Assembly: GCA_903970275.1 (NCBI GenBank)
Contig: CAJCIA010000079.1
Location: 1-53,452 of the forward strand
Direction: 5' to 3'
Source of the DNA: Betaproteobacteria bacterium
GTDB lineage: Bacteria; Verrucomicrobiota; Verrucomicrobiia; Methylacidiphilales; UBA1321
DNA length: 53,452 bases
Position numbers and translations under genes: made by a program. A model generated the notes under the pieces. It worked only from the letters and a program-made list of their open reading frames with translations. It was not told the origin of the DNA and did not search any database. Position 1 is the stretch's first letter. Every line of letters starts with the position of its first letter. Below are positions 1-53,452 of the stretch, piece by piece.

Positions 1-2
1 CG

Positions 3-317
3 ATGGCCGACATGATCGCCAACGTGCATCGCGGGCTTCTCTTCACGCGCTTCTGGTACATCCGCGAGGTCGATCCGCAAACCGTGCTGCTCACCGGCCT
101 GACGCGCGACGGCGTGTTCCTCATCGAGCACGGCGTCATCACGCGGCCGGTGCACAACTTCCGCTTCAACGAGAGCCCGGTCGCCATGCTCAACAAGGTG
201 CTGGCCCTCGGGCCAACCGTGCGCACGTATGGCGAGGAAGGCGCCGGCCTGCCCGTTGCGATGCCGCCGCTGCTCATCGACCAGTTCACGCTTTCGAGCA
301 CGTCGGACGCGGTCTGA
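3..317 (+). CDS. TldD/PmbA-family metallopeptidase, C-terminal part (cut by window edge)
   Basis: The reading frame is open to the left edge, so only the last 104 or so residues are visible. The text GLLFTRFWYIREVDP, followed by GLTRDGVFLIEHG and a VHNFRFNESP stretch, is typical of the C-terminal domain of the TldD/PmbA (TldE) family. These proteins form heterodimeric zinc proteases that degrade unfolded or leader peptides in the cytosol. The metal-binding HExxxH motif lies upstream of the visible part, so TldD and TldE cannot be told apart here. The first visible ATG is internal and is not the real start. Confidence 0.8.
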   Translation: MADMIANVHRGLLFTRFWYIREVDPQTVLLTGLTRDGVFLIEHGVITRPVHNFRFNESPVAMLNKVLALGPTVRTYGEEGAGLPVAMPPLLIDQFTLSSTSDAV

Positions 318-425
318 TTTGCGCTGAGGAGGCTCGGCAAACGCCTGCGCGGGCACCTATCTTTGCGCGGAAATCGAAATTGCGATTATTTGCTTTGACC
401 CAGTTGGAGATCGCAACAAAGTAAG

Positions 426-3400
426 ATGGTGAATTGGCGTCAAGTTATGGCATTGGCCGGCTGTCTTGGCCTTTCCGCCGTTGCGGCCCATGGGCAGGCC
501 GCCGCCCTCCTGCTCCAGCAGGGCACCGCCGCGATGAATTCCGGCGATTACGCCACAGCCGCAAAGGATCTCGATCAAATCGTCACCACCTATCCGAGCA
601 CGCCGGGCATCGACGACATCACGGTGCAGGCGGGCTACGCTTACCTGCACGCCGGGAATTTTCCGCGCACGATCAGCATCCTGCAAAAGCTCACCGCCCC
701 GAACGCCAAGCCGGATGTGCGCGGCAAGGCGCTTTTCTTCACCGGCCTGGCCCAATTTTCTCAGGCTCACTCGCTCACCGGCGAGGCGGCCAAGGCCAGC
801 TACCAGGAGGCCAGCGGCACGCTGGCCAAGCTCCTCTCCCTGATCAACCAGAACCCGGAGCCGGACCTCCGCGACATCCTGGAAAGCGCGATGTATTACC
901 AGGCGCTTTCCGCCTACGGCGAGGAGAACTACGACGAGGCCACGTCGGAACTCAACACGCTCCTCACCCATTTCTCCTCCAGCCTGCAGAAGCCGGATTA
1001 CCTGCTGCTGCTCGGCAGCATCTACGCGGTGCAGGCCAGCAACGCGATCACCGCCAAGCAGCCGCTGGCCGAGATCACGCCGCTGGCGGACAAGGCGCTT
1101 GCCGCCTTTGACCAGGTGGTCAACGACCCGAACGCCAAGGTGCAGGGCAACGAGGCGAACATGCGCGAGGGCCAGCTTTATTACCTGCTGGCGCAGACGG
1201 AGCCGGGGGACTACGCGAAGGCGCTCGACGTCTTCCGCAAGGTTTTGCGCAAGGAGGACATGGTGGCCGTGCAGCAAAAGCGGATCGATGTCCTGCGCGC
1301 GCAACAGGCCAATTCGCTGCAGAACGGCGGCGCAAGCGGCTCCAACCTGACCGCGCTGCTGCTCGACCGCGAGACCTCGCGCCTGACGGATCTCCAAGCC
1401 GGCCCGGACCCCATCATCACGGCGCTGCTGCGGATGGCTGAGTGCTACATCGGCATGAAGCAGCCGGATGAGGCCCGCACCATCCTGCGTCGTCTGCACG
1501 ACGTCACGCTGCCGGACGACCTGCAGAAGGAACTCGATTTCCAGCTGCTTTATTCCTACACGCTCGGCGGCCAGGCGGAGAAGGCGGACGCGGCGCTGGA
1601 CGATTATCTGGCGAAGCATCCGGGCGATCCCGCCGCCGACAGCATCAGCGTGCAGATCGCCGACGCGCTGATGAAGCGCACGCCCCCCGATTACGCCGGC
1701 GCGCTCAAGCAAGCCGAGCGCAGCCTGAAGGATTTCCCGAACGGCAAGCACGTGGACGCTGCCGTCACGCTCGAGGCGCAGGCGCTGGAGAAACTTGGCC
1801 AGGTCGACAAATCCAAGCACGTCATCGATGAATTTGTACGGGATCATCCGGACAATCCGCTCTCCTACGCCATGCTCGTGACGCAGGGTGAAGGCCAGGT
1901 GCAGACGGGCGACCTGAACGGCGCGCTGGCCACGCTCGCGAAGGTGAAGGATAACCCGAAGGCCGGCCCCTACCAGGCTTCTGCGGACGCCTACTACATC
2001 CAGGTGCTCAACCTTCTCCAGCGCTGGCCGGAAGTCGCCGCTGAGGCCAGGAACTTCCAGGCGAAGTATCCCACGGACAAGGCGCTGCCTAGCGTTGAGG
2101 TCCTCGGCGCCATCGCCATGGACAAGCAGCATGATCCCGGCGCCATCGCGGTGTTGCAGGACGTGGCCAAGCAATTTCACGACAACGAGGCGATCGGCTC
2201 CTTCGCGCTCTTCTATATCGTCAATATCGACGAGCGCGGTGGGAAAACCGCTGCCATGGTGCAGGCCGCCAAGGACCTGGCCACGCAATTCCCCACCGCC
2301 TACGCCTTCATCAGCCAGGCCAACGACGCCGTGGCCGCCGTGCTCGAAAAACAGAAGCAGTTCCCGGATGCCGTGGCACTTTACCAGCCGCTGACGGAAG
2401 CGCCGCTCAAGGATGTGGCGGCGGCCGCCCAGAACAAGATCGGCGATGTCTGGCTGGCTGCGGCGAAGGCGATGGGATCCTACCAATCGCTTCAAAGCGG
2501 CGCTGGCCGGGATGAGGCGGAGAAGCGCATGGCCGCGGCCGAGGCGGCCTACGTCGCGACGCTGCAGAATTTCCCGGACGAGACGGAGGCGGTCGGCGAC
2601 GCGCTGCAAGGCTTGGTCAATACCGGCGTCGCGCGCGTGCGGTGGGGCGTGCTCAAGGACAGCGATCTCGAGGGATACCTGGCCAAGCAGGGTGCCGGCC
2701 TCACCACGCCCGAGATGCAGGCCCGGCTTGAACTGGCGAAGGCTGGCCTTGTCTTCGTCACCAAGGACGGGCGCCAGCACGACGCCGCTGCGCTCGATCG
2801 CATGACCAAGGCCCTTGCCGCTTCGCCCGGCCTTGTGCTCACCACGCAGGAGGCTGACCAGTACGGTCAGTTGCTTCTGGAGGCCAAGAATTATCCAGAA
2901 GCGCAGAAGGTCTTCCAGACGCTGCTCGACGGCGCGAAGCCCACCGAGCTGCAGAGGCTGGCTGAAGCGTATTACGGGCTCGGCGCCACCGCGTTGGCCC
3001 AGGACGACGATGCGAATGCCAAGATGTGGTTCACGAAGATGATGGGACTGTCCGGCGGCGCGGCATGGAGCCCGCACTATGGCGATCTCCAGCTCGGCAT
3101 GGCGGAAATAAAGGAGCAGTCGAGTTCTGACATCGAAGTCGCCGACGCCAAGGCAACCTACAGCTCCATCATGATCTCACCGACGGCGGGCGCGCATAAC
3201 CAGGCGCTGGCCATGCTTGGCTACGGACGCCTGCTGGCCAAGGCCGGGCACGGCGTCAAGACCGCGGGGCAGACGGACATCGAATACGCCACGCATTACT
3301 TCGAGCAGGTCGATCTCTTCTACGGAACCGCCGTGCCCGATCTCAGCGCCCAGGGCCTCTACCTGGCGGCCCAGGCGTATACCAAAGCCAACGATACCGC

Positions 3401-3473
3401 CGACGCCCAGCGCACGATGACGAAGCTAAAGAGCAACTACCCGCAAACGTCCTGGGCGAGCAAGCCGCTCTAA
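426..3473 (+). CDS. Large secreted tetratricopeptide-repeat protein
   Basis: A protein of 1015 residues that begins with a signal peptide (positive MVNWRQ, hydrophobic stretch to about residue 20, AHGQA cleavage-like region). The rest is almost entirely alpha-helical repeats of TPR type with recurring A-x-x-x-Y/F-x-x-x-A spacing, for example LLLQQGTAAMNSGDYATAAK near residue 30 and again at several points to the C-terminus. No enzymatic domain is visible. Such proteins usually act as periplasmic or outer-membrane-associated scaffolds, in the manner of YbgF, BamD or outer-membrane lipoprotein TPR proteins. There is no lipobox, so a soluble periplasmic location is more likely. It stands alone between the TldD-like gene and rplI. 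A long open frame on the opposite strand is a GC-rich shadow. Confidence 0.8.
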   Translation: MVNWRQVMALAGCLGLSAVAAHGQAAALLLQQGTAAMNSGDYATAAKDLDQIVTTYPSTPGIDDITVQAGYAYLHAGNFPRTISILQKLTAPNAKPDVRGKALFFTGLAQFSQAHSLTGEAAKASYQEASGTLAKLLSLINQNPEPDLRDILESAMYYQALSAYGEENYDEATSELNTLLTHFSSSLQKPDYLLLLGSIYAVQASNAITAKQPLAEITPLADKALAAFDQVVNDPNAKVQGNEANMREGQLYYLLAQTEPGDYAKALDVFRKVLRKEDMVAVQQKRIDVLRAQQANSLQNGGASGSNLTALLLDRETSRLTDLQAGPDPIITALLRMAECYIGMKQPDEARTILRRLHDVTLPDDLQKELDFQLLYSYTLGGQAEKADAALDDYLAKHPGDPAADSISVQIADALMKRTPPDYAGALKQAERSLKDFPNGKHVDAAVTLEAQALEKLGQVDKSKHVIDEFVRDHPDNPLSYAMLVTQGEGQVQTGDLNGALATLAKVKDNPKAGPYQASADAYYIQVLNLLQRWPEVAAEARNFQAKYPTDKALPSVEVLGAIAMDKQHDPGAIAVLQDVAKQFHDNEAIGSFALFYIVNIDERGGKTAAMVQAAKDLATQFPTAYAFISQANDAVAAVLEKQKQFPDAVALYQPLTEAPLKDVAAAAQNKIGDVWLAAAKAMGSYQSLQSGAGRDEAEKRMAAAEAAYVATLQNFPDETEAVGDALQGLVNTGVARVRWGVLKDSDLEGYLAKQGAGLTTPEMQARLELAKAGLVFVTKDGRQHDAAALDRMTKALAASPGLVLTTQEADQYGQLLLEAKNYPEAQKVFQTLLDGAKPTELQRLAEAYYGLGATALAQDDDANAKMWFTKMMGLSGGAAWSPHYGDLQLGMAEIKEQSSSDIEVADAKATYSSIMISPTAGAHNQALAMLGYGRLLAKAGHGVKTAGQTDIEYATHYFEQVDLFYGTAVPDLSAQGLYLAAQAYTKANDTADAQRTMTKLKSNYPQTSWASKPL

Positions 3474-3692
3474 CGGCTGGCTGAGCGTTTGTCGTTCTGC
3501 CTTGCTCATACTTTAGCTATGCGGAAATCACGGCAGGCGGGCCGGACGCCTCGCCTTGCTGGGACCGGGGCCAAATAAGGCATGAAGCACCGAATAGCGG
3601 CGTCTTTCGCGCAGTCCAAAATCGCCATTGACGCACCCGAGCCTCTTGGTAGGCTCGAAACCCGCTTTTTAACACCAACCGAAGAGAGTTCT

Positions 3693-4220
3693 ATGTCCGT
3701 TGAAGTCATCCTGAAAACCAAGATCGAGGGCTTGGGCAGCGAGGCCGATATCGTGTCGGTCAAGCCCGGCTACGCCCGCAATTTCCTCATCCCGAAGGAT
3801 TTTGCCGCGCCCGCCACCAACGCCACCAAGCGCCAGGTCGAGGAGCTCCGCCGCAAGCGCGCGGAGCGCGAGGCGCAGGAACTCAACGACGCCCAGGAAC
3901 TCGCCGGCAAGCTCGGCAAGCTGAAGCTCGTGTTCGTTCTGGAATCCGGCGAGGGCTCGGAAAAGGTTTTCGGTTCCGTGACCAGTCAGGCGATTGCCGA
4001 CAAGCTCAAGGAAGCCGGCTACACCATCGAGCGCAAGAAGATCGACCTGCCCAAGGTGATCAAGGATCTCGGCGAGCACGAGGTGCCCGTGAAGCTTGGC
4101 GCCGACGTGGTGGCGAAGCTCAACGTGGTGGTGAATCATCCCGCGCCGAAAGTCGATCCCGCAGAGGAAGCTCCCGACGCAAAGGGCGCAAAGAAGCCGG
4201 TCAAGGCAAAGAAGGCCTGA
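3693..4220 (+). CDS. rplI: 50S ribosomal protein L9
   Basis: A 175-residue protein with the L9 N-terminal domain: it begins MSVEVILKTKIEGLG and has VKPGYARNFLIPK near residues 25-37, which holds the rRNA-binding loop. A long connecting helix rich in Glu, Lys and Arg (about residues 45-75) and a C-terminal domain follow. L9 binds 23S rRNA domain V near the L1 stalk and helps keep the reading frame. The usual length is about 150; this copy carries an extra Lys/Ala/Pro-rich tail. The ATG at 3693 is chosen because it matches the family start and has GAAGAGAG a few bases upstream; the frame is open for 37 codons before it. The 219-bp gap upstream shows no gene and presumably holds the promoter. 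The usual partners rpsF, ssb and rpsR are not seen here. Confidence 0.95.
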   Translation: MSVEVILKTKIEGLGSEADIVSVKPGYARNFLIPKDFAAPATNATKRQVEELRRKRAEREAQELNDAQELAGKLGKLKLVFVLESGEGSEKVFGSVTSQAIADKLKEAGYTIERKKIDLPKVIKDLGEHEVPVKLGADVVAKLNVVVNHPAPKVDPAEEAPDAKGAKKPVKAKKA

Positions 4221-4297
4221 CGCGGCGTTTCTGCGCCTAAGGCGCCTTCCATCCGCTTGTCATCCCCCGGGGCGCAAGCGGAGCGGCGATTTGGGCG

Positions 4298-6151
4298 TTA
4301 CGTCCAGCGGTGAAACGTCTCGACGGCCTCGTAGTCGGATAGTCCAAGTGCGTCGAACTGGCGACCCGCGGCGTAGGCCCAATCTTCGCTGGGACTGCCG
4401 GCGATATCCTTCTGGCTTTCGTGCTGGGCGACCGCGCGCCGTTTGCACTCCACTTCCACGGGGCTGAGCGGCACGGCCATGTCAACTTCGTGGATGGGCC
4501 ATGCCATCCAGAGACCGCGATAAAGCCACGCCTCGCATTGGGTGAACCACGGCTCGCGCGCCCCCTGAGCGAGAGCGGCGGTTAATATCTCATGGCACTG
4601 ACGGTGCGTACCATGCGGATCCGCCAGGTCGCCAGCGGCGTAAATCTGGTGTGGCTGAATTTCCGCCAGCAGCCGCGCGGTGAGATCGACATCCTCGTCC
4701 GACCAGCGGCGATGGCCCTCGGTTGCGGCGTCGTAGAAGGGCAGATTAAGAAAGTGCAGGCGTTCCGGCAGGATGCCGCAAACCCGCGCGGCCACGCGGG
4801 CCTCGCCCCGCCGAATGGCCGCCCGCACCCGTGCCGGATCGCAGTTCGCGGTGGGATTCATGCGCATGTGCTCGAGCACGTCGATGTAGCGCTCGACCAC
4901 CTCGTCGCGCACCTGGTTGCTGCCGGAGACCTGGTAGACGAGATGCACGGCATGCCCCTGCTGCGCGAGGCGCGTGAGGGTACCGCCGATCGCCCGAACG
5001 CCGTCCCCCGGATGCGGCGAGAACACGACGATGGTTTTGGGGAAAACGGCGGCGGAAGAAGCACGCAGGGTGCGCGGCTGCTCACGCGCGTTCGGCTTGC
5101 CGCCGGGCCAACCGGTGATGGTGTTCTGCAGCTGGCGAAAAACGCGAAGGTTAAGCTCGTAGGCGTTCCCGCCCTCCGCCAGCAGATCCTGCAGCGAGTG
5201 GGAATTATAATCCTCGTCCGTCAGCTTGAGCACGGCCTTGCTCGTCTCGCAGGCGAGCCAGGTAACGGCGCGCCGCACCATGGCGTCATTCCACGCCAGG
5301 CCCATTTCCTCCAGCGGGCCGACCACCCACGGCGTGCGTTGGCGAGTCAGTTCGGCTGCCGCGGCTTCGTCGATCACCATCAGGCAGTTCTCGTGATCCT
5401 GCAAAAAGGTGGCGGGAACCTCAGGGCTGATTTCGCCTTCCACGGTGCGCTGGACGATGGCGGCCTTGTGTTCGCCAAAGGCCATCAGGACGATGCGGCG
5501 GGCCGCCAGGATGGTGCGCACGCCCATGGTGATAGCGGTGCGCGGCACGGCCTGCTCGTCCTGGAAATCCTTCATCGCATCCTGCCGCGTGACCCGGTCA
5601 AGATGGATGAACCGCGTGCCGCTGCGGCGCGAGGAGCCCGGCTCGTTGAAACCGATATGCCCGGTGCGTCCAATGCCAAGCAGCTGAAGATCGATTCCGC
5701 CGGCGCGCTGGATCAGCTCCTCGTACGCCGCACAGACGCGTGCCGCTTCCGTGCGCGGCCTAGAACCATCGGGCAGGTGGGCGCGCTTCGGGTCGAGGTC
5801 AACATGATCGAACAGATGCTGCCGCATGAAGTGGTGGTAGCTCTGCGCCTGCTCAGGCGACATGGGGTAGTATTCATCCAGGTTGAAGGTGATGACGTTG
5901 GCGAAGCTCAGGCCCTCCTCGCGATGCAGCCGCACGAGTTCCTGGTAGATGAAGATCGGGGTCGAGCCGGTGGCGAGGCCCAGCACGGCAAAGCGTCCTT
6001 CGCCCTCGCGCGCACGGATCAGCCCGGCGATCTCAGCCGCCACCTGCCGTGCGGCCGTGCGCGGCTCGCGATAAATCACGAGTGGAATGCGCTCCCAACG
6101 CGACGTCTCCAAGGGGAAAGGAAGAGCCTCGGCGTAAAGAGGAGGGTTCAT
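4298..6151 (-). CDS. Glucosamine-6-phosphate deaminase-like / PIG-L deacetylase-like fusion
   Basis: A 617-residue two-domain protein. Residues 20-350 are NagB-like: sugar-phosphate loop LATGSTP near 60, catalytic Asp92 in NLDEYY, and GIGRTGHIGFNEP with His165 and Glu170. The Asp found two residues before that His in E. coli NagB is Thr163 here, so deamination by the standard mechanism is not certain; a GRTGH motif may be normal for this fused subfamily. Residues 370-600 are a PIG-L/LmbE N-acetylglucosamine deacetylase-like domain. Its usual HPDD motif reads HPGD (His380, Gly382, Asp383), which removes the residue that acts as general base in PIG-L enzymes, while a DPHGTHRQCHE motif near 530 is kept. 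The role is probably in amino-sugar metabolism. The ATG at 6151 is preferred over in-frame starts further upstream because the family homology begins there. Confidence 0.85.
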   Translation of the reverse strand: MNPPLYAEALPFPLETSRWERIPLVIYREPRTAARQVAAEIAGLIRAREGEGRFAVLGLATGSTPIFIYQELVRLHREEGLSFANVITFNLDEYYPMSPEQAQSYHHFMRQHLFDHVDLDPKRAHLPDGSRPRTEAARVCAAYEELIQRAGGIDLQLLGIGRTGHIGFNEPGSSRRSGTRFIHLDRVTRQDAMKDFQDEQAVPRTAITMGVRTILAARRIVLMAFGEHKAAIVQRTVEGEISPEVPATFLQDHENCLMVIDEAAAAELTRQRTPWVVGPLEEMGLAWNDAMVRRAVTWLACETSKAVLKLTDEDYNSHSLQDLLAEGGNAYELNLRVFRQLQNTITGWPGGKPNAREQPRTLRASSAAVFPKTIVVFSPHPGDGVRAIGGTLTRLAQQGHAVHLVYQVSGSNQVRDEVVERYIDVLEHMRMNPTANCDPARVRAAIRRGEARVAARVCGILPERLHFLNLPFYDAATEGHRRWSDEDVDLTARLLAEIQPHQIYAAGDLADPHGTHRQCHEILTAALAQGAREPWFTQCEAWLYRGLWMAWPIHEVDMAVPLSPVEVECKRRAVAQHESQKDIAGSPSEDWAYAAGRQFDALGLSDYEAVETFHRWT

Positions 6152-6402
6152 GCCAAGGCAACTATACGCGCGGTCCGCAAAATGGCCATGGCCACGCGCA
6201 AGTTCGCCGGACTGCCGAGAAGTCACCGCTTCTCACGCTCAGCCCGCCACTACCTTTTCGCCGCAAATAAATTGTGGCCGCGAAAAAGATTGGCTTAGAA
6301 TCCGCCGCAGCCGAACACCTCGTCAACCAACCAGCGTATCCCAGCCACATTAAGCTCCGTCAATCATGTGGATGTCTCGTCGCTACCAAACACGTGACCG
6401 CC

Positions 6403-6954
6403 ATGGATATGAATTTTGTGCCACTTCCCCTTCCGGGACTGGTTTTGATCAAGCCGAAAGTTCGCGAGGACCCTCGAGGCTATCTCGTTAAGAACTACCA
6501 CCGGGACCTCTTTTTAGAACACGACATCGATTTTGTTCCGAAGGAGGAATATTACTCCATTTCCAGCGCGGGGGTGCTTCGAGGCATGCATCTGCAGGGA
6601 TCTTCCGCAGGAATCGGCAAACTCGTTCACTGCATCCAAGGCCAGATTTATGATGTATCGCTTGATATAAGGAATGGGTCGCCGACTTATGGGCAAGCGT
6701 GGGGGCAAAAACTCGATGGCGTTAGCCGCGAGGCTATTTATCTGCCGCCAGGTTTTGCTCACGGATTTTATGCGTTGGAGGCCGACACGATCGTCCATTA
6801 CTCGGTTAGTCAGGTTCATGCCCCACTGCATGACCTTGGTATTTTCTGGGATAGTTTCGATCATCGTTGGCCTTGTCTCGATCCCGTTCTTTCGGAGCGG
6901 GACAAAAATCACCTTCCGTTTCGCGATTTTTGTTCTCCCTTCCACTATCGATGA
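6403..6954 (+). CDS. dTDP-4-dehydrorhamnose 3,5-epimerase-like protein
   Basis: A 183-residue cupin of RmlC type, close to the family length. GVLRGMHLQ carries the catalytic His63, and GKLVHCIQGQIYDVSLDIR holds the lysine (about 73) and the central strand. PPGFAHGF and a Y-S-V-S segment followed by FWDSFDHRWP complete the fold. The family epimerises C3 and C5 of dTDP-4-keto-6-deoxyglucose or related nucleotide sugars in the cytosol. The ATG at 6403 is chosen because the homology begins there; a second ATG lies two codons on. It overlaps the next gene by four bases (ATGA), so the two are co-translated. rmlA and rmlB are not in the window, so the exact sugar is unknown. The 250-bp divergent region before it contains a TAGAAT box at 6296 that could be a -10 element. 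Confidence 0.85.
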   Translation: MDMNFVPLPLPGLVLIKPKVREDPRGYLVKNYHRDLFLEHDIDFVPKEEYYSISSAGVLRGMHLQGSSAGIGKLVHCIQGQIYDVSLDIRNGSPTYGQAWGQKLDGVSREAIYLPPGFAHGFYALEADTIVHYSVSQVHAPLHDLGIFWDSFDHRWPCLDPVLSERDKNHLPFRDFCSPFHYR

Positions 6955-7802
6955 AGATTTTGATCCTGGGAGCTTCCGGGCTGGTGGGCTGGAACTTGTT
7001 CGCGGAATCTCGACTGCAGGGGCATGAAGTTATCGGCACCTATCGTTCGCATCAGACGGGGGTATTTATTCACCTCAACATGGAAGACGAAGATAAAGTA
7101 GCCGACCTTTTTCTTCAGTTTAAACCCGAGGCTACCTTCTATTGCGCGGGTTGGTCGCACGTCGATGGCTGCGAAGATGATCCAAGACGCGCCTATCGGG
7201 AAAACCAGTCTCAGCCCGCGCGCGCCGCGCGACTAGCTCATCAAGCGGGTTCCCGATTCATCTACTTTTCGACGAGCTATATTTTCGACGGAGTCGACGG
7301 GCCGTACGATGAAACCAAGGCACCTTGTCCGGTTTCGACTTACGGGCATTCGAAGCAGGAAGGAGAGGAAGCGGTGTTGGATGTCACCGACGGCAGCGCG
7401 CTTATCGCCCGCACCATGGGAGTTTATGGAGACGAACCGCAACGGAAGAACTTTGTATTTCAAGTGCGCAGGGCTCTGGCGTCGGATGAGGTTTTCCGAG
7501 TTCCCAACGATCAGTTTGGAAACGTCACGTATGCGCCTGATCTTGCGAAGATTATCTTGCGCCTTACCGAAGAAGGTCAGACTGGCATCTGGAACGTTGC
7601 GGGTCCTGATCCGTCCATTCTGCGGAGTGACTTTGCTCTGAAGATCGCCGACGCCTACGGCTTGCCCACTCACTTGATCCATCCCGTGCCGACACCGGAA
7701 CTAAGACAGCGAGCGCCCCGTCCCCGGCACGGAGGTTTGTCCATCGAAAAATCGACCCGTTTTACCTCCTATCACCCGACGGATTGGTTTAAAATCGACT
7801 AA
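6951..7802 (+). CDS. RmlD-like dTDP-4-dehydrorhamnose reductase (SDR family)
   Basis: A 283-residue extended-type short-chain dehydrogenase. The NAD(P)-binding GASGLVGWNL sits at residues 7-16, the YGHSK catalytic Tyr-x-x-x-Lys motif is near 130, and FSTSYIFDG is the conserved strand before it. The family reduces the 4-keto group of nucleotide sugars such as dTDP-4-keto-rhamnose. The ATG at 6951 overlaps the stop of the RmlC-like gene, which fixes the start and pairs the two enzymes in one pathway, probably supplying a deoxy-hexose for surface polysaccharide. A second RmlD domain exists in the fusion protein at 13101, so the two may act on different sugars. Confidence 0.85.
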   Translation: MKILILGASGLVGWNLFAESRLQGHEVIGTYRSHQTGVFIHLNMEDEDKVADLFLQFKPEATFYCAGWSHVDGCEDDPRRAYRENQSQPARAARLAHQAGSRFIYFSTSYIFDGVDGPYDETKAPCPVSTYGHSKQEGEEAVLDVTDGSALIARTMGVYGDEPQRKNFVFQVRRALASDEVFRVPNDQFGNVTYAPDLAKIILRLTEEGQTGIWNVAGPDPSILRSDFALKIADAYGLPTHLIHPVPTPELRQRAPRPRHGGLSIEKSTRFTSYHPTDWFKID

Positions 7803-7891
7803 CCAGAGGACAAAGAGCGAGCAACGAAGAAGCGTATTCGCGAGACGAAAAGCGAAAAGTAGATCGGCCTCGACACGCAGTCATTTCTGAA

Positions 7892-9232
7892 ATGGATTTT
7901 CGGCGACGCAAACTTTGGCTGGCACTCGGAATCACATTCCTCGGGATGCTCATCGCCTTGATTTGGCATGGGTGGCAAGGCTGGATTCTTCATCGCCCGT
8001 ATCCCTACAACAGCTTTCTCTACCTGCCGAGTCGACGTTTTAGCGATCTCTCTGTGTTATTTTTTGAGGCATCGTTACCCAGCCCCTATGATACGCATTG
8101 GGCTGGATATCTTCCGGCCACCTATCCCGTGATACGCTGCCTAGGCGCACTCGGGACCTCTACGGAAGTTTTGCTCTATTTATGCATGTGCTCCCTTGGG
8201 ATCTGGGTCGCACTGGCTGAAGCTCTGCGCCTTCTTTTCCCTGATTCAAGGCATTCTCTTTATTCGCTAATCGCTGCCATCAGCCTTGCCACAGTTTTCA
8301 TGTTCAGCTCCTTTCCGCTCTGGTTTGGACTCGACCGTGCCAACCTGGAACTCTTCTTTGCGCTCATGGTCGCCTGCGCACTGCACTGTTGCCGCCTTCG
8401 GCGGCATACACTTGGCTTAATGTGCCTCTTCCCTCCTGTGTGCTTCAAGCTTTACCCGGCTTTGCTTTTGGTGCTGTTCCTTCATCCAAGAAATTTCCTT
8501 AGACTCCTTATTTTCGGAACAGGGTTTTTCATCTCGAATTACCTGAGCCTCCTGACCTTTAGCCACCCGCTGAAAACCAACTGGCAATTATGGAACAATA
8601 ATCTGGCCTTTTGGCGTACCTATTATCTTATTGAACCCTACGGCCTATATGCCAGCGCCACCCCATGGTCGACCGTCAAGGCGTCGATCCTAACATTCGT
8701 TTACTGGTGGGCTAACGTGCCTTCTGGCCAGATCGTGATGCTTTCTCGCTCTTTTACGGAGTCCCTGTACCAAGTTTATAGCCTGGCGACCGTAATTTAT
8801 CTAGGGGCGGTCACCTTCTATGCGGTTTTCATCGAAAAGGAATTTTTCCGCCGCACCGTTATACTCCTCGTCAGCATTCCCCTGTCCGTTCCCTTTGGCG
8901 GAGAGTATCGCTTGCTCTATATTGATATTGCGATCGTGATTCTTATTCTTCTTCGGAGCTGCCGCCGAAATGATTTTCTTGTTCTTGGATTGCTGGCGTT
9001 TGCCACTGTTCCCAAGCGCGAGATAATCCTCGGCTATCTGGGCTTTACGGATACCGGACTCCGGGACAATGCCTTGGGGGTGTTGATCACGCCTCCGTGC
9101 ATGATTGCCGCGGTAATCCTCCTTCTTCGTGATGGCTTGCGGGACAATCCCGATTTTCGCATCCGCCAAACAATCGAACGATTCACCAACTTGATGAAGG
9201 CTCAGTTCCGTCAGCTTCGAGGGGTGTCGTAA
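7892..9232 (+). CDS. Polytopic membrane protein, GT87/GT-C-like glycosyltransferase candidate
   Basis: A 446-residue protein with about ten predicted transmembrane helices, starting with LALGITFLGMLIALIWHGW. A large extracytoplasmic loop follows the first helix (about residues 30-75). The segments FGLDRANLELFF (near 145) and CFKLYPALLLVLFL (near 185) match the pattern of GT-C type polyprenyl-phosphate-dependent glycosyltransferases of the DUF2029/GT87 group. Such enzymes add sugars from lipid carriers on the outer face of the inner membrane. It lies downstream of the rmlC/rmlD-like pair and next to a GT2 enzyme that could make the polyprenyl-phosphate sugar donor. The last 22 bases overlap the convergent GT2 gene. 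Family assignment is by pattern only. Confidence 0.65.
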   Translation: MDFRRRKLWLALGITFLGMLIALIWHGWQGWILHRPYPYNSFLYLPSRRFSDLSVLFFEASLPSPYDTHWAGYLPATYPVIRCLGALGTSTEVLLYLCMCSLGIWVALAEALRLLFPDSRHSLYSLIAAISLATVFMFSSFPLWFGLDRANLELFFALMVACALHCCRLRRHTLGLMCLFPPVCFKLYPALLLVLFLHPRNFLRLLIFGTGFFISNYLSLLTFSHPLKTNWQLWNNNLAFWRTYYLIEPYGLYASATPWSTVKASILTFVYWWANVPSGQIVMLSRSFTESLYQVYSLATVIYLGAVTFYAVFIEKEFFRRTVILLVSIPLSVPFGGEYRLLYIDIAIVILILLRSCRRNDFLVLGLLAFATVPKREIILGYLGFTDTGLRDNALGVLITPPCMIAAVILLLRDGLRDNPDFRIRQTIERFTNLMKAQFRQLRGVS

Positions 9233-9969
9233 TTATACTTCCCCCGCAGGTATTTGACGATTACACCCAGAACTTCGAATCCGTAAGCGATGGGTTTGAC
9301 GTTCGATTTTTCGCTTCCGTAGTGCGTGGGGATGGGGAGGTCGGCGATTCTTAACTTCTTTTTTCCGGCGACCAAAAGCATTTCTCCGTCATAATGGAAG
9401 TCGTTGCTTAGCTTTTCGAATGGAATGGTCTCCAGCGCCTTTCTACTATAGAGCATATAGCCGCTATGGTATTCAGAAAGATTGAGCCCATAGGCGATAT
9501 TTTCGATCGTGGTGAGCAAAACATTGGCGATGAACTTATAGACCGGCATGCCCCCCCGGATGGCAGCGCCAAAGGTCTTCATGCGGGAACCCAAAACAAC
9601 ATCAGCCTGATCCTTGACGAGCGGGGCGTACAACTCAGCCATGATTTCCGGGGCGTATTGGCCGTCCGCGTGGAGGAGCACCGCGATGTCAGCTCCCAAT
9701 TCCAGGGCGCGTCGAAATCCCTTTTTTTGCGCCCCGCCGTAGCCCGGATAATCGCGGACTAGAATCTCAACTTTCGGATATAGGGCTTCCAGCTCCGGGG
9801 TAGATGACCGGGGCGTTCGGGGATCAATGTCCTCGATAATCAGGATTCTGAATACCTCGTGATATACTTCAGGCGTGATACGGGCGAGAACCGAAGGGAG
9901 CGTCTGTGCGGCTTTATAGGCAGGAATGACAACAACGATTCGCTTCGCGGATAGGTCGTTTTCGCCCAT
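9211..9969 (-). CDS. Family 2 glycosyltransferase, polyprenyl-phosphate sugar synthase type
   Basis: A 252-residue GT2 enzyme of the dolichyl-phosphate mannose synthase type. VVVIPAYKAAQTLPSVLA is near residue 12, a IIEDID acidic strand near 44, and LLHADGQYAPE near 98 carries the Asp-x-Asp-like metal/nucleotide site. SGYMLYSRKALE near 168 is the acceptor-site pattern. The family transfers a hexose from a nucleotide sugar to polyprenyl phosphate at the cytoplasmic face. No transmembrane tail is evident. It is convergent with the polytopic GT-C-like gene and overlaps its 3' end by 22 bp. The protein may provide that neighbour's lipid-linked donor (inference from adjacency). Confidence 0.88.
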   Translation of the reverse strand: MGENDLSAKRIVVVIPAYKAAQTLPSVLARITPEVYHEVFRILIIEDIDPRTPRSSTPELEALYPKVEILVRDYPGYGGAQKKGFRRALELGADIAVLLHADGQYAPEIMAELYAPLVKDQADVVLGSRMKTFGAAIRGGMPVYKFIANVLLTTIENIAYGLNLSEYHSGYMLYSRKALETIPFEKLSNDFHYDGEMLLVAGKKKLRIADLPIPTHYGSEKSNVKPIAYGFEVLGVIVKYLRGKYNYDTPRS

Positions 9970-10691
9970 AGGCGCCGTTCTTAACGAAGATCGTCCAGAC
10001 TGTCAACGCTACCGGTCGAATGACATTCTATATAGGTGATTAGCACCTAGTTTACAGCTCCGAATGGTATTCACTCTAAAGAACTTTCTAGAGAAGGGAG
10101 CCGTGGAAAACTCGAATTGGGCCAGGCGGCAATTGGCGAACGTCTCGACAGTACGTTGCAAGGTCGCGATTTCTATCACGGCCGCGAAAACCGCGACATC
10201 ATCGAGCCCGAGCGTCTCTACACCCTCACCCAGATGGATCATCCGGAATGCCGTCCAACGAAAAGTTAATCGCCTCCTTGGAGAAAGTGGGGCCAGAGAA
10301 AACAAAGCTGATCTTGCCCGCGTCAAACCAGCTCTTCAACGTCGACCAACGCGATGAGCGTGGTCAGGCGGTTCGGCACGTTCAAATCTGGGGACTAACT
10401 GGAATATAAACTGGGTTTGATGGCCAGCTTCGAGGTTGAGGCACGCAATTCGCTGCAAGAAGCACGAGGCAAGGCAGCTGGCCGCTGCGCCGTTTGACCT
10501 TCGCACTGAGAATACCGCTCAGTCTCAGCGAAGCAAACGGCTTATCGAAGTACCTACAGACAAATATGAAGCGCTGCAAATCGTCTTGCTGACCGCGCGA
10601 AATGCAAAGGCTTAAGCGGTCAAGAGGGTAATCGCATTGCGATTCCCAGAGAGGAGGCGCGTGGTCAGCACGGGTGGCGGCCGGAAGGCAC
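9970..10691 (+). other. Gap without intact gene; possible coding relics
   Basis: No convincing intact gene. Two open stretches in different plus-strand frames look like decayed coding sequence. One runs from about 10047 to 10269 without a start codon and contains the residues GRDFYHGRENRDIIEPERLY. The other begins at an ATG near 10244 and runs about 53 codons, with VGPEKTKLILPASNQLFN, to a TAA near 10409. Together they resemble one gene broken by a frameshift, but I do not recognise the family. The remainder up to 10690 shows nothing definite, apart from the presumed promoter region of the following glycosyltransferase. Confidence 0.3.
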
Positions 10692-11981
10692 ATGATTTGC
10701 AGGGCACGACGTATGACCAAGTTTCCCCGCTTCCGTTCCTCCTTCGGCGCGACTTCCTTTGCCCGCAGGATGCTTGGGCGGTCGTGGGCGGCCGGAAAGA
10801 CGCCGCGTCGCACCCCGATTGTCGTCCACTGCCATCTTTCCTGGGACAATGTCTGGCAGCGGCCGCAGCAGTATCTTTCGCGTCTCGCGCAGTGGCACCC
10901 AGTTTTGTTTGTGGAAACAGAGGTCCGCGATGGAGACTTCGATGCTTTTTATGAGCACCGTCCGGCGGCCGGTTGTTCCGGCGTCACGCAGCTGAAGGTG
11001 GTGTTCCCGCACAGCGTGTGGGGGGATGGAGCGTATGTCGATCGGGAACGTCGGCGACTGCTCAAGACGGCGCTTCTGGAGCCGTCGCTCCGTCAGTACA
11101 ACCGGCCCATTCAATGGTTCTACGATCCCATGGCGGTCACGGCTTTTCTGGGCCAGTTGGATGAATCGCTTGTCGTTTACGACTGCATGGATGAGTTGTC
11201 GCAGTTTCGCGGGGCGCCGCCCGAAATGCTCAAACGTGAGCAGGAGCTGCTGAAGCACGCCGATCTGGTCTTCTGCGGCGGACGCCGCCTGCACCGGGTG
11301 AAGAGTGCCTTTCATGCGGATTGTCACTTTTTTGGCTGTGGAGTCGACGTGCAGCATTTTGGGCGCGCCTTGAAGCGCAGCACCTCGGTACCGGAGGATA
11401 TCAGGTCACTACCCCGTCCGATCTTCGGCTACTACGGGGTGGTTGATGAGCGGCTTGATTACGATCTTCTACTGGAACTGGCCCGCCAGACGGTCGGCAG
11501 CATCGTCATTGTCGGGCCGACGGCAAAAGTCCGCCCAGAAGAACTCCCCGCACATCCTAGGCTTCACTGGCTCGGTCGCCGCGAATACCAGGATTTGCCA
11601 CGTTACTCAAAGCGGTTCGACGTTTGCCTGATGCCGTTTGCGCTCAACGAAGCAACGGAATTCATCAATCCCACGAAGGCATTGGAATACCTAGCGGCCG
11701 GCCGACCGGTCGTTTCAACCGCCGTTGCCGACGTTGTTTCGCTCTTTTCCGATGTGGTCAAGATCGCCTCGTCACGAGATGAATTCATCTCGCATTGTCA
11801 GGAGCAGGCCAAGGCGCCCTCCCGCCACATGCAGCGAGCCCGCCTGCGCCGGGCCGAGGCAAATACGTGGGACCGTCTCACGGCCGAAATCGAGAATCAG
11901 ATTCGTCGCAAAGAGGCGGCCCTGGCCGGAGCTCTGCCCGAGTCCGCAGGCGCCCTTTCTGCGGAAACGAGCTCCGTCTGA
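10692..11981 (+). CDS. Glycosyltransferase, GT4-like (group 1)
   Basis: About 429 residues with a GT-B fold. The N-terminal half has VVHCHLSWDNVWQRPQQYLS, typical of a group that takes nucleotide sugars and acts in exopolysaccharide assembly. The middle carries DLVFCGGRRL and FFGCGVDVQHF. The C-terminal half has IFGYYGVVDERLDYDLL, VGPTAKV and the nucleotide-sugar-binding E-x7-E-like segment EFINPTKALEYLAAGRPVVST. The start is uncertain: an ATG at 10692 is preceded by GGAAGG, a further ATG lies at 10713, and a GTG at 10674; homology begins well after all of them. It ends two bases before the UDP-galactopyranose mutase ATG, so the pair is likely one transcript and the enzyme may use UDP-galactofuranose (inference). 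Confidence 0.85.
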   Translation: MICRARRMTKFPRFRSSFGATSFARRMLGRSWAAGKTPRRTPIVVHCHLSWDNVWQRPQQYLSRLAQWHPVLFVETEVRDGDFDAFYEHRPAAGCSGVTQLKVVFPHSVWGDGAYVDRERRRLLKTALLEPSLRQYNRPIQWFYDPMAVTAFLGQLDESLVVYDCMDELSQFRGAPPEMLKREQELLKHADLVFCGGRRLHRVKSAFHADCHFFGCGVDVQHFGRALKRSTSVPEDIRSLPRPIFGYYGVVDERLDYDLLLELARQTVGSIVIVGPTAKVRPEELPAHPRLHWLGRREYQDLPRYSKRFDVCLMPFALNEATEFINPTKALEYLAAGRPVVSTAVADVVSLFSDVVKIASSRDEFISHCQEQAKAPSRHMQRARLRRAEANTWDRLTAEIENQIRRKEAALAGALPESAGALSAETSSV

Positions 11982-11983
11982 AC

Positions 11984-13090
11984 ATGGTTGATTACGTGAT
12001 CGTTGGGGCGGGCTTCGCCGGCAGCGTCCTTGCGGAACGGCTGGCGAGCTATGGCAAGACGGTTGTCCTAGTCGATGCGCGAAACCACATCGGAGGGAAT
12101 GCCTACGATCATTACGACGACGCGGGCATTCTGGTCCACCGCTATGGCCCTCACATCTTTCACACGAACTCGGAGGAGATCTTTCGCTACCTGAGCCGGT
12201 TCACGAAATGGCGGCCTTACCAACACCGCGTGCGTGCAGTGGTGGATGGACAGACCGTGCCGATCCCGATCAACCTCGACACGATTAATTCGCTTTATGG
12301 CCTCTCCCTGGATTCAAATGGGATGACCGAGTTTCTCGCCAAGCGGGCGGAGAAGCCCTTGGCGATCACGACCTCGGAGGATGTGATCGTGTCGAAGGTG
12401 GGCCGCGAGTTGTACGAGAAATTCTTCCGGAACTACACGCGCAAGCAATGGGGGTTGGATCCGTCGGAGCTGGACGCCAGCGTCACCGCGCGCGTGCCGA
12501 CGCGGACGAATCGCGATGACCGCTACTTTTCCGACGCGTTTCAGTCGATGCCGCTCCACGGGTTCACGCGCATGTTTGAGAACATGCTGGATCACCCTCG
12601 AATCAAGATCGTGCTGAACACGAGCTTCCGCGAGGTGGCGGGGCATATCGCGTACAAGGAACTTATCTTCACCGGGCCGATCGACGCCTTTTTCAACTAT
12701 CGCTTTGGCAAGCTCCCCTATCGCTCGATCGAGTTTGAGCACCAGACCTGCGACCAGGAGGTTTTTCAGGAAACGCCCGTTGTCAATTACCCCAACGACT
12801 ATCTTTATACCCGGGTAACTGAGTTCAAGCATCTCACTGGGCAGAAGCATCCAAAGACGAGCATCGTCTATGAGTATCCGACGGCGGAAGGTGATCCCTA
12901 TTATCCGATCCCAAGGGCGGAGAACGCGAATCTATACCGGCAATACAAGGAGCTGGCCGCCTGTACGCCGAACGTGCATTTCGTGGGACGACTTGGCACC
13001 TACAAGTACTATAATATGGATCAGGTAGTCGGGCAGGCTCTCACGACGTTTCGGCATTTAACGGCTCAAACCAAGGCGCAAGTGGCGTAA
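11984..13090 (+). CDS. glf: UDP-galactopyranose mutase
   Basis: A 368-residue flavoprotein that interconverts UDP-galactopyranose and UDP-galactofuranose in the cytosol. The N-terminal FAD-binding IVGAGFAGSVLAE is near residues 5-17, and GGNAYDHYD and GPHIFHTN follow in the usual order. RNYTRKQWGLDPSEL and VPTRTNRDDRYFSD carry conserved arginines and tyrosines of the substrate site. GRLGTYKYYNMDQVVGQAL at the C-terminus is the second FAD-contact region. Length and motif order are those of the bacterial family. The ATG is two bases after the upstream glycosyltransferase stop, and ten bases with an AGGAGG site separate it from the next gene. It points to a galactofuranose-containing glycan. Confidence 0.95.
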   Translation: MVDYVIVGAGFAGSVLAERLASYGKTVVLVDARNHIGGNAYDHYDDAGILVHRYGPHIFHTNSEEIFRYLSRFTKWRPYQHRVRAVVDGQTVPIPINLDTINSLYGLSLDSNGMTEFLAKRAEKPLAITTSEDVIVSKVGRELYEKFFRNYTRKQWGLDPSELDASVTARVPTRTNRDDRYFSDAFQSMPLHGFTRMFENMLDHPRIKIVLNTSFREVAGHIAYKELIFTGPIDAFFNYRFGKLPYRSIEFEHQTCDQEVFQETPVVNYPNDYLYTRVTEFKHLTGQKHPKTSIVYEYPTAEGDPYYPIPRAENANLYRQYKELAACTPNVHFVGRLGTYKYYNMDQVVGQALTTFRHLTAQTKAQVA

Positions 13091-13100
13091 AGGAGGGGAA

Positions 13101-15251
13101 ATGGAAATCTGGGGCGGCATCGAATGTACGCTTAATCGGGTACGCGAGAGGTACCACGATCAGCTCGACCGCAGCGGGCATCTCCATCGCTTGGGCGATC
13201 TTGCGCTGATCGCCGGACTCGGTATTCGAAAATTGCGGTACCCGGTGCAGTGGGAACGTGTGCAGCCGCTATCTTCGGCGCAATTCGATTGGACCTTTCC
13301 CGATTACCGGCTGGCCGAGTTGCAGGAACTCGGCGTCGAGCCCATTGTGGGCCTGCTCCACCATGGCAGCGGTCCCCGATGGACCAACTTGCTGGATCCG
13401 AATTTCCCCCGCCAGCTGGCCGACTTTGCCTTGGCCGTTGCGGAACGCTTTCCGCATGTGCGGGATTTCACCCCAGTGAATGAGCCGCTGACCACCGCAC
13501 GCTTTAGCGCGCTTTACGGGCACTGGTTCCCGCATCGCGCGGATGACCGCTCTTTTGCGCAAGCGCTGTTGAACCAGGTTGAGGGAACCATGCGCGCCAT
13601 GGACATGATTCGGACGGTGCGGCCCGATGCCCGCCTGATCCAAACCGAAGACATCGCGAAGGTTTTAAGCACACCGCAGCTGGCGTATCAGGCGAACTTC
13701 GAAAACGCGCGACGCTGGATCACGTTTGACATGCTGGCCGGGCGTTTTGGTGAGCACCATCCGCTGTGGAGCTTCCTGCTTGCCAGCGGCGCATCGGAAC
13801 GGCAAATGCGATTCATCGCGGACCACAGTTGCTGCGTGGATGTGCTGGGCGCCAATTACTATGTCACGAGCGAACGGTGGCTCGATGAAGATGTCGCCGC
13901 CCATCCTCCGGAGAGTCACGGAGGCAACGGGCGCAATCGCTACGCCGATGTCGCGGCTGTTCGCGGCTGCCCCGATCAGGTGAGTGGGATTGAGAGAATC
14001 ACGGAGGAGGTCTGGACGCGCTATCGTTTGCCGCTGGCCATCACGGAGTGCCACTTGGGCTGCACCCGCGAGGAACAGGTGAGATGGCTGATGGAAGCTG
14101 TGCAGGCGGCACAGAACTTGGAGGCGAAGGGCGCCGAGATTGAGGCGGTGACGGCTTGGGCACTCCTTGGCGCGTTTGACTGGAACTCCCTGGTGACCGC
14201 TGAAGTCGGTACTTACGAGCCGGGCGCCTTCGACGTGCGCTCGGGAATTCCCCGTCCCACGCTGTTGGCAAGGGCCATTGGCGATTTGACTGTCGGCCGT
14301 TGCTTCGACCATCCCGTCTTGCGCACACCCGGATGGTGGCATCGGCCGGAGTGTCTCGTTCCCGGGCCTCCAGCCACCTTCAGCAGCCATGCGGGACCGC
14401 CGATTTTGGTGCTGGGTGGAGCGGGAAATTTGGCCCGCACGCTCCGGCGGGTATGCGAGTCGAGGGGCCTTGCCTGCCGTAATCTTTCCCGGCACGAGGC
14501 GGATGTCTGTGACGTGACGACACTGCGGCGATGCCTGCAGGAGCATCAGCCCTGGGCGGTGGTCAATGCCTCCGGCTACACGCTCGTGGATGAAGCAGAA
14601 GCGGACCGTGAGCGCTGCTTTGAAGTCAACGAGATCGGCGCCCGTAATGCGGCCGCCGTGTGCGCGGAGGCGGGTCTTCCGTATGTCGCGTTTTCCAGCG
14701 ACCTTGTCTTTGACGGGCAAAAGTCGGATCCTTACCTTGAATCGGACCGCACGAGCCCGATCAGCGTATACGGCGAAAGCAAAGCCATGGGAGAGCGAGC
14801 GATCCTCGAAGCGCATCGACAAAGCCTCGTGATCCGCACCTCGGCTCTGTTTGATCCGTGGAGCGCCAGCCACTTCGCGGCGCAGGTGCTCATGCAAAAC
14901 GACAGCCTTCTGGTGCTGCCCGAGGGGCGCATCTCGCCCACGTACACCGTCGATCTCTGCCAGGGGATGCTCGACCTTTTGCTCGATGGCGAATCCGGCA
15001 TCTGGCACGCCGCGAACGGCGGGGCTGTCACGTGGAGCGGCTTCGCCGAGCTTCTGTTCGATTCGTTTGGCCTGCCGATGCGGCAGTTGCGTGGCGAGAC
15101 AGCGGTAGCCAGGCGGCCGCAACAGAGTGTCTTAAAAAGCGAGAAGGGTTCGTTCATGCCCACCTTGGAGGATGCCATCGCGCGCTTCGCCCGCGACTTT
15201 CAGCCCGGGCTGGGCAACCTCGACGCGCAACGCGCCGCGGTGGCCGCTTGA
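13101..15251 (+). CDS. GH1-like glycosidase domain fused to RmlD-like reductase
   Basis: A 716-residue fusion. Residues 1-400 form a TIM barrel of glycoside hydrolase family 1 type. The acid/base Glu128 is in TPVNEP and the nucleophile Glu306 in AITECH, so both catalytic carboxylates are kept. There is no signal peptide, so the enzyme is cytosolic. Residues 424-700 form an RmlD-type SDR domain: VLGGAGNLARTL for the dinucleotide, FSSDLVFDG, and catalytic YGESK at 547-551. The start is fixed by an ideal AGGAGG six bases before the ATG. Pairing a hydrolase or transglycosidase with a nucleotide-sugar reductase suggests joint work on one sugar, in the glf operon. The actual substrates cannot be read from sequence. 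Confidence 0.85.
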   Translation: MEIWGGIECTLNRVRERYHDQLDRSGHLHRLGDLALIAGLGIRKLRYPVQWERVQPLSSAQFDWTFPDYRLAELQELGVEPIVGLLHHGSGPRWTNLLDPNFPRQLADFALAVAERFPHVRDFTPVNEPLTTARFSALYGHWFPHRADDRSFAQALLNQVEGTMRAMDMIRTVRPDARLIQTEDIAKVLSTPQLAYQANFENARRWITFDMLAGRFGEHHPLWSFLLASGASERQMRFIADHSCCVDVLGANYYVTSERWLDEDVAAHPPESHGGNGRNRYADVAAVRGCPDQVSGIERITEEVWTRYRLPLAITECHLGCTREEQVRWLMEAVQAAQNLEAKGAEIEAVTAWALLGAFDWNSLVTAEVGTYEPGAFDVRSGIPRPTLLARAIGDLTVGRCFDHPVLRTPGWWHRPECLVPGPPATFSSHAGPPILVLGGAGNLARTLRRVCESRGLACRNLSRHEADVCDVTTLRRCLQEHQPWAVVNASGYTLVDEAEADRERCFEVNEIGARNAAAVCAEAGLPYVAFSSDLVFDGQKSDPYLESDRTSPISVYGESKAMGERAILEAHRQSLVIRTSALFDPWSASHFAAQVLMQNDSLLVLPEGRISPTYTVDLCQGMLDLLLDGESGIWHAANGGAVTWSGFAELLFDSFGLPMRQLRGETAVARRPQQSVLKSEKGSFMPTLEDAIARFARDFQPGLGNLDAQRAAVAA

Positions 15252-15260
15252 AAGGTCGTC

Positions 15261-17384
15261 ATGCCGCGGCGCCACTTCCTCACCGCACCCTCGATCATCG
15301 AGGAACTGCCTTCGAAGGCGACCCAGGACGAGAAGGATGTTCGGTTTCGTCCTCCCGCCGTGCCGCTCATCGCGGTTGATCCCTACTTCAGCATTTGGTC
15401 CTGCGACAACAAGCTTACCGACGAGTGGTCCAAGCATTGGACCGGCCTCAGTCAGGGCCTCGGCGGCCTGCTCCGCATCGATGGCAAAGTTCATCGTTTC
15501 ATGGGTCCGGAGCCTCAGGACGTTCCCGAGATGCGGCAGGTGGGCCTGGCGGTTTTCCCCACGCGCACGGTCTATACCTTCCAGACCCGGGAAGTCGAAT
15601 TGCGCTTCGCGTTCCAAACGCCGGTGTTGCCGGATGATCTTGAAGTCTTCGCCTGGCCGGTAACCTACCTTCAGTTCTCGCTGCGCAGCCGCGACGGTCA
15701 GCCGCACGAAGGAGCGATCTATCTCGAGTTCTCGGCGGAGATCGTCGTCGACAACGACAACCAGCAGGTCGTCTGGTTCCGTCTGCAGCAGGAACATTCC
15801 GATGTCCTTGCCTGCGGATCGCGCGACCAGCGCGTTCTGGAAAAAAGCGGCGATAATGTCCGCATCGACTGGGGATTTCTCTACGTCGCGCTGCCCCGGA
15901 CGATGGACGGTCAGGCGGTGATCTCACGCCACGATCTCGCGCGTCGCGCCTTTGCCGCGAACCTGCCTTTTCCGCGGGACGACGATACGTGTTATCCCTG
16001 CGCGGTGTCGGACGGCTGGCCGCGCTTGTCGCTCAACATCCCGCTGCGGGCCGACGCGTCGACGGTCGCGACCAAGTACGCCCTGGTGGCTTATGACGAC
16101 CATTACTCCCTGGAATATCACGAGCGACGCCTCCGCCCCTACTGGCGGCGGCAGGGCGATTCGATCGGCGATCTGCTGCGCGCGGCGGTTGAACGCGAGG
16201 AGGAAATCCGGCGCCGCTGCGAGGAGTTTGATCGCCGCGTCGTCCGCGAGTTGTATGCTGCCGGCGGCCCCGAGTACGCACGCCTAGCCTGTTTGGCGTA
16301 TCGCCAAACCACCGCAGCCCACAAGCTGACGGCGGATTTCGACGGCATGCTGCTCTATTTCGCCAAGGAGAATTACAGCAACGGGTGCATGGGCACGGTT
16401 GACGTGACGTATCCGTCGGCGCCGTTCTTTCTCTATTTCAACCCCCGGCTGTTGCGGGCTCAGCTTGATCCCATCATGAGCTACGCCAAGTCGCCGCGCT
16501 GGAAGTTCCCCTTCGCGCCGCACGATCTGGGGGTCTACCCGAAGGCGAACGGACAGGTTTACGGCGGCGGCGAGCGGTCGGAGGACGACCAGATGCCGGT
16601 GGAGGAATGCGGCAACATGCTGATCCTGGCTGCCGCGCTGGTGCAGGCGGAAAAGGAGACAAGCTTCGCGGAACGGAATTGGGAACTGCTTTCCACTTGG
16701 GCGCGCTATCTGTTGGAAAAAGGTTTTGATCCTGCCCGGCAGCTTTGCACCGACGACTTCGCGGGCCGGCTGGCTCACAACACCAATCTGTCGATCAAAG
16801 CCATTCTGGCCTTGGGCGCATTTGCACAGCTTTGCCAAGCGACCGGTCGCGCCGAGGAGGCGCAAACGTATCGCGACTCGGCAGAATCCATGGTGCAGCA
16901 ATGGATCGCCGCGGCCTCGGATGAGGACCACTATCGGCTGACTTTTGACGGACCCGGCACGTGGAGCCTGAAGTACAATCTCTTTTGGGACAAGGCGCTC
17001 AAGCTCCACCTTTTTCCCTCGAAGGTGTTTCATACCGAAACTGCCTTCTATAAGAAAAAACAGAACCGTTACGGCCTGCCTCTCGACAGTCGCCGCACCT
17101 CCGGCAAGACGGACTGGATTGCCTGGTGGGCGGCGACCTGCGAGAACCGCGACGACTTCATCATATTCATCAAGCCGCTTTATCAGTGGTGCCAAAAGAC
17201 CAGCAGTCGGGTGCCGTTGCCCGACTGGTATTGGACAGACAGTGGCCGGCAGGTGACCTACTACTCATGGCGTTACGGTAAGCGCTTTGGGTTTCAGGCC
17301 CGCTCCGTAGTGGGAGGATTTTTTGCCAAGCTCTATATGGATTCACAATCGGGTTTGGGCAAGCCGGCTTCCCCTTCTATCTAG
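15261..17384 (+). CDS. DUF4965/DUF5127/DUF1793-type protein (glutaminase A-like fold), probable cytosolic glycosidase-like enzyme
   Basis: A 707-residue protein. The start VPLIAVDPYFSIWSCDNKLTD near residue 33 is the characteristic opening of this family. A beta-sandwich half (to about 300) precedes an alpha/alpha-toroid half with GCMGTVDVTYPSAPFF, MPVEECGNM and DDFAGRLAHNTNLSIKA. These are the hallmark acidic motifs of DUF4965/DUF1793 proteins, named after fungal glutaminase A but also likely to act on glycans. No signal peptide is visible, unlike many relatives. It begins ten bases after the GH1-RmlD fusion, with AAAGG before the ATG, and so belongs to the same operon. The last 13 residues after KLYMDSQ do not look like the family end; another frame downstream continues with plausible coding text. 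Confidence 0.8.
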   Translation: MPRRHFLTAPSIIEELPSKATQDEKDVRFRPPAVPLIAVDPYFSIWSCDNKLTDEWSKHWTGLSQGLGGLLRIDGKVHRFMGPEPQDVPEMRQVGLAVFPTRTVYTFQTREVELRFAFQTPVLPDDLEVFAWPVTYLQFSLRSRDGQPHEGAIYLEFSAEIVVDNDNQQVVWFRLQQEHSDVLACGSRDQRVLEKSGDNVRIDWGFLYVALPRTMDGQAVISRHDLARRAFAANLPFPRDDDTCYPCAVSDGWPRLSLNIPLRADASTVATKYALVAYDDHYSLEYHERRLRPYWRRQGDSIGDLLRAAVEREEEIRRRCEEFDRRVVRELYAAGGPEYARLACLAYRQTTAAHKLTADFDGMLLYFAKENYSNGCMGTVDVTYPSAPFFLYFNPRLLRAQLDPIMSYAKSPRWKFPFAPHDLGVYPKANGQVYGGGERSEDDQMPVEECGNMLILAAALVQAEKETSFAERNWELLSTWARYLLEKGFDPARQLCTDDFAGRLAHNTNLSIKAILALGAFAQLCQATGRAEEAQTYRDSAESMVQQWIAAASDEDHYRLTFDGPGTWSLKYNLFWDKALKLHLFPSKVFHTETAFYKKKQNRYGLPLDSRRTSGKTDWIAWWAATCENRDDFIIFIKPLYQWCQKTSSRVPLPDWYWTDSGRQVTYYSWRYGKRFGFQARSVVGGFFAKLYMDSQSGLGKPASPSI

Positions 17385-17499
17385 CCGCACAGGAGCGAAC
17401 TTTAGGAAGCAGTGCCACCGTCGATCTGGACCGGGGGAATGGATGGCTCTTGTTCATCGGAAGCGTGCGGCTGAAGTCGTCACGTCTATGACGGTGGAT

Positions 17500-19299
17500 T
17501 CACTCTTCCGTCGTTGAAAAGGAAGCGGGCCGCTCGATCACCACGGTTGCGGGTTCGTCCAGATTCATTTCCGCATCACTCGAGCAAAAAAGCGTTTTGC
17601 CGGCCGGCATCTGCAGGTCGCGGGCCCTCTTGACGGCAAATATGACGTCCACCACGCGTCCAGGCAGGGTATAGGAAAGAAGGACGACATCGCCAGCGGA
17701 TTGGACCCTCCAACGAGTTCGGCCGGGATTCCCCTCGAGGTGAAGCTCCTTGCGCAGCGCAAGCGCCCGTTTGTAAAATGTAAAAGTGGAACGGTAGGGC
17801 TCGCGGCCCAGCTCTTCCCAATCCAGCTTGGATTTGGCAAAGGCCTCCTCGGTTTGCGGATCGATGACCTCGTTCTTGCGGTCCTTGGGCACCTCCAGTC
17901 CCAAGCGGGCGAATTCCTTGCGACGATACTCGGCCATCTTGATGCCCAACTCGCCCTCAAAATCGGTGAAGAAGTGGAAGGGTGAACTCGCCGCCCATTC
18001 CTGGCCCATGAACAACAGGGGCGTGTAGGGAAGCAGGCAGAAGAAAAGTGAGACAGCGCGATACGCCGTCGGCGAGATCGCGTGATGGAAACGGTCCGCC
18101 AGAGGACGATTTCCGATCTGGTCGTGATTGGAGATGCAGTAGACAAACTTCTCCGGGGCGACATGCCGGCATTCCGTTCCTCGCGCAATGCCCGCCGGCG
18201 GTATCGGCCGGCCGCGATGGAGCCACCCGTGCTCCACCGTTTCCGCAATCTCAGAGGCGGAGCCCGTGAAGGCTTCGAAATAGCGATCGCGGCTCGGGTC
18301 CTGGCTGACGCGGATGTCGTGATGGAAGTCATCGGCCCAGGCCGCGTCGAAGTTCCAGCCCTTCTTCGATTCATCCTCGATCACGGTTACGGCATTCCGC
18401 TCGTCCTCCGCGACCAGAAAGCCGCCGTGCTCGTGCACCAGCGCACTCAGCTCGGCAAGCAGGTGAACCTCGCTCCGGTCCGGGATGGCGTGGGTCGCGT
18501 CAAAGCGAAAGCCGTCGATGCGAAACTCCTCCAGCCAGTAGGTAATATTCTGCTTGAGGAGAGCACGCACCGGGACACTGGAAGATCCGTCGAGATCAAA
18601 ATTGCGGCCCCACGGCGTATCCGACTCGGAATGAAAATACTTCGCCGTGAAGGTGGAGGAGACGTTTCCCTGCGGGCCGAGATGGTTAAAGACCACATCG
18701 AGCATCACCGAAAGACCATGCTCGTGACAGGCGTCGATAAGCGTCCGAAAATCACCCGGCGTTCCATAGGTGTGCGTTGGGGCGAAGAGAAAGGTGCCAT
18801 CATAGCCCCAGTTCCAGCGGCCTGCCCGCTCCGTCACAGGCATGATCTCAACGCAGGTGACTCCCAGTTCGCGCAAGTGCTCGAGGTGTTCAATGGCTCC
18901 CTGAAAGGTTCCCGTCCGGCTGAAGGTGCCGAGGTGAAGCTCGTAAACAATTTGCCCCTTCCACGAGGGCGTTTCCCAGTTCTGGCATCGCCAGGTAAAC
19001 GCCTTCGGGTCGATCACCATCGAAGGCCCGCTCACACCTCGTGGCTGAAACCGTGAGGCAAAATCCGGAATGCCCACCTTCTCATCGAGTTCGAACGTAT
19101 AGAGATCGCCCGGCCGACCCTCGGGATCGAACACCTCGAAATAGCCAGCCGGTGAAATAGGATCGAGCTGATGGCGCCGGGTCTCGTTGATTGTGACCCA
19201 GATTTGCCGATGATCAGGAGCCCAAATCGTGTAACGAACGCCGGTAGAAAAAACAACCGCGCCTTGCGGCAGGGAGTCAACAGTGTGTGCTTGATGCAT
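17500..19299 (-). CDS. treZ: Malto-oligosyltrehalose trehalohydrolase
   Basis: A 599-residue GH13 enzyme that cleaves maltooligosyl-trehalose to free trehalose in the cytosol. An N-terminal beta-sandwich (to about 100) is followed by the catalytic barrel. GYDGTFLFAPTHTYG near 165, nucleophile Asp267 in GFRFDATHAI, acid/base Glu298 in VAEDE and Asp393 in NHDQIGNR are all present. WADDFHHDIR near 321 is the specific TreZ signature. It is convergent with the DUF4965-type gene across a 115-bp gap. The usual partner treY and other trehalose or glycogen genes are not in the window, so its substrate must come from elsewhere on the chromosome. Confidence 0.93.
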   Translation of the reverse strand: MHQAHTVDSLPQGAVVFSTGVRYTIWAPDHRQIWVTINETRRHQLDPISPAGYFEVFDPEGRPGDLYTFELDEKVGIPDFASRFQPRGVSGPSMVIDPKAFTWRCQNWETPSWKGQIVYELHLGTFSRTGTFQGAIEHLEHLRELGVTCVEIMPVTERAGRWNWGYDGTFLFAPTHTYGTPGDFRTLIDACHEHGLSVMLDVVFNHLGPQGNVSSTFTAKYFHSESDTPWGRNFDLDGSSSVPVRALLKQNITYWLEEFRIDGFRFDATHAIPDRSEVHLLAELSALVHEHGGFLVAEDERNAVTVIEDESKKGWNFDAAWADDFHHDIRVSQDPSRDRYFEAFTGSASEIAETVEHGWLHRGRPIPPAGIARGTECRHVAPEKFVYCISNHDQIGNRPLADRFHHAISPTAYRAVSLFFCLLPYTPLLFMGQEWAASSPFHFFTDFEGELGIKMAEYRRKEFARLGLEVPKDRKNEVIDPQTEEAFAKSKLDWEELGREPYRSTFTFYKRALALRKELHLEGNPGRTRWRVQSAGDVVLLSYTLPGRVVDVIFAVKRARDLQMPAGKTLFCSSDAEMNLDEPATVVIERPASFSTTEE

Positions 19300-19908
19300 A
19301 GAAAGAAAAGGTGTGTACCGCTACCGAGATCCAAGGCGTTCGTTTGAGCCCGCGGGAGCACATGCGATCCTTAACATAGAGGTGGAGTGATTCTCATTGT
19401 CGTGAACGTGCTATATCGCCACGCCCAGGGAGACATGGTTCCGATTTGCAACGGCACTCTAATCGGAGCGTGAATACGCGCAATGAGAGCGGGCGCTGAT
19501 CTCCTCTTGAGCCGTCGACTCAGTCTCCCTAATCCGACTGCCTATGGAATAATCAGTTCGAGGTTGATCCCCGGCTTAGAGGCAAAAGTCACTTTAAAAA
19601 AATCAGGGCGGTTAAACAGACTGCTTCTGCTCTTTGGAGACTCGTTCCACCTAATCGGCAGGCGCGGGTTACTTGGGCGGCGAATTGATCTTCAAATCCC
19701 ACTTCGCAGGAGCTCCGACTTAAAGCATCGTAGGCTGGCTGTTTGCTCGGACAATTAGCTCGAATTTCAAGTAGACGGTGCCTGTCCATCTTCAACGGGC
19801 GAACGCGGAGGACTTGCAGTTCAAGTCCCTTCTGAAATCTGAGGCTACCGGTTTTATCTCATTCAATTCGTGCGCGAAAGGTTCCGTTCCTAAGCGGAGC
19901 GAGACTAT
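19300..19908. other. Gene-free stretch between treZ and tetR
   Basis: About 600 bases between divergent genes with many stops in all frames and no recognisable gene. It should hold the treZ promoter at its left end. The only structure I see is a segment at 19578-19645 that is a diverged copy of sequence just inside the left end of the genomic island (23293 onward). This suggests an old insertion scar near the efflux operon. Confidence 0.5.
19578..19645. repeat. Diverged copy of the island left-end sequence
   Basis: Starts AGAGGCAAAAGTCAC, continues through a run of A and AGGGC, and ends near CTCTTTGG. It aligns by eye with 23293-23360 (AGAGGTAAAAGTCAC, A-run, AGGGC, CCCTCTGG) at about three-quarters identity with small gaps. 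A weaker third relative begins at 29522 with AGAGGTGAA. The function is unknown. Read on the minus strand, each copy ends in a T-run, so terminator or integrase-arm roles are possible. Confidence 0.5.
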
Positions 19909-19950
19909 TTGCATGATGATTGTCATGTGATATGATGATCGTCATGAGAT
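19909..19950 (+). promoter_or_regulatory. tetR promoter with two tandem operator-like repeats
   Basis: Two 19-bp units, ATGATGATTGTCATGTGAT (19913) and ATGATGATCGTCATGAGAT (19932), lie head to tail and differ at two positions. Each contains a near-perfect palindrome: CATGATGATTGTCATG at 19912-19927 and ATGATGATCGTCAT at 19932-19945. A TTGCAT (19909) and TATGAT (19931) pair with 16-bp spacing forms a plausible promoter covered by both units. Transcription would then begin at about the ATG of tetR, giving a leaderless message. Autorepression by the TetR protein is the natural reading (inference). Confidence 0.65.
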
Positions 19951-20555
19951 ATGACAAGGGGCACAAAGAAAACACTCGCCGGCACATTCTTGAGGCCGCT
20001 TCGACTCGTTTTCGACGCGACGGCATTGAAGCGGTGGGAGTGGCTGAATTGATGAGCGACGCCGGACTCACCCACGGCGGGTTTTACAGTCATTTTTCCT
20101 CAAAGGAGGATTTGGTTCGGGCAACCATCGAGCACGCCGCCGACGGCGCTCGAGCCCGTTTTCGCGAGTTGATGAACGACGCTGGACTCGAGGGCTGGAT
20201 TCGGCGCTATCTTCGCCCCGAGCATCGGGATCATCCCGAACGCGGCTGTCTCGGCGCTGCGCTTGTGAGCGAATTGTCGCGTCATTCCGCTACCACAAAG
20301 GCGGCAGTCAGCCAATGGACGGTAAAGGTTTTCGACGATGTGGCGGCGCATCTGCCTTCCACCATCCCCAGGCAAAAGCGACGGATGGTCGCGGTCGGTA
20401 TCTTCTCGACGATGATCGGCGCGTTGCAACTCGCGCGCGTGGCTCCAGACGCGAAGACGGCGGATGAGGCGCTCGAATCCGGCATTGCTTGTGCCTTGCA
20501 ACTCGCGGGGCTGAAACCGCAGTCACGTTTACAGCCGAAAGCCAGGACTTCATGA
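19944..20555 (+). CDS. TetR/AcrR-family transcriptional regulator
   Basis: A 203-residue repressor. The N-terminal helix-turn-helix reads HILEAASTRFRRDGIEAVGV, then LMSDAGLTHGGFYSHFSSKE around residues 35-55, the standard TetR recognition helix. The C-terminal part is a ligand-binding helical domain of the TetR_C_16/YcdC-like sort (LGAALVSELSRHS near 95). MRYDKGHKENTRRHI is taken as the start because it fits family N-termini; ATGs at 19932 and 19935 and a TTG at 19920 are alternatives that fall inside the operator repeats. It overlaps the membrane fusion gene by four bases (ATGA) and so should control the efflux operon it heads. Confidence 0.9.
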   Translation: MRYDKGHKENTRRHILEAASTRFRRDGIEAVGVAELMSDAGLTHGGFYSHFSSKEDLVRATIEHAADGARARFRELMNDAGLEGWIRRYLRPEHRDHPERGCLGAALVSELSRHSATTKAAVSQWTVKVFDDVAAHLPSTIPRQKRRMVAVGIFSTMIGALQLARVAPDAKTADEALESGIACALQLAGLKPQSRLQPKARTS

Positions 20556-21421
20556 GTACTCCTCCTCCTGCTGCCGCTCTCAGACCGGCTACCGAGGCAG
20601 GTGCAACGGTTTCGCCCTGGCGTCGCCGCAAGATCATCCTCGCCGTGGCCGCGTTCATCCTTCTCGCGGCGGGGGCAGGCGTTTACTACATCCTCAACCG
20701 CGGATGGGAATCGACGGATGATGCCTTCATCGAGGGTCACATCGTGGAAATGAGTTCGAAACTTTCCAACACCGTGGCCGAGGTGGCAATCGACGACAAC
20801 CAGCTCGTGAAGAAAGGCCAGATTCTTGTTCGCATCGATCCGCGCGATTACCAAGTCGCTCTCAACGAAGCGCAAGCCAACTTCGACAAAGCCCAGAGCG
20901 ACTTAAAACGCATAACCTCACTGATCCCGAGTAATGCAGTTTCCCGGCAGGATCTTGACGCCGCCCGAGCGGCACGTGACGTCGCTCAATCGCGACTGGA
21001 TCGCGCCAAGCTCGACCTCGGGTATACCGAGATTCGCGCCGAGGCTGATGGTCGCATCACGCGCAAGAATGTGGAGCCCGGCAGCTACGTGGAAGTGGGC
21101 CAGGTCCTCTTCGCCGTTGTTCCGGTACGCGTCTGGGTGTTGGCAAACTTCAAGGAGACCCAACTCACGCACATGCACGCGGGGCAATTCGCGCTGCTCT
21201 ATATCGACGCATATCCGGGGCGCCCGCTCCGCGGGCATGTGGACAGCTTGCAGGACGGAACCGGCGCACGGTTTAGCCTCTTGCCCCCGGAAAATGCGAC
21301 TGGCAATTACGTCAAAGTAGTGCAGCGCGTGCCTGTGAAGATTGTCTTCGATGAGCCTGACACGGCCCTGGCGGAACTCGCACCCGGCATCTCCGTGCAA
21401 CCCAAGGTCAACGTGCGGTGA
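20552..21421 (+). CDS. HlyD/EmrA-type membrane fusion protein of an efflux pump
   Basis: A 289-residue periplasmic adaptor. One N-terminal transmembrane helix (about residues 29-50, ILAVAAFILLAAGAGVYYI) is followed by the biotinyl-lipoyl half WESTDDAFIEGHIVEMSS, a hairpin (ALNEAQANFDKAQSDLKRI to LDLGYTEIRAEADGRI) and a beta-barrel domain. It links the inner-membrane MFS pump to an outer-membrane channel. No outer-membrane TolC-like gene is next to it, so one must be supplied in trans. The start overlaps the tetR stop as ATGA, and its own stop overlaps the pump start as GTGA: a translationally coupled three-gene operon. It is somewhat short compared with E. coli EmrA (about 390), mainly through a shorter hairpin. 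Confidence 0.9.
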   Translation: MSTPPPAAALRPATEAGATVSPWRRRKIILAVAAFILLAAGAGVYYILNRGWESTDDAFIEGHIVEMSSKLSNTVAEVAIDDNQLVKKGQILVRIDPRDYQVALNEAQANFDKAQSDLKRITSLIPSNAVSRQDLDAARAARDVAQSRLDRAKLDLGYTEIRAEADGRITRKNVEPGSYVEVGQVLFAVVPVRVWVLANFKETQLTHMHAGQFALLYIDAYPGRPLRGHVDSLQDGTGARFSLLPPENATGNYVKVVQRVPVKIVFDEPDTALAELAPGISVQPKVNVR

Positions 21422-23013
21422 GCGCGGTCGCCCTCGCTTCGGGCGATGCCTTTGCGGGTGAGCGGCCAGCCGTCAATCCCTGGTTGATCGCGCTGACGGT
21501 CACCCTCGCGACGTTCATGGAGCTGCTCGACACCAGCATCGCCAACGTCGCACTGCCCAACATCGCAGGCGGCCTCGCTTCTGGTGAGGACGAGGCGACC
21601 TGGGTTTTGACCAGCTACCTTGTGGCCAACGCCGTGGTTCTGCCGCTGAGCGCATGGCTGAGCGAGATCATTGGACGAAAGCGTTACTACCTCATCTGCG
21701 TCGCGCTATTCACGGGGAGTTCGCTGCTTTGCGGCCTGGCTCCCAGTCTGGGCACGCTGATCTTCTTCCGCATCCTGCAAGGCATTGGCGGAGGCGGGCT
21801 TGCGCCCGTTTCGCAGGCGATCCTTGTCGACACATTCCCCCTCGAAAAACGGGCGAGCGCCTTCGCCATTTATGGACAGGCCGCCGTGCTCGGCCCAGCG
21901 CTCGGCCCCACCCTTGGCGGCCTGATCACCGACGCGATGTCCTGGCGTTGGGTGTTCTTCATCAACATTCCGGTCGGACTGATCGCGCTTTTTTTCGCCA
22001 ATCAATTGGTTCATGACCCGCCTGTGATGCAGGAACGAACCGCGTTGGCACGCCGCGCGGGTGCGAAGGTCGATTTCATGGGCATACTCCTCATTGCCCT
22101 GGGCTTCGGCTGCCTGGAAGTCGTGCTCGACAAGGGTCAACGTGATGACTGGTTCGAGTCGACCTCAATCTGCGGCTTCTTCATCATCTCGGCTATCTCG
22201 CTTCTTGCCGCCGTCTGGTGGGAGCGCCGACAACGCGACCCCGTGGTTGATCTCTCGCTCCTGACGGAAAGAAATTTCGTCCTCGCGAACATCTTCTACT
22301 TTCTCTTCGGCTTCGTCTTGATCGGGGCCACCGTCCTTCAGCCCGAAATGCTGCAGCAGCTTTTTGGCTATACCGCGACCCAGTCTGGCCTGTCGCTCTC
22401 GCCGGGCGCGCTCCTGCTTGCGTTCCTCATCCCCATCTCCACTAAATTCATACCGTGGGCCGGAGCGAAGAACCTGATTGCTCTTGGGTTTGGCCTTCTT
22501 GCTCTCTCGATGTGGTATTACAGCACGCTCGATCTTGACGCGACGTTCTGGCAGATCGTGGGTCCACGGCTTGTTCTCGGCGTTGGCCTCTCGTTCCTTT
22601 TCGTGCCGATTAGCAGCGTGGCCTATTCGCGGTTAAACAAAGAGAAAAACAACAAGGCCTCCAGTCTGACCAATCTTTTTCGCAACCTTGGCGGCAGCTT
22701 TGGTATTTCTTTTGTCACGACTATGCTGGCGCGCCGGGGCCAGTACCACCAGACCGTGCTCGCCGAGCATATTAATAACTCGGATCCCACTGCCCTTGGC
22801 GCCTTCCATCACCTCGTGCGCACCCTGGAAGGGGCGGGCCTCTCCGCGCCCGCCGCAAATCTTAAGGCGCAAGCACTGACCGCCCATGCGCTCGACACGC
22901 AGGTTTCGATTCTGAGTTTCCTGGATGCCTTCTGGCTTCTCGGCCTCGTCGCGCTGATCGGCATTCCGCTGGCCTTTTTTGTCAAACCGACCGCGGCGCC
23001 TGTGAAGGGCTGA
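21418..23013 (+). CDS. DHA2-family MFS multidrug transporter (EmrB/QacA type)
   Basis: A 531-residue inner-membrane protein with about 14 transmembrane helices. FMELLDTSIANVALPNIAGG near 38-57 is the DHA2 motif D1, WLSEIIGRKRYY near 80 is motif A, and LGPALGPTLGGLI near 160 is motif C of drug/proton antiporters. It should export hydrophobic toxic compounds through the HlyD-type adaptor encoded just upstream. The start is GTG at 21418, overlapping the upstream stop. TetR control is expected from gene order. It is the last gene before the region that borders the tRNA-Gln island. Confidence 0.92.
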   Translation: MSAVALASGDAFAGERPAVNPWLIALTVTLATFMELLDTSIANVALPNIAGGLASGEDEATWVLTSYLVANAVVLPLSAWLSEIIGRKRYYLICVALFTGSSLLCGLAPSLGTLIFFRILQGIGGGGLAPVSQAILVDTFPLEKRASAFAIYGQAAVLGPALGPTLGGLITDAMSWRWVFFINIPVGLIALFFANQLVHDPPVMQERTALARRAGAKVDFMGILLIALGFGCLEVVLDKGQRDDWFESTSICGFFIISAISLLAAVWWERRQRDPVVDLSLLTERNFVLANIFYFLFGFVLIGATVLQPEMLQQLFGYTATQSGLSLSPGALLLAFLIPISTKFIPWAGAKNLIALGFGLLALSMWYYSTLDLDATFWQIVGPRLVLGVGLSFLFVPISSVAYSRLNKEKNNKASSLTNLFRNLGGSFGISFVTTMLARRGQYHQTVLAEHINNSDPTALGAFHHLVRTLEGAGLSAPAANLKAQALTAHALDTQVSILSFLDAFWLLGLVALIGIPLAFFVKPTAAPVKG

Positions 23014-23391
23014 GTGCTGGCTAAGTCGCCGGCAAGGTCAAAACTTGCGCAATCAAACCTAGCCATTGTTGCTTCACGTCTGACCCAGACGGATGGGTCA
23101 GGTAATGAGGCGCCGGTGGAATGGTGTTGCGCGTGACTACGAGAGTTTTAGTCCATTGGCGACCATACCAACAAAGTATGCCGCTGGCCGGCGGGTGCCG
23201 CCATGGGTGCCACTGACCGCTTTTTCTTCCGGCCGATCGCTTTTCTCAGAGGTAAGGAGCTGCCGCGCTAGGACTCGAACCTACAGCGCTTCAGAGGTAA
23301 AAGTCACATTTCAAAAAATAAGGGCCGCTTAAAGGGCCGCTTTTGCCCTCTGGCGTCTTGGCGCGTGAATTCAGCAGTCTTTCCATCGTCG
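23014..23391. other. Island left boundary region, no gene
   Basis: This 378-bp stretch has no gene. It holds the left 26-bp copy of the tRNA-Gln 3' end. A 10-bp direct repeat TCAGAGGTAA lies on both sides of that copy (23246 and 23291). Further in, GGGCCGCTT occurs twice (23322 and 23334). On the minus strand, downstream of hipA, a hairpin with arms at 23333-23337 and 23345-23349 lies 14 bases before a six-T run, a weak candidate terminator for hipBA. Confidence 0.5.
23258..23283. repeat. Left attachment-site copy (tRNA-Gln 3' end)
   Basis: A 26-bp sequence identical to 29702-29727, covering the T arm and acceptor 3' strand of the tRNA-Gln gene. It begins AGCTGCCGCGCTAGGACTCG. The bases just outside differ at both ends (G versus A upstream, C versus G downstream), so the identity is exactly this block. 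There is no tRNA 5' half here, so it is a boundary duplication left by site-specific integration rather than a second tRNA gene. Confidence 0.85.
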
Positions 23392-24717
23392 TCATCGGCG
23401 CGCCTTCGTTTTAAGTCGCTCGGCTTGCTGCCGAATTCCGGCAAGGATCGAATCGCGCACGCGCGCGGGAAAGCCCTTGGGCAACTGGCTTCTGACTTCG
23501 GCGATGACACCAGGGATTTGGGCGGTCACTTCCGCGATCAGCTCCGAAGCATCCCCCAATCCCGCGAGTCGGGCGGCCCAGTCAAAGTGATGGGGCTGGA
23601 TTTCCAAAAGCCGACGATGAGGACTTTTACCCCGCAGGGCCATGGCTAACTCCGCCTTGTGAATGTCGAGCAGGCCCGCGCCATGCCCCATCACGGGCCA
23701 AGCTGAAAGCACATCGTAGAAGGGAGTCAGGCGATAGGTGCCTCCCTGCTCGTGGAAGATGGAGAAGTTTTTGGCGTGCCCGTCGGTGGCAGCCAGTAGC
23801 CAGAACACCAGTTGAGCTTTGACGAAAGCACGCTTGTCCTCCGCCGCTCGCGAACTGGCATCCAGCACACGCAGGATGTCCTGGATACCGGGGCCGCCCT
23901 GATTCTCGTACTTGTTCTCCCCTGGCACCCCCAGGGCTTGGCAGAAATCTTCCTGCGGCAGCCGGGCGATCCAAGAGCGGTTGATCCAGCGCCGATCAAA
24001 CCGCTCGACGGCCAGCACCTTGCGCGCGCCAAACTGCAGGATCTCGCAGGCAGCGGTCTCGAGGCCGAAGGCGCTCATCAGGCGCGAGCAGAGCCATTCG
24101 TTTTCCACCGAATCCTGCATGTCGATTTGGAGATTGCCGATGACTCCGAGGGGCAGCTTGAAAATATGCGTGGTGGGGGTCAATCCCTGCGGCCGCAGCC
24201 AATGGCCCTGATGGAAAAGCAACGCCGTCTTCTCTTGGGCACCGGCGATTGAGATTCGAAAATCAGCCTGCTCCGACTGCCCGGTCAGGGGATGACCTGA
24301 AAGAGCCGCGCTAATGGCCTGCTCAACGCCGGCATCGTCCAGCTTATCTCCTTTGACCTGGTCAAACCCCTCGGGGGTTTCGCGCTCGGGGAGGAGTTGC
24401 ACGGCTCCGACACATTCCTGCCCCACGGCAGCCAGAAGATCGAACGGATCGGTGGTTGGGGTGCCGAAGCGGGCCTTGATTCGGCGGCGAATGGCGTCGC
24501 TGTCGGGAAGCAGATTGTCGAAGAAGCTGGCGACCACCTTGCCGGTGCGGGGCACATTGCCGGGCGTAAATGGCAGGGACAACGAAAGTACACGCCTTTC
24601 GGGAGCCTCCAACCAATCGGTGTCGTATTGAAAAGTGGAAGAACCAGAGGCAGGTGGAGACCAGACGCCGACGCGTTGACCATTCATCCAAACAACAAGG
24701 GGAGATCGTCTAGCCAT
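23392..24717 (-). CDS. hipA: HipA-type serine/threonine kinase toxin
   Basis: A 441-residue HipA homologue. The N-subdomain begins RRSPLVVWMNGQRVGVW. ISIAGAQEKTALL carries the autophosphorylation serine (Ser156), IFKLPLG the ATP-binding lysine (Lys187), AVERFDR follows, and the catalytic loop ATDGHAKNFSIF has Asp312 and Asn317, with metal-binding Asp335 in YDVLS. All active residues are present, so it should be functional. In E. coli, HipA phosphorylates glutamyl-tRNA synthetase and induces persistence. The ATG at 24717 is chosen for its GAGG six bases upstream; a GTG at 24732 would overlap hipB. The gap to hipB is 8 bp. In an island this pair probably helps its retention. Confidence 0.92.
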   Translation of the reverse strand: MARRSPLVVWMNGQRVGVWSPPASGSSTFQYDTDWLEAPERRVLSLSLPFTPGNVPRTGKVVASFFDNLLPDSDAIRRRIKARFGTPTTDPFDLLAAVGQECVGAVQLLPERETPEGFDQVKGDKLDDAGVEQAISAALSGHPLTGQSEQADFRISIAGAQEKTALLFHQGHWLRPQGLTPTTHIFKLPLGVIGNLQIDMQDSVENEWLCSRLMSAFGLETAACEILQFGARKVLAVERFDRRWINRSWIARLPQEDFCQALGVPGENKYENQGGPGIQDILRVLDASSRAAEDKRAFVKAQLVFWLLAATDGHAKNFSIFHEQGGTYRLTPFYDVLSAWPVMGHGAGLLDIHKAELAMALRGKSPHRRLLEIQPHHFDWAARLAGLGDASELIAEVTAQIPGVIAEVRSQLPKGFPARVRDSILAGIRQQAERLKTKARR

Positions 24718-24725
24718 GGGAGACC

Positions 24726-25004
24726 TCACCACTTGGCCGCAGGCTTGCGAACGCTTTTGCCATCTGATTTGGCGACTTTCTCTGCAGGCACTTCAATGAG
24801 CATCCGTCCGCCCAAGGCCGCAACCAACCGGGAGATCTGATCAAAGCTGGTACGTCCTGGAACCGATTCGATCCAGGCTACACGCTTTTGACTAACCCCC
24901 AGCAGGCGGCCAAGAGCCTCCTGGGTCAGTCCCCTCGATTTGCGCAGAGCGCGCAAGGTCGCGGCAAGCTGGATTGGGGTGGATACGGGGTGATTTGGGC
25001 TCAC
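24726..25004 (-). CDS. hipB: HipB-type antitoxin, helix-turn-helix
   Basis: A 92-residue protein with a Cro/CI-type HTH: LAATLRALRKSRGLTQEALG then LLGVSQKRVAWIES (residues 13-47), followed by RLVAALGGRMLIEV, the pattern of HipB antitoxins. It would neutralise HipA and repress the operon. The start is GTG at 25004. A Lys/Ala-rich tail ends the protein. Upstream at 25042-25059 lies an inverted repeat that may be its operator. The gene order hipB-hipA and the short gap are standard. Confidence 0.88.
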   Translation of the reverse strand: MSPNHPVSTPIQLAATLRALRKSRGLTQEALGRLLGVSQKRVAWIESVPGRTSFDQISRLVAALGGRMLIEVPAEKVAKSDGKSVRKPAAKW

Positions 25005-25041
25005 CCTCGACTTGTACTACCTTTAACGAGTAAATGCAAGA

Positions 25042-25059
25042 TACTATTTTTGGATAGTA
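25042..25059. promoter_or_regulatory. Inverted repeat upstream of hipB, possible HipB operator
   Basis: TACTAT and ATAGTA arms separated by TTTTGG, 38 bp before the hipB start. The classical E. coli HipB box (TATCC, eight bases, GGATA) is not exactly reproduced, so the role is inferred from position only. Confidence 0.4.
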
Positions 25060-25120
25060 AAACACATCTACCCGCTATATGGGGTATTCGCTTGGCGGCA
25101 GAGTTGCCCACTATTTTGAG

Positions 25121-25157
25121 TTGACGTACCTATATTTTCAGTATTTATTGAAAATAT
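25121..25157 (+). promoter_or_regulatory. Promoter and palindromic operator at the GbsR/MarR-like gene
   Basis: ATATTTTCA (25132-25140) and TGAAAATAT (25149-25157) form a perfect 9-bp inverted repeat with an 8-bp spacer, ending on the start codon of the regulator. A TTGACG at 25121 with 17-bp spacing to TTTATT at 25144 is a plausible promoter, placing the transcription start at about the ATG. Binding by the encoded regulator would block its own promoter (inference). Confidence 0.65.
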
Positions 25158-25698
25158 GAGCGAGAAGACAGAAGTCCCCGATCAGTTGACCGCCGCCCGA
25201 GATGAATTCATCTCCCAATGGGGCGCGATGGGCGGTGCATGGGGCATCAACCGGACCATGGCCCAGGTGCATGCACTGCTCATGACCAGCGAGAAAGCAT
25301 TGACCACGGACGAGGTTATGGCCGAGCTGAAGATCAGCCGGGGCAATGCTCACCAGAACTTGCGGGAGCTGGTGGGTTGGGGGCTCGTGCGCAACGTCAT
25401 TCGGAAGGGTGAGCGCAAGGAATACTACGAATCCGAGAAGGATGTCTGGAGGATGTTTTGCATCATCGCGCGGGAACGCAAGCGCCGTGAGGTTGAGCCG
25501 GCACTCCGGGCTCTGCAAACCTGCGAGGAGCAAACGCGTGGATTGCGCGGCGAGAAGGCCGCCGCGTTTAACCGTCAGATCAAGGCACTTTCCGAATTCC
25601 TGGGCCAGGCTGAAGCCATTATGGACCGAGTTTCCAAGTCCGAACAGAGCGCCATCATGCCTCTCGTCCTTAAGATGTTCGCCAAGAGCTCCAAATGA
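25156..25698 (+). CDS. GbsR/MarR-family transcriptional regulator
   Basis: A 180-residue winged-helix protein. ISQWGAMGGAWGINRTMAQVH near residues 19-39 and KALTTDEVMAELKISRGNAH to LVGWGLVRNV (47-80) match the GbsR/MarR group, where the motif 'SRGNxxxxLRxLxxWGLV' is diagnostic. The wing is IRKGERKEYYESEKD, and a long helical C-terminus provides dimerisation. The ATG lies on the right arm of a palindrome that is repeated before the next gene, so it likely represses both itself and the membrane/DCC cluster downstream. A signal molecule cannot be predicted. Confidence 0.88.
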   Translation: MSEKTEVPDQLTAARDEFISQWGAMGGAWGINRTMAQVHALLMTSEKALTTDEVMAELKISRGNAHQNLRELVGWGLVRNVIRKGERKEYYESEKDVWRMFCIIARERKRREVEPALRALQTCEEQTRGLRGEKAAAFNRQIKALSEFLGQAEAIMDRVSKSEQSAIMPLVLKMFAKSSK

Positions 25699-25764
25699 TC
25701 CTTATGAAAACACGCAAAACATCCACACGACGAGAAACCAAGGCGAACGTCTCTTATTTGAGGA

Positions 25765-25790
25765 AAACTTTCACTATTTATCGAAAATAT
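25765..25790 (+). promoter_or_regulatory. Second operator-like site, before the membrane/DCC cluster
   Basis: A 26-bp site that matches the palindrome at 25132-25157 at 22 positions: shared core TTTCA, TATTTAT and GAAAATAT. The left arm is less symmetric than in the first copy. It lies 58 bp before the next start codon, suggesting that the GbsR/MarR-like protein controls the following genes. Confidence 0.6.
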
Positions 25791-25848
25791 CGGAACCATA
25801 AGCGGTTCGTTCATCCCGACCTTCTCTAACCCTAACCCAAAGAAAATC

Positions 25849-26250
25849 ATGACACCTATCGTTTGGACCTACATCTCCTACCTGATCATCTCCGTTGCCC
25901 TGACCATTTGGGTCGCGCGAACGCTCTTCAAGAATGGCCGGATTTTCTTGGTCGATAGCTTCCTGGGCAATGAACCGCTGGCGGATTCCATCAACCACCT
26001 GCTTGTCGTCGGGTTCTATCTGATCAACTTTGGCTACGTCACGATGGCGTTGAAGTCGGCGGACAAGCCGGTCGATCTGCAGGGGGTGCTGGAGACACTC
26101 AGTGGCAAGATTGGCTGGGTACTGCTGATCCTGGGCGGGATGCACTTCTTCAATCTCTTCATCTTTTCCAAGATGCGGAAGCGCGCGCTTCTGCAGAACG
26201 CACTCCCACCCGTACCGCCCCAGGTCTTCGTCCAAGGAGTGACGCCATGA
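25849..26250 (+). CDS. Small membrane protein of unknown function
   Basis: A 133-residue protein with three probable transmembrane helices: about 5-25 (WTYISYLIISVALTIWVA), 45-66 (NHLLVVGFYLINFGYVTMAL) and 85-105 (IGWVLLILGGMHFFNLFIF). A basic stretch KMRKRALLQ follows the last helix. I do not recognise a named family. It overlaps the next gene by four bases (ATGA), so the two are translated together. With the DCC protein and the truncated acyltransferase-like gene it forms a probable membrane-linked unit under the upstream regulator. Confidence 0.75.
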   Translation: MTPIVWTYISYLIISVALTIWVARTLFKNGRIFLVDSFLGNEPLADSINHLLVVGFYLINFGYVTMALKSADKPVDLQGVLETLSGKIGWVLLILGGMHFFNLFIFSKMRKRALLQNALPPVPPQVFVQGVTP

Positions 26251-26687
26251 AATCCCTCTACGTCCTCTACGACCAGGAGTGCTCCCTGTGTCTCTCCTGC
26301 GGACATTGGTTGATGCGGCAGGCCGCGTTCATCCAGCTCCGTTTCATTCCGCTTCAATCGCCGGAGATCGCCCAGCGCTTTCCGGGTCTCAAGGAGTGGG
26401 ACGGCCTGGATCTGCGAGAGAAGCTCGTGGTCGTGAGTGACGAAGGTGCGGTTTACCAAGGCCAGTACGCCTGGATCATGTGCCTCTACGCCTTGCGCGA
26501 TTATCGCGAATGGTCTCAGCGGCTCGCTGAACCACTGCTGCTTCCCTTCGCGCGCCGGGTTTGCGAGCTGGTTTCCAGGAACCGGCTTGCGATTTCCCAC
26601 TTCCTGAAAGCGCCTACGGCCGAGCTCCGCAATACGCTCGCGGCCTCTTTACCTCCAGTCTGCAGTATCGGAACGAAATGTGACTGA
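26247..26687 (+). CDS. DCC-family (DUF393) thiol-disulfide oxidoreductase-like protein
   Basis: A 146-residue protein that opens YVLYDQECSLCLSCGHWL. Asp9, Cys12 and Cys15 form the D-x-x-C-x-x-C signature of DUF393 proteins, with an extra Cys18. Members have a thioredoxin-like fold; their redox role is assumed rather than shown. SPEIAQRFPGL and a YQGQYAWIMCLYALRDYR segment are the other usual features. It overlaps the membrane protein start by ATGA and is followed two bases after its stop by the next gene, so the three form one operon. Confidence 0.85.
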   Translation: MKSLYVLYDQECSLCLSCGHWLMRQAAFIQLRFIPLQSPEIAQRFPGLKEWDGLDLREKLVVVSDEGAVYQGQYAWIMCLYALRDYREWSQRLAEPLLLPFARRVCELVSRNRLAISHFLKAPTAELRNTLAASLPPVCSIGTKCD

Positions 26688-26689
26688 GC

Positions 26690-27148
26690 ATGGAAACGAC
26701 CCTCACCACCCACCAAGGAAAAGCAGTCTCTGCCTATCAGAGTTGGATTGGCTGGGCTCCGCTCGTGGTCTGCACGGCGGCAGCGACATTGCTTCGAAAC
26801 GCCGTGCCGCCTTGGGCGCTCATGTGGATCTTATCCATCGTGATCTTCGCCGGCTTCAAATGGTGGACTTGGTGGCGCGCGGTCGACAGCCGGGCGCGGA
26901 CGACGGCCATGCGCTCGTTGATCTACCTGTTTCTATGGCCTGGAATGGATGCGCGTCGGTTCCTCGCTCTGAAGAAGTGGAGCGGTAACCCCTCCGCCCC
27001 GACTTGGCTCTGGGCAATTTCCAAAACGATCTTTGGCGCGGGACTGGTCTGGGGCGTGGCGCGACTGGCAGGCAACGGCTTGCTCGCTGGCTGGATCGGC
27101 ATGGTGGGATTACTCAAACTCTCCGAGAGAGGTGCGGGTGCAGGCTGA
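26690..27148 (+). pseudogene. Truncated membrane protein, MBOAT/wax-synthase-like N-terminus
   Basis: 152 residues with hydrophobic helices near 22-40, 43-60 and 105-140. YLFLWPGMDARRFL near 75-90 is the N-terminal signature of membrane-bound acyltransferase proteins related to wax synthase, which are normally around 330-400 residues long. After GWIGMVGLL the reading becomes KLSERGAGAG and stops. From about 27135 another frame encodes part of a histidine kinase. The gene therefore appears cut by a recombination near 27120, losing its catalytic half. Family assignment rests on pattern memory. Confidence 0.55.
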
Positions 27149-28343
27149 AGCGGAGGCGATAACAATTGGCGAGGCCATCTCGGTGCGGACCCAAAAGCCC
27201 GATTTAATTTCCGCCGAGTTGCCGGATTCGATTATCCACTACGTAGCGCGAACTCGCGAAAGCGTGATCTTGGACGATGCATCCTCGCCGGGTACTTTTT
27301 CGCAAGACGCCTATATCCAGAAGCACCAGATACGATCCGTTCTTTGCCTTCCGTTGCTCAAACAAGCAAAACTGATGGGGATTCTTTACCTCGAGAATAA
27401 TCTGGCACGAGGGGTTTTTACTCCCGGTCGTGTATCGATTCTCAAGCTAATTGCTTCGGAAGCCGCTATCTCGCTGGAGAATGCGCGTTTGGTTGCCGAT
27501 ATAAAACACGGCGAAAAAAGAACCCGTCGGCTAGTCGAAGCCAATATCATCGGAATCATGATCTGGCGTTCCGATGGCCACGTTATTGATGCGAACGAAG
27601 CTTTTCTCCAGATGATCGACTACACCCGAGATGAACTGCTCTCGGGTCGAGTTCTATGGACCGATTTGACCCCAGCAGAATGGCGTGAGCGCGATGAGCA
27701 GGCTCTCGTGGAGGTCACAACCACAGGCGCTTTCAAGCCTTTTGAAAAAGAGTACCTCAGAAGAAATGGCAGTCGCGTGCCGGTGCTGATTGGCGGTGCC
27801 ATGTTCGAGTCCCCCGGAAGTGAAGGAGTCGCCTTTATTCTCGATTTAAGCGAGCAGAAACGGGCTGAGGCGGCGGTAAGCAATGCCCGGACGGAACTGG
27901 CCCACGTCGGCCGCATCGCAACACTCGGAGAGTTGGCCGCTTCCATCGCCCATGAGGTTAACCAGCCGCTCGGCTCCGTGGTCAATAACGCCAACGCTTG
28001 CCTGACGATCCTTGACCACGATTCGCCGCAAACAAAAGAGGTGCGTCAGGCGTTGGCGGAGATTATTGAGGGAGCGGAACGCGCCAGCGCGGTCATCTCG
28101 CGCGTCCGGAGTTTGTCGAAAAAGATGCCTTTCGAGCATGAGCGCTTCAACCTGCACGACACCGTCAACGAGGTGATATCGCTCGTTCGGCACGAGGCAG
28201 CAACGCGTCAGGTCAAAATTCAAACCGACATGGCCGACGATCTCCCACCCATCTGTGGTGATCGCGTCCAGCTTCAGCAGGTCTTGCTCAACCTCGTTGT
28301 CAACGGGATGGAGGCCATGGCGACCACGGAACCACGTGAATAA
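27135..28343 (+). pseudogene. Fragment of a large GAF-PAS-histidine kinase
   Basis: About 400 codons in one frame without a proper start. In order: the end of a linker, a GAF domain (ESVILDDAS to RSVLCLPLLKQAKLMGILYL), a PAS domain (IMIWRSDGHVIDANEAFLQM) and HisKA with the phospho-acceptor His in ASIAHEVNQPLG. The ATPase domain is cut just after LLNLVVNGMEAMA in its N box and stops at once. The segment resembles the C-terminal third of giant ATPase/GAF/PAS sensor kinases of 1,700-1,900 residues. It lacks both the N-terminal modules and the catalytic ATP-binding domain, so it cannot work as a kinase. Its left end lies in the broken acyltransferase-like gene and its right end in the broken integrase. 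Confidence 0.75.
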
Positions 28344-29151
28344 AGTTCGCGGTAACGTCTTCCCAATTCATGCCGCTGATTTCCCAGCTGCGTAAGGCGA
28401 AACCAAATCCCAAGTCCACCGCTGGCTGCAAGGAAGACGACCGTTTCCGGCGGATAAGGATCAGAACCCGCCCTACGGCCTCGACTTCAGGGACCAACAG
28501 CGGCTGTTCCAAGACTTTTTTACTGAACTTTTCGATTTTTGATGCCGGATTGTTGCCGAGATAGCCTTCTTCAATGCCCCAGTCGAAGAGGGTGAAGATG
28601 TAGTCCCGATAGTTATTGAATGTTCGTGGAGCCCATTCCTCCTCCTCCATGCGATCTTCCAGATAAATCTCTAACTCCTCTTCGGTATACTCCACCATGG
28701 TTTTACTGGGCAGATCCCGAACCACGGTACCAAGGCAGGTTTCAAGAACCTTGTGCCAACCCGCACTGACCGATCCTTTCCGTTTTCGATTTTGAGTGGA
28801 TTTCAGGAAAAGAGGATAGGCAACCTGGAGCAGGATACTTTTCTTCTTCGCGGTTCTGCGCTCTTGGTCGGCTTTAGCCGCATCGACAAGATTGGCCATG
28901 GGGTCGATAAGCCTGGTCTCGCGCACGATGGCAATGGCATCCATCATCTCGTGTCGCTCCCTGCTTGTCAGGGCCCGCCATAGCAACCAGAAGGTGCGGC
29001 CCTCGTCTTCCGCAATGTTCGCGTTCTCGTCAATCCAGTCCCGTGCCTCTTCCCGGGTCCGAAAAGTCTTCCGGACCCGACGCTTTTCAACACGGTATTT
29101 GACTCTCCAAATCGTCTCTCCGGATTTAGTCCTTTCGCGGATCGGTGTCAT
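28300..29151 (-). pseudogene. Tyrosine-type site-specific integrase, truncated
   Basis: 283 codons. The N-terminus (MTPIRERTKSGETIWRVKYR, FRTREEARDWIDE) is the usual arm-binding start. A SAM-like core-binding domain with TFNNYRDYIFTLFDWGIEEGYL lies near 185-205. The catalytic domain begins with FALRSWEISGMNWEDV, which holds the first catalytic Arg. It ends soon after: the final dozen codons are antisense to the kinase fragment. The H-x-x-R box and the nucleophilic Tyr are lost, so it cannot recombine DNA. The start overlaps the xis-like gene stop by four bases. Its position next to the tRNA-Gln 3' end shows it inserted this island. Confidence 0.8.
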
Positions 29152-29462
29152 TTGACTACCCCCACGTTGTAAACGGCCAAGGCGGCTTCCACTGCGACCG
29201 GGTCAAAGGTCACTTTCTTGCGACTGAACCTCCGACAGGGAATCTTTCGCTTTTTTACCAGATTGTTGAAAAAGGTCTCTCTGACCGAAAGACGGCGCAT
29301 CATTTCCTTCCGGTCGACCCACTCTGGGGTGTAAGGAGGAAATGGCTTGCTCGTGGACGGCGAGCAAGCCTCGAGCGGCGTGACGACCGCAGGCTTGGTC
29401 AGGTGCTTCGGGCTGTACGCTTGGCGTCCCACCCCAAGATATAAGTAAGTTTTTCGAGCCAC
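29148..29462 (-). CDS. Excisionase-like helix-turn-helix protein
   Basis: Up to 104 residues. The C-terminal half PEWVDRKEMMRRLSVRETFF then NLVKKRKIPCRRFSRKKVTF is a small winged-helix of the excisionase/MerR-like kind, with a typical VDRKEMMRRLxVxxxxFxxLVKxxKIPxxR pattern. Overlap of its TGA with the integrase ATG marks a xis-int pair. The start is doubtful: the longest frame begins at a GTG, and later GTG or ATG codons are possible. It would direct excision or regulate the integrase. Confidence 0.7.
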   Translation of the reverse strand: MARKTYLYLGVGRQAYSPKHLTKPAVVTPLEACSPSTSKPFPPYTPEWVDRKEMMRRLSVRETFFNNLVKKRKIPCRRFSRKKVTFDPVAVEAALAVYNVGVVK

Positions 29463-29701
29463 CGGTACAAAAAAATGATTTGAAGTGCATTTTTTGTTTT
29501 GGGAGTTGGCCGAGTCGTTTTAGAGGTGAATCGACTTGCGAAAAGGGCCCAAAAAAGGGCCGCTGGCCGCCAAAAACACGCGGAAATGCGGTGTTATGCG
29601 AGGCCCTACGCGGACATCAAAATGCCGCAATTCGCGCTGTTAAATAGCTGCTGTGGAACCAACTAACTCCGCAAAAGGAGCTAGATCGCAGGAACCAGAA
29701 A

Positions 29702-29727
29702 AGCTGCCGCGCTAGGACTCGAACCTA
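29702..29727. repeat. Right attachment-site copy within tRNA-Gln
   Basis: Identical over 26 bp to 23258-23283. It covers the 3' part of the intact tRNA-Gln gene plus two bases beyond, so integration restores a functional tRNA. The 240 bases between the xis-like gene and this site contain no gene; a motif AGAGGTGAA at 29522 and the inverted pair GGCCC-AAAAAA-GGGCC near 29546 are the only structures seen. Confidence 0.85.
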
Positions 29728-29776
29728 GAACACCCAGATCCAGAATCTGGTGTGCTACCAATTGCACCACGCGGCA
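29704..29776 (-). tRNA. tRNA-Gln (anticodon CUG)
   Basis: Read on the minus strand, the acceptor stem TGCCGCG/CGCGGCA pairs fully. The anticodon arm is CCAGA-TTCTGGA-TCTGG, giving anticodon CTG, and the T arm is CTAGG-TTCGAGT-CCTAG. The discriminator is G, as usual for glutamine tRNAs. CCA is not encoded. The 3' end is the integration target of the neighbouring island. Confidence 0.95.
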
Positions 29777-29891
29777 AAAAATCGGGGCGGATGGGCCGGA
29801 GGGCTCACCAGCGGGAGTGTCAGGATAAAAGGTGCTGGCGAGGTGGCAAGGCGAATCGCATCGATACCAGATGCGGAGTTTCGCTCCCTGG

Positions 29892-30092
29892 CTAGTAGTT
29901 GGAGTTGTTCCAGCCGTGATAGGAGTGGTCCTGGGTGGGATCGGGAGCGGTCTGGCGGGTATAATCGAGGTCGGCGTCGCTCGTGGCGCATCCGGTTTGA
30001 CTCGCGATCACAACGGCGAGAAGCAGGATGCGCAGGAGCAGGTCACGGCGTGGGACAGCGGCGGGAAAAAAAGGACGGGGAACCTTGATCAT
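29892..30092 (-). CDS. Putative small lipoprotein
   Basis: A 66-residue candidate. A basic start (MIKVPRPFFPAAVPRRDLLL) leads into a hydrophobic stretch RILLLAVVIASQTGC with Cys35 at a lipobox-like position, although Gln at -3 is unusual. The mature part is short and polar, with Asp, Thr and Asn, ending YHGWNNSNY. No family is recognised. The flanking gaps (29777-29891 and 30093-30214) show no other gene. Confidence 0.45.
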   Translation of the reverse strand: MIKVPRPFFPAAVPRRDLLLRILLLAVVIASQTGCATSDADLDYTRQTAPDPTQDHSYHGWNNSNY

Positions 30093-30214
30093 GGCGCAGC
30101 TAGTTTCGCGGAGCAGCCCGGGCGTTTCAACTTTTTCCGCTGACCGCAGAGGCATGACGCCATTGGGCGGGGAAGAGTGGCGCGGCGTGGAGGCGCGAGT
30201 ATGGTGATGCTTCC

Positions 30215-32323
30215 ATGAATCGCCTGGCCGGAGAAAAATCGCCTTACCTGTTGCAGCACGCGTCCAACCCGGTGGAGTGGTTTCCGTGGGGCGAGGAGGC
30301 GTTCGCCAAGGCGCGGGCGGAGGACAAGCCGATCTTCCTATCGATCGGCTACTCAACCTGCCACTGGTGCCACGTGATGGAGCACGAGTCGTTCGAGTCG
30401 GTGGCGATCGCGGCGTTTCTGACGGAGCACTTTGTCAGCATCAAGGTGGATCGCGAGGAGCGGCCGGACGTGGACCAGATTTACATGACGTTCGTGCAGG
30501 CGACGACGGGGCATGGCGGCTGGCCGATGAGCGTGTGGCTGATGCCGGACCTGCGGCCTTTCTTCGGCGGCACCTACTTCCCGCCCACGGATGTGCCGGG
30601 GCGTCCGGGATTCATCACGGTGCTGCGGCGGGTGGCGGAGCTATGGAAGACGGAGCGTGACCAGATCGAGGACAAGGCGCGCACCCTGCTGGAGGCGTTG
30701 CGCGAGGCGCAGCAGGAAGCGGCGACGGAGGCGAACGATGCGTGGTCGCCCAAGGCCGCCCTGGAGACGGCGGTGAATCAATATGCGCGGATGTTTGACG
30801 CGCAGGAAGGCGGCTTTGGAGGCGCGCCGAAATTTCCGCGGCCGGTGAACCTGCAGTTTCTGCTTGCCCGGGCGGCCACGCGCGAGCCGGGTACCGGTCC
30901 TGCGGGGGCGATGGCGCGATTCACGTTGCGCAAGATGGCGCGGGGCGGGATGTACGACCAACTGGGCGGCGGGTTCCATCGCTACTCGGTGGATGGACGC
31001 TGGCACGTGCCGCACTTCGAGAAGATGCTCTACGACCAGGCGCAACTGGTGCAGGTCTACCTGGAGGCTTACCAATTTTCCGGCGAGGAGCTTTTTGCGC
31101 ACGTGGCGCGCGAGACGCTGGATTATGTGGAGCGCGACTTGGCGCATCCGGAGGGCGGCTTTTACTCCGCGGAGGATGCGGACAGCCTGCCGCGCGCGGA
31201 CGCGGCGCGGAAGCGGGAGGGTGCCTTCTACGTGTGGACAGCGGCTGAACTGGTGGAGTTGCTAGGCACGGAAAGGGCGGCGGAGTTCGGCAAGCTTTTC
31301 GGCGTGCGGGCGGAAGGAAACGTTGAGGACGACTCCGATCCGCATGGCGAACTGGCCGGCCAAAACGTGCTGCACTGGCGCGGGGCCGACGACGAATCGC
31401 CGGAGCTCGAGGCGCGACTTTCACAAGATCGCCAGGGCTTGCTGGCCAGGCGCGACCTGCGGCCCCGGCCGCATCTCGACGACAAGATTCTTACGGCCTG
31501 GAATGGCTTGATGATTGGCGCACTAGCGCGCAGCGCGGCGGTGCTGGGCGAGGAGAGGCACCTGCAACTGGCGCAGCGCGCGGCTGGCTTCATTCGCACA
31601 AATTTGTTTGATCCCGCAAGTGGCACCTTGCGACGAAGCTGGCGCGAAGGAGCGTCGGAGATCCACGGCTTCGCGGCCGATTACGCCTTTCTGATTAGCG
31701 GGCTGCTTGATCTTTACTTTGCCGATTTCGACCTCGGCTGGCTGACGTGGGCGCGGCAGTTGCAGGACGTGATGGACCTGCACTTCTGGGATCAGGTGCG
31801 CGGCGGCTATTTTTCCACGCGCGATAGCGACCCGACCATCTTGCTGCGGCTCAAGGAGGATTACGACGGCGCGGAGCCGGCGCCCACGTCGGTCGCGGCG
31901 GTGAATCTCTGGCGCATGGGCCGTCTCTTTCACAACGACACGATGCTGGCGCACGGGCGTCACGCCGCGCGCGCCTTCTCGAGCCGGCTGGAGGAGCAGC
32001 CGTTCGGCATGCCCCTGCTGCTCACGGCAGCGGCGTGGCTGGAAATGTCCCCCGCGCACCTGATCCTGCACAGCCCGGATCGCTCGCACCCGATGCTCAA
32101 GCTCATGCTGGCGGAGGCGAACGCGCGCTTGCTGCCGCACATGACCGTGCTGTTGATTGCGGACGAGGAATCGCGCGAGTTTTTTGCCCAGCGGCACTCG
32201 ATTGTGGCCCACCTGCCCGCCACCGTCTCGGAGCCCACGGCCTACGTGTGCGAGGATTACGTCTGCCAATTGCCGGTCACGCGGCCCGAAGCGTTGCGGA
32301 AGATCCTGCAGCACGTGCGCTGA
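30215..32323 (+). CDS. YyaL/SSP411-type thioredoxin-domain protein (DUF255)
   Basis: A 702-residue cytosolic protein. The N-terminal thioredoxin-like domain begins [20 protein letters not shown] and has CHWC at 49-52 followed by HVMEHESF. The rest is an (alpha/alpha)6 barrel of the N-acylglucosamine-epimerase type, with [20 protein letters not shown] near 250-270 and [13 protein letters not shown] near 425. Its function is unsettled; relatives are called spermatogenesis-associated protein 20 in animals. It stands alone, 131 bp before ileS. Confidence 0.92.
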
Positions 32324-32454
32324 CCCGGTAACCGTCGACCACCCGGGCGACACTCGCAGAGCAGGCGACTTCTTCTCTAGCGCATGGAGTGCCAGCACTC
32401 CGCGCATCTCAGCCTGTTCCTTTTGCCCGGAACGGCTAACGTGTCGGTTCTCCG

Positions 32455-35196
32455 ATGGACTACAAATCGACCCTCCTGCTGCCGAAGACCGACTTCCCCA
32501 TGCGCGCGGAATTGCCGAAGCGCGAACCGGAAATCCTCGCGCGCTGGCGCACGGAAAAAGTTTACGAGCAGTTGATGGCCGCGCGCGCGGGGGCTGAGCC
32601 CTTCGTCCTGCACGATGGGCCGCCCTTCGCAAACGGCGACGCGCACATGGGGCATGCGCTGAACATGGTGCTCAAGGACCTGGTGCTAAAGGTGCAGAAC
32701 ATGAGCGGCCGCCGCGCGCCGTTCGTTCCGGGTTGGGATTGCCACGGCCTGCCAATCGAGTTCAAGGTGATGAAGGAGCTCGGCGCGGCCGAGACCGACC
32801 CGGTCAAGATTCGCGCGAAGTGCGAGGCGACCGCGCGCCATTTCATCGGCGTGCAGAGCGAGCAATTCCAGCGCCTCGGCATTTTCGGCGACTGGGCTGA
32901 CCCCTACCTAACGCTCAATCCGGGATATGAGGCGGAGACGCTGCGCGTGTTCGCCACGCTGGTTGGCAAGGGCTTGGTTTATCAGGCGCTGCGTCCCGTA
33001 CTTTGGAGTACCGGCGCGCAGACCGCGCTGGCCGAAGCGGAGATCGAGTACAAGGAGAAGGTGGATCCGGCAATCTTCGTGAAGTTCCGGTCGGCGGAGG
33101 CGCATCGTGCGGCGTCCTTTCTTGTCTGGACCACCACGCCCTGGACACTGCCGGCCAACTTGGCGTTGGCCGTCTCGCCCCAGCTCGATTACGCGACGTA
33201 CGAAATTGGCGGCGAACGATTGATCCTCCATCCCGGCCTGCTCGAAAAGATCCCGGGCGCGGCAGAGGCAAAGCTGGTCGAGGGTCCGCACAAGGGTAGC
33301 GACCTCGTGGGCTTTCGTTATCTTCACCCCTTTCTCAACGACGGCAAGGCCCGCCAGGTTAACGCGGCTGACTTCGTCACGGCCGACGCGGGTACGGGCA
33401 TCGTCCATATTGCGCCGGGACATGGACAGGACGACTATCAGCTCGGCCAGCAACACGGCCTGCCCGCCCTGGCGCCGGTGGACGATCGCGGCTGTCTCAC
33501 CGCCGAATTCCTGCCCGAGAATCCGGACGAGGACCTCAAGGCGCTGGTCGGCCAATACGTTTTCAAGGCGAACGCGGCCATCATCGAAATCCTGAAAACG
33601 CGCGGCGCGCTCTTCGCGCAGCAGGAGTATCCCCACGACTACCCGCACTGCTGGCGCTCGAAAACGCCGATCGTGTATCGCGCGATCAAGCAGTGGTTCA
33701 TCAAGGTGGACGCTTTCCGCGCTGACGCGCTGGCTGCCATCGACGGCGTGCGCTGGATTCCGGAGTCGGGCCGCAACCGCATCCGCGGCGCGGTGGAGAG
33801 CCGGCCGGATTGGTGCATCTCGCGCCAGCGGACGTGGGGCATTCCCCTGCCCGTTTTTTATGGCGAAGGCGGCCAGCCGTTGATGAGCGAGAAGACGATT
33901 CGCGCCTTTGCCGACCTGGTGGAGAAGGAGGGCGCCGGCACCTGGTTTTCGCGCACGGCGGACGAACTCGCTGCCGCCCTCAACCTGCCGCTCGGCTTGC
34001 GCAAGGGCCGCGACACGCTTGATGTCTGGATTGATTCCGGTACGAGCTGGGCGGCCGTCTCCCAAAAGCGCCCGGAGCTGACTTACCCGGCCGATCTATA
34101 TCTCGAGGGCAGCGACCAGCATCGCGGCTGGTTCCAATCGTCGCTGCTCACCTCGGTCGCGGCTACCGGCCACGCGCCGTACCGCGCGGTGCTGACGCAC
34201 GGCTTTCTCGTGGATACCGACGGCAAGAAGCTGTCGAAGTCGAACACGGGCTACCAGAAGCCGATCGACCTGCTCTCGCTGGTGAAGGAGCACGGCGCGG
34301 ACGTTATCCGCATGTGGGTTTCCAGCCAGGATTATCAGGGCGAGATCCCGTTCTCAAACGACATCTTCGCGCGCGTGGCGGATGCGTACCGCTCGATCCG
34401 CAACACGCTGCGCATCCTGCTCGGCAACCTGGCTGACTTTGACCCGGCACGCGATGCAGTGGCGCTGGAAACGATTATCGGCCTCGATGCCTATATCCTG
34501 GCGCGTTACGAGGACCTCGCCAGCGAGGTGCTGGCGGCGTACCGCGCGTACGCCTATCCACAAGTTTATCAGGCGGTCACAAAATTTTGCGCGGTGGAGT
34601 TGTCTGCGCTGTATGTGGACGTGCTGAAGGACCGGCTTTATTGCGACGCCCCGGCCAGCCCGCGGCGACGTGCGGCCCAGACCGTGATGCACCACGTGCT
34701 CGGCGGCCTCGTGCGGCTACTCGCGCCTGTGCTGGCGTTTACCGCGGAGGAGGCGTTTGGCTTTCTGGGCGGTCAGGGCTCCGTCCACCTGGAGCTTTTT
34801 CCGGCGAATAATTCCAATGCAGGCGGCGCGGCCACGATCGCACGCTGGAAACCGATCCTCGACCTGCGTTCGCGCGTCAACGAGAAGCTCGAGGAGGCGC
34901 GCCGCGCCAAGCTGATTGGCAAAAGCCTGGAAGCGCGCGTTGTCATCTCCGGCATGGACGAAGCGGCGCTGGGCGAAACGGTCGAAACCCTGGCGGAACT
35001 TTTCATCGTCTCTCGCGTTGAGCTCCGCTCCGGCGGCGATGCCGGCACGATTGTCGTGACCCGTGCGGAGGAGCATGACGACGGCAAATGCATCCGCTGC
35101 TGGCGCTATTACCCTACGGCGGAACTGGGCCAGAATCTGGAACACCCCGAGTTGTGTGCGCGCTGCACGGAGGCCGTTTCGTTTTCTGCGGTCTGA
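32455..35196 (+). CDS. ileS: Isoleucine-tRNA ligase
   Basis: A 913-residue class I aminoacyl-tRNA synthetase that charges tRNA-Ile. GPPFANGDAHMGHAL carries the HIGH-type motif HMGH at 64-67, and GKKLSKSN the KMSKS-type motif KLSKS at 592-596. The editing (CP1) domain with VWTTTPWTLPANLALAVSP is near 223-241. A C-terminal zinc site CIRCWRYY...LCARC (Cys879, 882, 901, 904) is present, so this is the bacterial zinc-containing type. Nothing like a T-box leader is seen in the 131 bases before it. Confidence 0.97.
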   Translation: MDYKSTLLLPKTDFPMRAELPKREPEILARWRTEKVYEQLMAARAGAEPFVLHDGPPFANGDAHMGHALNMVLKDLVLKVQNMSGRRAPFVPGWDCHGLPIEFKVMKELGAAETDPVKIRAKCEATARHFIGVQSEQFQRLGIFGDWADPYLTLNPGYEAETLRVFATLVGKGLVYQALRPVLWSTGAQTALAEAEIEYKEKVDPAIFVKFRSAEAHRAASFLVWTTTPWTLPANLALAVSPQLDYATYEIGGERLILHPGLLEKIPGAAEAKLVEGPHKGSDLVGFRYLHPFLNDGKARQVNAADFVTADAGTGIVHIAPGHGQDDYQLGQQHGLPALAPVDDRGCLTAEFLPENPDEDLKALVGQYVFKANAAIIEILKTRGALFAQQEYPHDYPHCWRSKTPIVYRAIKQWFIKVDAFRADALAAIDGVRWIPESGRNRIRGAVESRPDWCISRQRTWGIPLPVFYGEGGQPLMSEKTIRAFADLVEKEGAGTWFSRTADELAAALNLPLGLRKGRDTLDVWIDSGTSWAAVSQKRPELTYPADLYLEGSDQHRGWFQSSLLTSVAATGHAPYRAVLTHGFLVDTDGKKLSKSNTGYQKPIDLLSLVKEHGADVIRMWVSSQDYQGEIPFSNDIFARVADAYRSIRNTLRILLGNLADFDPARDAVALETIIGLDAYILARYEDLASEVLAAYRAYAYPQVYQAVTKFCAVELSALYVDVLKDRLYCDAPASPRRRAAQTVMHHVLGGLVRLLAPVLAFTAEEAFGFLGGQGSVHLELFPANNSNAGGAATIARWKPILDLRSRVNEKLEEARRAKLIGKSLEARVVISGMDEAALGETVETLAELFIVSRVELRSGGDAGTIVVTRAEEHDDGKCIRCWRYYPTAELGQNLEHPELCARCTEAVSFSAV

Positions 35197-35352
35197 TCCA
35201 CTTTTGCGCAGCCGTTTCTTCCCGGTCTCGGAATAATTTGCCCAAGATCGGCACGGAGTTACGCCGCCTTCGACGGGGTTGCACCTCTGAAATTAAACAA
35301 CGCCTCGACTCCTGGCGCGCTTGGCACGAGCACGGCTATTTCCCATTCAGCC

Positions 35353-35538
35353 ATGACCGCTTCCCACGAAGATACGATAATCTCCGCGCAGCCGACTCCG
35401 CCGCTCAACCTTCTTTTTGAAGAGATAAGCGAAGCACCCGAGGCCAACGCCGGCATGATCGAGCGTTGCCGGGCGCTGTTCCGCTCCTTCGGCGAAAGCG
35501 TGACCTCCTTCGATTTGAGCCGGCAGATTTACGGCTGA
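35353..35538 (+). CDS. Small hypothetical protein
   Basis: A 61-residue candidate, acidic, with no signal peptide or transmembrane helix. PPLNLLFEEISEAPEANAGM and ERCRALFRSFGESVTSFDLS suggest amphipathic helices. No family is recognised and no strong ribosome-binding site is seen. It lies in the 416-bp gap between ileS and ald; the part before it (35197-35352) shows no other feature. It may be chance coding. Confidence 0.4.
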   Translation: MTASHEDTIISAQPTPPLNLLFEEISEAPEANAGMIERCRALFRSFGESVTSFDLSRQIYG

Positions 35539-35612
35539 ACGCTCCATCTCCTACCGGCTCTCGACAAGTCGGCGGCAGCGGCGAAAGTTAGGGTGCCCGC
35601 GCAACGGGCGGC

Positions 35613-36719
35613 ATGATCGTCGGCGTCCCCAAGGAAATCAAAAACGAGGAGCATCGGGTCGGCTTGTTGCCGGACGGAGCGGCGCGGCTCCTTTCGCGCG
35701 GCCACCAGGTGGTGGTCGAACGCGGCGCAGGTCGCGACGCCGGTTTTCCGGATGAGCAGTACATCGCGGCCGGCGCGCACATCGCCGACACGCACGCCGA
35801 GCCATTCTTGCGCGCCGAGCTGATCGTCAAGGTGAAGGAGCCGGTGGCGGAGGAGTACGGCTTCCTCGACAAGAGCAAGACGCTCTTCACCTATCTGCAT
35901 CTCACGGCCAATCGGCCGCTGACGGACGCGCTGCTGCAATCGGGCTCCACGGCCATCGCGTACGAGACGGTTACGGCACACGGCCGCCTGCCGCTGCTTG
36001 AGCCAATGAGCGAAATCGCGGGCCGGATGTCGGTGATCGTTGGCGGCCATTTTCTCGCGCGGCCGCATGGCGGCAGCGGTGTGCTGCTCGGCGGTGTGCC
36101 GGGCGTGCTGCCGGGCCGCGTGGTGGTGCTGGGCGGGGGCACCTCGGGTATCAACGCCGCGCGCATGGCCACCGGTCTCGGCGCCGAGGTGACCATCCTC
36201 GAGGTCGATCTGGAGCGGATGCGTTTTCTCGACATCACGATGGGTCCGGCGCACACGCTTTACTCGACCGAGGCGCATCTCGCCGACTTGCTTCCCGCGG
36301 CCGACCTGCTCATCGGTGCGGTGCTGGTGCCGGGTGCGCGCGCGCCGAAGCTCGTCTCGCGCGCCATGCTCGCCTCGATGAAGCCGGGCAGCGTGTTTGT
36401 CGACATCGCCATCGATCAGGGCGGCTGCGCGGAGACGTCGCGGCCCACCACGCACGACGAACCCGTGTTCGTGGAGGAGGGCGTCGTCCATTATTGCGTG
36501 ACGAACATGCCGGGCGCCTACGCCCGCACCGCGACACAGGCGCTCACCAATGTGACGCTCCCCTATATTGAAGCTCTGGCCGATCACGGCCTGCCCGCTG
36601 CCTGCGCGAAAAAGCCGGGCCTCGCCGAGGGGGTGAATGTGTTCAATAACGAGCTGACTTGTGCGGCCGTGGCGGAGGCGTTCGGCCTGCCCTGCACATC
36701 GTTCGTAGCCGCCGCATGA
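35613..36719 (+). CDS. ald: Alanine dehydrogenase
   Basis: A 368-residue NAD-dependent enzyme that interconverts alanine and pyruvate plus ammonia. It begins MIVGVPKEIKNEEHRVGLLP. Lys75 in VKVKEP and His96 in YLHLTAN are the substrate and catalytic residues at the family positions. The Rossmann motif VVLGGGTSGINAARMA is near 170, and FVDIAIDQGGCAETSRPT carries the catalytic Asp. The length is that of the family. The TGA overlaps the ATG of mnmE, so the two are co-translated although unrelated in function. Confidence 0.96.
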   Translation: MIVGVPKEIKNEEHRVGLLPDGAARLLSRGHQVVVERGAGRDAGFPDEQYIAAGAHIADTHAEPFLRAELIVKVKEPVAEEYGFLDKSKTLFTYLHLTANRPLTDALLQSGSTAIAYETVTAHGRLPLLEPMSEIAGRMSVIVGGHFLARPHGGSGVLLGGVPGVLPGRVVVLGGGTSGINAARMATGLGAEVTILEVDLERMRFLDITMGPAHTLYSTEAHLADLLPAADLLIGAVLVPGARAPKLVSRAMLASMKPGSVFVDIAIDQGGCAETSRPTTHDEPVFVEEGVVHYCVTNMPGAYARTATQALTNVTLPYIEALADHGLPAACAKKPGLAEGVNVFNNELTCAAVAEAFGLPCTSFVAAA

Positions 36720-38038
36720 CCGGGGAGACCATCATCGCCTTGTCGACGCCGCCGGGCATCGGCGCGCTTGCGGTGCTGCGCCTCAGCGGCCCGGACAGCC
36801 GCGGCATCATCGACGCGCTGGTGGCCAATCGGATCGACTGGCAGCCGCAACGCGCGATCTACCGCGTGCTCGCGCATCGCGGGCAGGTGCTCGACGACGT
36901 GGTGCTGACGTTCTGGCGTGCGCCGCACTCCTTCACCGGTGAAGACACCGTCGAGATTTCCTGCCACGGAAACCCGCGCATTGCGGAGGCCATCGTCCGC
37001 GCCGCGCTGGTGCTGGGGGCGCGCGCCGCACGCCCGGGAGAATTCACCCAACGTGCGTTTCTGAACGACCGGCTTTCGCTCACGCAGGCGGAAGGGCTGC
37101 TCGACCTTCTCTACGCGCCGACGGAACGCGCCTTGGCCAGCGCCCGCGCCATGAAGGAAGGCCGGCTGGGTCAGGCGCTGGAGGGCGCACGCGCCGAGCT
37201 CGTCGATTTGCTCAGCCATCTTGAGGCCAGCCTCGATTTTGCGGAGGAAGGCATCGAGCCGCGGCTCGGAGCGGAATTTGCGGCGCGGCTTGCGGGCGTG
37301 CAGTCCGCCTTGGACGAGTTGCTGCGCACGGCGCCGCTCGGACGCGTGCTGCAGGAAGGCGCGCTGACCGCGATTGTCGGCGCACCGAACGTGGGAAAAT
37401 CGAGCCTGCTCAACGCGCTGCTGCGCGAGGATCGCGCCATCGTCGCACCCACACCGGGCACGACGCGCGACCTAATCGAGGCCATGTGCAGCGTGCGCGG
37501 CCTGCCCTTGCGCCTGATCGACACGGCGGGCCAGCGGGAATCGGACGATCCGGTGGAGCAGGAGGGCGCCCGTCGCGCACGCGGGTTGTTGCCCCAGGCG
37601 CAACTGATCCTGCGCGTCATTGCGGCACCCGAGCCGTTCGCGCCTTCTGCGCTTGCCATGCCGGAAGGTGTGCCGGTGTTGCTCGTGGCAAACAAGTCCG
37701 ATCTGGGCCGGGACGTGTCCCTTCCCGAGGAGGCCATCCCGATCTGCGCCCTGACCGGGGCTGGGCTCGACATCTTGGAGCACCGCATTGAGCTGGCGCT
37801 GGTGGGCTCGGGCGAACAAGAGGCGACGCTCACGCTCAACGCGCGCCAGGACGCCACGCTGCAGCGCGCATCCCGCGCATTGGATCGCGCACAGTCGGCC
37901 ATCGGGGAAGGACTGGGCCTCGAGCTCGTCAGCATCGAACTGCGCGAGGGGCTGCAGGAACTCGCCGAGGTGATCGGCGAGACGACGAACGAGGACATTC
38001 TCACGCGACTCTTCCAGAATTTTTGCATTGGGAAGTGA
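36716..38038 (+). CDS. mnmE: tRNA uridine-5-carboxymethylaminomethyl modification GTPase MnmE
   Basis: A 440-residue GTPase that, with MnmG, modifies U34 of tRNAs. An N-terminal folate-binding domain (ETIIALSTPPGIGALAVLRL) is followed by a helical domain. The G domain starts with GAPNVGKSS at 222-230, then TTRD near 248, DTAGQ at 269 and NKSD near 325, and the C-terminal CIGK with its catalytic Cys is present. The start is fixed by the ATGA overlap with ald. MnmG is not in the window. Confidence 0.97.
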   Translation: MTGETIIALSTPPGIGALAVLRLSGPDSRGIIDALVANRIDWQPQRAIYRVLAHRGQVLDDVVLTFWRAPHSFTGEDTVEISCHGNPRIAEAIVRAALVLGARAARPGEFTQRAFLNDRLSLTQAEGLLDLLYAPTERALASARAMKEGRLGQALEGARAELVDLLSHLEASLDFAEEGIEPRLGAEFAARLAGVQSALDELLRTAPLGRVLQEGALTAIVGAPNVGKSSLLNALLREDRAIVAPTPGTTRDLIEAMCSVRGLPLRLIDTAGQRESDDPVEQEGARRARGLLPQAQLILRVIAAPEPFAPSALAMPEGVPVLLVANKSDLGRDVSLPEEAIPICALTGAGLDILEHRIELALVGSGEQEATLTLNARQDATLQRASRALDRAQSAIGEGLGLELVSIELREGLQELAEVIGETTNEDILTRLFQNFCIGK

Positions 38039-38108
38039 TCGGTCGCTGTCGGCGGATGGACCGCCGCGACAAGAAAGGCCGCTCCCGGCAAGGCGGCACC
38101 ATCGAAGA

Positions 38109-39242
38109 TTGAGCACGCCCCCGCCCTGCCCTACGCTGGTTGGCTTGACCGTCCAGCGCACCCAATTTCTCACGCTCGACCAGCCGCTTGCGCTGGCCTG
38201 CGGGCGCTCGCTGGCGTCGCAGGCCATCGCTTACCAGACGTGGGGCACGCTGAACGCGGCGCGCGACAACGCCATCCTTATTTTCCACGCGCTAAGCGGC
38301 GACTCGCATGTGAGTGGCGTGCATGAGGACGGTCGCAGCGGCTGGTGGGACCTGATGGTGGGGCCCGGCCGGGCCTTCGACACGGAGCGTTACTTTATCC
38401 TCTGCGCGAACGTACTCGGCGGCTGCAAGGGCTCGACCGGGCCGACCTCGATCAATCCGGAAACGGGCCAGGCTTATGGACCGGATTTCCCGGTCATCAC
38501 GCTCGAGGACATGGTCCATGCGCAGCGACCGCTGCTCCGCCATTTCGGCATCGAGCGACTGCACGCTGTGGCTGGCGGCAGCATGGGAGGCATGCTCACG
38601 CTGGCGTTCACGCAGCTCTATCCGGAAATGGCGGAACGGGCGATCGTCATGGCCGCCTCGTGGACCAACCACGCGCAGGCCATCGCGTGGAACAAGATCG
38701 GGCGCCGCGCTATTATGGACGACCCTAAGTGGCGCGGCGGTCGCTACCCCGTGGACGACCCGCCGCGCAACGGCCTCGCCCTCGCGCGCATGATCGGCCA
38801 CGTCACCTACATCAGCGAAGGCGCGATGGACGAGAAGTTCGGCCGGCGCCTGCAAAGCCGCGAGGAGGAGAGCTTCACCTTCGGCGTCGACTACGCCATC
38901 GAGAGCTACTTGTCGCACCAGGGAACGAGTTTTCCGCAGCGCTTCGACGCGAACTCGTACCTCTATATCACGCGCGCGATCGACTACTTCGATTTCACCG
39001 GCGATACCGGATGCAGCCTGCCCGCGGCCTTCGCCCTCACGCGAGCCCGCTTCCGCATTTTCTCCTACGAAAGCGACTGGCTCTACTCGCCCGCCCGCCA
39101 TGAGGCGATGACGCAAGCCGCGCTCGCCGCCGGCCGCGACGCGAAGCACCACCGCATCGTCGCGCCACTGGGGCACGATGCGTTCCTCGTGCAGGAGCAG
39201 CCGCAGGGTGATTTGATACGGGAGTTTTTGCACAATGATTGA
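38109..39242 (+). CDS. metX: Homoserine O-acetyltransferase
   Basis: An alpha/beta-hydrolase enzyme of about 377 residues that activates homoserine in methionine synthesis. ILIFHALSGDSHVSG is the oxyanion strand, Ser158 in AGGSMGGML the nucleophile, and Asp323 in YESDWLYSP with His356 in PLGHDAFLVQ complete the triad. NVLGGCKGSTGPTSI is the family block. No ATG precedes the homology: the frame offers TTG at 38028 (overlapping mnmE), TTG at 38109 and TTG at 38145. The middle one gives an N-terminus like relatives and is used here with low certainty. The stop overlaps the next start by eight bases. Confidence 0.9.
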   Translation: MSTPPPCPTLVGLTVQRTQFLTLDQPLALACGRSLASQAIAYQTWGTLNAARDNAILIFHALSGDSHVSGVHEDGRSGWWDLMVGPGRAFDTERYFILCANVLGGCKGSTGPTSINPETGQAYGPDFPVITLEDMVHAQRPLLRHFGIERLHAVAGGSMGGMLTLAFTQLYPEMAERAIVMAASWTNHAQAIAWNKIGRRAIMDDPKWRGGRYPVDDPPRNGLALARMIGHVTYISEGAMDEKFGRRLQSREEESFTFGVDYAIESYLSHQGTSFPQRFDANSYLYITRAIDYFDFTGDTGCSLPAAFALTRARFRIFSYESDWLYSPARHEAMTQAALAAGRDAKHHRIVAPLGHDAFLVQEQPQGDLIREFLHND

Positions 39243-39696
39243 CCGTTTTCTTAGGAATCATTGGGGAAAATATATTGCTATCATTCTCTTTCTTTCTGTC
39301 GTCTACGGCTGCGGGTACATCGATGACGGGGTGCAAGTACTCGGATTTACCAGCTCGCGCATGAATGATGTTACGCGAATGGGCCGATTAGCGCCTTTTC
39401 CCCGCGAAAGAAGCGATTTCAAGCTCACGCATTCCTACGGAATGTTCGGAGAAGATTGGAACGGATCCTTCACCGCACCGGCTCCGGTCATTAAGACATG
39501 GCTGGTAAATTCGCCCGGCGTGCAACGAGGTGATGTTGAGCACTTACTTTTTGCGACTCGGTACGTCTTGGACTGTTCTCTCTACGCGGGAACTTTGACG
39601 GTCTGGAACGATGGCACACACGTTCAATTGGTTATCGAGTCGGGCGGTTTGGATCCGACGCCCGTCCCGAGCCGCCGCCTTCACGCCAGTCATTAG
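39235..39696 (+). CDS. Hypothetical lipoprotein
   Basis: A 153-residue protein with an N-terminal hydrophobic stretch YIAIILFLSVVYGC; the Cys after VYG is a fair lipobox. The mature part has HSYGMFGEDWNGSFTAPAP, a WLVNSPG turn and several beta-strand-like stretches. I know no family. Base composition is visibly more AT-rich than in neighbouring genes. The ATG lies eight bases before the end of metX, but the functional link is unlikely. It may be a recently acquired or relaxed gene. Confidence 0.6.
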   Translation: MIDRFLRNHWGKYIAIILFLSVVYGCGYIDDGVQVLGFTSSRMNDVTRMGRLAPFPRERSDFKLTHSYGMFGEDWNGSFTAPAPVIKTWLVNSPGVQRGDVEHLLFATRYVLDCSLYAGTLTVWNDGTHVQLVIESGGLDPTPVPSRRLHASH

Positions 39697-39742
39697 CTTT
39701 TAGTTCGCGAGCATTAATTCCGACCGCTACAGTGCTTGCCCT

Positions 39743-41161
39743 ATGTCGCATGCCATTGACCTGACGAACGTCCCTGCCAACTCGCGCCTGGAATCGGACA
39801 GCATGGGCCAGATTCCGGTGCCCAATGACCGCTATTACGGCGCGCAAACGGCGCGCTCACTGATCCACTTTGACATCGGAACCGACCGGATGCCGCTCGA
39901 GGTGGTGCATGCCTTTGGGGTGCTCAAGAAGGCCTGCGCCCTGGTAAATCTGGATCTCGGCAAGATGAAGCAAGAAACCGCCGATCTCATCGTGGCGGCC
40001 GCGGATGAAGTGGCGACGGGCAAGCTGGACGACCACTTTCCGCTCCGCGTGTGGCAGACCGGCAGCGGCACGCAGAGCAACATGAACGTGAACGAGGTGA
40101 TCTCGAACCGCGCGATCGAGATGGCCGGCGGCACGCTGGGCTCGAAGAAGCCGGTGCATCCGAACGATCACGTGAACATGTCGCAGTCGTCCAACGACAC
40201 CTTTCCCGGCGCCATGTCGATCGCCGCGGCGCTGGAAACGGAGCGCACGCTCATCCCCGCCGTGCGCCTGCTGCGCGAGGCACTCGACGCCAAGGCGAAG
40301 GAGTTTGCTTCCATCGTGAAGATCGGCCGTACCCACCTGATGGACGCGACGCCGCTGACGCTCGGCCAGGAGTTCTCCGGCTACGTTTCAATGCTCGATG
40401 CGGATCTCAAGCGCGTTGAGATGATCCTGCCCGACCTGGCGGAACTGGCGCTGGGCGGCAGCGCCGTCGGCACCGGGCTGAACACGCATCCGGAATTCGC
40501 CCAGCGCGTGGCGAAGAAGATCGCCGAGCTGACGAACTATCCGTTCGTCACCGCGCCGAACAAGTTTGCCGCGCTCTCGGCGCATGACGCCGTGGTGATG
40601 GCAAGCGGCGCGCTCAAGACGCTGGCCTGTTCGCTGATGAAGATCGCGAACGACGTGCGCTGGTTGGGCAGCGGCCCGCGTTGCGGCCTCGGTGAGATCA
40701 CCCTGCCGGAAAACGAGCCGGGCTCTTCCATCATGCCGGGCAAGGTGAATCCCACCCAGTGCGAGGCGATGACCATGGTGGCCGTCCAAGTGATGGGCAA
40801 CGACGCGGCCATCGGCTTCGCGGGATCGCAGGGCAACTTCGAGCTCAACGTCTTCAAGCCGGTGATGATCTTCAACTACCTGCATTCCATCCGGCTGCTG
40901 AGCGATGCGTGCCGTTCATTCGTGGAGCATTGCGTGGTCGGCATCGAGCCCAACCGGGAGCGCATCGCGCATTTCCTGAACGATTCGCTCATGCTGGTGA
41001 CGGCGCTTAATCCGAAGATCGGCTACGACAAGGCGGCGGAGATCGCGAAGACCGCGCACAAGGAACACAGCACGCTGCGCGCGACCGCGATCAAGCTCGG
41101 CTACCTGACAGGCGAGGAATTCGACGCCGCGGTGCGGCCGGAAGAGATGACGCACCCGTAG
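39743..41161 (+). CDS. fumC: Fumarate hydratase, class II
   Basis: A 472-residue homotetrameric enzyme that hydrates fumarate to malate in the citric-acid cycle. [17 protein letters not shown] from residue 327 is the superfamily signature with the mobile-loop catalytic Ser. [19 protein letters not shown] near 195 carries the active-site His. [18 protein letters not shown] and SQSSNDTFP are the other substrate-binding motifs. The start [20 protein letters not shown] fits relatives. It is monocistronic, with no iron-sulphur requirement expected. Confidence 0.97.
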
Positions 41162-41227
41162 GGGTCGCGTTTTGCTCAAGTAGCGGGTTAGCCGGTCGGC
41201 GGTCATCGACCGGCGCTACAGTAACCG

Positions 41228-41300
41228 TGGAGGTATGGGGATTCGAACCCCAGACCTTCTCATTGCGAACGAGACGCTCTACCAACTGAGCTATACCCCC
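41228..41300 (-). tRNA. tRNA-Ala (anticodon CGC)
   Basis: On the minus strand the acceptor GGGGGTA pairs with TACCTCC (one G-U). The D arm is GCTC-AGTTGGTA-GAGC. The anticodon arm TCTCG-TTCGCAA-TGAGA gives CGC, reading GCG codons, and the T arm contains GGTTCGAATCC. The discriminator is A and CCA is not encoded. Confidence 0.93.
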
Positions 41301-41481
41301 GCACGGTTCCCGGCGCATTGGGATGCGCTGAGCCGGAAAGGATACGGGAAGCGAAATCCGCGCGGCAAGCGCAAAGCGCGCAGAGCTTACACGACACCAG
41401 AAACAGCACCGACCGGCGGAGCCGAAGAGGCGGAGGCCAGTCGCTCGATAGCGGTGGCTCGCAGGTGAAGGAAAGACTGGC

Positions 41482-41730
41482 CTAGTTGCCCTGCGAATCC
41501 ATCGCGGCCTGCAGGGTGGCGCGCGTTTCGGGCGTCAGGGCTTCGGCCAGGATCTTCTTCGTCTTGGGCGGCTGGTTGCCGTTGGCGGCCAAGCTGCGCG
41601 TGGAACCCGCCGGAATCTGTCCCTGCGGCTGGGCGACGGCAGGCACGATGGCCACGCACGCCAAGCCGGCGGCAAAGAGCAACTTCCGGATGTCGGACGC
41701 GAAGCGGGCTGTCTGAACGGGTGAGTTCAT
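41482..41730 (-). CDS. Small secreted protein at the end of the two-partner secretion operon
   Basis: An 82-residue protein with a signal peptide: basic MNSPVQTARFASDIRKL, hydrophobic LFAAGLACVAIVPAVAQ, probable cut after VAQ. The mature part of about 45 residues contains GSTRSLAANGNQPPKTKK and a C-terminal helix ETRATLQAAMDSQ. No family is recognised. It follows the FecR-domain gene by 37 bp on the same strand. The ATG at 41730 is used because it begins the signal peptide. Confidence 0.6.
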   Translation of the reverse strand: MNSPVQTARFASDIRKLLFAAGLACVAIVPAVAQPQGQIPAGSTRSLAANGNQPPKTKKILAEALTPETRATLQAAMDSQGN

Positions 41731-41767
41731 ACCCCTAACATCGGATTTGGCCGCGGCTTCGCCAGCT

Positions 41768-42283
41768 TTATTTATTGGAGGAGGCGGCAACTTTGCCTTC
41801 CTTCACGCCCACGTAGGTCTTGCCCTTGTAAACCAGCACTGCATAGAACGTGCCGCGAGCGGCCGCCACGCCTTCCGGTGTCTGGATCTGGAAATCGGTC
41901 ACCTTGGGGGTGTGCGGATCGATCAGCGCGCTGACCACACCGGAGGTGAGCTGGACGTGCGCCTCGCGCTGGGTCACGTCGCCGCCCGCCTTGGCGAAAG
42001 CCAGGTCGCTGAGCCTGATCTCGGAATCGTTGCCCACCTGGATGGCCGAGCCGGGCGTGGTCACCAGCACGGCAACGCCGTCATCGCCCGTGCGCACCGC
42101 ACTGCCGATGGGGAGATGATCGCCTTTGTGCAGCGGATGAAAACTGGCCGAACCGGGCCCGGCCCCTTCCACCGAGCCGGAAACGGAGAAGACCGTGGCA
42201 TTCACCGGCGCAGCCAGGGCGGGCAGCGCGAGCAGCAGCAGCGCGCAAAAAGGACGGAGAAGGGAGGTGGCGAGTGGGATCAT
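41768..42283 (-). CDS. FecR-domain periplasmic protein
   Basis: A 171-residue protein with an N-terminal signal peptide (LRPFCALLLLALPALAAP). FHPLHKGDHLPIGSAVRTGDDGVAVLVTTPGSAIQV (in two runs around residues 48-85) and FQIQTPEGVAAARGTFY near 133-149 are the FecR domain hallmarks. It lacks the anti-sigma N-terminal domain and transmembrane anchor of true FecR regulators, so it is more likely a secreted accessory of the exoprotein system. It sits 18 bp after tpsB in the operon. Confidence 0.85.
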   Translation of the reverse strand: MIPLATSLLRPFCALLLLALPALAAPVNATVFSVSGSVEGAGPGSASFHPLHKGDHLPIGSAVRTGDDGVAVLVTTPGSAIQVGNDSEIRLSDLAFAKAGGDVTQREAHVQLTSGVVSALIDPHTPKVTDFQIQTPEGVAAARGTFYAVLVYKGKTYVGVKEGKVAASSNK

Positions 42284-42301
42284 GGTCGGTCGGGTTGGGG
42301 T

Positions 42302-44047
42302 TTAGTAACTGACGAGCACGCCGATGTCGGCGCGCCCATGCTCGCCGGCTGGGCCGAAGCCCGTGTTGAGCATCTGAAAGCCGTAATCGAAGCGCACGGA
42401 AAGATAGGGATTGATGATGTAGCGCAGGCCGGGCCCGACGCTGAGCAGGTTCACGTTGGGGTTGATATCGGCCGCGGTATCCTGGTGCAGGCTGGTGCCG
42501 CCGTAATCGACGAAGCCGAAGAACTGCAACTGATCCTTCACCGCCTTGATGCCGCAGAGACCGAGCGGGCTGATGGGCGGCGTGGCCACCTCGCTGCTGA
42601 GGAAATAGCCGTTGTCGCCATTCGCCTCGCGCTCGTCGTAACCGCGCACGGTCTCGTAGCCGCCGAGGCCGAGTTCCTCGCTCGGCAGCAGGTTGGCGTC
42701 CGATTCCTGCACGAGGCCGCGCAGGCTCCAGGTGAAATCGAGCGGCAGCCGCGTGGTGCGATTGAGCGCCACCTGGCCGTAGACGTAGTTCGATCGCGCG
42801 CCCGCCCGCTGCGTCTCGTAATAGCCGTTGCTGTCATACTCGGTGATGCTCACCGGGCTGGCGTAGCCAGTGCCGCTGAAGTAGGTGCTGCCGTAGTCGT
42901 CCGTGTAGGTCGCCTCGTAACCGCCGACAAACTGGTTCACGTCCGTGGTCGTGTTGAAGAGGGAGAGCACGCCGAAGGCGAGTGCGTTGGTGCTGCGTTT
43001 GAAATCGGCGCCGAAGAAGACCGAGTGGGTGAGCTGCGCCGTGCTCGGCAGCGGGATCTCGTAGCGTCCGCTGACCTGCCAGTTGACGCCGCCGGAATTC
43101 AGGTCACTGCCGAGGTTGGCGCTCGTGGCCGAGTAATCGCCGAAGACGGTAAGCAAATGATGCCACGGCAGCGGGACGATCAGCGTGGCGGCATGGGCGT
43201 AGAAGCGGTTGGCGTCGGCGCTCTGGCTGTACTGGTAGGAGAACTGGGTGCCGGCGCCGAAGAGATTGCCATAGTTGAAGCCGGCGAGGTAGCGATCCTC
43301 GCCCGTGAACTGATTGCCGCTGTCCTCGTAGCCGACGTAGAAGCGCGCGGGAAAGCGGTCCTGGGTGCGGAGCAGGACATCGGTGGTTCCCGGCACGTCG
43401 CCCGGGGCAAGGAGGAAGTCGGACTGGAGAAACGGATTGCGGTTGATCCAGGCCAGGTTGTCCCGCATCTCGCGGCCGCTGAGCGGCGCGTCTTCCCGCA
43501 GCGTGAGCTGCGCCAGCAGGTACTTCTTCGAGAACCAGCGCTGGCCGGTGGCGTCGACCTTCTCCAGCCGGCTTTCCTGCACGACGATCTGGACGTAGCC
43601 GGAAGTGATGTTCTGCTCCGGCACGTAGACATTAACCACGGGACGGTCGTGATCGCGGTAAAAGGCGACGATGGCGCGGGTGAGCTGGGCGAGCGACTTG
43701 AGCGTGACGGGCTGGCCCAGATACGGCGCAACCACCGAATTGAAGTCGCCGCGCCGCGCCAGTGCAACCTGGCCCGGCACGACCGGATACGAGCCGGTTA
43801 CGCCCTTCACCACCACAGATTTCGGGTCCGGCACGAGGAAAATGCCCTTGAGCTTCGGCACCAGGACCTCGCTCTCGCCGCGGGCGGTGAGCGGCTTGGC
43901 CGTCTCGTTCACGACGTGGCCCGGCTGCGTTTTCACCGGCTGCTTGGGCGCCACATTCTCAAAATTTTGGGCGCAAAGGTTTCCGCCCAGCGCCGCGGCG
44001 GCGGCGGAGACGGCAAACCACCGGCGAACAAGGGACGGCGATTTCAT
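42302..44047 (-). CDS. TpsB-type outer-membrane transporter (ShlB/FhaC/HecB family)
   Basis: A 581-residue outer-membrane protein that exports the TpsA partner. A signal peptide ending near CAQN is followed by a POTRA domain (ALARRGDFNSVVAPYLGQPV to YVQIVVQESRLEKV, about 93-170). A second POTRA with NRNPFLQSDFLLAPGDVPGT follows, and then a beta-barrel. GYETVRGYDERE near 465 contains the conserved VRGY of the channel lid. The C-terminus ends in DIGVLVSY with a final aromatic residue, as needed for BAM insertion. The start lies 15 bp after the tpsA stop. Confidence 0.93.
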   Translation of the reverse strand: MKSPSLVRRWFAVSAAAAALGGNLCAQNFENVAPKQPVKTQPGHVVNETAKPLTARGESEVLVPKLKGIFLVPDPKSVVVKGVTGSYPVVPGQVALARRGDFNSVVAPYLGQPVTLKSLAQLTRAIVAFYRDHDRPVVNVYVPEQNITSGYVQIVVQESRLEKVDATGQRWFSKKYLLAQLTLREDAPLSGREMRDNLAWINRNPFLQSDFLLAPGDVPGTTDVLLRTQDRFPARFYVGYEDSGNQFTGEDRYLAGFNYGNLFGAGTQFSYQYSQSADANRFYAHAATLIVPLPWHHLLTVFGDYSATSANLGSDLNSGGVNWQVSGRYEIPLPSTAQLTHSVFFGADFKRSTNALAFGVLSLFNTTTDVNQFVGGYEATYTDDYGSTYFSGTGYASPVSITEYDSNGYYETQRAGARSNYVYGQVALNRTTRLPLDFTWSLRGLVQESDANLLPSEELGLGGYETVRGYDEREANGDNGYFLSSEVATPPISPLGLCGIKAVKDQLQFFGFVDYGGTSLHQDTAADINPNVNLLSVGPGLRYIINPYLSVRFDYGFQMLNTGFGPAGEHGRADIGVLVSY

Positions 44048-44062
44048 CGTGCGGCGGGAGGA

Positions 44063-47000
44063 TTAATGGCCAGCCGGCTGCAACCCGTGCATGACGCCGT
44101 TGTTCAACGCATCCTGCAGCGGCTTGGGCGCGGAACTGAGCGGAATCTGCTTCACCGTCCCATCGCCGATCTCGACCACGTCACCGTCGCCGACGACCTG
44201 CTCCTCGCCCTTCTTCTTCTTCTGGTCGTCATCCGAGGTGTCGCCGAAGGTCTCGTCATCGGCAAAGGCACCCACCGAGGTTAGCGCGTCCACGAGCGAG
44301 TCGTGGACCGACATGCTGAGGGCGGAATCGAGCGTGCCCGCCGCGTGCGGGTTGGAAACATTGTTCATCTCGCCATTGTCCAACTGCGCCGCGTCGCCCG
44401 CGCCAACCTGGCCGCCGTTGCCGGTGGAGAACGCCAGGCCGCCAGACTGCGAGCCAATCTGGCTAACGTCGCCGGTGCCCGAGAAGAAGAAGGACGGCGG
44501 CGGCGTGCCTCCGTTGAAGGGTGTGTTGAAAAAAGGAGGAGGAGGCGTCGGTGCAGCCACCACCGGCGGCAGCGCGTTGCCTCCACTTGTGGTCACGGGC
44601 AGCACGTTCAGCGGTCCGCTACCCTGGCCGCCATCACCGCCGTCGCCGCCGTTACCACCGTTGCCGCCATCGCCGCCGTTACCGCCGTCGCCATCACTCG
44701 GAGCGTTGCCGGCATAGAACAGGCCGTTGCCCGCCCGCGTGACGGGCGCCGGATTGGCAAGATTGTACGTCGTGTTGTACTGCGTGAAGGCCACCGGCAA
44801 TCCGCCTAGGTTCGTGTTGGTCTGGTCACTGGCGTAGACATAATAGACGCCATGCGAGGCCGTCACCGCATCCGGGCCCGCGTTGTTGACGAAGGCCTGA
44901 TCGGTCACGAGCGTGACGTTGCCAGTGCCGTTGTCGGTCACCTGCGCACCCGAATCCAGCGTCAGCCCGCCGTTGATCGAATCGATCAGAATGGGCCCGC
45001 CGCTTGTCACGCTGCTACTCACGATCATCCCCGTGACCGGAGTGGTGTCCGCGGTCGAAAGATCAGTCTTCAGCATCAGGCCATCGGCCACGGCGTAACC
45101 CTCGTCCAAGGTCGCGCCGCCGGAAGTGCTGAGGATCGAGACGCCAGCACCCGCCTGGGTTGAAATGTCGCCGCCCAGCGCCACCCCGAGGTTCGACGCG
45201 CCCAGCGCGGTCGCGCCCGACGTGTTGCCCATGAGCGTGACCGATCCGCCGTCCTGCGTCGCGGTGATCGAGCCGTCTTCCATCTGCAGCCCGAAGATAT
45301 TCACGTCATCGCTGCCGGTCGTGACCGAGCCGGTCGCGGAAATGGGACCGGTCGCGGTCTGGATGGTCGCATCGTCCTCGAGCGCGATGCCCTGCACGGC
45401 GCCCGAAGTCGCGCTGGTCGAGCCGCTAACTGTGCCGTTGAGACTGATGGCCCCGTCGGTCGACGTGATCGTCGCACCGTCGATGTTCACGCCGGCCATG
45501 CCGCCCTGCTGGGAGCCGGATACGTTGCCGGTCACCGACAACTCGCCGATCTCGGTCGTGAGGGTGCTGTCGAACAGATCGACGCCCATCACGTTGGAGG
45601 CGGTCGTGTCGCCTGAGACGCTGCCGTTCAGCGTGATGGTGCCGTCACCTGCGGTTTGGAGCGTTGAGTTCTCCACCTCGATCCCGACGTTGTTCGTGCC
45701 GCCGCCCGCCGCCATCATGAGAATGTTGCCCGTCCCTGCGTCGAGCATGGAGCCATCGATCTCGATCGCATTGGAAGTCCCGCCAGCGCCGTAAACCGTC
45801 AGCGGGCCGGACAGCGTGAACGTATCGCCAAAGAGGAGCACCGGACCGGACGTGATGGTGTCGGAATCCTCGCCTTCGGTGATGTTGCCAATCCGCACGC
45901 TGGGCGCCTCGATCTTCGTATTGACCAGGACGATGCCGCCGCCGGAAACCGCGTTGATCGTCACCGCGCCGCTCGCGTTGATGTCGGGCTGGACGGGATT
46001 TAGATCGACGCTCGGGTTGTCAATCGTGGCAAAGCCCACGCCGGCGCCGCCCGCATCGTTCGCGCCGTCCGTGCCGGTGATGGTAACCGTGCCGCCCAGG
46101 GTGGTGGTAATTTCCACGTTGTCGAGCGCCGCCACGCCGTAATTCGGCTCGAGAAGACCCAGGAAGCCATCCCCGCCCGAGTTGCCGGCACCACCGGTGC
46201 CGGTGATGGTGATGTTGCCGCCCTCCGTCGAGAGCGTCGCCACGTTTCCGTTGAATCCATGCATCGCCACACCGATGCCAAGGTTGGGCGAACTGCCGGC
46301 CCGCCCCTTGATCGTCAGGTTGCCCGATTCCGTGGAAAGGGTGACCGCATAATTGTCGTTGCCGATGTCCACCCCGAACGAGGCGCCGTCGATCGCATCG
46401 CCCGCGGTAATGTCGCCGCCAGTGCCGTAGAGCGCGATGGTCGAGTTGCCCGTGGCCGCGATGTTGCTGTGGATACCGACGCCGAGCGACTGCGAGAAGG
46501 TGTCCCCCATGGTGCTGGCCGAGGCGTCCACCGCGCTGACCGCGCCGCCGTAGCCACACACCGTGAGGCTTCCATTCGACGCGAGCGAGAAGCTCGAATC
46601 CGCGCCGTTCTCGAAGGTCACGCCAATGCTCTCCGCCGGATTGCTGGAGTTGCTCGCCATGTTCTGCCCGTTGTCCGCCGTGCCGCCATAGCCGGTGATC
46701 TTCACCTTGTTGCCGCCCTGGAAAGTCAGTTGGGAGTCCGAGACCACCACGCCCCCCGTCACAGCGGTATAGCCGCTGAGGGGACTCGTCGCGACGGTCG
46801 CCGCACCGCCGGTGCCGGTCATGGTCACGCTCGTGCCGACGCCGACTGTGATCTGCGCGTTCTGGTCGAGGTCGATGCCGGCCGCGCCCGCTTGGTTGAA
46901 CTGGTCGGCGTTCTGTCTGCCGTCAATGGAACCGCTGGTCCCCGTCAGCGTGAGTGAGCCGTTGGCCCCGATCGAGACGCTTGTGGTTACGGGGGTTGGG

Positions 47001-49738
47001 GCCTTTGCCTCAACCTGTGCGGAAGAGACGGCATCGCTGTTGATAGGCGGCATAGATGGCGTTCCGTCCATCTCGAAACCCACGTTGGTATTGCCAGAGA
47101 GGGAGGAGATGACATTGCTGCCCTCCGTGGTGCCACCCAGCGTGATCTGCGCACCGTCACCACCGGTGACCGTCGCATTCAGCGACATGAGCGTGCCGAG
47201 GAGGTCGGCGCTATTTCCGGTGGCACCGCTTTGAATCGTGCCGCCGACCAGGATGGTGCCGTCCGTCCCGGCGCTGAGCGCGGCGCCGCTATCGAGCTGC
47301 ACGCCGGCGCTGAAGACGCGGTCCTGGCCGTTGTAGGCTGAAGCGTCGATCGACGTCCCCGTACCGGTCAAGGTCATCGTGCCGCCCTGAACGGAAACAG
47401 TCGCATCAGAGCCAATCTCGATGCCATCCGCAAAGCTGAACGCCGAACCGGAAACCGTCGAGGTGGCGCCCGAGATGTCACCCGTTAGAGTCACATTGCC
47501 GGTATCAGTAGCGGCAATGGCAGCCCCGTTGCCCACTTCCACGCCGATGATCGGCGCATTTTCCTCGCCCGTGCCGCTGGTCATCCCTTTTACCGTACCG
47601 GTGATCAAAATATTACCGTTGGCCACCGTGATCTGGTTGCCGGTGCCCTCGTCAAGAAACGCATACATCCCCTGCTGCGCCGCCGCGCCACTGGTCGCGG
47701 CGTGAATGGTAATATTGCCGCTGCCGGTCGTCTCCAGAATGGTAGGTCCGGCGTCACCCGACGCGAGGCTGACCCCGTTTCCCATCACGCTGCCGGTGCT
47801 GTTATAGAACTGGCCGCCGATGCCCGTCAGGGAAATCGACCCGCCTTGCGCATTCACGGTTGAGCTGTCGATTTCCACGCCCGTGATATTGCCATCGACG
47901 GAGTTGGGGCTGAGGTAACCCACCCCGTTGGCAGTAAAGTCTCCGCCGTTGGTCATAACGGAGGAATCGGTCACCTTGACCGCTCCCGCCAAGGTGATGT
48001 CCGAGTTGAGCACGAAACTGAGAGTCCCGTGTCCGGTGAGATTCATCATGACGTTCTCGATGAGAATGCCGCCCGGACCGTTGAGCGTCAGTCTCGTGTC
48101 ATTGGAAAGAAACGGGGCGAATGGTTCGGTTGAGTCGCTCCACGTGATGGTTCCCCCGCCGTGGCCGGTCCCGCTGCTGGCATCTAGAATCACGTCGCCC
48201 TGTTCAAGCGCGGCGACGAGGTCATCCTGGCTGAGGGAGTAGGCGTTTTCGCTTCCAACCGTGAACATCGGCGCAAACCCGCTGGTGGTCTGAACGGTGT
48301 CGCTGATCAGAATATCGGAAGGATCGAGGAGCCAGGTTCCCCCCTGCCCCTTCGGAGCGGCCAGGTCCGGAACCGTCTGCGCATCGAGCGCCTTGGCGCT
48401 CGTTTCCACGAAGCCCCCGTTGCCGCCCTGCGCACCGCCACGGACGCTGATCTCGCCGTAAGCCTGCGTGGTCTCGTTGCCCCAAAGAATCACCTTGCCG
48501 CCATTGCCGAGCGTAAGCGCATCGGCCTCGATCTTCGCGTCTGGTCCCAGGTAGGTCTGGTCCGCATCGGGAATCGCCGCGTTCGCGCCGTGTTCGTCGC
48601 CGCCGATCAGCGCTGTCCCGCCGCCCGCCTGGCCTGAGACATCAACCAAGCCCGAGCCGGTGATGCCCACCCGGTTGCCCAGCACTTCCACCGCGCCGCC
48701 CTTGGTCTTGGCTTTCTTCCCGGTGGCGATCAGCTTGCCGGAGCTGAGCACCATCCCCTTGGACGTGGTGCCGTAGCCGTTGAGCACGATCTTGCCGCCG
48801 CTGCCGTTGGCCTCGTGCGCCGTGATCGTGCCGCTGTTGGTGATGTTCCCGCCGTCCGACGTGAGCAGCACCTGCCCGTGAACCTTCTTGAAGCCGGTGG
48901 CGGCGATCTGGCCCGTGTTGTTGATCGCCAGCGCGTACGCGTTGCCGCCCGCCGCCTTGAGCACCTCCGCTGCCGCGTGGATCGTGCCCGAGTTCGTCAC
49001 ACCCACCGCGCGCGTCGCGGCCAGCGGCGTGGACTGGACATAGAGATGCTGGTCGCCGGCCTGCTCGAAAAGGATGTCAGTCCCAGCGGCCAGCCCGGCC
49101 GTGCCCTGCCGGGCCGAGATCTTGCCGCCATTCGTCACCTGGCTGCCGATGAGGTACACGTCGCCGGTTTCCGCGTGGATCGTGCCCTCGTTATCCACCG
49201 CGCCGCTCGAACCGTCCCCCGTGAAGTGCAGGTTACCGCCCTTTAGAAAATCACTGTCCGAAATCGCCAGGGTCGACCCAATAAAGCCCGCCGTATCGAT
49301 CCGGCCTGTCGATCCCACGACAATTCCGTTCGGATTCACGACAATGAGCTGCCCGTTGGACGAAAGGGAGCCGTAGATCGCGGAAGGGTTGCCGCCCAGC
49401 ACCCGGTTCAGAGTTGCCGACGACGCATTGGGCACAAAGAACTTGGTCGCCTCGTTGCTGGCGATGGAAAACTGCTGCCAGTTGATAATCGCCTGCTGCG
49501 TCCCCTGGGTGATCGTCTCGGTCGTGCCACTCGAGGCGATCGTCGCACTGCCCGCCGCCACCTGCCCGCCCGTGGGGTTTCCAGCAGCCGGAAAGGATGC
49601 CGCTGATAGTAACGCCGCTGTCGCGGTCAAGAGCCGAGCCCATGCAACGTTGGAAATGGTAGATTTTGCGCAGTTCACTTTTGCCTTCTCCTCTGAAGTC
49701 GCCACGGAGGGCAATATGCTGGCCAACTTAATCTTCAT
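44063..49738 (-). CDS. TpsA-type exoprotein, filamentous-haemagglutinin N-terminal domain
   Basis: A protein of about 1,891 residues secreted through the TpsB partner. An extended signal peptide (positive N-region of about 30 residues, then LLTATAALLSAASFPAAG) leads into the TPS domain at about 55-310, where VVNPNGIVVG (135 onward) is the signature. The rest is a long beta-helix of imperfect repeats rich in GxGxIT and NxGxI-type strands, such as NITITGTGG. A Gly/Asp/Asn repeat lies near 1681-1704, followed by a Pro/Phe-rich part and an acidic/Lys tail (DDDQKKKKGEE) that should remain near the cell. The function is probably adhesion or matrix. An ATG eight codons earlier is an alternative start; TATAAT lies on the minus strand just before the chosen one. 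Confidence 0.9.
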   Translation of the reverse strand: MKIKLASILPSVATSEEKAKVNCAKSTISNVAWARLLTATAALLSAASFPAAGNPTGGQVAAGSATIASSGTTETITQGTQQAIINWQQFSIASNEATKFFVPNASSATLNRVLGGNPSAIYGSLSSNGQLIVVNPNGIVVGSTGRIDTAGFIGSTLAISDSDFLKGGNLHFTGDGSSGAVDNEGTIHAETGDVYLIGSQVTNGGKISARQGTAGLAAGTDILFEQAGDQHLYVQSTPLAATRAVGVTNSGTIHAAAEVLKAAGGNAYALAINNTGQIAATGFKKVHGQVLLTSDGGNITNSGTITAHEANGSGGKIVLNGYGTTSKGMVLSSGKLIATGKKAKTKGGAVEVLGNRVGITGSGLVDVSGQAGGGTALIGGDEHGANAAIPDADQTYLGPDAKIEADALTLGNGGKVILWGNETTQAYGEISVRGGAQGGNGGFVETSAKALDAQTVPDLAAPKGQGGTWLLDPSDILISDTVQTTSGFAPMFTVGSENAYSLSQDDLVAALEQGDVILDASSGTGHGGGTITWSDSTEPFAPFLSNDTRLTLNGPGGILIENVMMNLTGHGTLSFVLNSDITLAGAVKVTDSSVMTNGGDFTANGVGYLSPNSVDGNITGVEIDSSTVNAQGGSISLTGIGGQFYNSTGSVMGNGVSLASGDAGPTILETTGSGNITIHAATSGAAAQQGMYAFLDEGTGNQITVANGNILITGTVKGMTSGTGEENAPIIGVEVGNGAAIAATDTGNVTLTGDISGATSTVSGSAFSFADGIEIGSDATVSVQGGTMTLTGTGTSIDASAYNGQDRVFSAGVQLDSGAALSAGTDGTILVGGTIQSGATGNSADLLGTLMSLNATVTGGDGAQITLGGTTEGSNVISSLSGNTNVGFEMDGTPSMPPINSDAVSSAQVEAKAPTPVTTSVSIGANGSLTLTGTSGSIDGRQNADQFNQAGAAGIDLDQNAQITVGVGTSVTMTGTGGAATVATSPLSGYTAVTGGVVVSDSQLTFQGGNKVKITGYGGTADNGQNMASNSSNPAESIGVTFENGADSSFSLASNGSLTVCGYGGAVSAVDASASTMGDTFSQSLGVGIHSNIAATGNSTIALYGTGGDITAGDAIDGASFGVDIGNDNYAVTLSTESGNLTIKGRAGSSPNLGIGVAMHGFNGNVATLSTEGGNITITGTGGAGNSGGDGFLGLLEPNYGVAALDNVEITTTLGGTVTITGTDGANDAGGAGVGFATIDNPSVDLNPVQPDINASGAVTINAVSGGGIVLVNTKIEAPSVRIGNITEGEDSDTITSGPVLLFGDTFTLSGPLTVYGAGGTSNAIEIDGSMLDAGTGNILMMAAGGGTNNVGIEVENSTLQTAGDGTITLNGSVSGDTTASNVMGVDLFDSTLTTEIGELSVTGNVSGSQQGGMAGVNIDGATITSTDGAISLNGTVSGSTSATSGAVQGIALEDDATIQTATGPISATGSVTTGSDDVNIFGLQMEDGSITATQDGGSVTLMGNTSGATALGASNLGVALGGDISTQAGAGVSILSTSGGATLDEGYAVADGLMLKTDLSTADTTPVTGMIVSSSVTSGGPILIDSINGGLTLDSGAQVTDNGTGNVTLVTDQAFVNNAGPDAVTASHGVYYVYASDQTNTNLGGLPVAFTQYNTTYNLANPAPVTRAGNGLFYAGNAPSDGDGGNGGDGGNGGNGGDGGDGGQGSGPLNVLPVTTSGGNALPPVVAAPTPPPPFFNTPFNGGTPPPSFFFSGTGDVSQIGSQSGGLAFSTGNGGQVGAGDAAQLDNGEMNNVSNPHAAGTLDSALSMSVHDSLVDALTSVGAFADDETFGDTSDDDQKKKKGEEQVVGDGDVVEIGDGTVKQIPLSSAPKPLQDALNNGVMHGLQPAGH
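44625..44694 (-). repeat. Gly-Asn/Gly-Asp coding repeat inside tpsA
   Basis: A run of CCGCC(A/G)-type triplets on the plus strand encodes alternating GGN and GGD units in the exoprotein. The units are nine bases with substitutions, so it is a coding low-complexity linker prone to slippage, not an array of spaced repeats. Confidence 0.7.
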
Positions 49739-50233
49739 TACAAGATTATAAATATCAGGCATTCTTTTGCGGAGAGAAGCGCGTCCAGCAGCAGCCGCTT
49801 TCCGGGGCTCAGCGGCATTTTATGAGCAAGTACTATTCAGCTCTAAGTTCCTTTTACCGCCTAATGCGCACGCGGAACCTGACCTTGCGACGAACTTCTT
49901 TACTGGGCCATCCCCCGCCGACCTGCACAGTGGGCACTATGCCCGCCCGAATGTTCAAGAACGATTTGGCGGCGCTGCGAACGCTAAAGGCCGACTTTGA
50001 TCGGATCGGTCATGCTCTTCTCGCCAAGGGTCGCCTAGACCATTCCGCGACTCCCGATTCGGTCAGGCAGAGCATCAAGTGGAACGGGGAGCCGCTCGAC
50101 TATTGAATAAAAATCTCGTTCTCCATGCTTCCTGCCACGACTTTAACCTCGTTTATCTGTCCAGAATCGTGTTGTTGTCGTCTCGGGCATCTATGGCACG
50201 TCTGCCATTGCGGGACTCGGTTGGCCTGAGTTC
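49739..50233. other. Region upstream of the tpsA operon, weak small frame
   Basis: No convincing gene. The left part must hold the tpsA promoter; TATAAT lies on the minus strand at about 49746. A plus-strand frame from 49939 (or 49951) to 50106 could encode 51-55 residues including RTLKADFDRIGHALLAKGRL, but it has no ribosome-binding site and no known relative. The perfect inverted repeat GGGCA-CTA-TGCCC overlaps its first ATG. The stretch 50107-50233 downstream of the convergent catabolic operon shows nothing. Confidence 0.35.
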
Positions 50234-51043
50234 TCAGGAAATTTGTTCAAGAACGACGGGATTGGTCAACTGACCAATATTTTCAATTTCAATTGTAACG
50301 GTGTCTCCTGGCACTAGCCATCGGGGAGGTTTTTGCGCCATGCCGACACCGTGTGGTGTGCCCGTGAGAATCACCGTGCCGGGTAAAAGAGTGGTGCTGC
50401 CACTGAGAAATGCAATCAGTGTCGGTATATCGAAGATCATGTCGTTCGTATTCCAATCCTGCATGGTCACGCCATTGAGCGATGTGCTGATTTTGAGCGC
50501 GTTAGGTTGAGGGATTTCATCCGTCGTGACCAAGTGCGGACCAAGCGGGCAAAACGTGTCAAAAAACTTACCGCGGCACCACTGTCCTCCGCTTTTTTTG
50601 AGTTGCCAGTCGCGCGCACTAACATCGTTTGCGCAGGTGTAGCCGAGAATATAGTCGGCGGCCTTCTCCTTCGCGATGTTCTTACCCTTACGCCCGATCA
50701 CCACGGCGAGTTCGCATTCGTAATCCACCTCTTCGCTCCGAAGAACGGTGGGTATTTCAATGGGATCGCCGGGATTCTGCAGCGTGTTAATGCCTTTGAC
50801 AAACACCACCGGAAATTCAGGGATGGCGGCATTGCTTTCCGCGGCATGTCGGCGGTAATTGAGGCCAATGCAAATGATTGAGGAAGGCTGAATTGGCGCG
50901 AGCAGTTTGCGCACGTCAGCTCGTTGTCCCGTTGGACGGAGCAAATTATATATATCGCCCTCTGCGCGTTCCATGCCGCCGTCAGCGTTGATGAGGCCGG
51001 TTTGCTGAGTTCCCTGGCTATCTAAATAACGAATGATTTTCAT
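50234..51043 (-). CDS. Fumarylacetoacetate-hydrolase-family enzyme
   Basis: A 269-residue cytosolic enzyme. CIGLNYRRHAAESNAAIP near 58-75 and FVKGINTLQNPGDPI are family starts. The metal ligands Glu109 and Glu111 in VDYECELAVVIG and Asp140 in ANDVSARDWQ are all present, as is GTVILTGTPHGVG. Such enzymes hydrolyse or hydrate C-C bonds of diketo acids, for example 2,4-diketo-3-deoxy sugar acids. It is the last gene of a four-gene operon and overlaps the TIM-barrel gene by four bases (ATGA). Confidence 0.92.
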   Translation of the reverse strand: MKIIRYLDSQGTQQTGLINADGGMERAEGDIYNLLRPTGQRADVRKLLAPIQPSSIICIGLNYRRHAAESNAAIPEFPVVFVKGINTLQNPGDPIEIPTVLRSEEVDYECELAVVIGRKGKNIAKEKAADYILGYTCANDVSARDWQLKKSGGQWCRGKFFDTFCPLGPHLVTTDEIPQPNALKISTSLNGVTMQDWNTNDMIFDIPTLIAFLSGSTTLLPGTVILTGTPHGVGMAQKPPRWLVPGDTVTIEIENIGQLTNPVVLEQIS

Positions 51044-51894
51044 GAGACGGGTTTGGCGGTGTTGGTGTTGAGAAGAGCGTCACGCAAGAGGACAGTTTCG
51101 GAAACGTTATCCGCGCGATTGCACCCTTCCCAGTCGATCCAGACGTATTCGAGGCAGATCCAGCCCGGGTAATTTCGCCGCTCCAACGATTGAGTGACGA
51201 AGGGAAAATCCACGACGTTTTCCTTCATCGGTGCCTGCAGTTGCTTGGGCGCCGCGCCGCGCGCGTGAAAGTGCGAGGCATGTTCGAGCAGCGGATGAAT
51301 TTCCTCGTTCGTATGCCCTGCGTAAATAAAGTGACCGTAATCGAGTGTCAGGCTGATTCCTTCGCCGGCCTGGATCAGTTCGAGGGCGGCTGCGGGCGTT
51401 GGGGAGATGGAACCCACATGCGCTTCGACTCCATAAATGAGGCCCGCCTGCTTGGCGGCGGCGGTCCGGCGGCTCGACTCTTCCGCCGCCAGCTTGAGAC
51501 CGTCCGATGCGTTCACGCCCTCAAAAGGCATGCCCGGCAATCCTGTGATGTGCCTGGAACCGCACGCCACGGCAAATTCCAGCGCGGAGAGGAACATTTC
51601 GTAACCTGCTTTTCGTTCACTGGCCTGGGGCGAATTGGCCGCGCGCTCCCGATGATTTGCCCCGGTCTGAATAAACACGTCGGAAACGGTTAGACCGAGG
51701 TCGCCCAGCCTGTTGGTCAATTCCTTTGCCGCCGCCTTTTCCCGACCGCGAAGGTGGTCCGGCTGAAGGTGGCTTCGCTGGTGAAAGACACCCAAGTCGA
51801 CCCCTTTTAGTCCGATCAGTTGAATCAACTGGCAAGCCGCGTGGTGAGGCAGAAGCGGAAAGGTGAAATCGGAGCACGAAAGCGGAATTTTCAT
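51040..51894 (-). CDS. Sugar phosphate isomerase/epimerase-like TIM-barrel protein
   Basis: A 284-residue protein of the xylose-isomerase-like AP_endonuc_2 family. The start MKIPLSCSDFTFPLLP is followed by LKGVDLGVFH, a conserved barrel strand. YGVEAHVGSISPTP carries the metal-binding Glu and His, and LTLDYGHFIYAG the Asp and His. HFHARGAAPKQLQ and WICLEYVW complete the metal site. It probably isomerises or epimerises a keto sugar or sugar acid in the cytosol. It lies 11 bp after the dehydrogenase gene and overlaps the FAH-family gene, so the operon is tightly coupled. Confidence 0.88.
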   Translation of the reverse strand: MKIPLSCSDFTFPLLPHHAACQLIQLIGLKGVDLGVFHQRSHLQPDHLRGREKAAAKELTNRLGDLGLTVSDVFIQTGANHRERAANSPQASERKAGYEMFLSALEFAVACGSRHITGLPGMPFEGVNASDGLKLAAEESSRRTAAAKQAGLIYGVEAHVGSISPTPAAALELIQAGEGISLTLDYGHFIYAGHTNEEIHPLLEHASHFHARGAAPKQLQAPMKENVVDFPFVTQSLERRNYPGWICLEYVWIDWEGCNRADNVSETVLLRDALLNTNTAKPVS

Positions 51895-51905
51895 GATGAT
51901 GAAGG

Positions 51906-52859
51906 CTAAAGACCGACGCGATTTTTGAACGGTTCGCCCCGCACGCAGCGGGCGACTTCTTCCGCGGCGAGCCGTTGCAACTCCAGGACGCTTTCGTTGC
52001 TGAACCAGGCGGTGTGCGAGGTGAGAAGCGCGTTGGGCTGGCCGCGCAAAGGATGGTCCATTTCCAACGGCTCCTTTTCGAAAACATCCAAGCCTGCCAG
52101 GGCCGGACGGCCTTGGGCCAGGGCCTGAGCCAGCGCCGTCGTATCAACCAAGCCGCCGCGGGCTGTGTTGACCAGGACAGCATGAGATTTCATTTGCGCG
52201 AGACGGCGGTAATCAACGAAGTGGCTTGTCTCCGCCGTCAGGGGCAGGTGAAGCGAAAGGATGTCCGCCTCGGCGAAGAGCGCATCGGGATCGAGGCGCG
52301 CAACTCCTGCGGCGACGAAAGCATCCTTGGACACAAAAGGATCGTAGGCGGCAAGCCGGCATCCGAAGACGGCGGCTCGCTGCAGCACGGCGCGGGCGAT
52401 CCGGCCGAATCCCGCCGTGGCGAAGGTCATGTGGCGCAACGCCGGCACAGGTAACGGCGGAGTGATTTTCCACTCGCCCATCCGCAGGCGCCGGTCGGTC
52501 GCGACGAGTTGGCGCACGAGAGCAAGGGCGAGTGCCACCGAATGATCGGCCACCTCATCAATGCAGTAATCAGGAATGTTAGCCACCGCGATCCCTCGAG
52601 ATTTCGCCGCCGCCAGATCGATGTTATCTACTCCGATCCCGTAGCGAACAATTCCACGGCAACGGGTCAGCCCGGCGATGACCTCCGCGTTAAGTGGCGC
52701 CCATTGCGCGAGGATGACGTCGGCATCCCGTGCCAGTTCGAGCACATCGCCAGGGGTCTTGCACTGGCCTGTGCGAAGCTCAGCGCCCGCCGCTTCGATA
52801 ATGCGGCGCTCTGTTTCGACCGACTTGAAGCCGTAATCGGTGAGGCAAACGAGGGACAT
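51906..52859 (-). CDS. D-isomer-specific 2-hydroxyacid dehydrogenase
   Basis: A 317-residue NAD-dependent dehydrogenase of the C-terminal-binding-protein-like subgroup. GIVRYGIGVDNIDLAAAKSR is near 69-88, the nucleotide loop AGFGRIAR near 149-156 (third Gly replaced by Ala), Arg234 in NTARGG, Glu263 in DVFEKEP and His282 in LLTSHTAW form the catalytic set. It would oxidise or reduce a 2-hydroxy acid derived from a sugar acid. It starts three bases after the stop of the acetoacetate-decarboxylase-like gene. Confidence 0.92.
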   Translation of the reverse strand: MSLVCLTDYGFKSVETERRIIEAAGAELRTGQCKTPGDVLELARDADVILAQWAPLNAEVIAGLTRCRGIVRYGIGVDNIDLAAAKSRGIAVANIPDYCIDEVADHSVALALALVRQLVATDRRLRMGEWKITPPLPVPALRHMTFATAGFGRIARAVLQRAAVFGCRLAAYDPFVSKDAFVAAGVARLDPDALFAEADILSLHLPLTAETSHFVDYRRLAQMKSHAVLVNTARGGLVDTTALAQALAQGRPALAGLDVFEKEPLEMDHPLRGQPNALLTSHTAWFSNESVLELQRLAAEEVARCVRGEPFKNRVGL

Positions 52860-52862
52860 CGA

Positions 52863-53452
52863 TTATATAAGATAATCGTGCAGGATTTTACCTGGCACGA
52901 GAGTGAAGTCGGCTTTCCAGTAATAACCATCCAGCTCTTCAATGACGGGAAGCCGGTGCAAGGCGGCTTGGGCATTAGGGCGCAGTTCGACGGTGCAAGG
53001 ACCGCGCCAGCACTCGTGGACTTGGACGTCGGCCAACTGGCGGCTCGTGATTTGCCGGACGGCGGTTTCCCCGGTGATATGCTGGATGACCTTATAGTTG
53101 AGGTTGAGCGAGAAATCGAAGGCGCTGAGCTTGAGTTCATCGAGACTGCCACGTTGCTGCTTGTACGCCATGGTGCCGGTACAACAATCGATGCCGTTAC
53201 GTTCCAGCACGCCGACAATCAAGTCCGAGCGATACTCGATCCGGGGATTTCCCCACTTCTTCGGCTGGCCATGGACCTCGCGTCCTTGCGCCAGGCCACC
53301 GTCGCTGTTCAGAAAGAGGAAAGGTGAGAAGCCCCCGCGCGCTTGGCCGGGAAGTTCGGCACCCAGCATGACGTTGCACTCGCCGTATCGTCCCAGCCAA
53401 TCGACATCGCCCATGTTATAGATATGAATGAGCACCTGGTCGCTGATCGGTT
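52863..53452 (-). CDS. Acetoacetate-decarboxylase-like protein (5' end outside window)
   Basis: The frame is open to the right edge; about 195 residues are visible, against some 250 for the family. GREVHGQPKKWGNPRIEYRS carries the paired lysines whose first member forms the Schiff base in acetoacetate decarboxylase. LGRYGECNVMLGAELPG before it and the FTLVPGKILHDYLI end also fit the family. Members act as decarboxylases or as aldolase-dehydratases. As first gene seen in the catabolic operon it probably works on a keto acid handled by the enzymes downstream (inference). Confidence 0.8.
   Translation of the reverse strand, partial: PISDQVLIHIYNMGDVDWLGRYGECNVMLGAELPGQARGGFSPFLFLNSDGGLAQGREVHGQPKKWGNPRIEYRSDLIVGVLERNGIDCCTGTMAYKQQRGSLDELKLSAFDFSLNLNYKVIQHITGETAVRQITSRQLADVQVHECWRGPCTVELRPNAQAALHRLPVIEELDGYYWKADFTLVPGKILHDYLI

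Follow-up and report, generated by a model that had tools for sequence, protein, structure and literature searches.

In a 53,452-nucleotide stretch of DNA (hereafter the window) from a draft genome of 271 contigs and 2.93 Mb, the 3' end of a tRNA-Gln(CUG) gene recurs at some distance from the gene itself, and an integrase gene, a predicted hipBA pair and a cluster with a GbsR-like regulator lie between the two copies. This arrangement raises the questions of whether the interval 23258-29727 is a mobile element that entered the tRNA gene, in what condition it now is, and whether its contents arrived together.

Direct repeats and shared end motifs bound the interval

The earlier note on this DNA had described exact 26-bp repeats in the same orientation, ~6.4 kb apart, of which the left one stands without a tRNA body, and our analysis reproduced this description. 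The sequence AGCTGCCGCGCTAGGACTCGAACCTA was found as a perfect direct repeat at 23258-23283 and 29702-29727, with identical orientation and a spacing of 6444 bp. ARAGORN placed an intact tRNA-Gln gene (anticodon CTG), the target gene, at 29703-29776 on the minus strand. The tRNA-proximal attachment site (29702-29727, plus strand) overlaps the 3' end of this gene, and the distal attachment half-site (23258-23283, plus strand) is a copy of that 3' end. The repeat had been described as 24 tRNA bases and two further bases; the repeat itself stands, but the ARAGORN boundary gives 25 tRNA bases and one outside for the 29702 copy, a difference only in the placement of the 3' end. The window contains no longer exact direct repeat, and all exact repeats of 18 bp or more belong to this pair. 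The whole assembly (2,926,007 bp) holds two copies when up to two mismatches are allowed and no copy of a reversed control pattern, so that the block is not common genome-wide, an outcome that had been named as counting against an element. A chance origin of the repeat was rejected because it is exact, has two copies per genome and lies in one case at a tRNA 3' end.

A separate short sequence, TCAGAGGTAA, flanks the left attachment copy on both sides (23246-23255 and 23291-23300) and is absent elsewhere in the window.

Just inside both repeats we observed the motif AGGGCC-N4-AAAGGGCC (23321-23338 and 29544-29561), which has no other exact match in the genome, and AGGGCCNNNNAAAGGGCC has exactly two perfect matches genome-wide, one inside each repeat. 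Both ends contain candidate arm-type sites for the integrase or an accessory protein on the plus strand: at the left end (23320-23341), two AAGGGCC copies with a 12-bp period lie ~37 bp inside the left attachment site, and at the integrase end (29543-29564), an AAGGGCC pair lies ~138 bp inside the right attachment site and could be aligned with the integrase end of a locus in G006, a genome of the same genus. We infer that these AAGGGCC pairs are arm-type binding sites. In G006, AGGGCCNNNNAAAGGGCC occurs without mismatch at the integrase end and with one mismatch at the left end, and contig C145 of G001 has a one-mismatch copy inside a tRNA-Gln 3' half-site; the spacing from the attachment site is similar in both. 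A more diverged and weaker version of the end layout is present in G018. The end motif can serve as a diagnostic in the search for relatives of the element.

These comparisons also bear on the reading that the element comprises only the integrase and xis end, the copy at 23258 being a chance or unrelated tRNA fragment. Fragments of tRNA 3' ends do exist elsewhere, for example in G001:C145. However, the 23258 copy is followed by a conserved left-end sequence with an arm pair that is common to G006, G001:C145 and, in part, G018, and we consider an unrelated fragment highly improbable.

The integrase gene is truncated

An integrase and an xis-like gene had been noted at the tRNA end. Both ORFs are there, but the integrase ORF is truncated. 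As called, it spans 28300-29151 on the minus strand, and alignment with full-length homologues, which are mostly 380-455 aa, showed that a tyrosine-recombinase sequence of ~270 of ~410 aa remains (28341-29151). The N-terminal and core-binding regions and Arg-I (FALRSWEI) are retained and the Lys, HxxR and Tyr are missing, leaving the catalytic R..K..HxxR..Y set incomplete; on these grounds we rejected the ORF as a full-length gene. An HMM of the missing C-terminal part found no remnant in the window. The final codons of the ORF run antisense to a kinase fragment, with a head-on fusion junction at ~28340. Given that only Arg-I is left of the catalytic set, the element is a remnant and not a competent one. 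The start of the integrase gene overlaps by a few bases the stop of the xis-like gene, a small HTH ORF of 104 aa (29148-29462, minus strand) with a weak HTH_17 match (E 0.012).

A scan of a collection of genome contigs, with the truncated integrase as the query, retrieved no relative. An integrase of the same type does occur at tRNA-Gln elsewhere, as the earlier note had proposed to look for: G006 has an integrase with 48% identity and an xis-like ORF with 43% identity at the equivalent position, adjoining a tRNA-Gln 3' fragment. A related xis-int pair lies in the same arrangement beside tRNA-Leu in G013, and more distant integrase homologues in the class often adjoin tRNA genes (Leu, Glu, Ser, Gly, Cys). 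The G006 locus (C153; L024:7172-13327) is not a clean intact element, since its two tRNA-Gln 3' copies, 5 kb apart, are in inverted orientation and the integrase-side copy comprises just a 3' fragment of the gene. An intact tRNA-Gln(CTG) was not found in the G006 genome, and the arrangement of the locus may reflect inversion, decay or misassembly.

tRNA-Gln(CUG) is a recurrent integration site in relatives

In the window and in the relatives compared, nearly all of which are draft genomes, tRNA-Gln(CUG) has been used repeatedly, by integrases of at least four divergent kinds. G001 (L016:9731-11014) and G002 (L017:12265-13548) carry a different, 427-aa integrase whose final codons (CRARTRT-stop) are within the tRNA-Gln 3' end, so that in these two genomes the attachment core doubles as coding sequence of the integrase. 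In G008, a 404-aa integrase directly follows tRNA-Gln; the fourth, an ORF with a weak integrase match, is located just inside the left attachment site of G009. Extra copies of the tRNA-Gln 3' end in the same orientation were found near the tRNA in G001 (22 kb), G009 (10 kb) and G018 (40 kb). These results mark tRNA-Gln(CUG) as a site for several unrelated integrases.

In contig C145 of G001, another genome of the same genus (L029:5736 onward, L126), an end similar to that of the island precedes genes for a TrwC relaxase, a coupling protein of the T4SS, ParA-like and AAA_13 proteins and a product that matches TrbL weakly. This gene content behind a similar end points to a family member that may be conjugative, possibly an ICE. 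Carbohydrate genes lie further along.

Cargo genes have different histories

The hipA-like gene (23392-24732, minus strand; PF07804 and PF13657) is full length and encodes a putative Ser/Thr kinase toxin, which matched the solved E. coli HipA with an E value of 3e-109 and aligned kinase motifs. The adjacent hipB-like gene (24726-25004, minus strand) encodes a predicted HTH antitoxin (TIGR03070, E 2.1e-13, below the cut-off; HTH_31, E 1.2e-11). The pair thus shows the kinase fold motifs expected of HipA together with a neighboring HTH antitoxin, and hipB lies upstream of hipA on one strand, as in the E. coli HipBA type II toxin-antitoxin system (3tpd, 2wiu). In contrast to that system, the island pair is a predicted toxin-antitoxin. 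A search of seven same-genus genomes yielded no hipA of this type, and on plasmids the best HipA relatives (Thauera, Azoarcus) are ~55% identical.

The second group of genes lies on the plus strand. It consists of the gene for a GbsR/CudC-like (MarR-type) transcriptional regulator (25156-25698; NF047500, E 2.3e-15, below the cut-off), orfA (25849-26250), which encodes a predicted membrane protein of 133 aa with no Pfam match, a DCC1-like thiol-disulfide oxidoreductase family gene (26247-26687; PF04134, E 5e-11) and orfC (26690-27148), the N-terminal part of a gene for an MBOAT-like membrane acyltransferase. Predicted GbsR operators lie upstream of gbsR (TTTCAGTATTTATTGAAAATA, 25136-25156, plus strand) and upstream of orfA (TTTCACTATTTATCGAAAATA, 25769-25789, plus strand); they are near-identical and palindrome-like (TTTCA-N-TATTTAT-N-GAAAATA). 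The position of the first is conserved in five or more relatives, including two from other families, and sites related to the second occur in G001, G002, G004 and G018. These sites are probably the operator of the GbsR-like regulator itself.

The cluster is 3'-truncated in the window. Homologues of orfC have open frames of 244-438 aa, similarity extends only to residue ~142-148, and their MBOAT_2 domain lies past the point, at ~27111, where orfC is broken. Homology to the cluster loci of relatives is limited at best to ~25114/25121-27111, and DNA similarity to G002 covers 25121-27111 only. The cluster is followed by an internal GAF-PAS-HisKA fragment of a trifunctional Ser/Thr kinase/ATPase/sensor histidine kinase gene (27130-28340, plus strand), cut at both ends. 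This piece is 54% identical to aa 1326-1724 of a Bradyrhizobium plasmid protein of 1810 aa, and it is therefore without the N-terminus and the ATPase end.

hipBA, the GbsR-like regulator and the DCC cluster had been thought to have been imported together, and this was not established. Orthologues of gbsR show 52-90% amino acid identity across the order, and those of orfA, which adjoin gbsR in G002, G003, G004 and G018, are 58-73% identical. G002, G003 and G004 carry the gbsR-orfA-DCC cluster and G018, a genome of the same order, carries gbsR-orfA, in each case without hipBA and away from tRNA-Gln; gbsR alone is found in G001, G012 and G008. Since hipA of this type is absent from the same-genus genomes searched and the gbsR cluster is present there without hipBA, the island cargo is, by these comparisons, a mosaic of histories, and paired attachment repeats alone are not proof that cargo came as one package.

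An alternative to far import with hipBA is that gbsR-orfA-DCC-orfC is a native chromosomal cluster of the clade that was enclosed by the attachment sites or captured locally. The 76-90% identity of gbsR in four same-genus genomes and the cluster loci just described argue for this origin. However, gbsR is also 87% identical in G012, a genome from another family, and there is little synteny around the loci, so that the cluster may itself move horizontally. We therefore consider a native origin plausible, at slightly less than an even chance.

Integration and subsequent decay

The claim that the interval is a tRNA-Gln-targeted integrative element bounded by attachment repeats was borne out by the uniqueness of the repeat and by the integrase and xis-like genes with matching ends in G006. 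We conclude with considerable confidence that 23258-29727 is a site-specifically integrated element that later decayed. In the proposed course of events, a tyrosine-recombinase integrase would have recombined the attP of a circular element with the 3' end of tRNA-Gln(CUG), assisted by the xis-like protein and by the paired AAGGGCC arm sites at both ends, and would have kept the tRNA whole at one end, with the 26-bp copy of the tRNA 3' end marking the opposite one. Deletion or illegitimate recombination may then have joined the integrase gene to the internal sensor-kinase piece, which in turn may have been joined to the truncated acyltransferase gene. The element would no longer excise autonomously; its attachment and arm sites appear undamaged, and in principle a complete integrase from this family could use them in trans.

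Two illegitimate junctions inside the island (~27111-27150 and ~28340) could also have arisen if two tandem elements of the same attachment family were fused by deletion, such that the left end with hipBA and gbsR-DCC came from one, the integrase end came from another, and an internal attachment site was lost. Repeated use of tRNA-Gln fits this reading, as does a C-terminal integrase fragment outside the left attachment site in G009, which suggests accretion. Nevertheless, a single-element history is simpler, and no third attachment-site copy, even a degenerate one with up to three mismatches, was found in the window; we regard a tandem fusion as unlikely. Under the favored history of a single integrated and decayed element, the broken integrase and the patchwork contents make this a well-defined but ordinary genomic-island remnant. 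For a lineage that has been little studied, a mobile element is thereby delimited and its present state described.

Relation to known elements

Islands and IMEs that target tRNA genes by means of a tyrosine integrase have repeats of 8-60 bp at the tRNA 3' end and an integration module at one end (PMC5704250). The island resembles these elements (PMC5704250) in its 26-bp direct repeats, which derive from a tRNA 3' end and stand at both boundaries, and in the integrase and xis-like genes on the tRNA side, the former a truncated member of the tyrosine recombinase superfamily. It differs from them in that there is no relaxase among its ORFs and its integrase is dead.

The closest known category appears to be the CIME (cis-mobilizable element; PMC5704250), which has attachment sites at both ends and lacks transfer genes and a working integrase. 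The island likewise keeps attL and attR and has a broken integrase, and no transfer genes were recognized among its main ORFs. Unlike a CIME as described (PMC5704250), it still holds part of the integrase gene, and mobilization by a resident ICE is here only a possibility.

The literature searched contained no relevant description of tRNA-Gln islands in Verrucomicrobia. The island may derive from a family of integrative elements that is so far undescribed, probably includes conjugative members, targets tRNA-Gln(CUG) in this lineage and is recognizable by a tRNA-Gln 3' core, AAGGGCC pairs with a 12-bp period in both arms and an overlapping xis-int pair; we put this forward tentatively, as a proposal just short of evenly balanced.

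Flanking DNA

The G+C content of the left flank from ~6 kb (0.52-0.63) overlaps that of the island, and that of the right flank to 50 kb is 0.61-0.69. No synteny of the left flank (6-23 kb) was found with any same-genus genome, and none of the relatives compared, which do not share this flank, provided the empty site that the earlier note had proposed to look for. Because of this lack of synteny and a G+C content lower than in most of the right flank, the left flank may itself be older accessory DNA. These points, together with the draft state of the assembly and the imperfect G006 locus, weigh against the favored reading. For a neighboring DUF255/thioredoxin-domain protein, Verrucomicrobiota MAGs were among the nearest matches, which makes Verrucomicrobiota the probable group of the uncultured host; tRNA-Gln lay upstream at none of the loci checked. 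The genes of the left flank (6000-23000) encode a glycosyltransferase, UDP-galactopyranose mutase, glycoside hydrolases and a TetR-HlyD-MFS efflux system, and homologues of the MFS-efflux genes were found at other locations in relatives.
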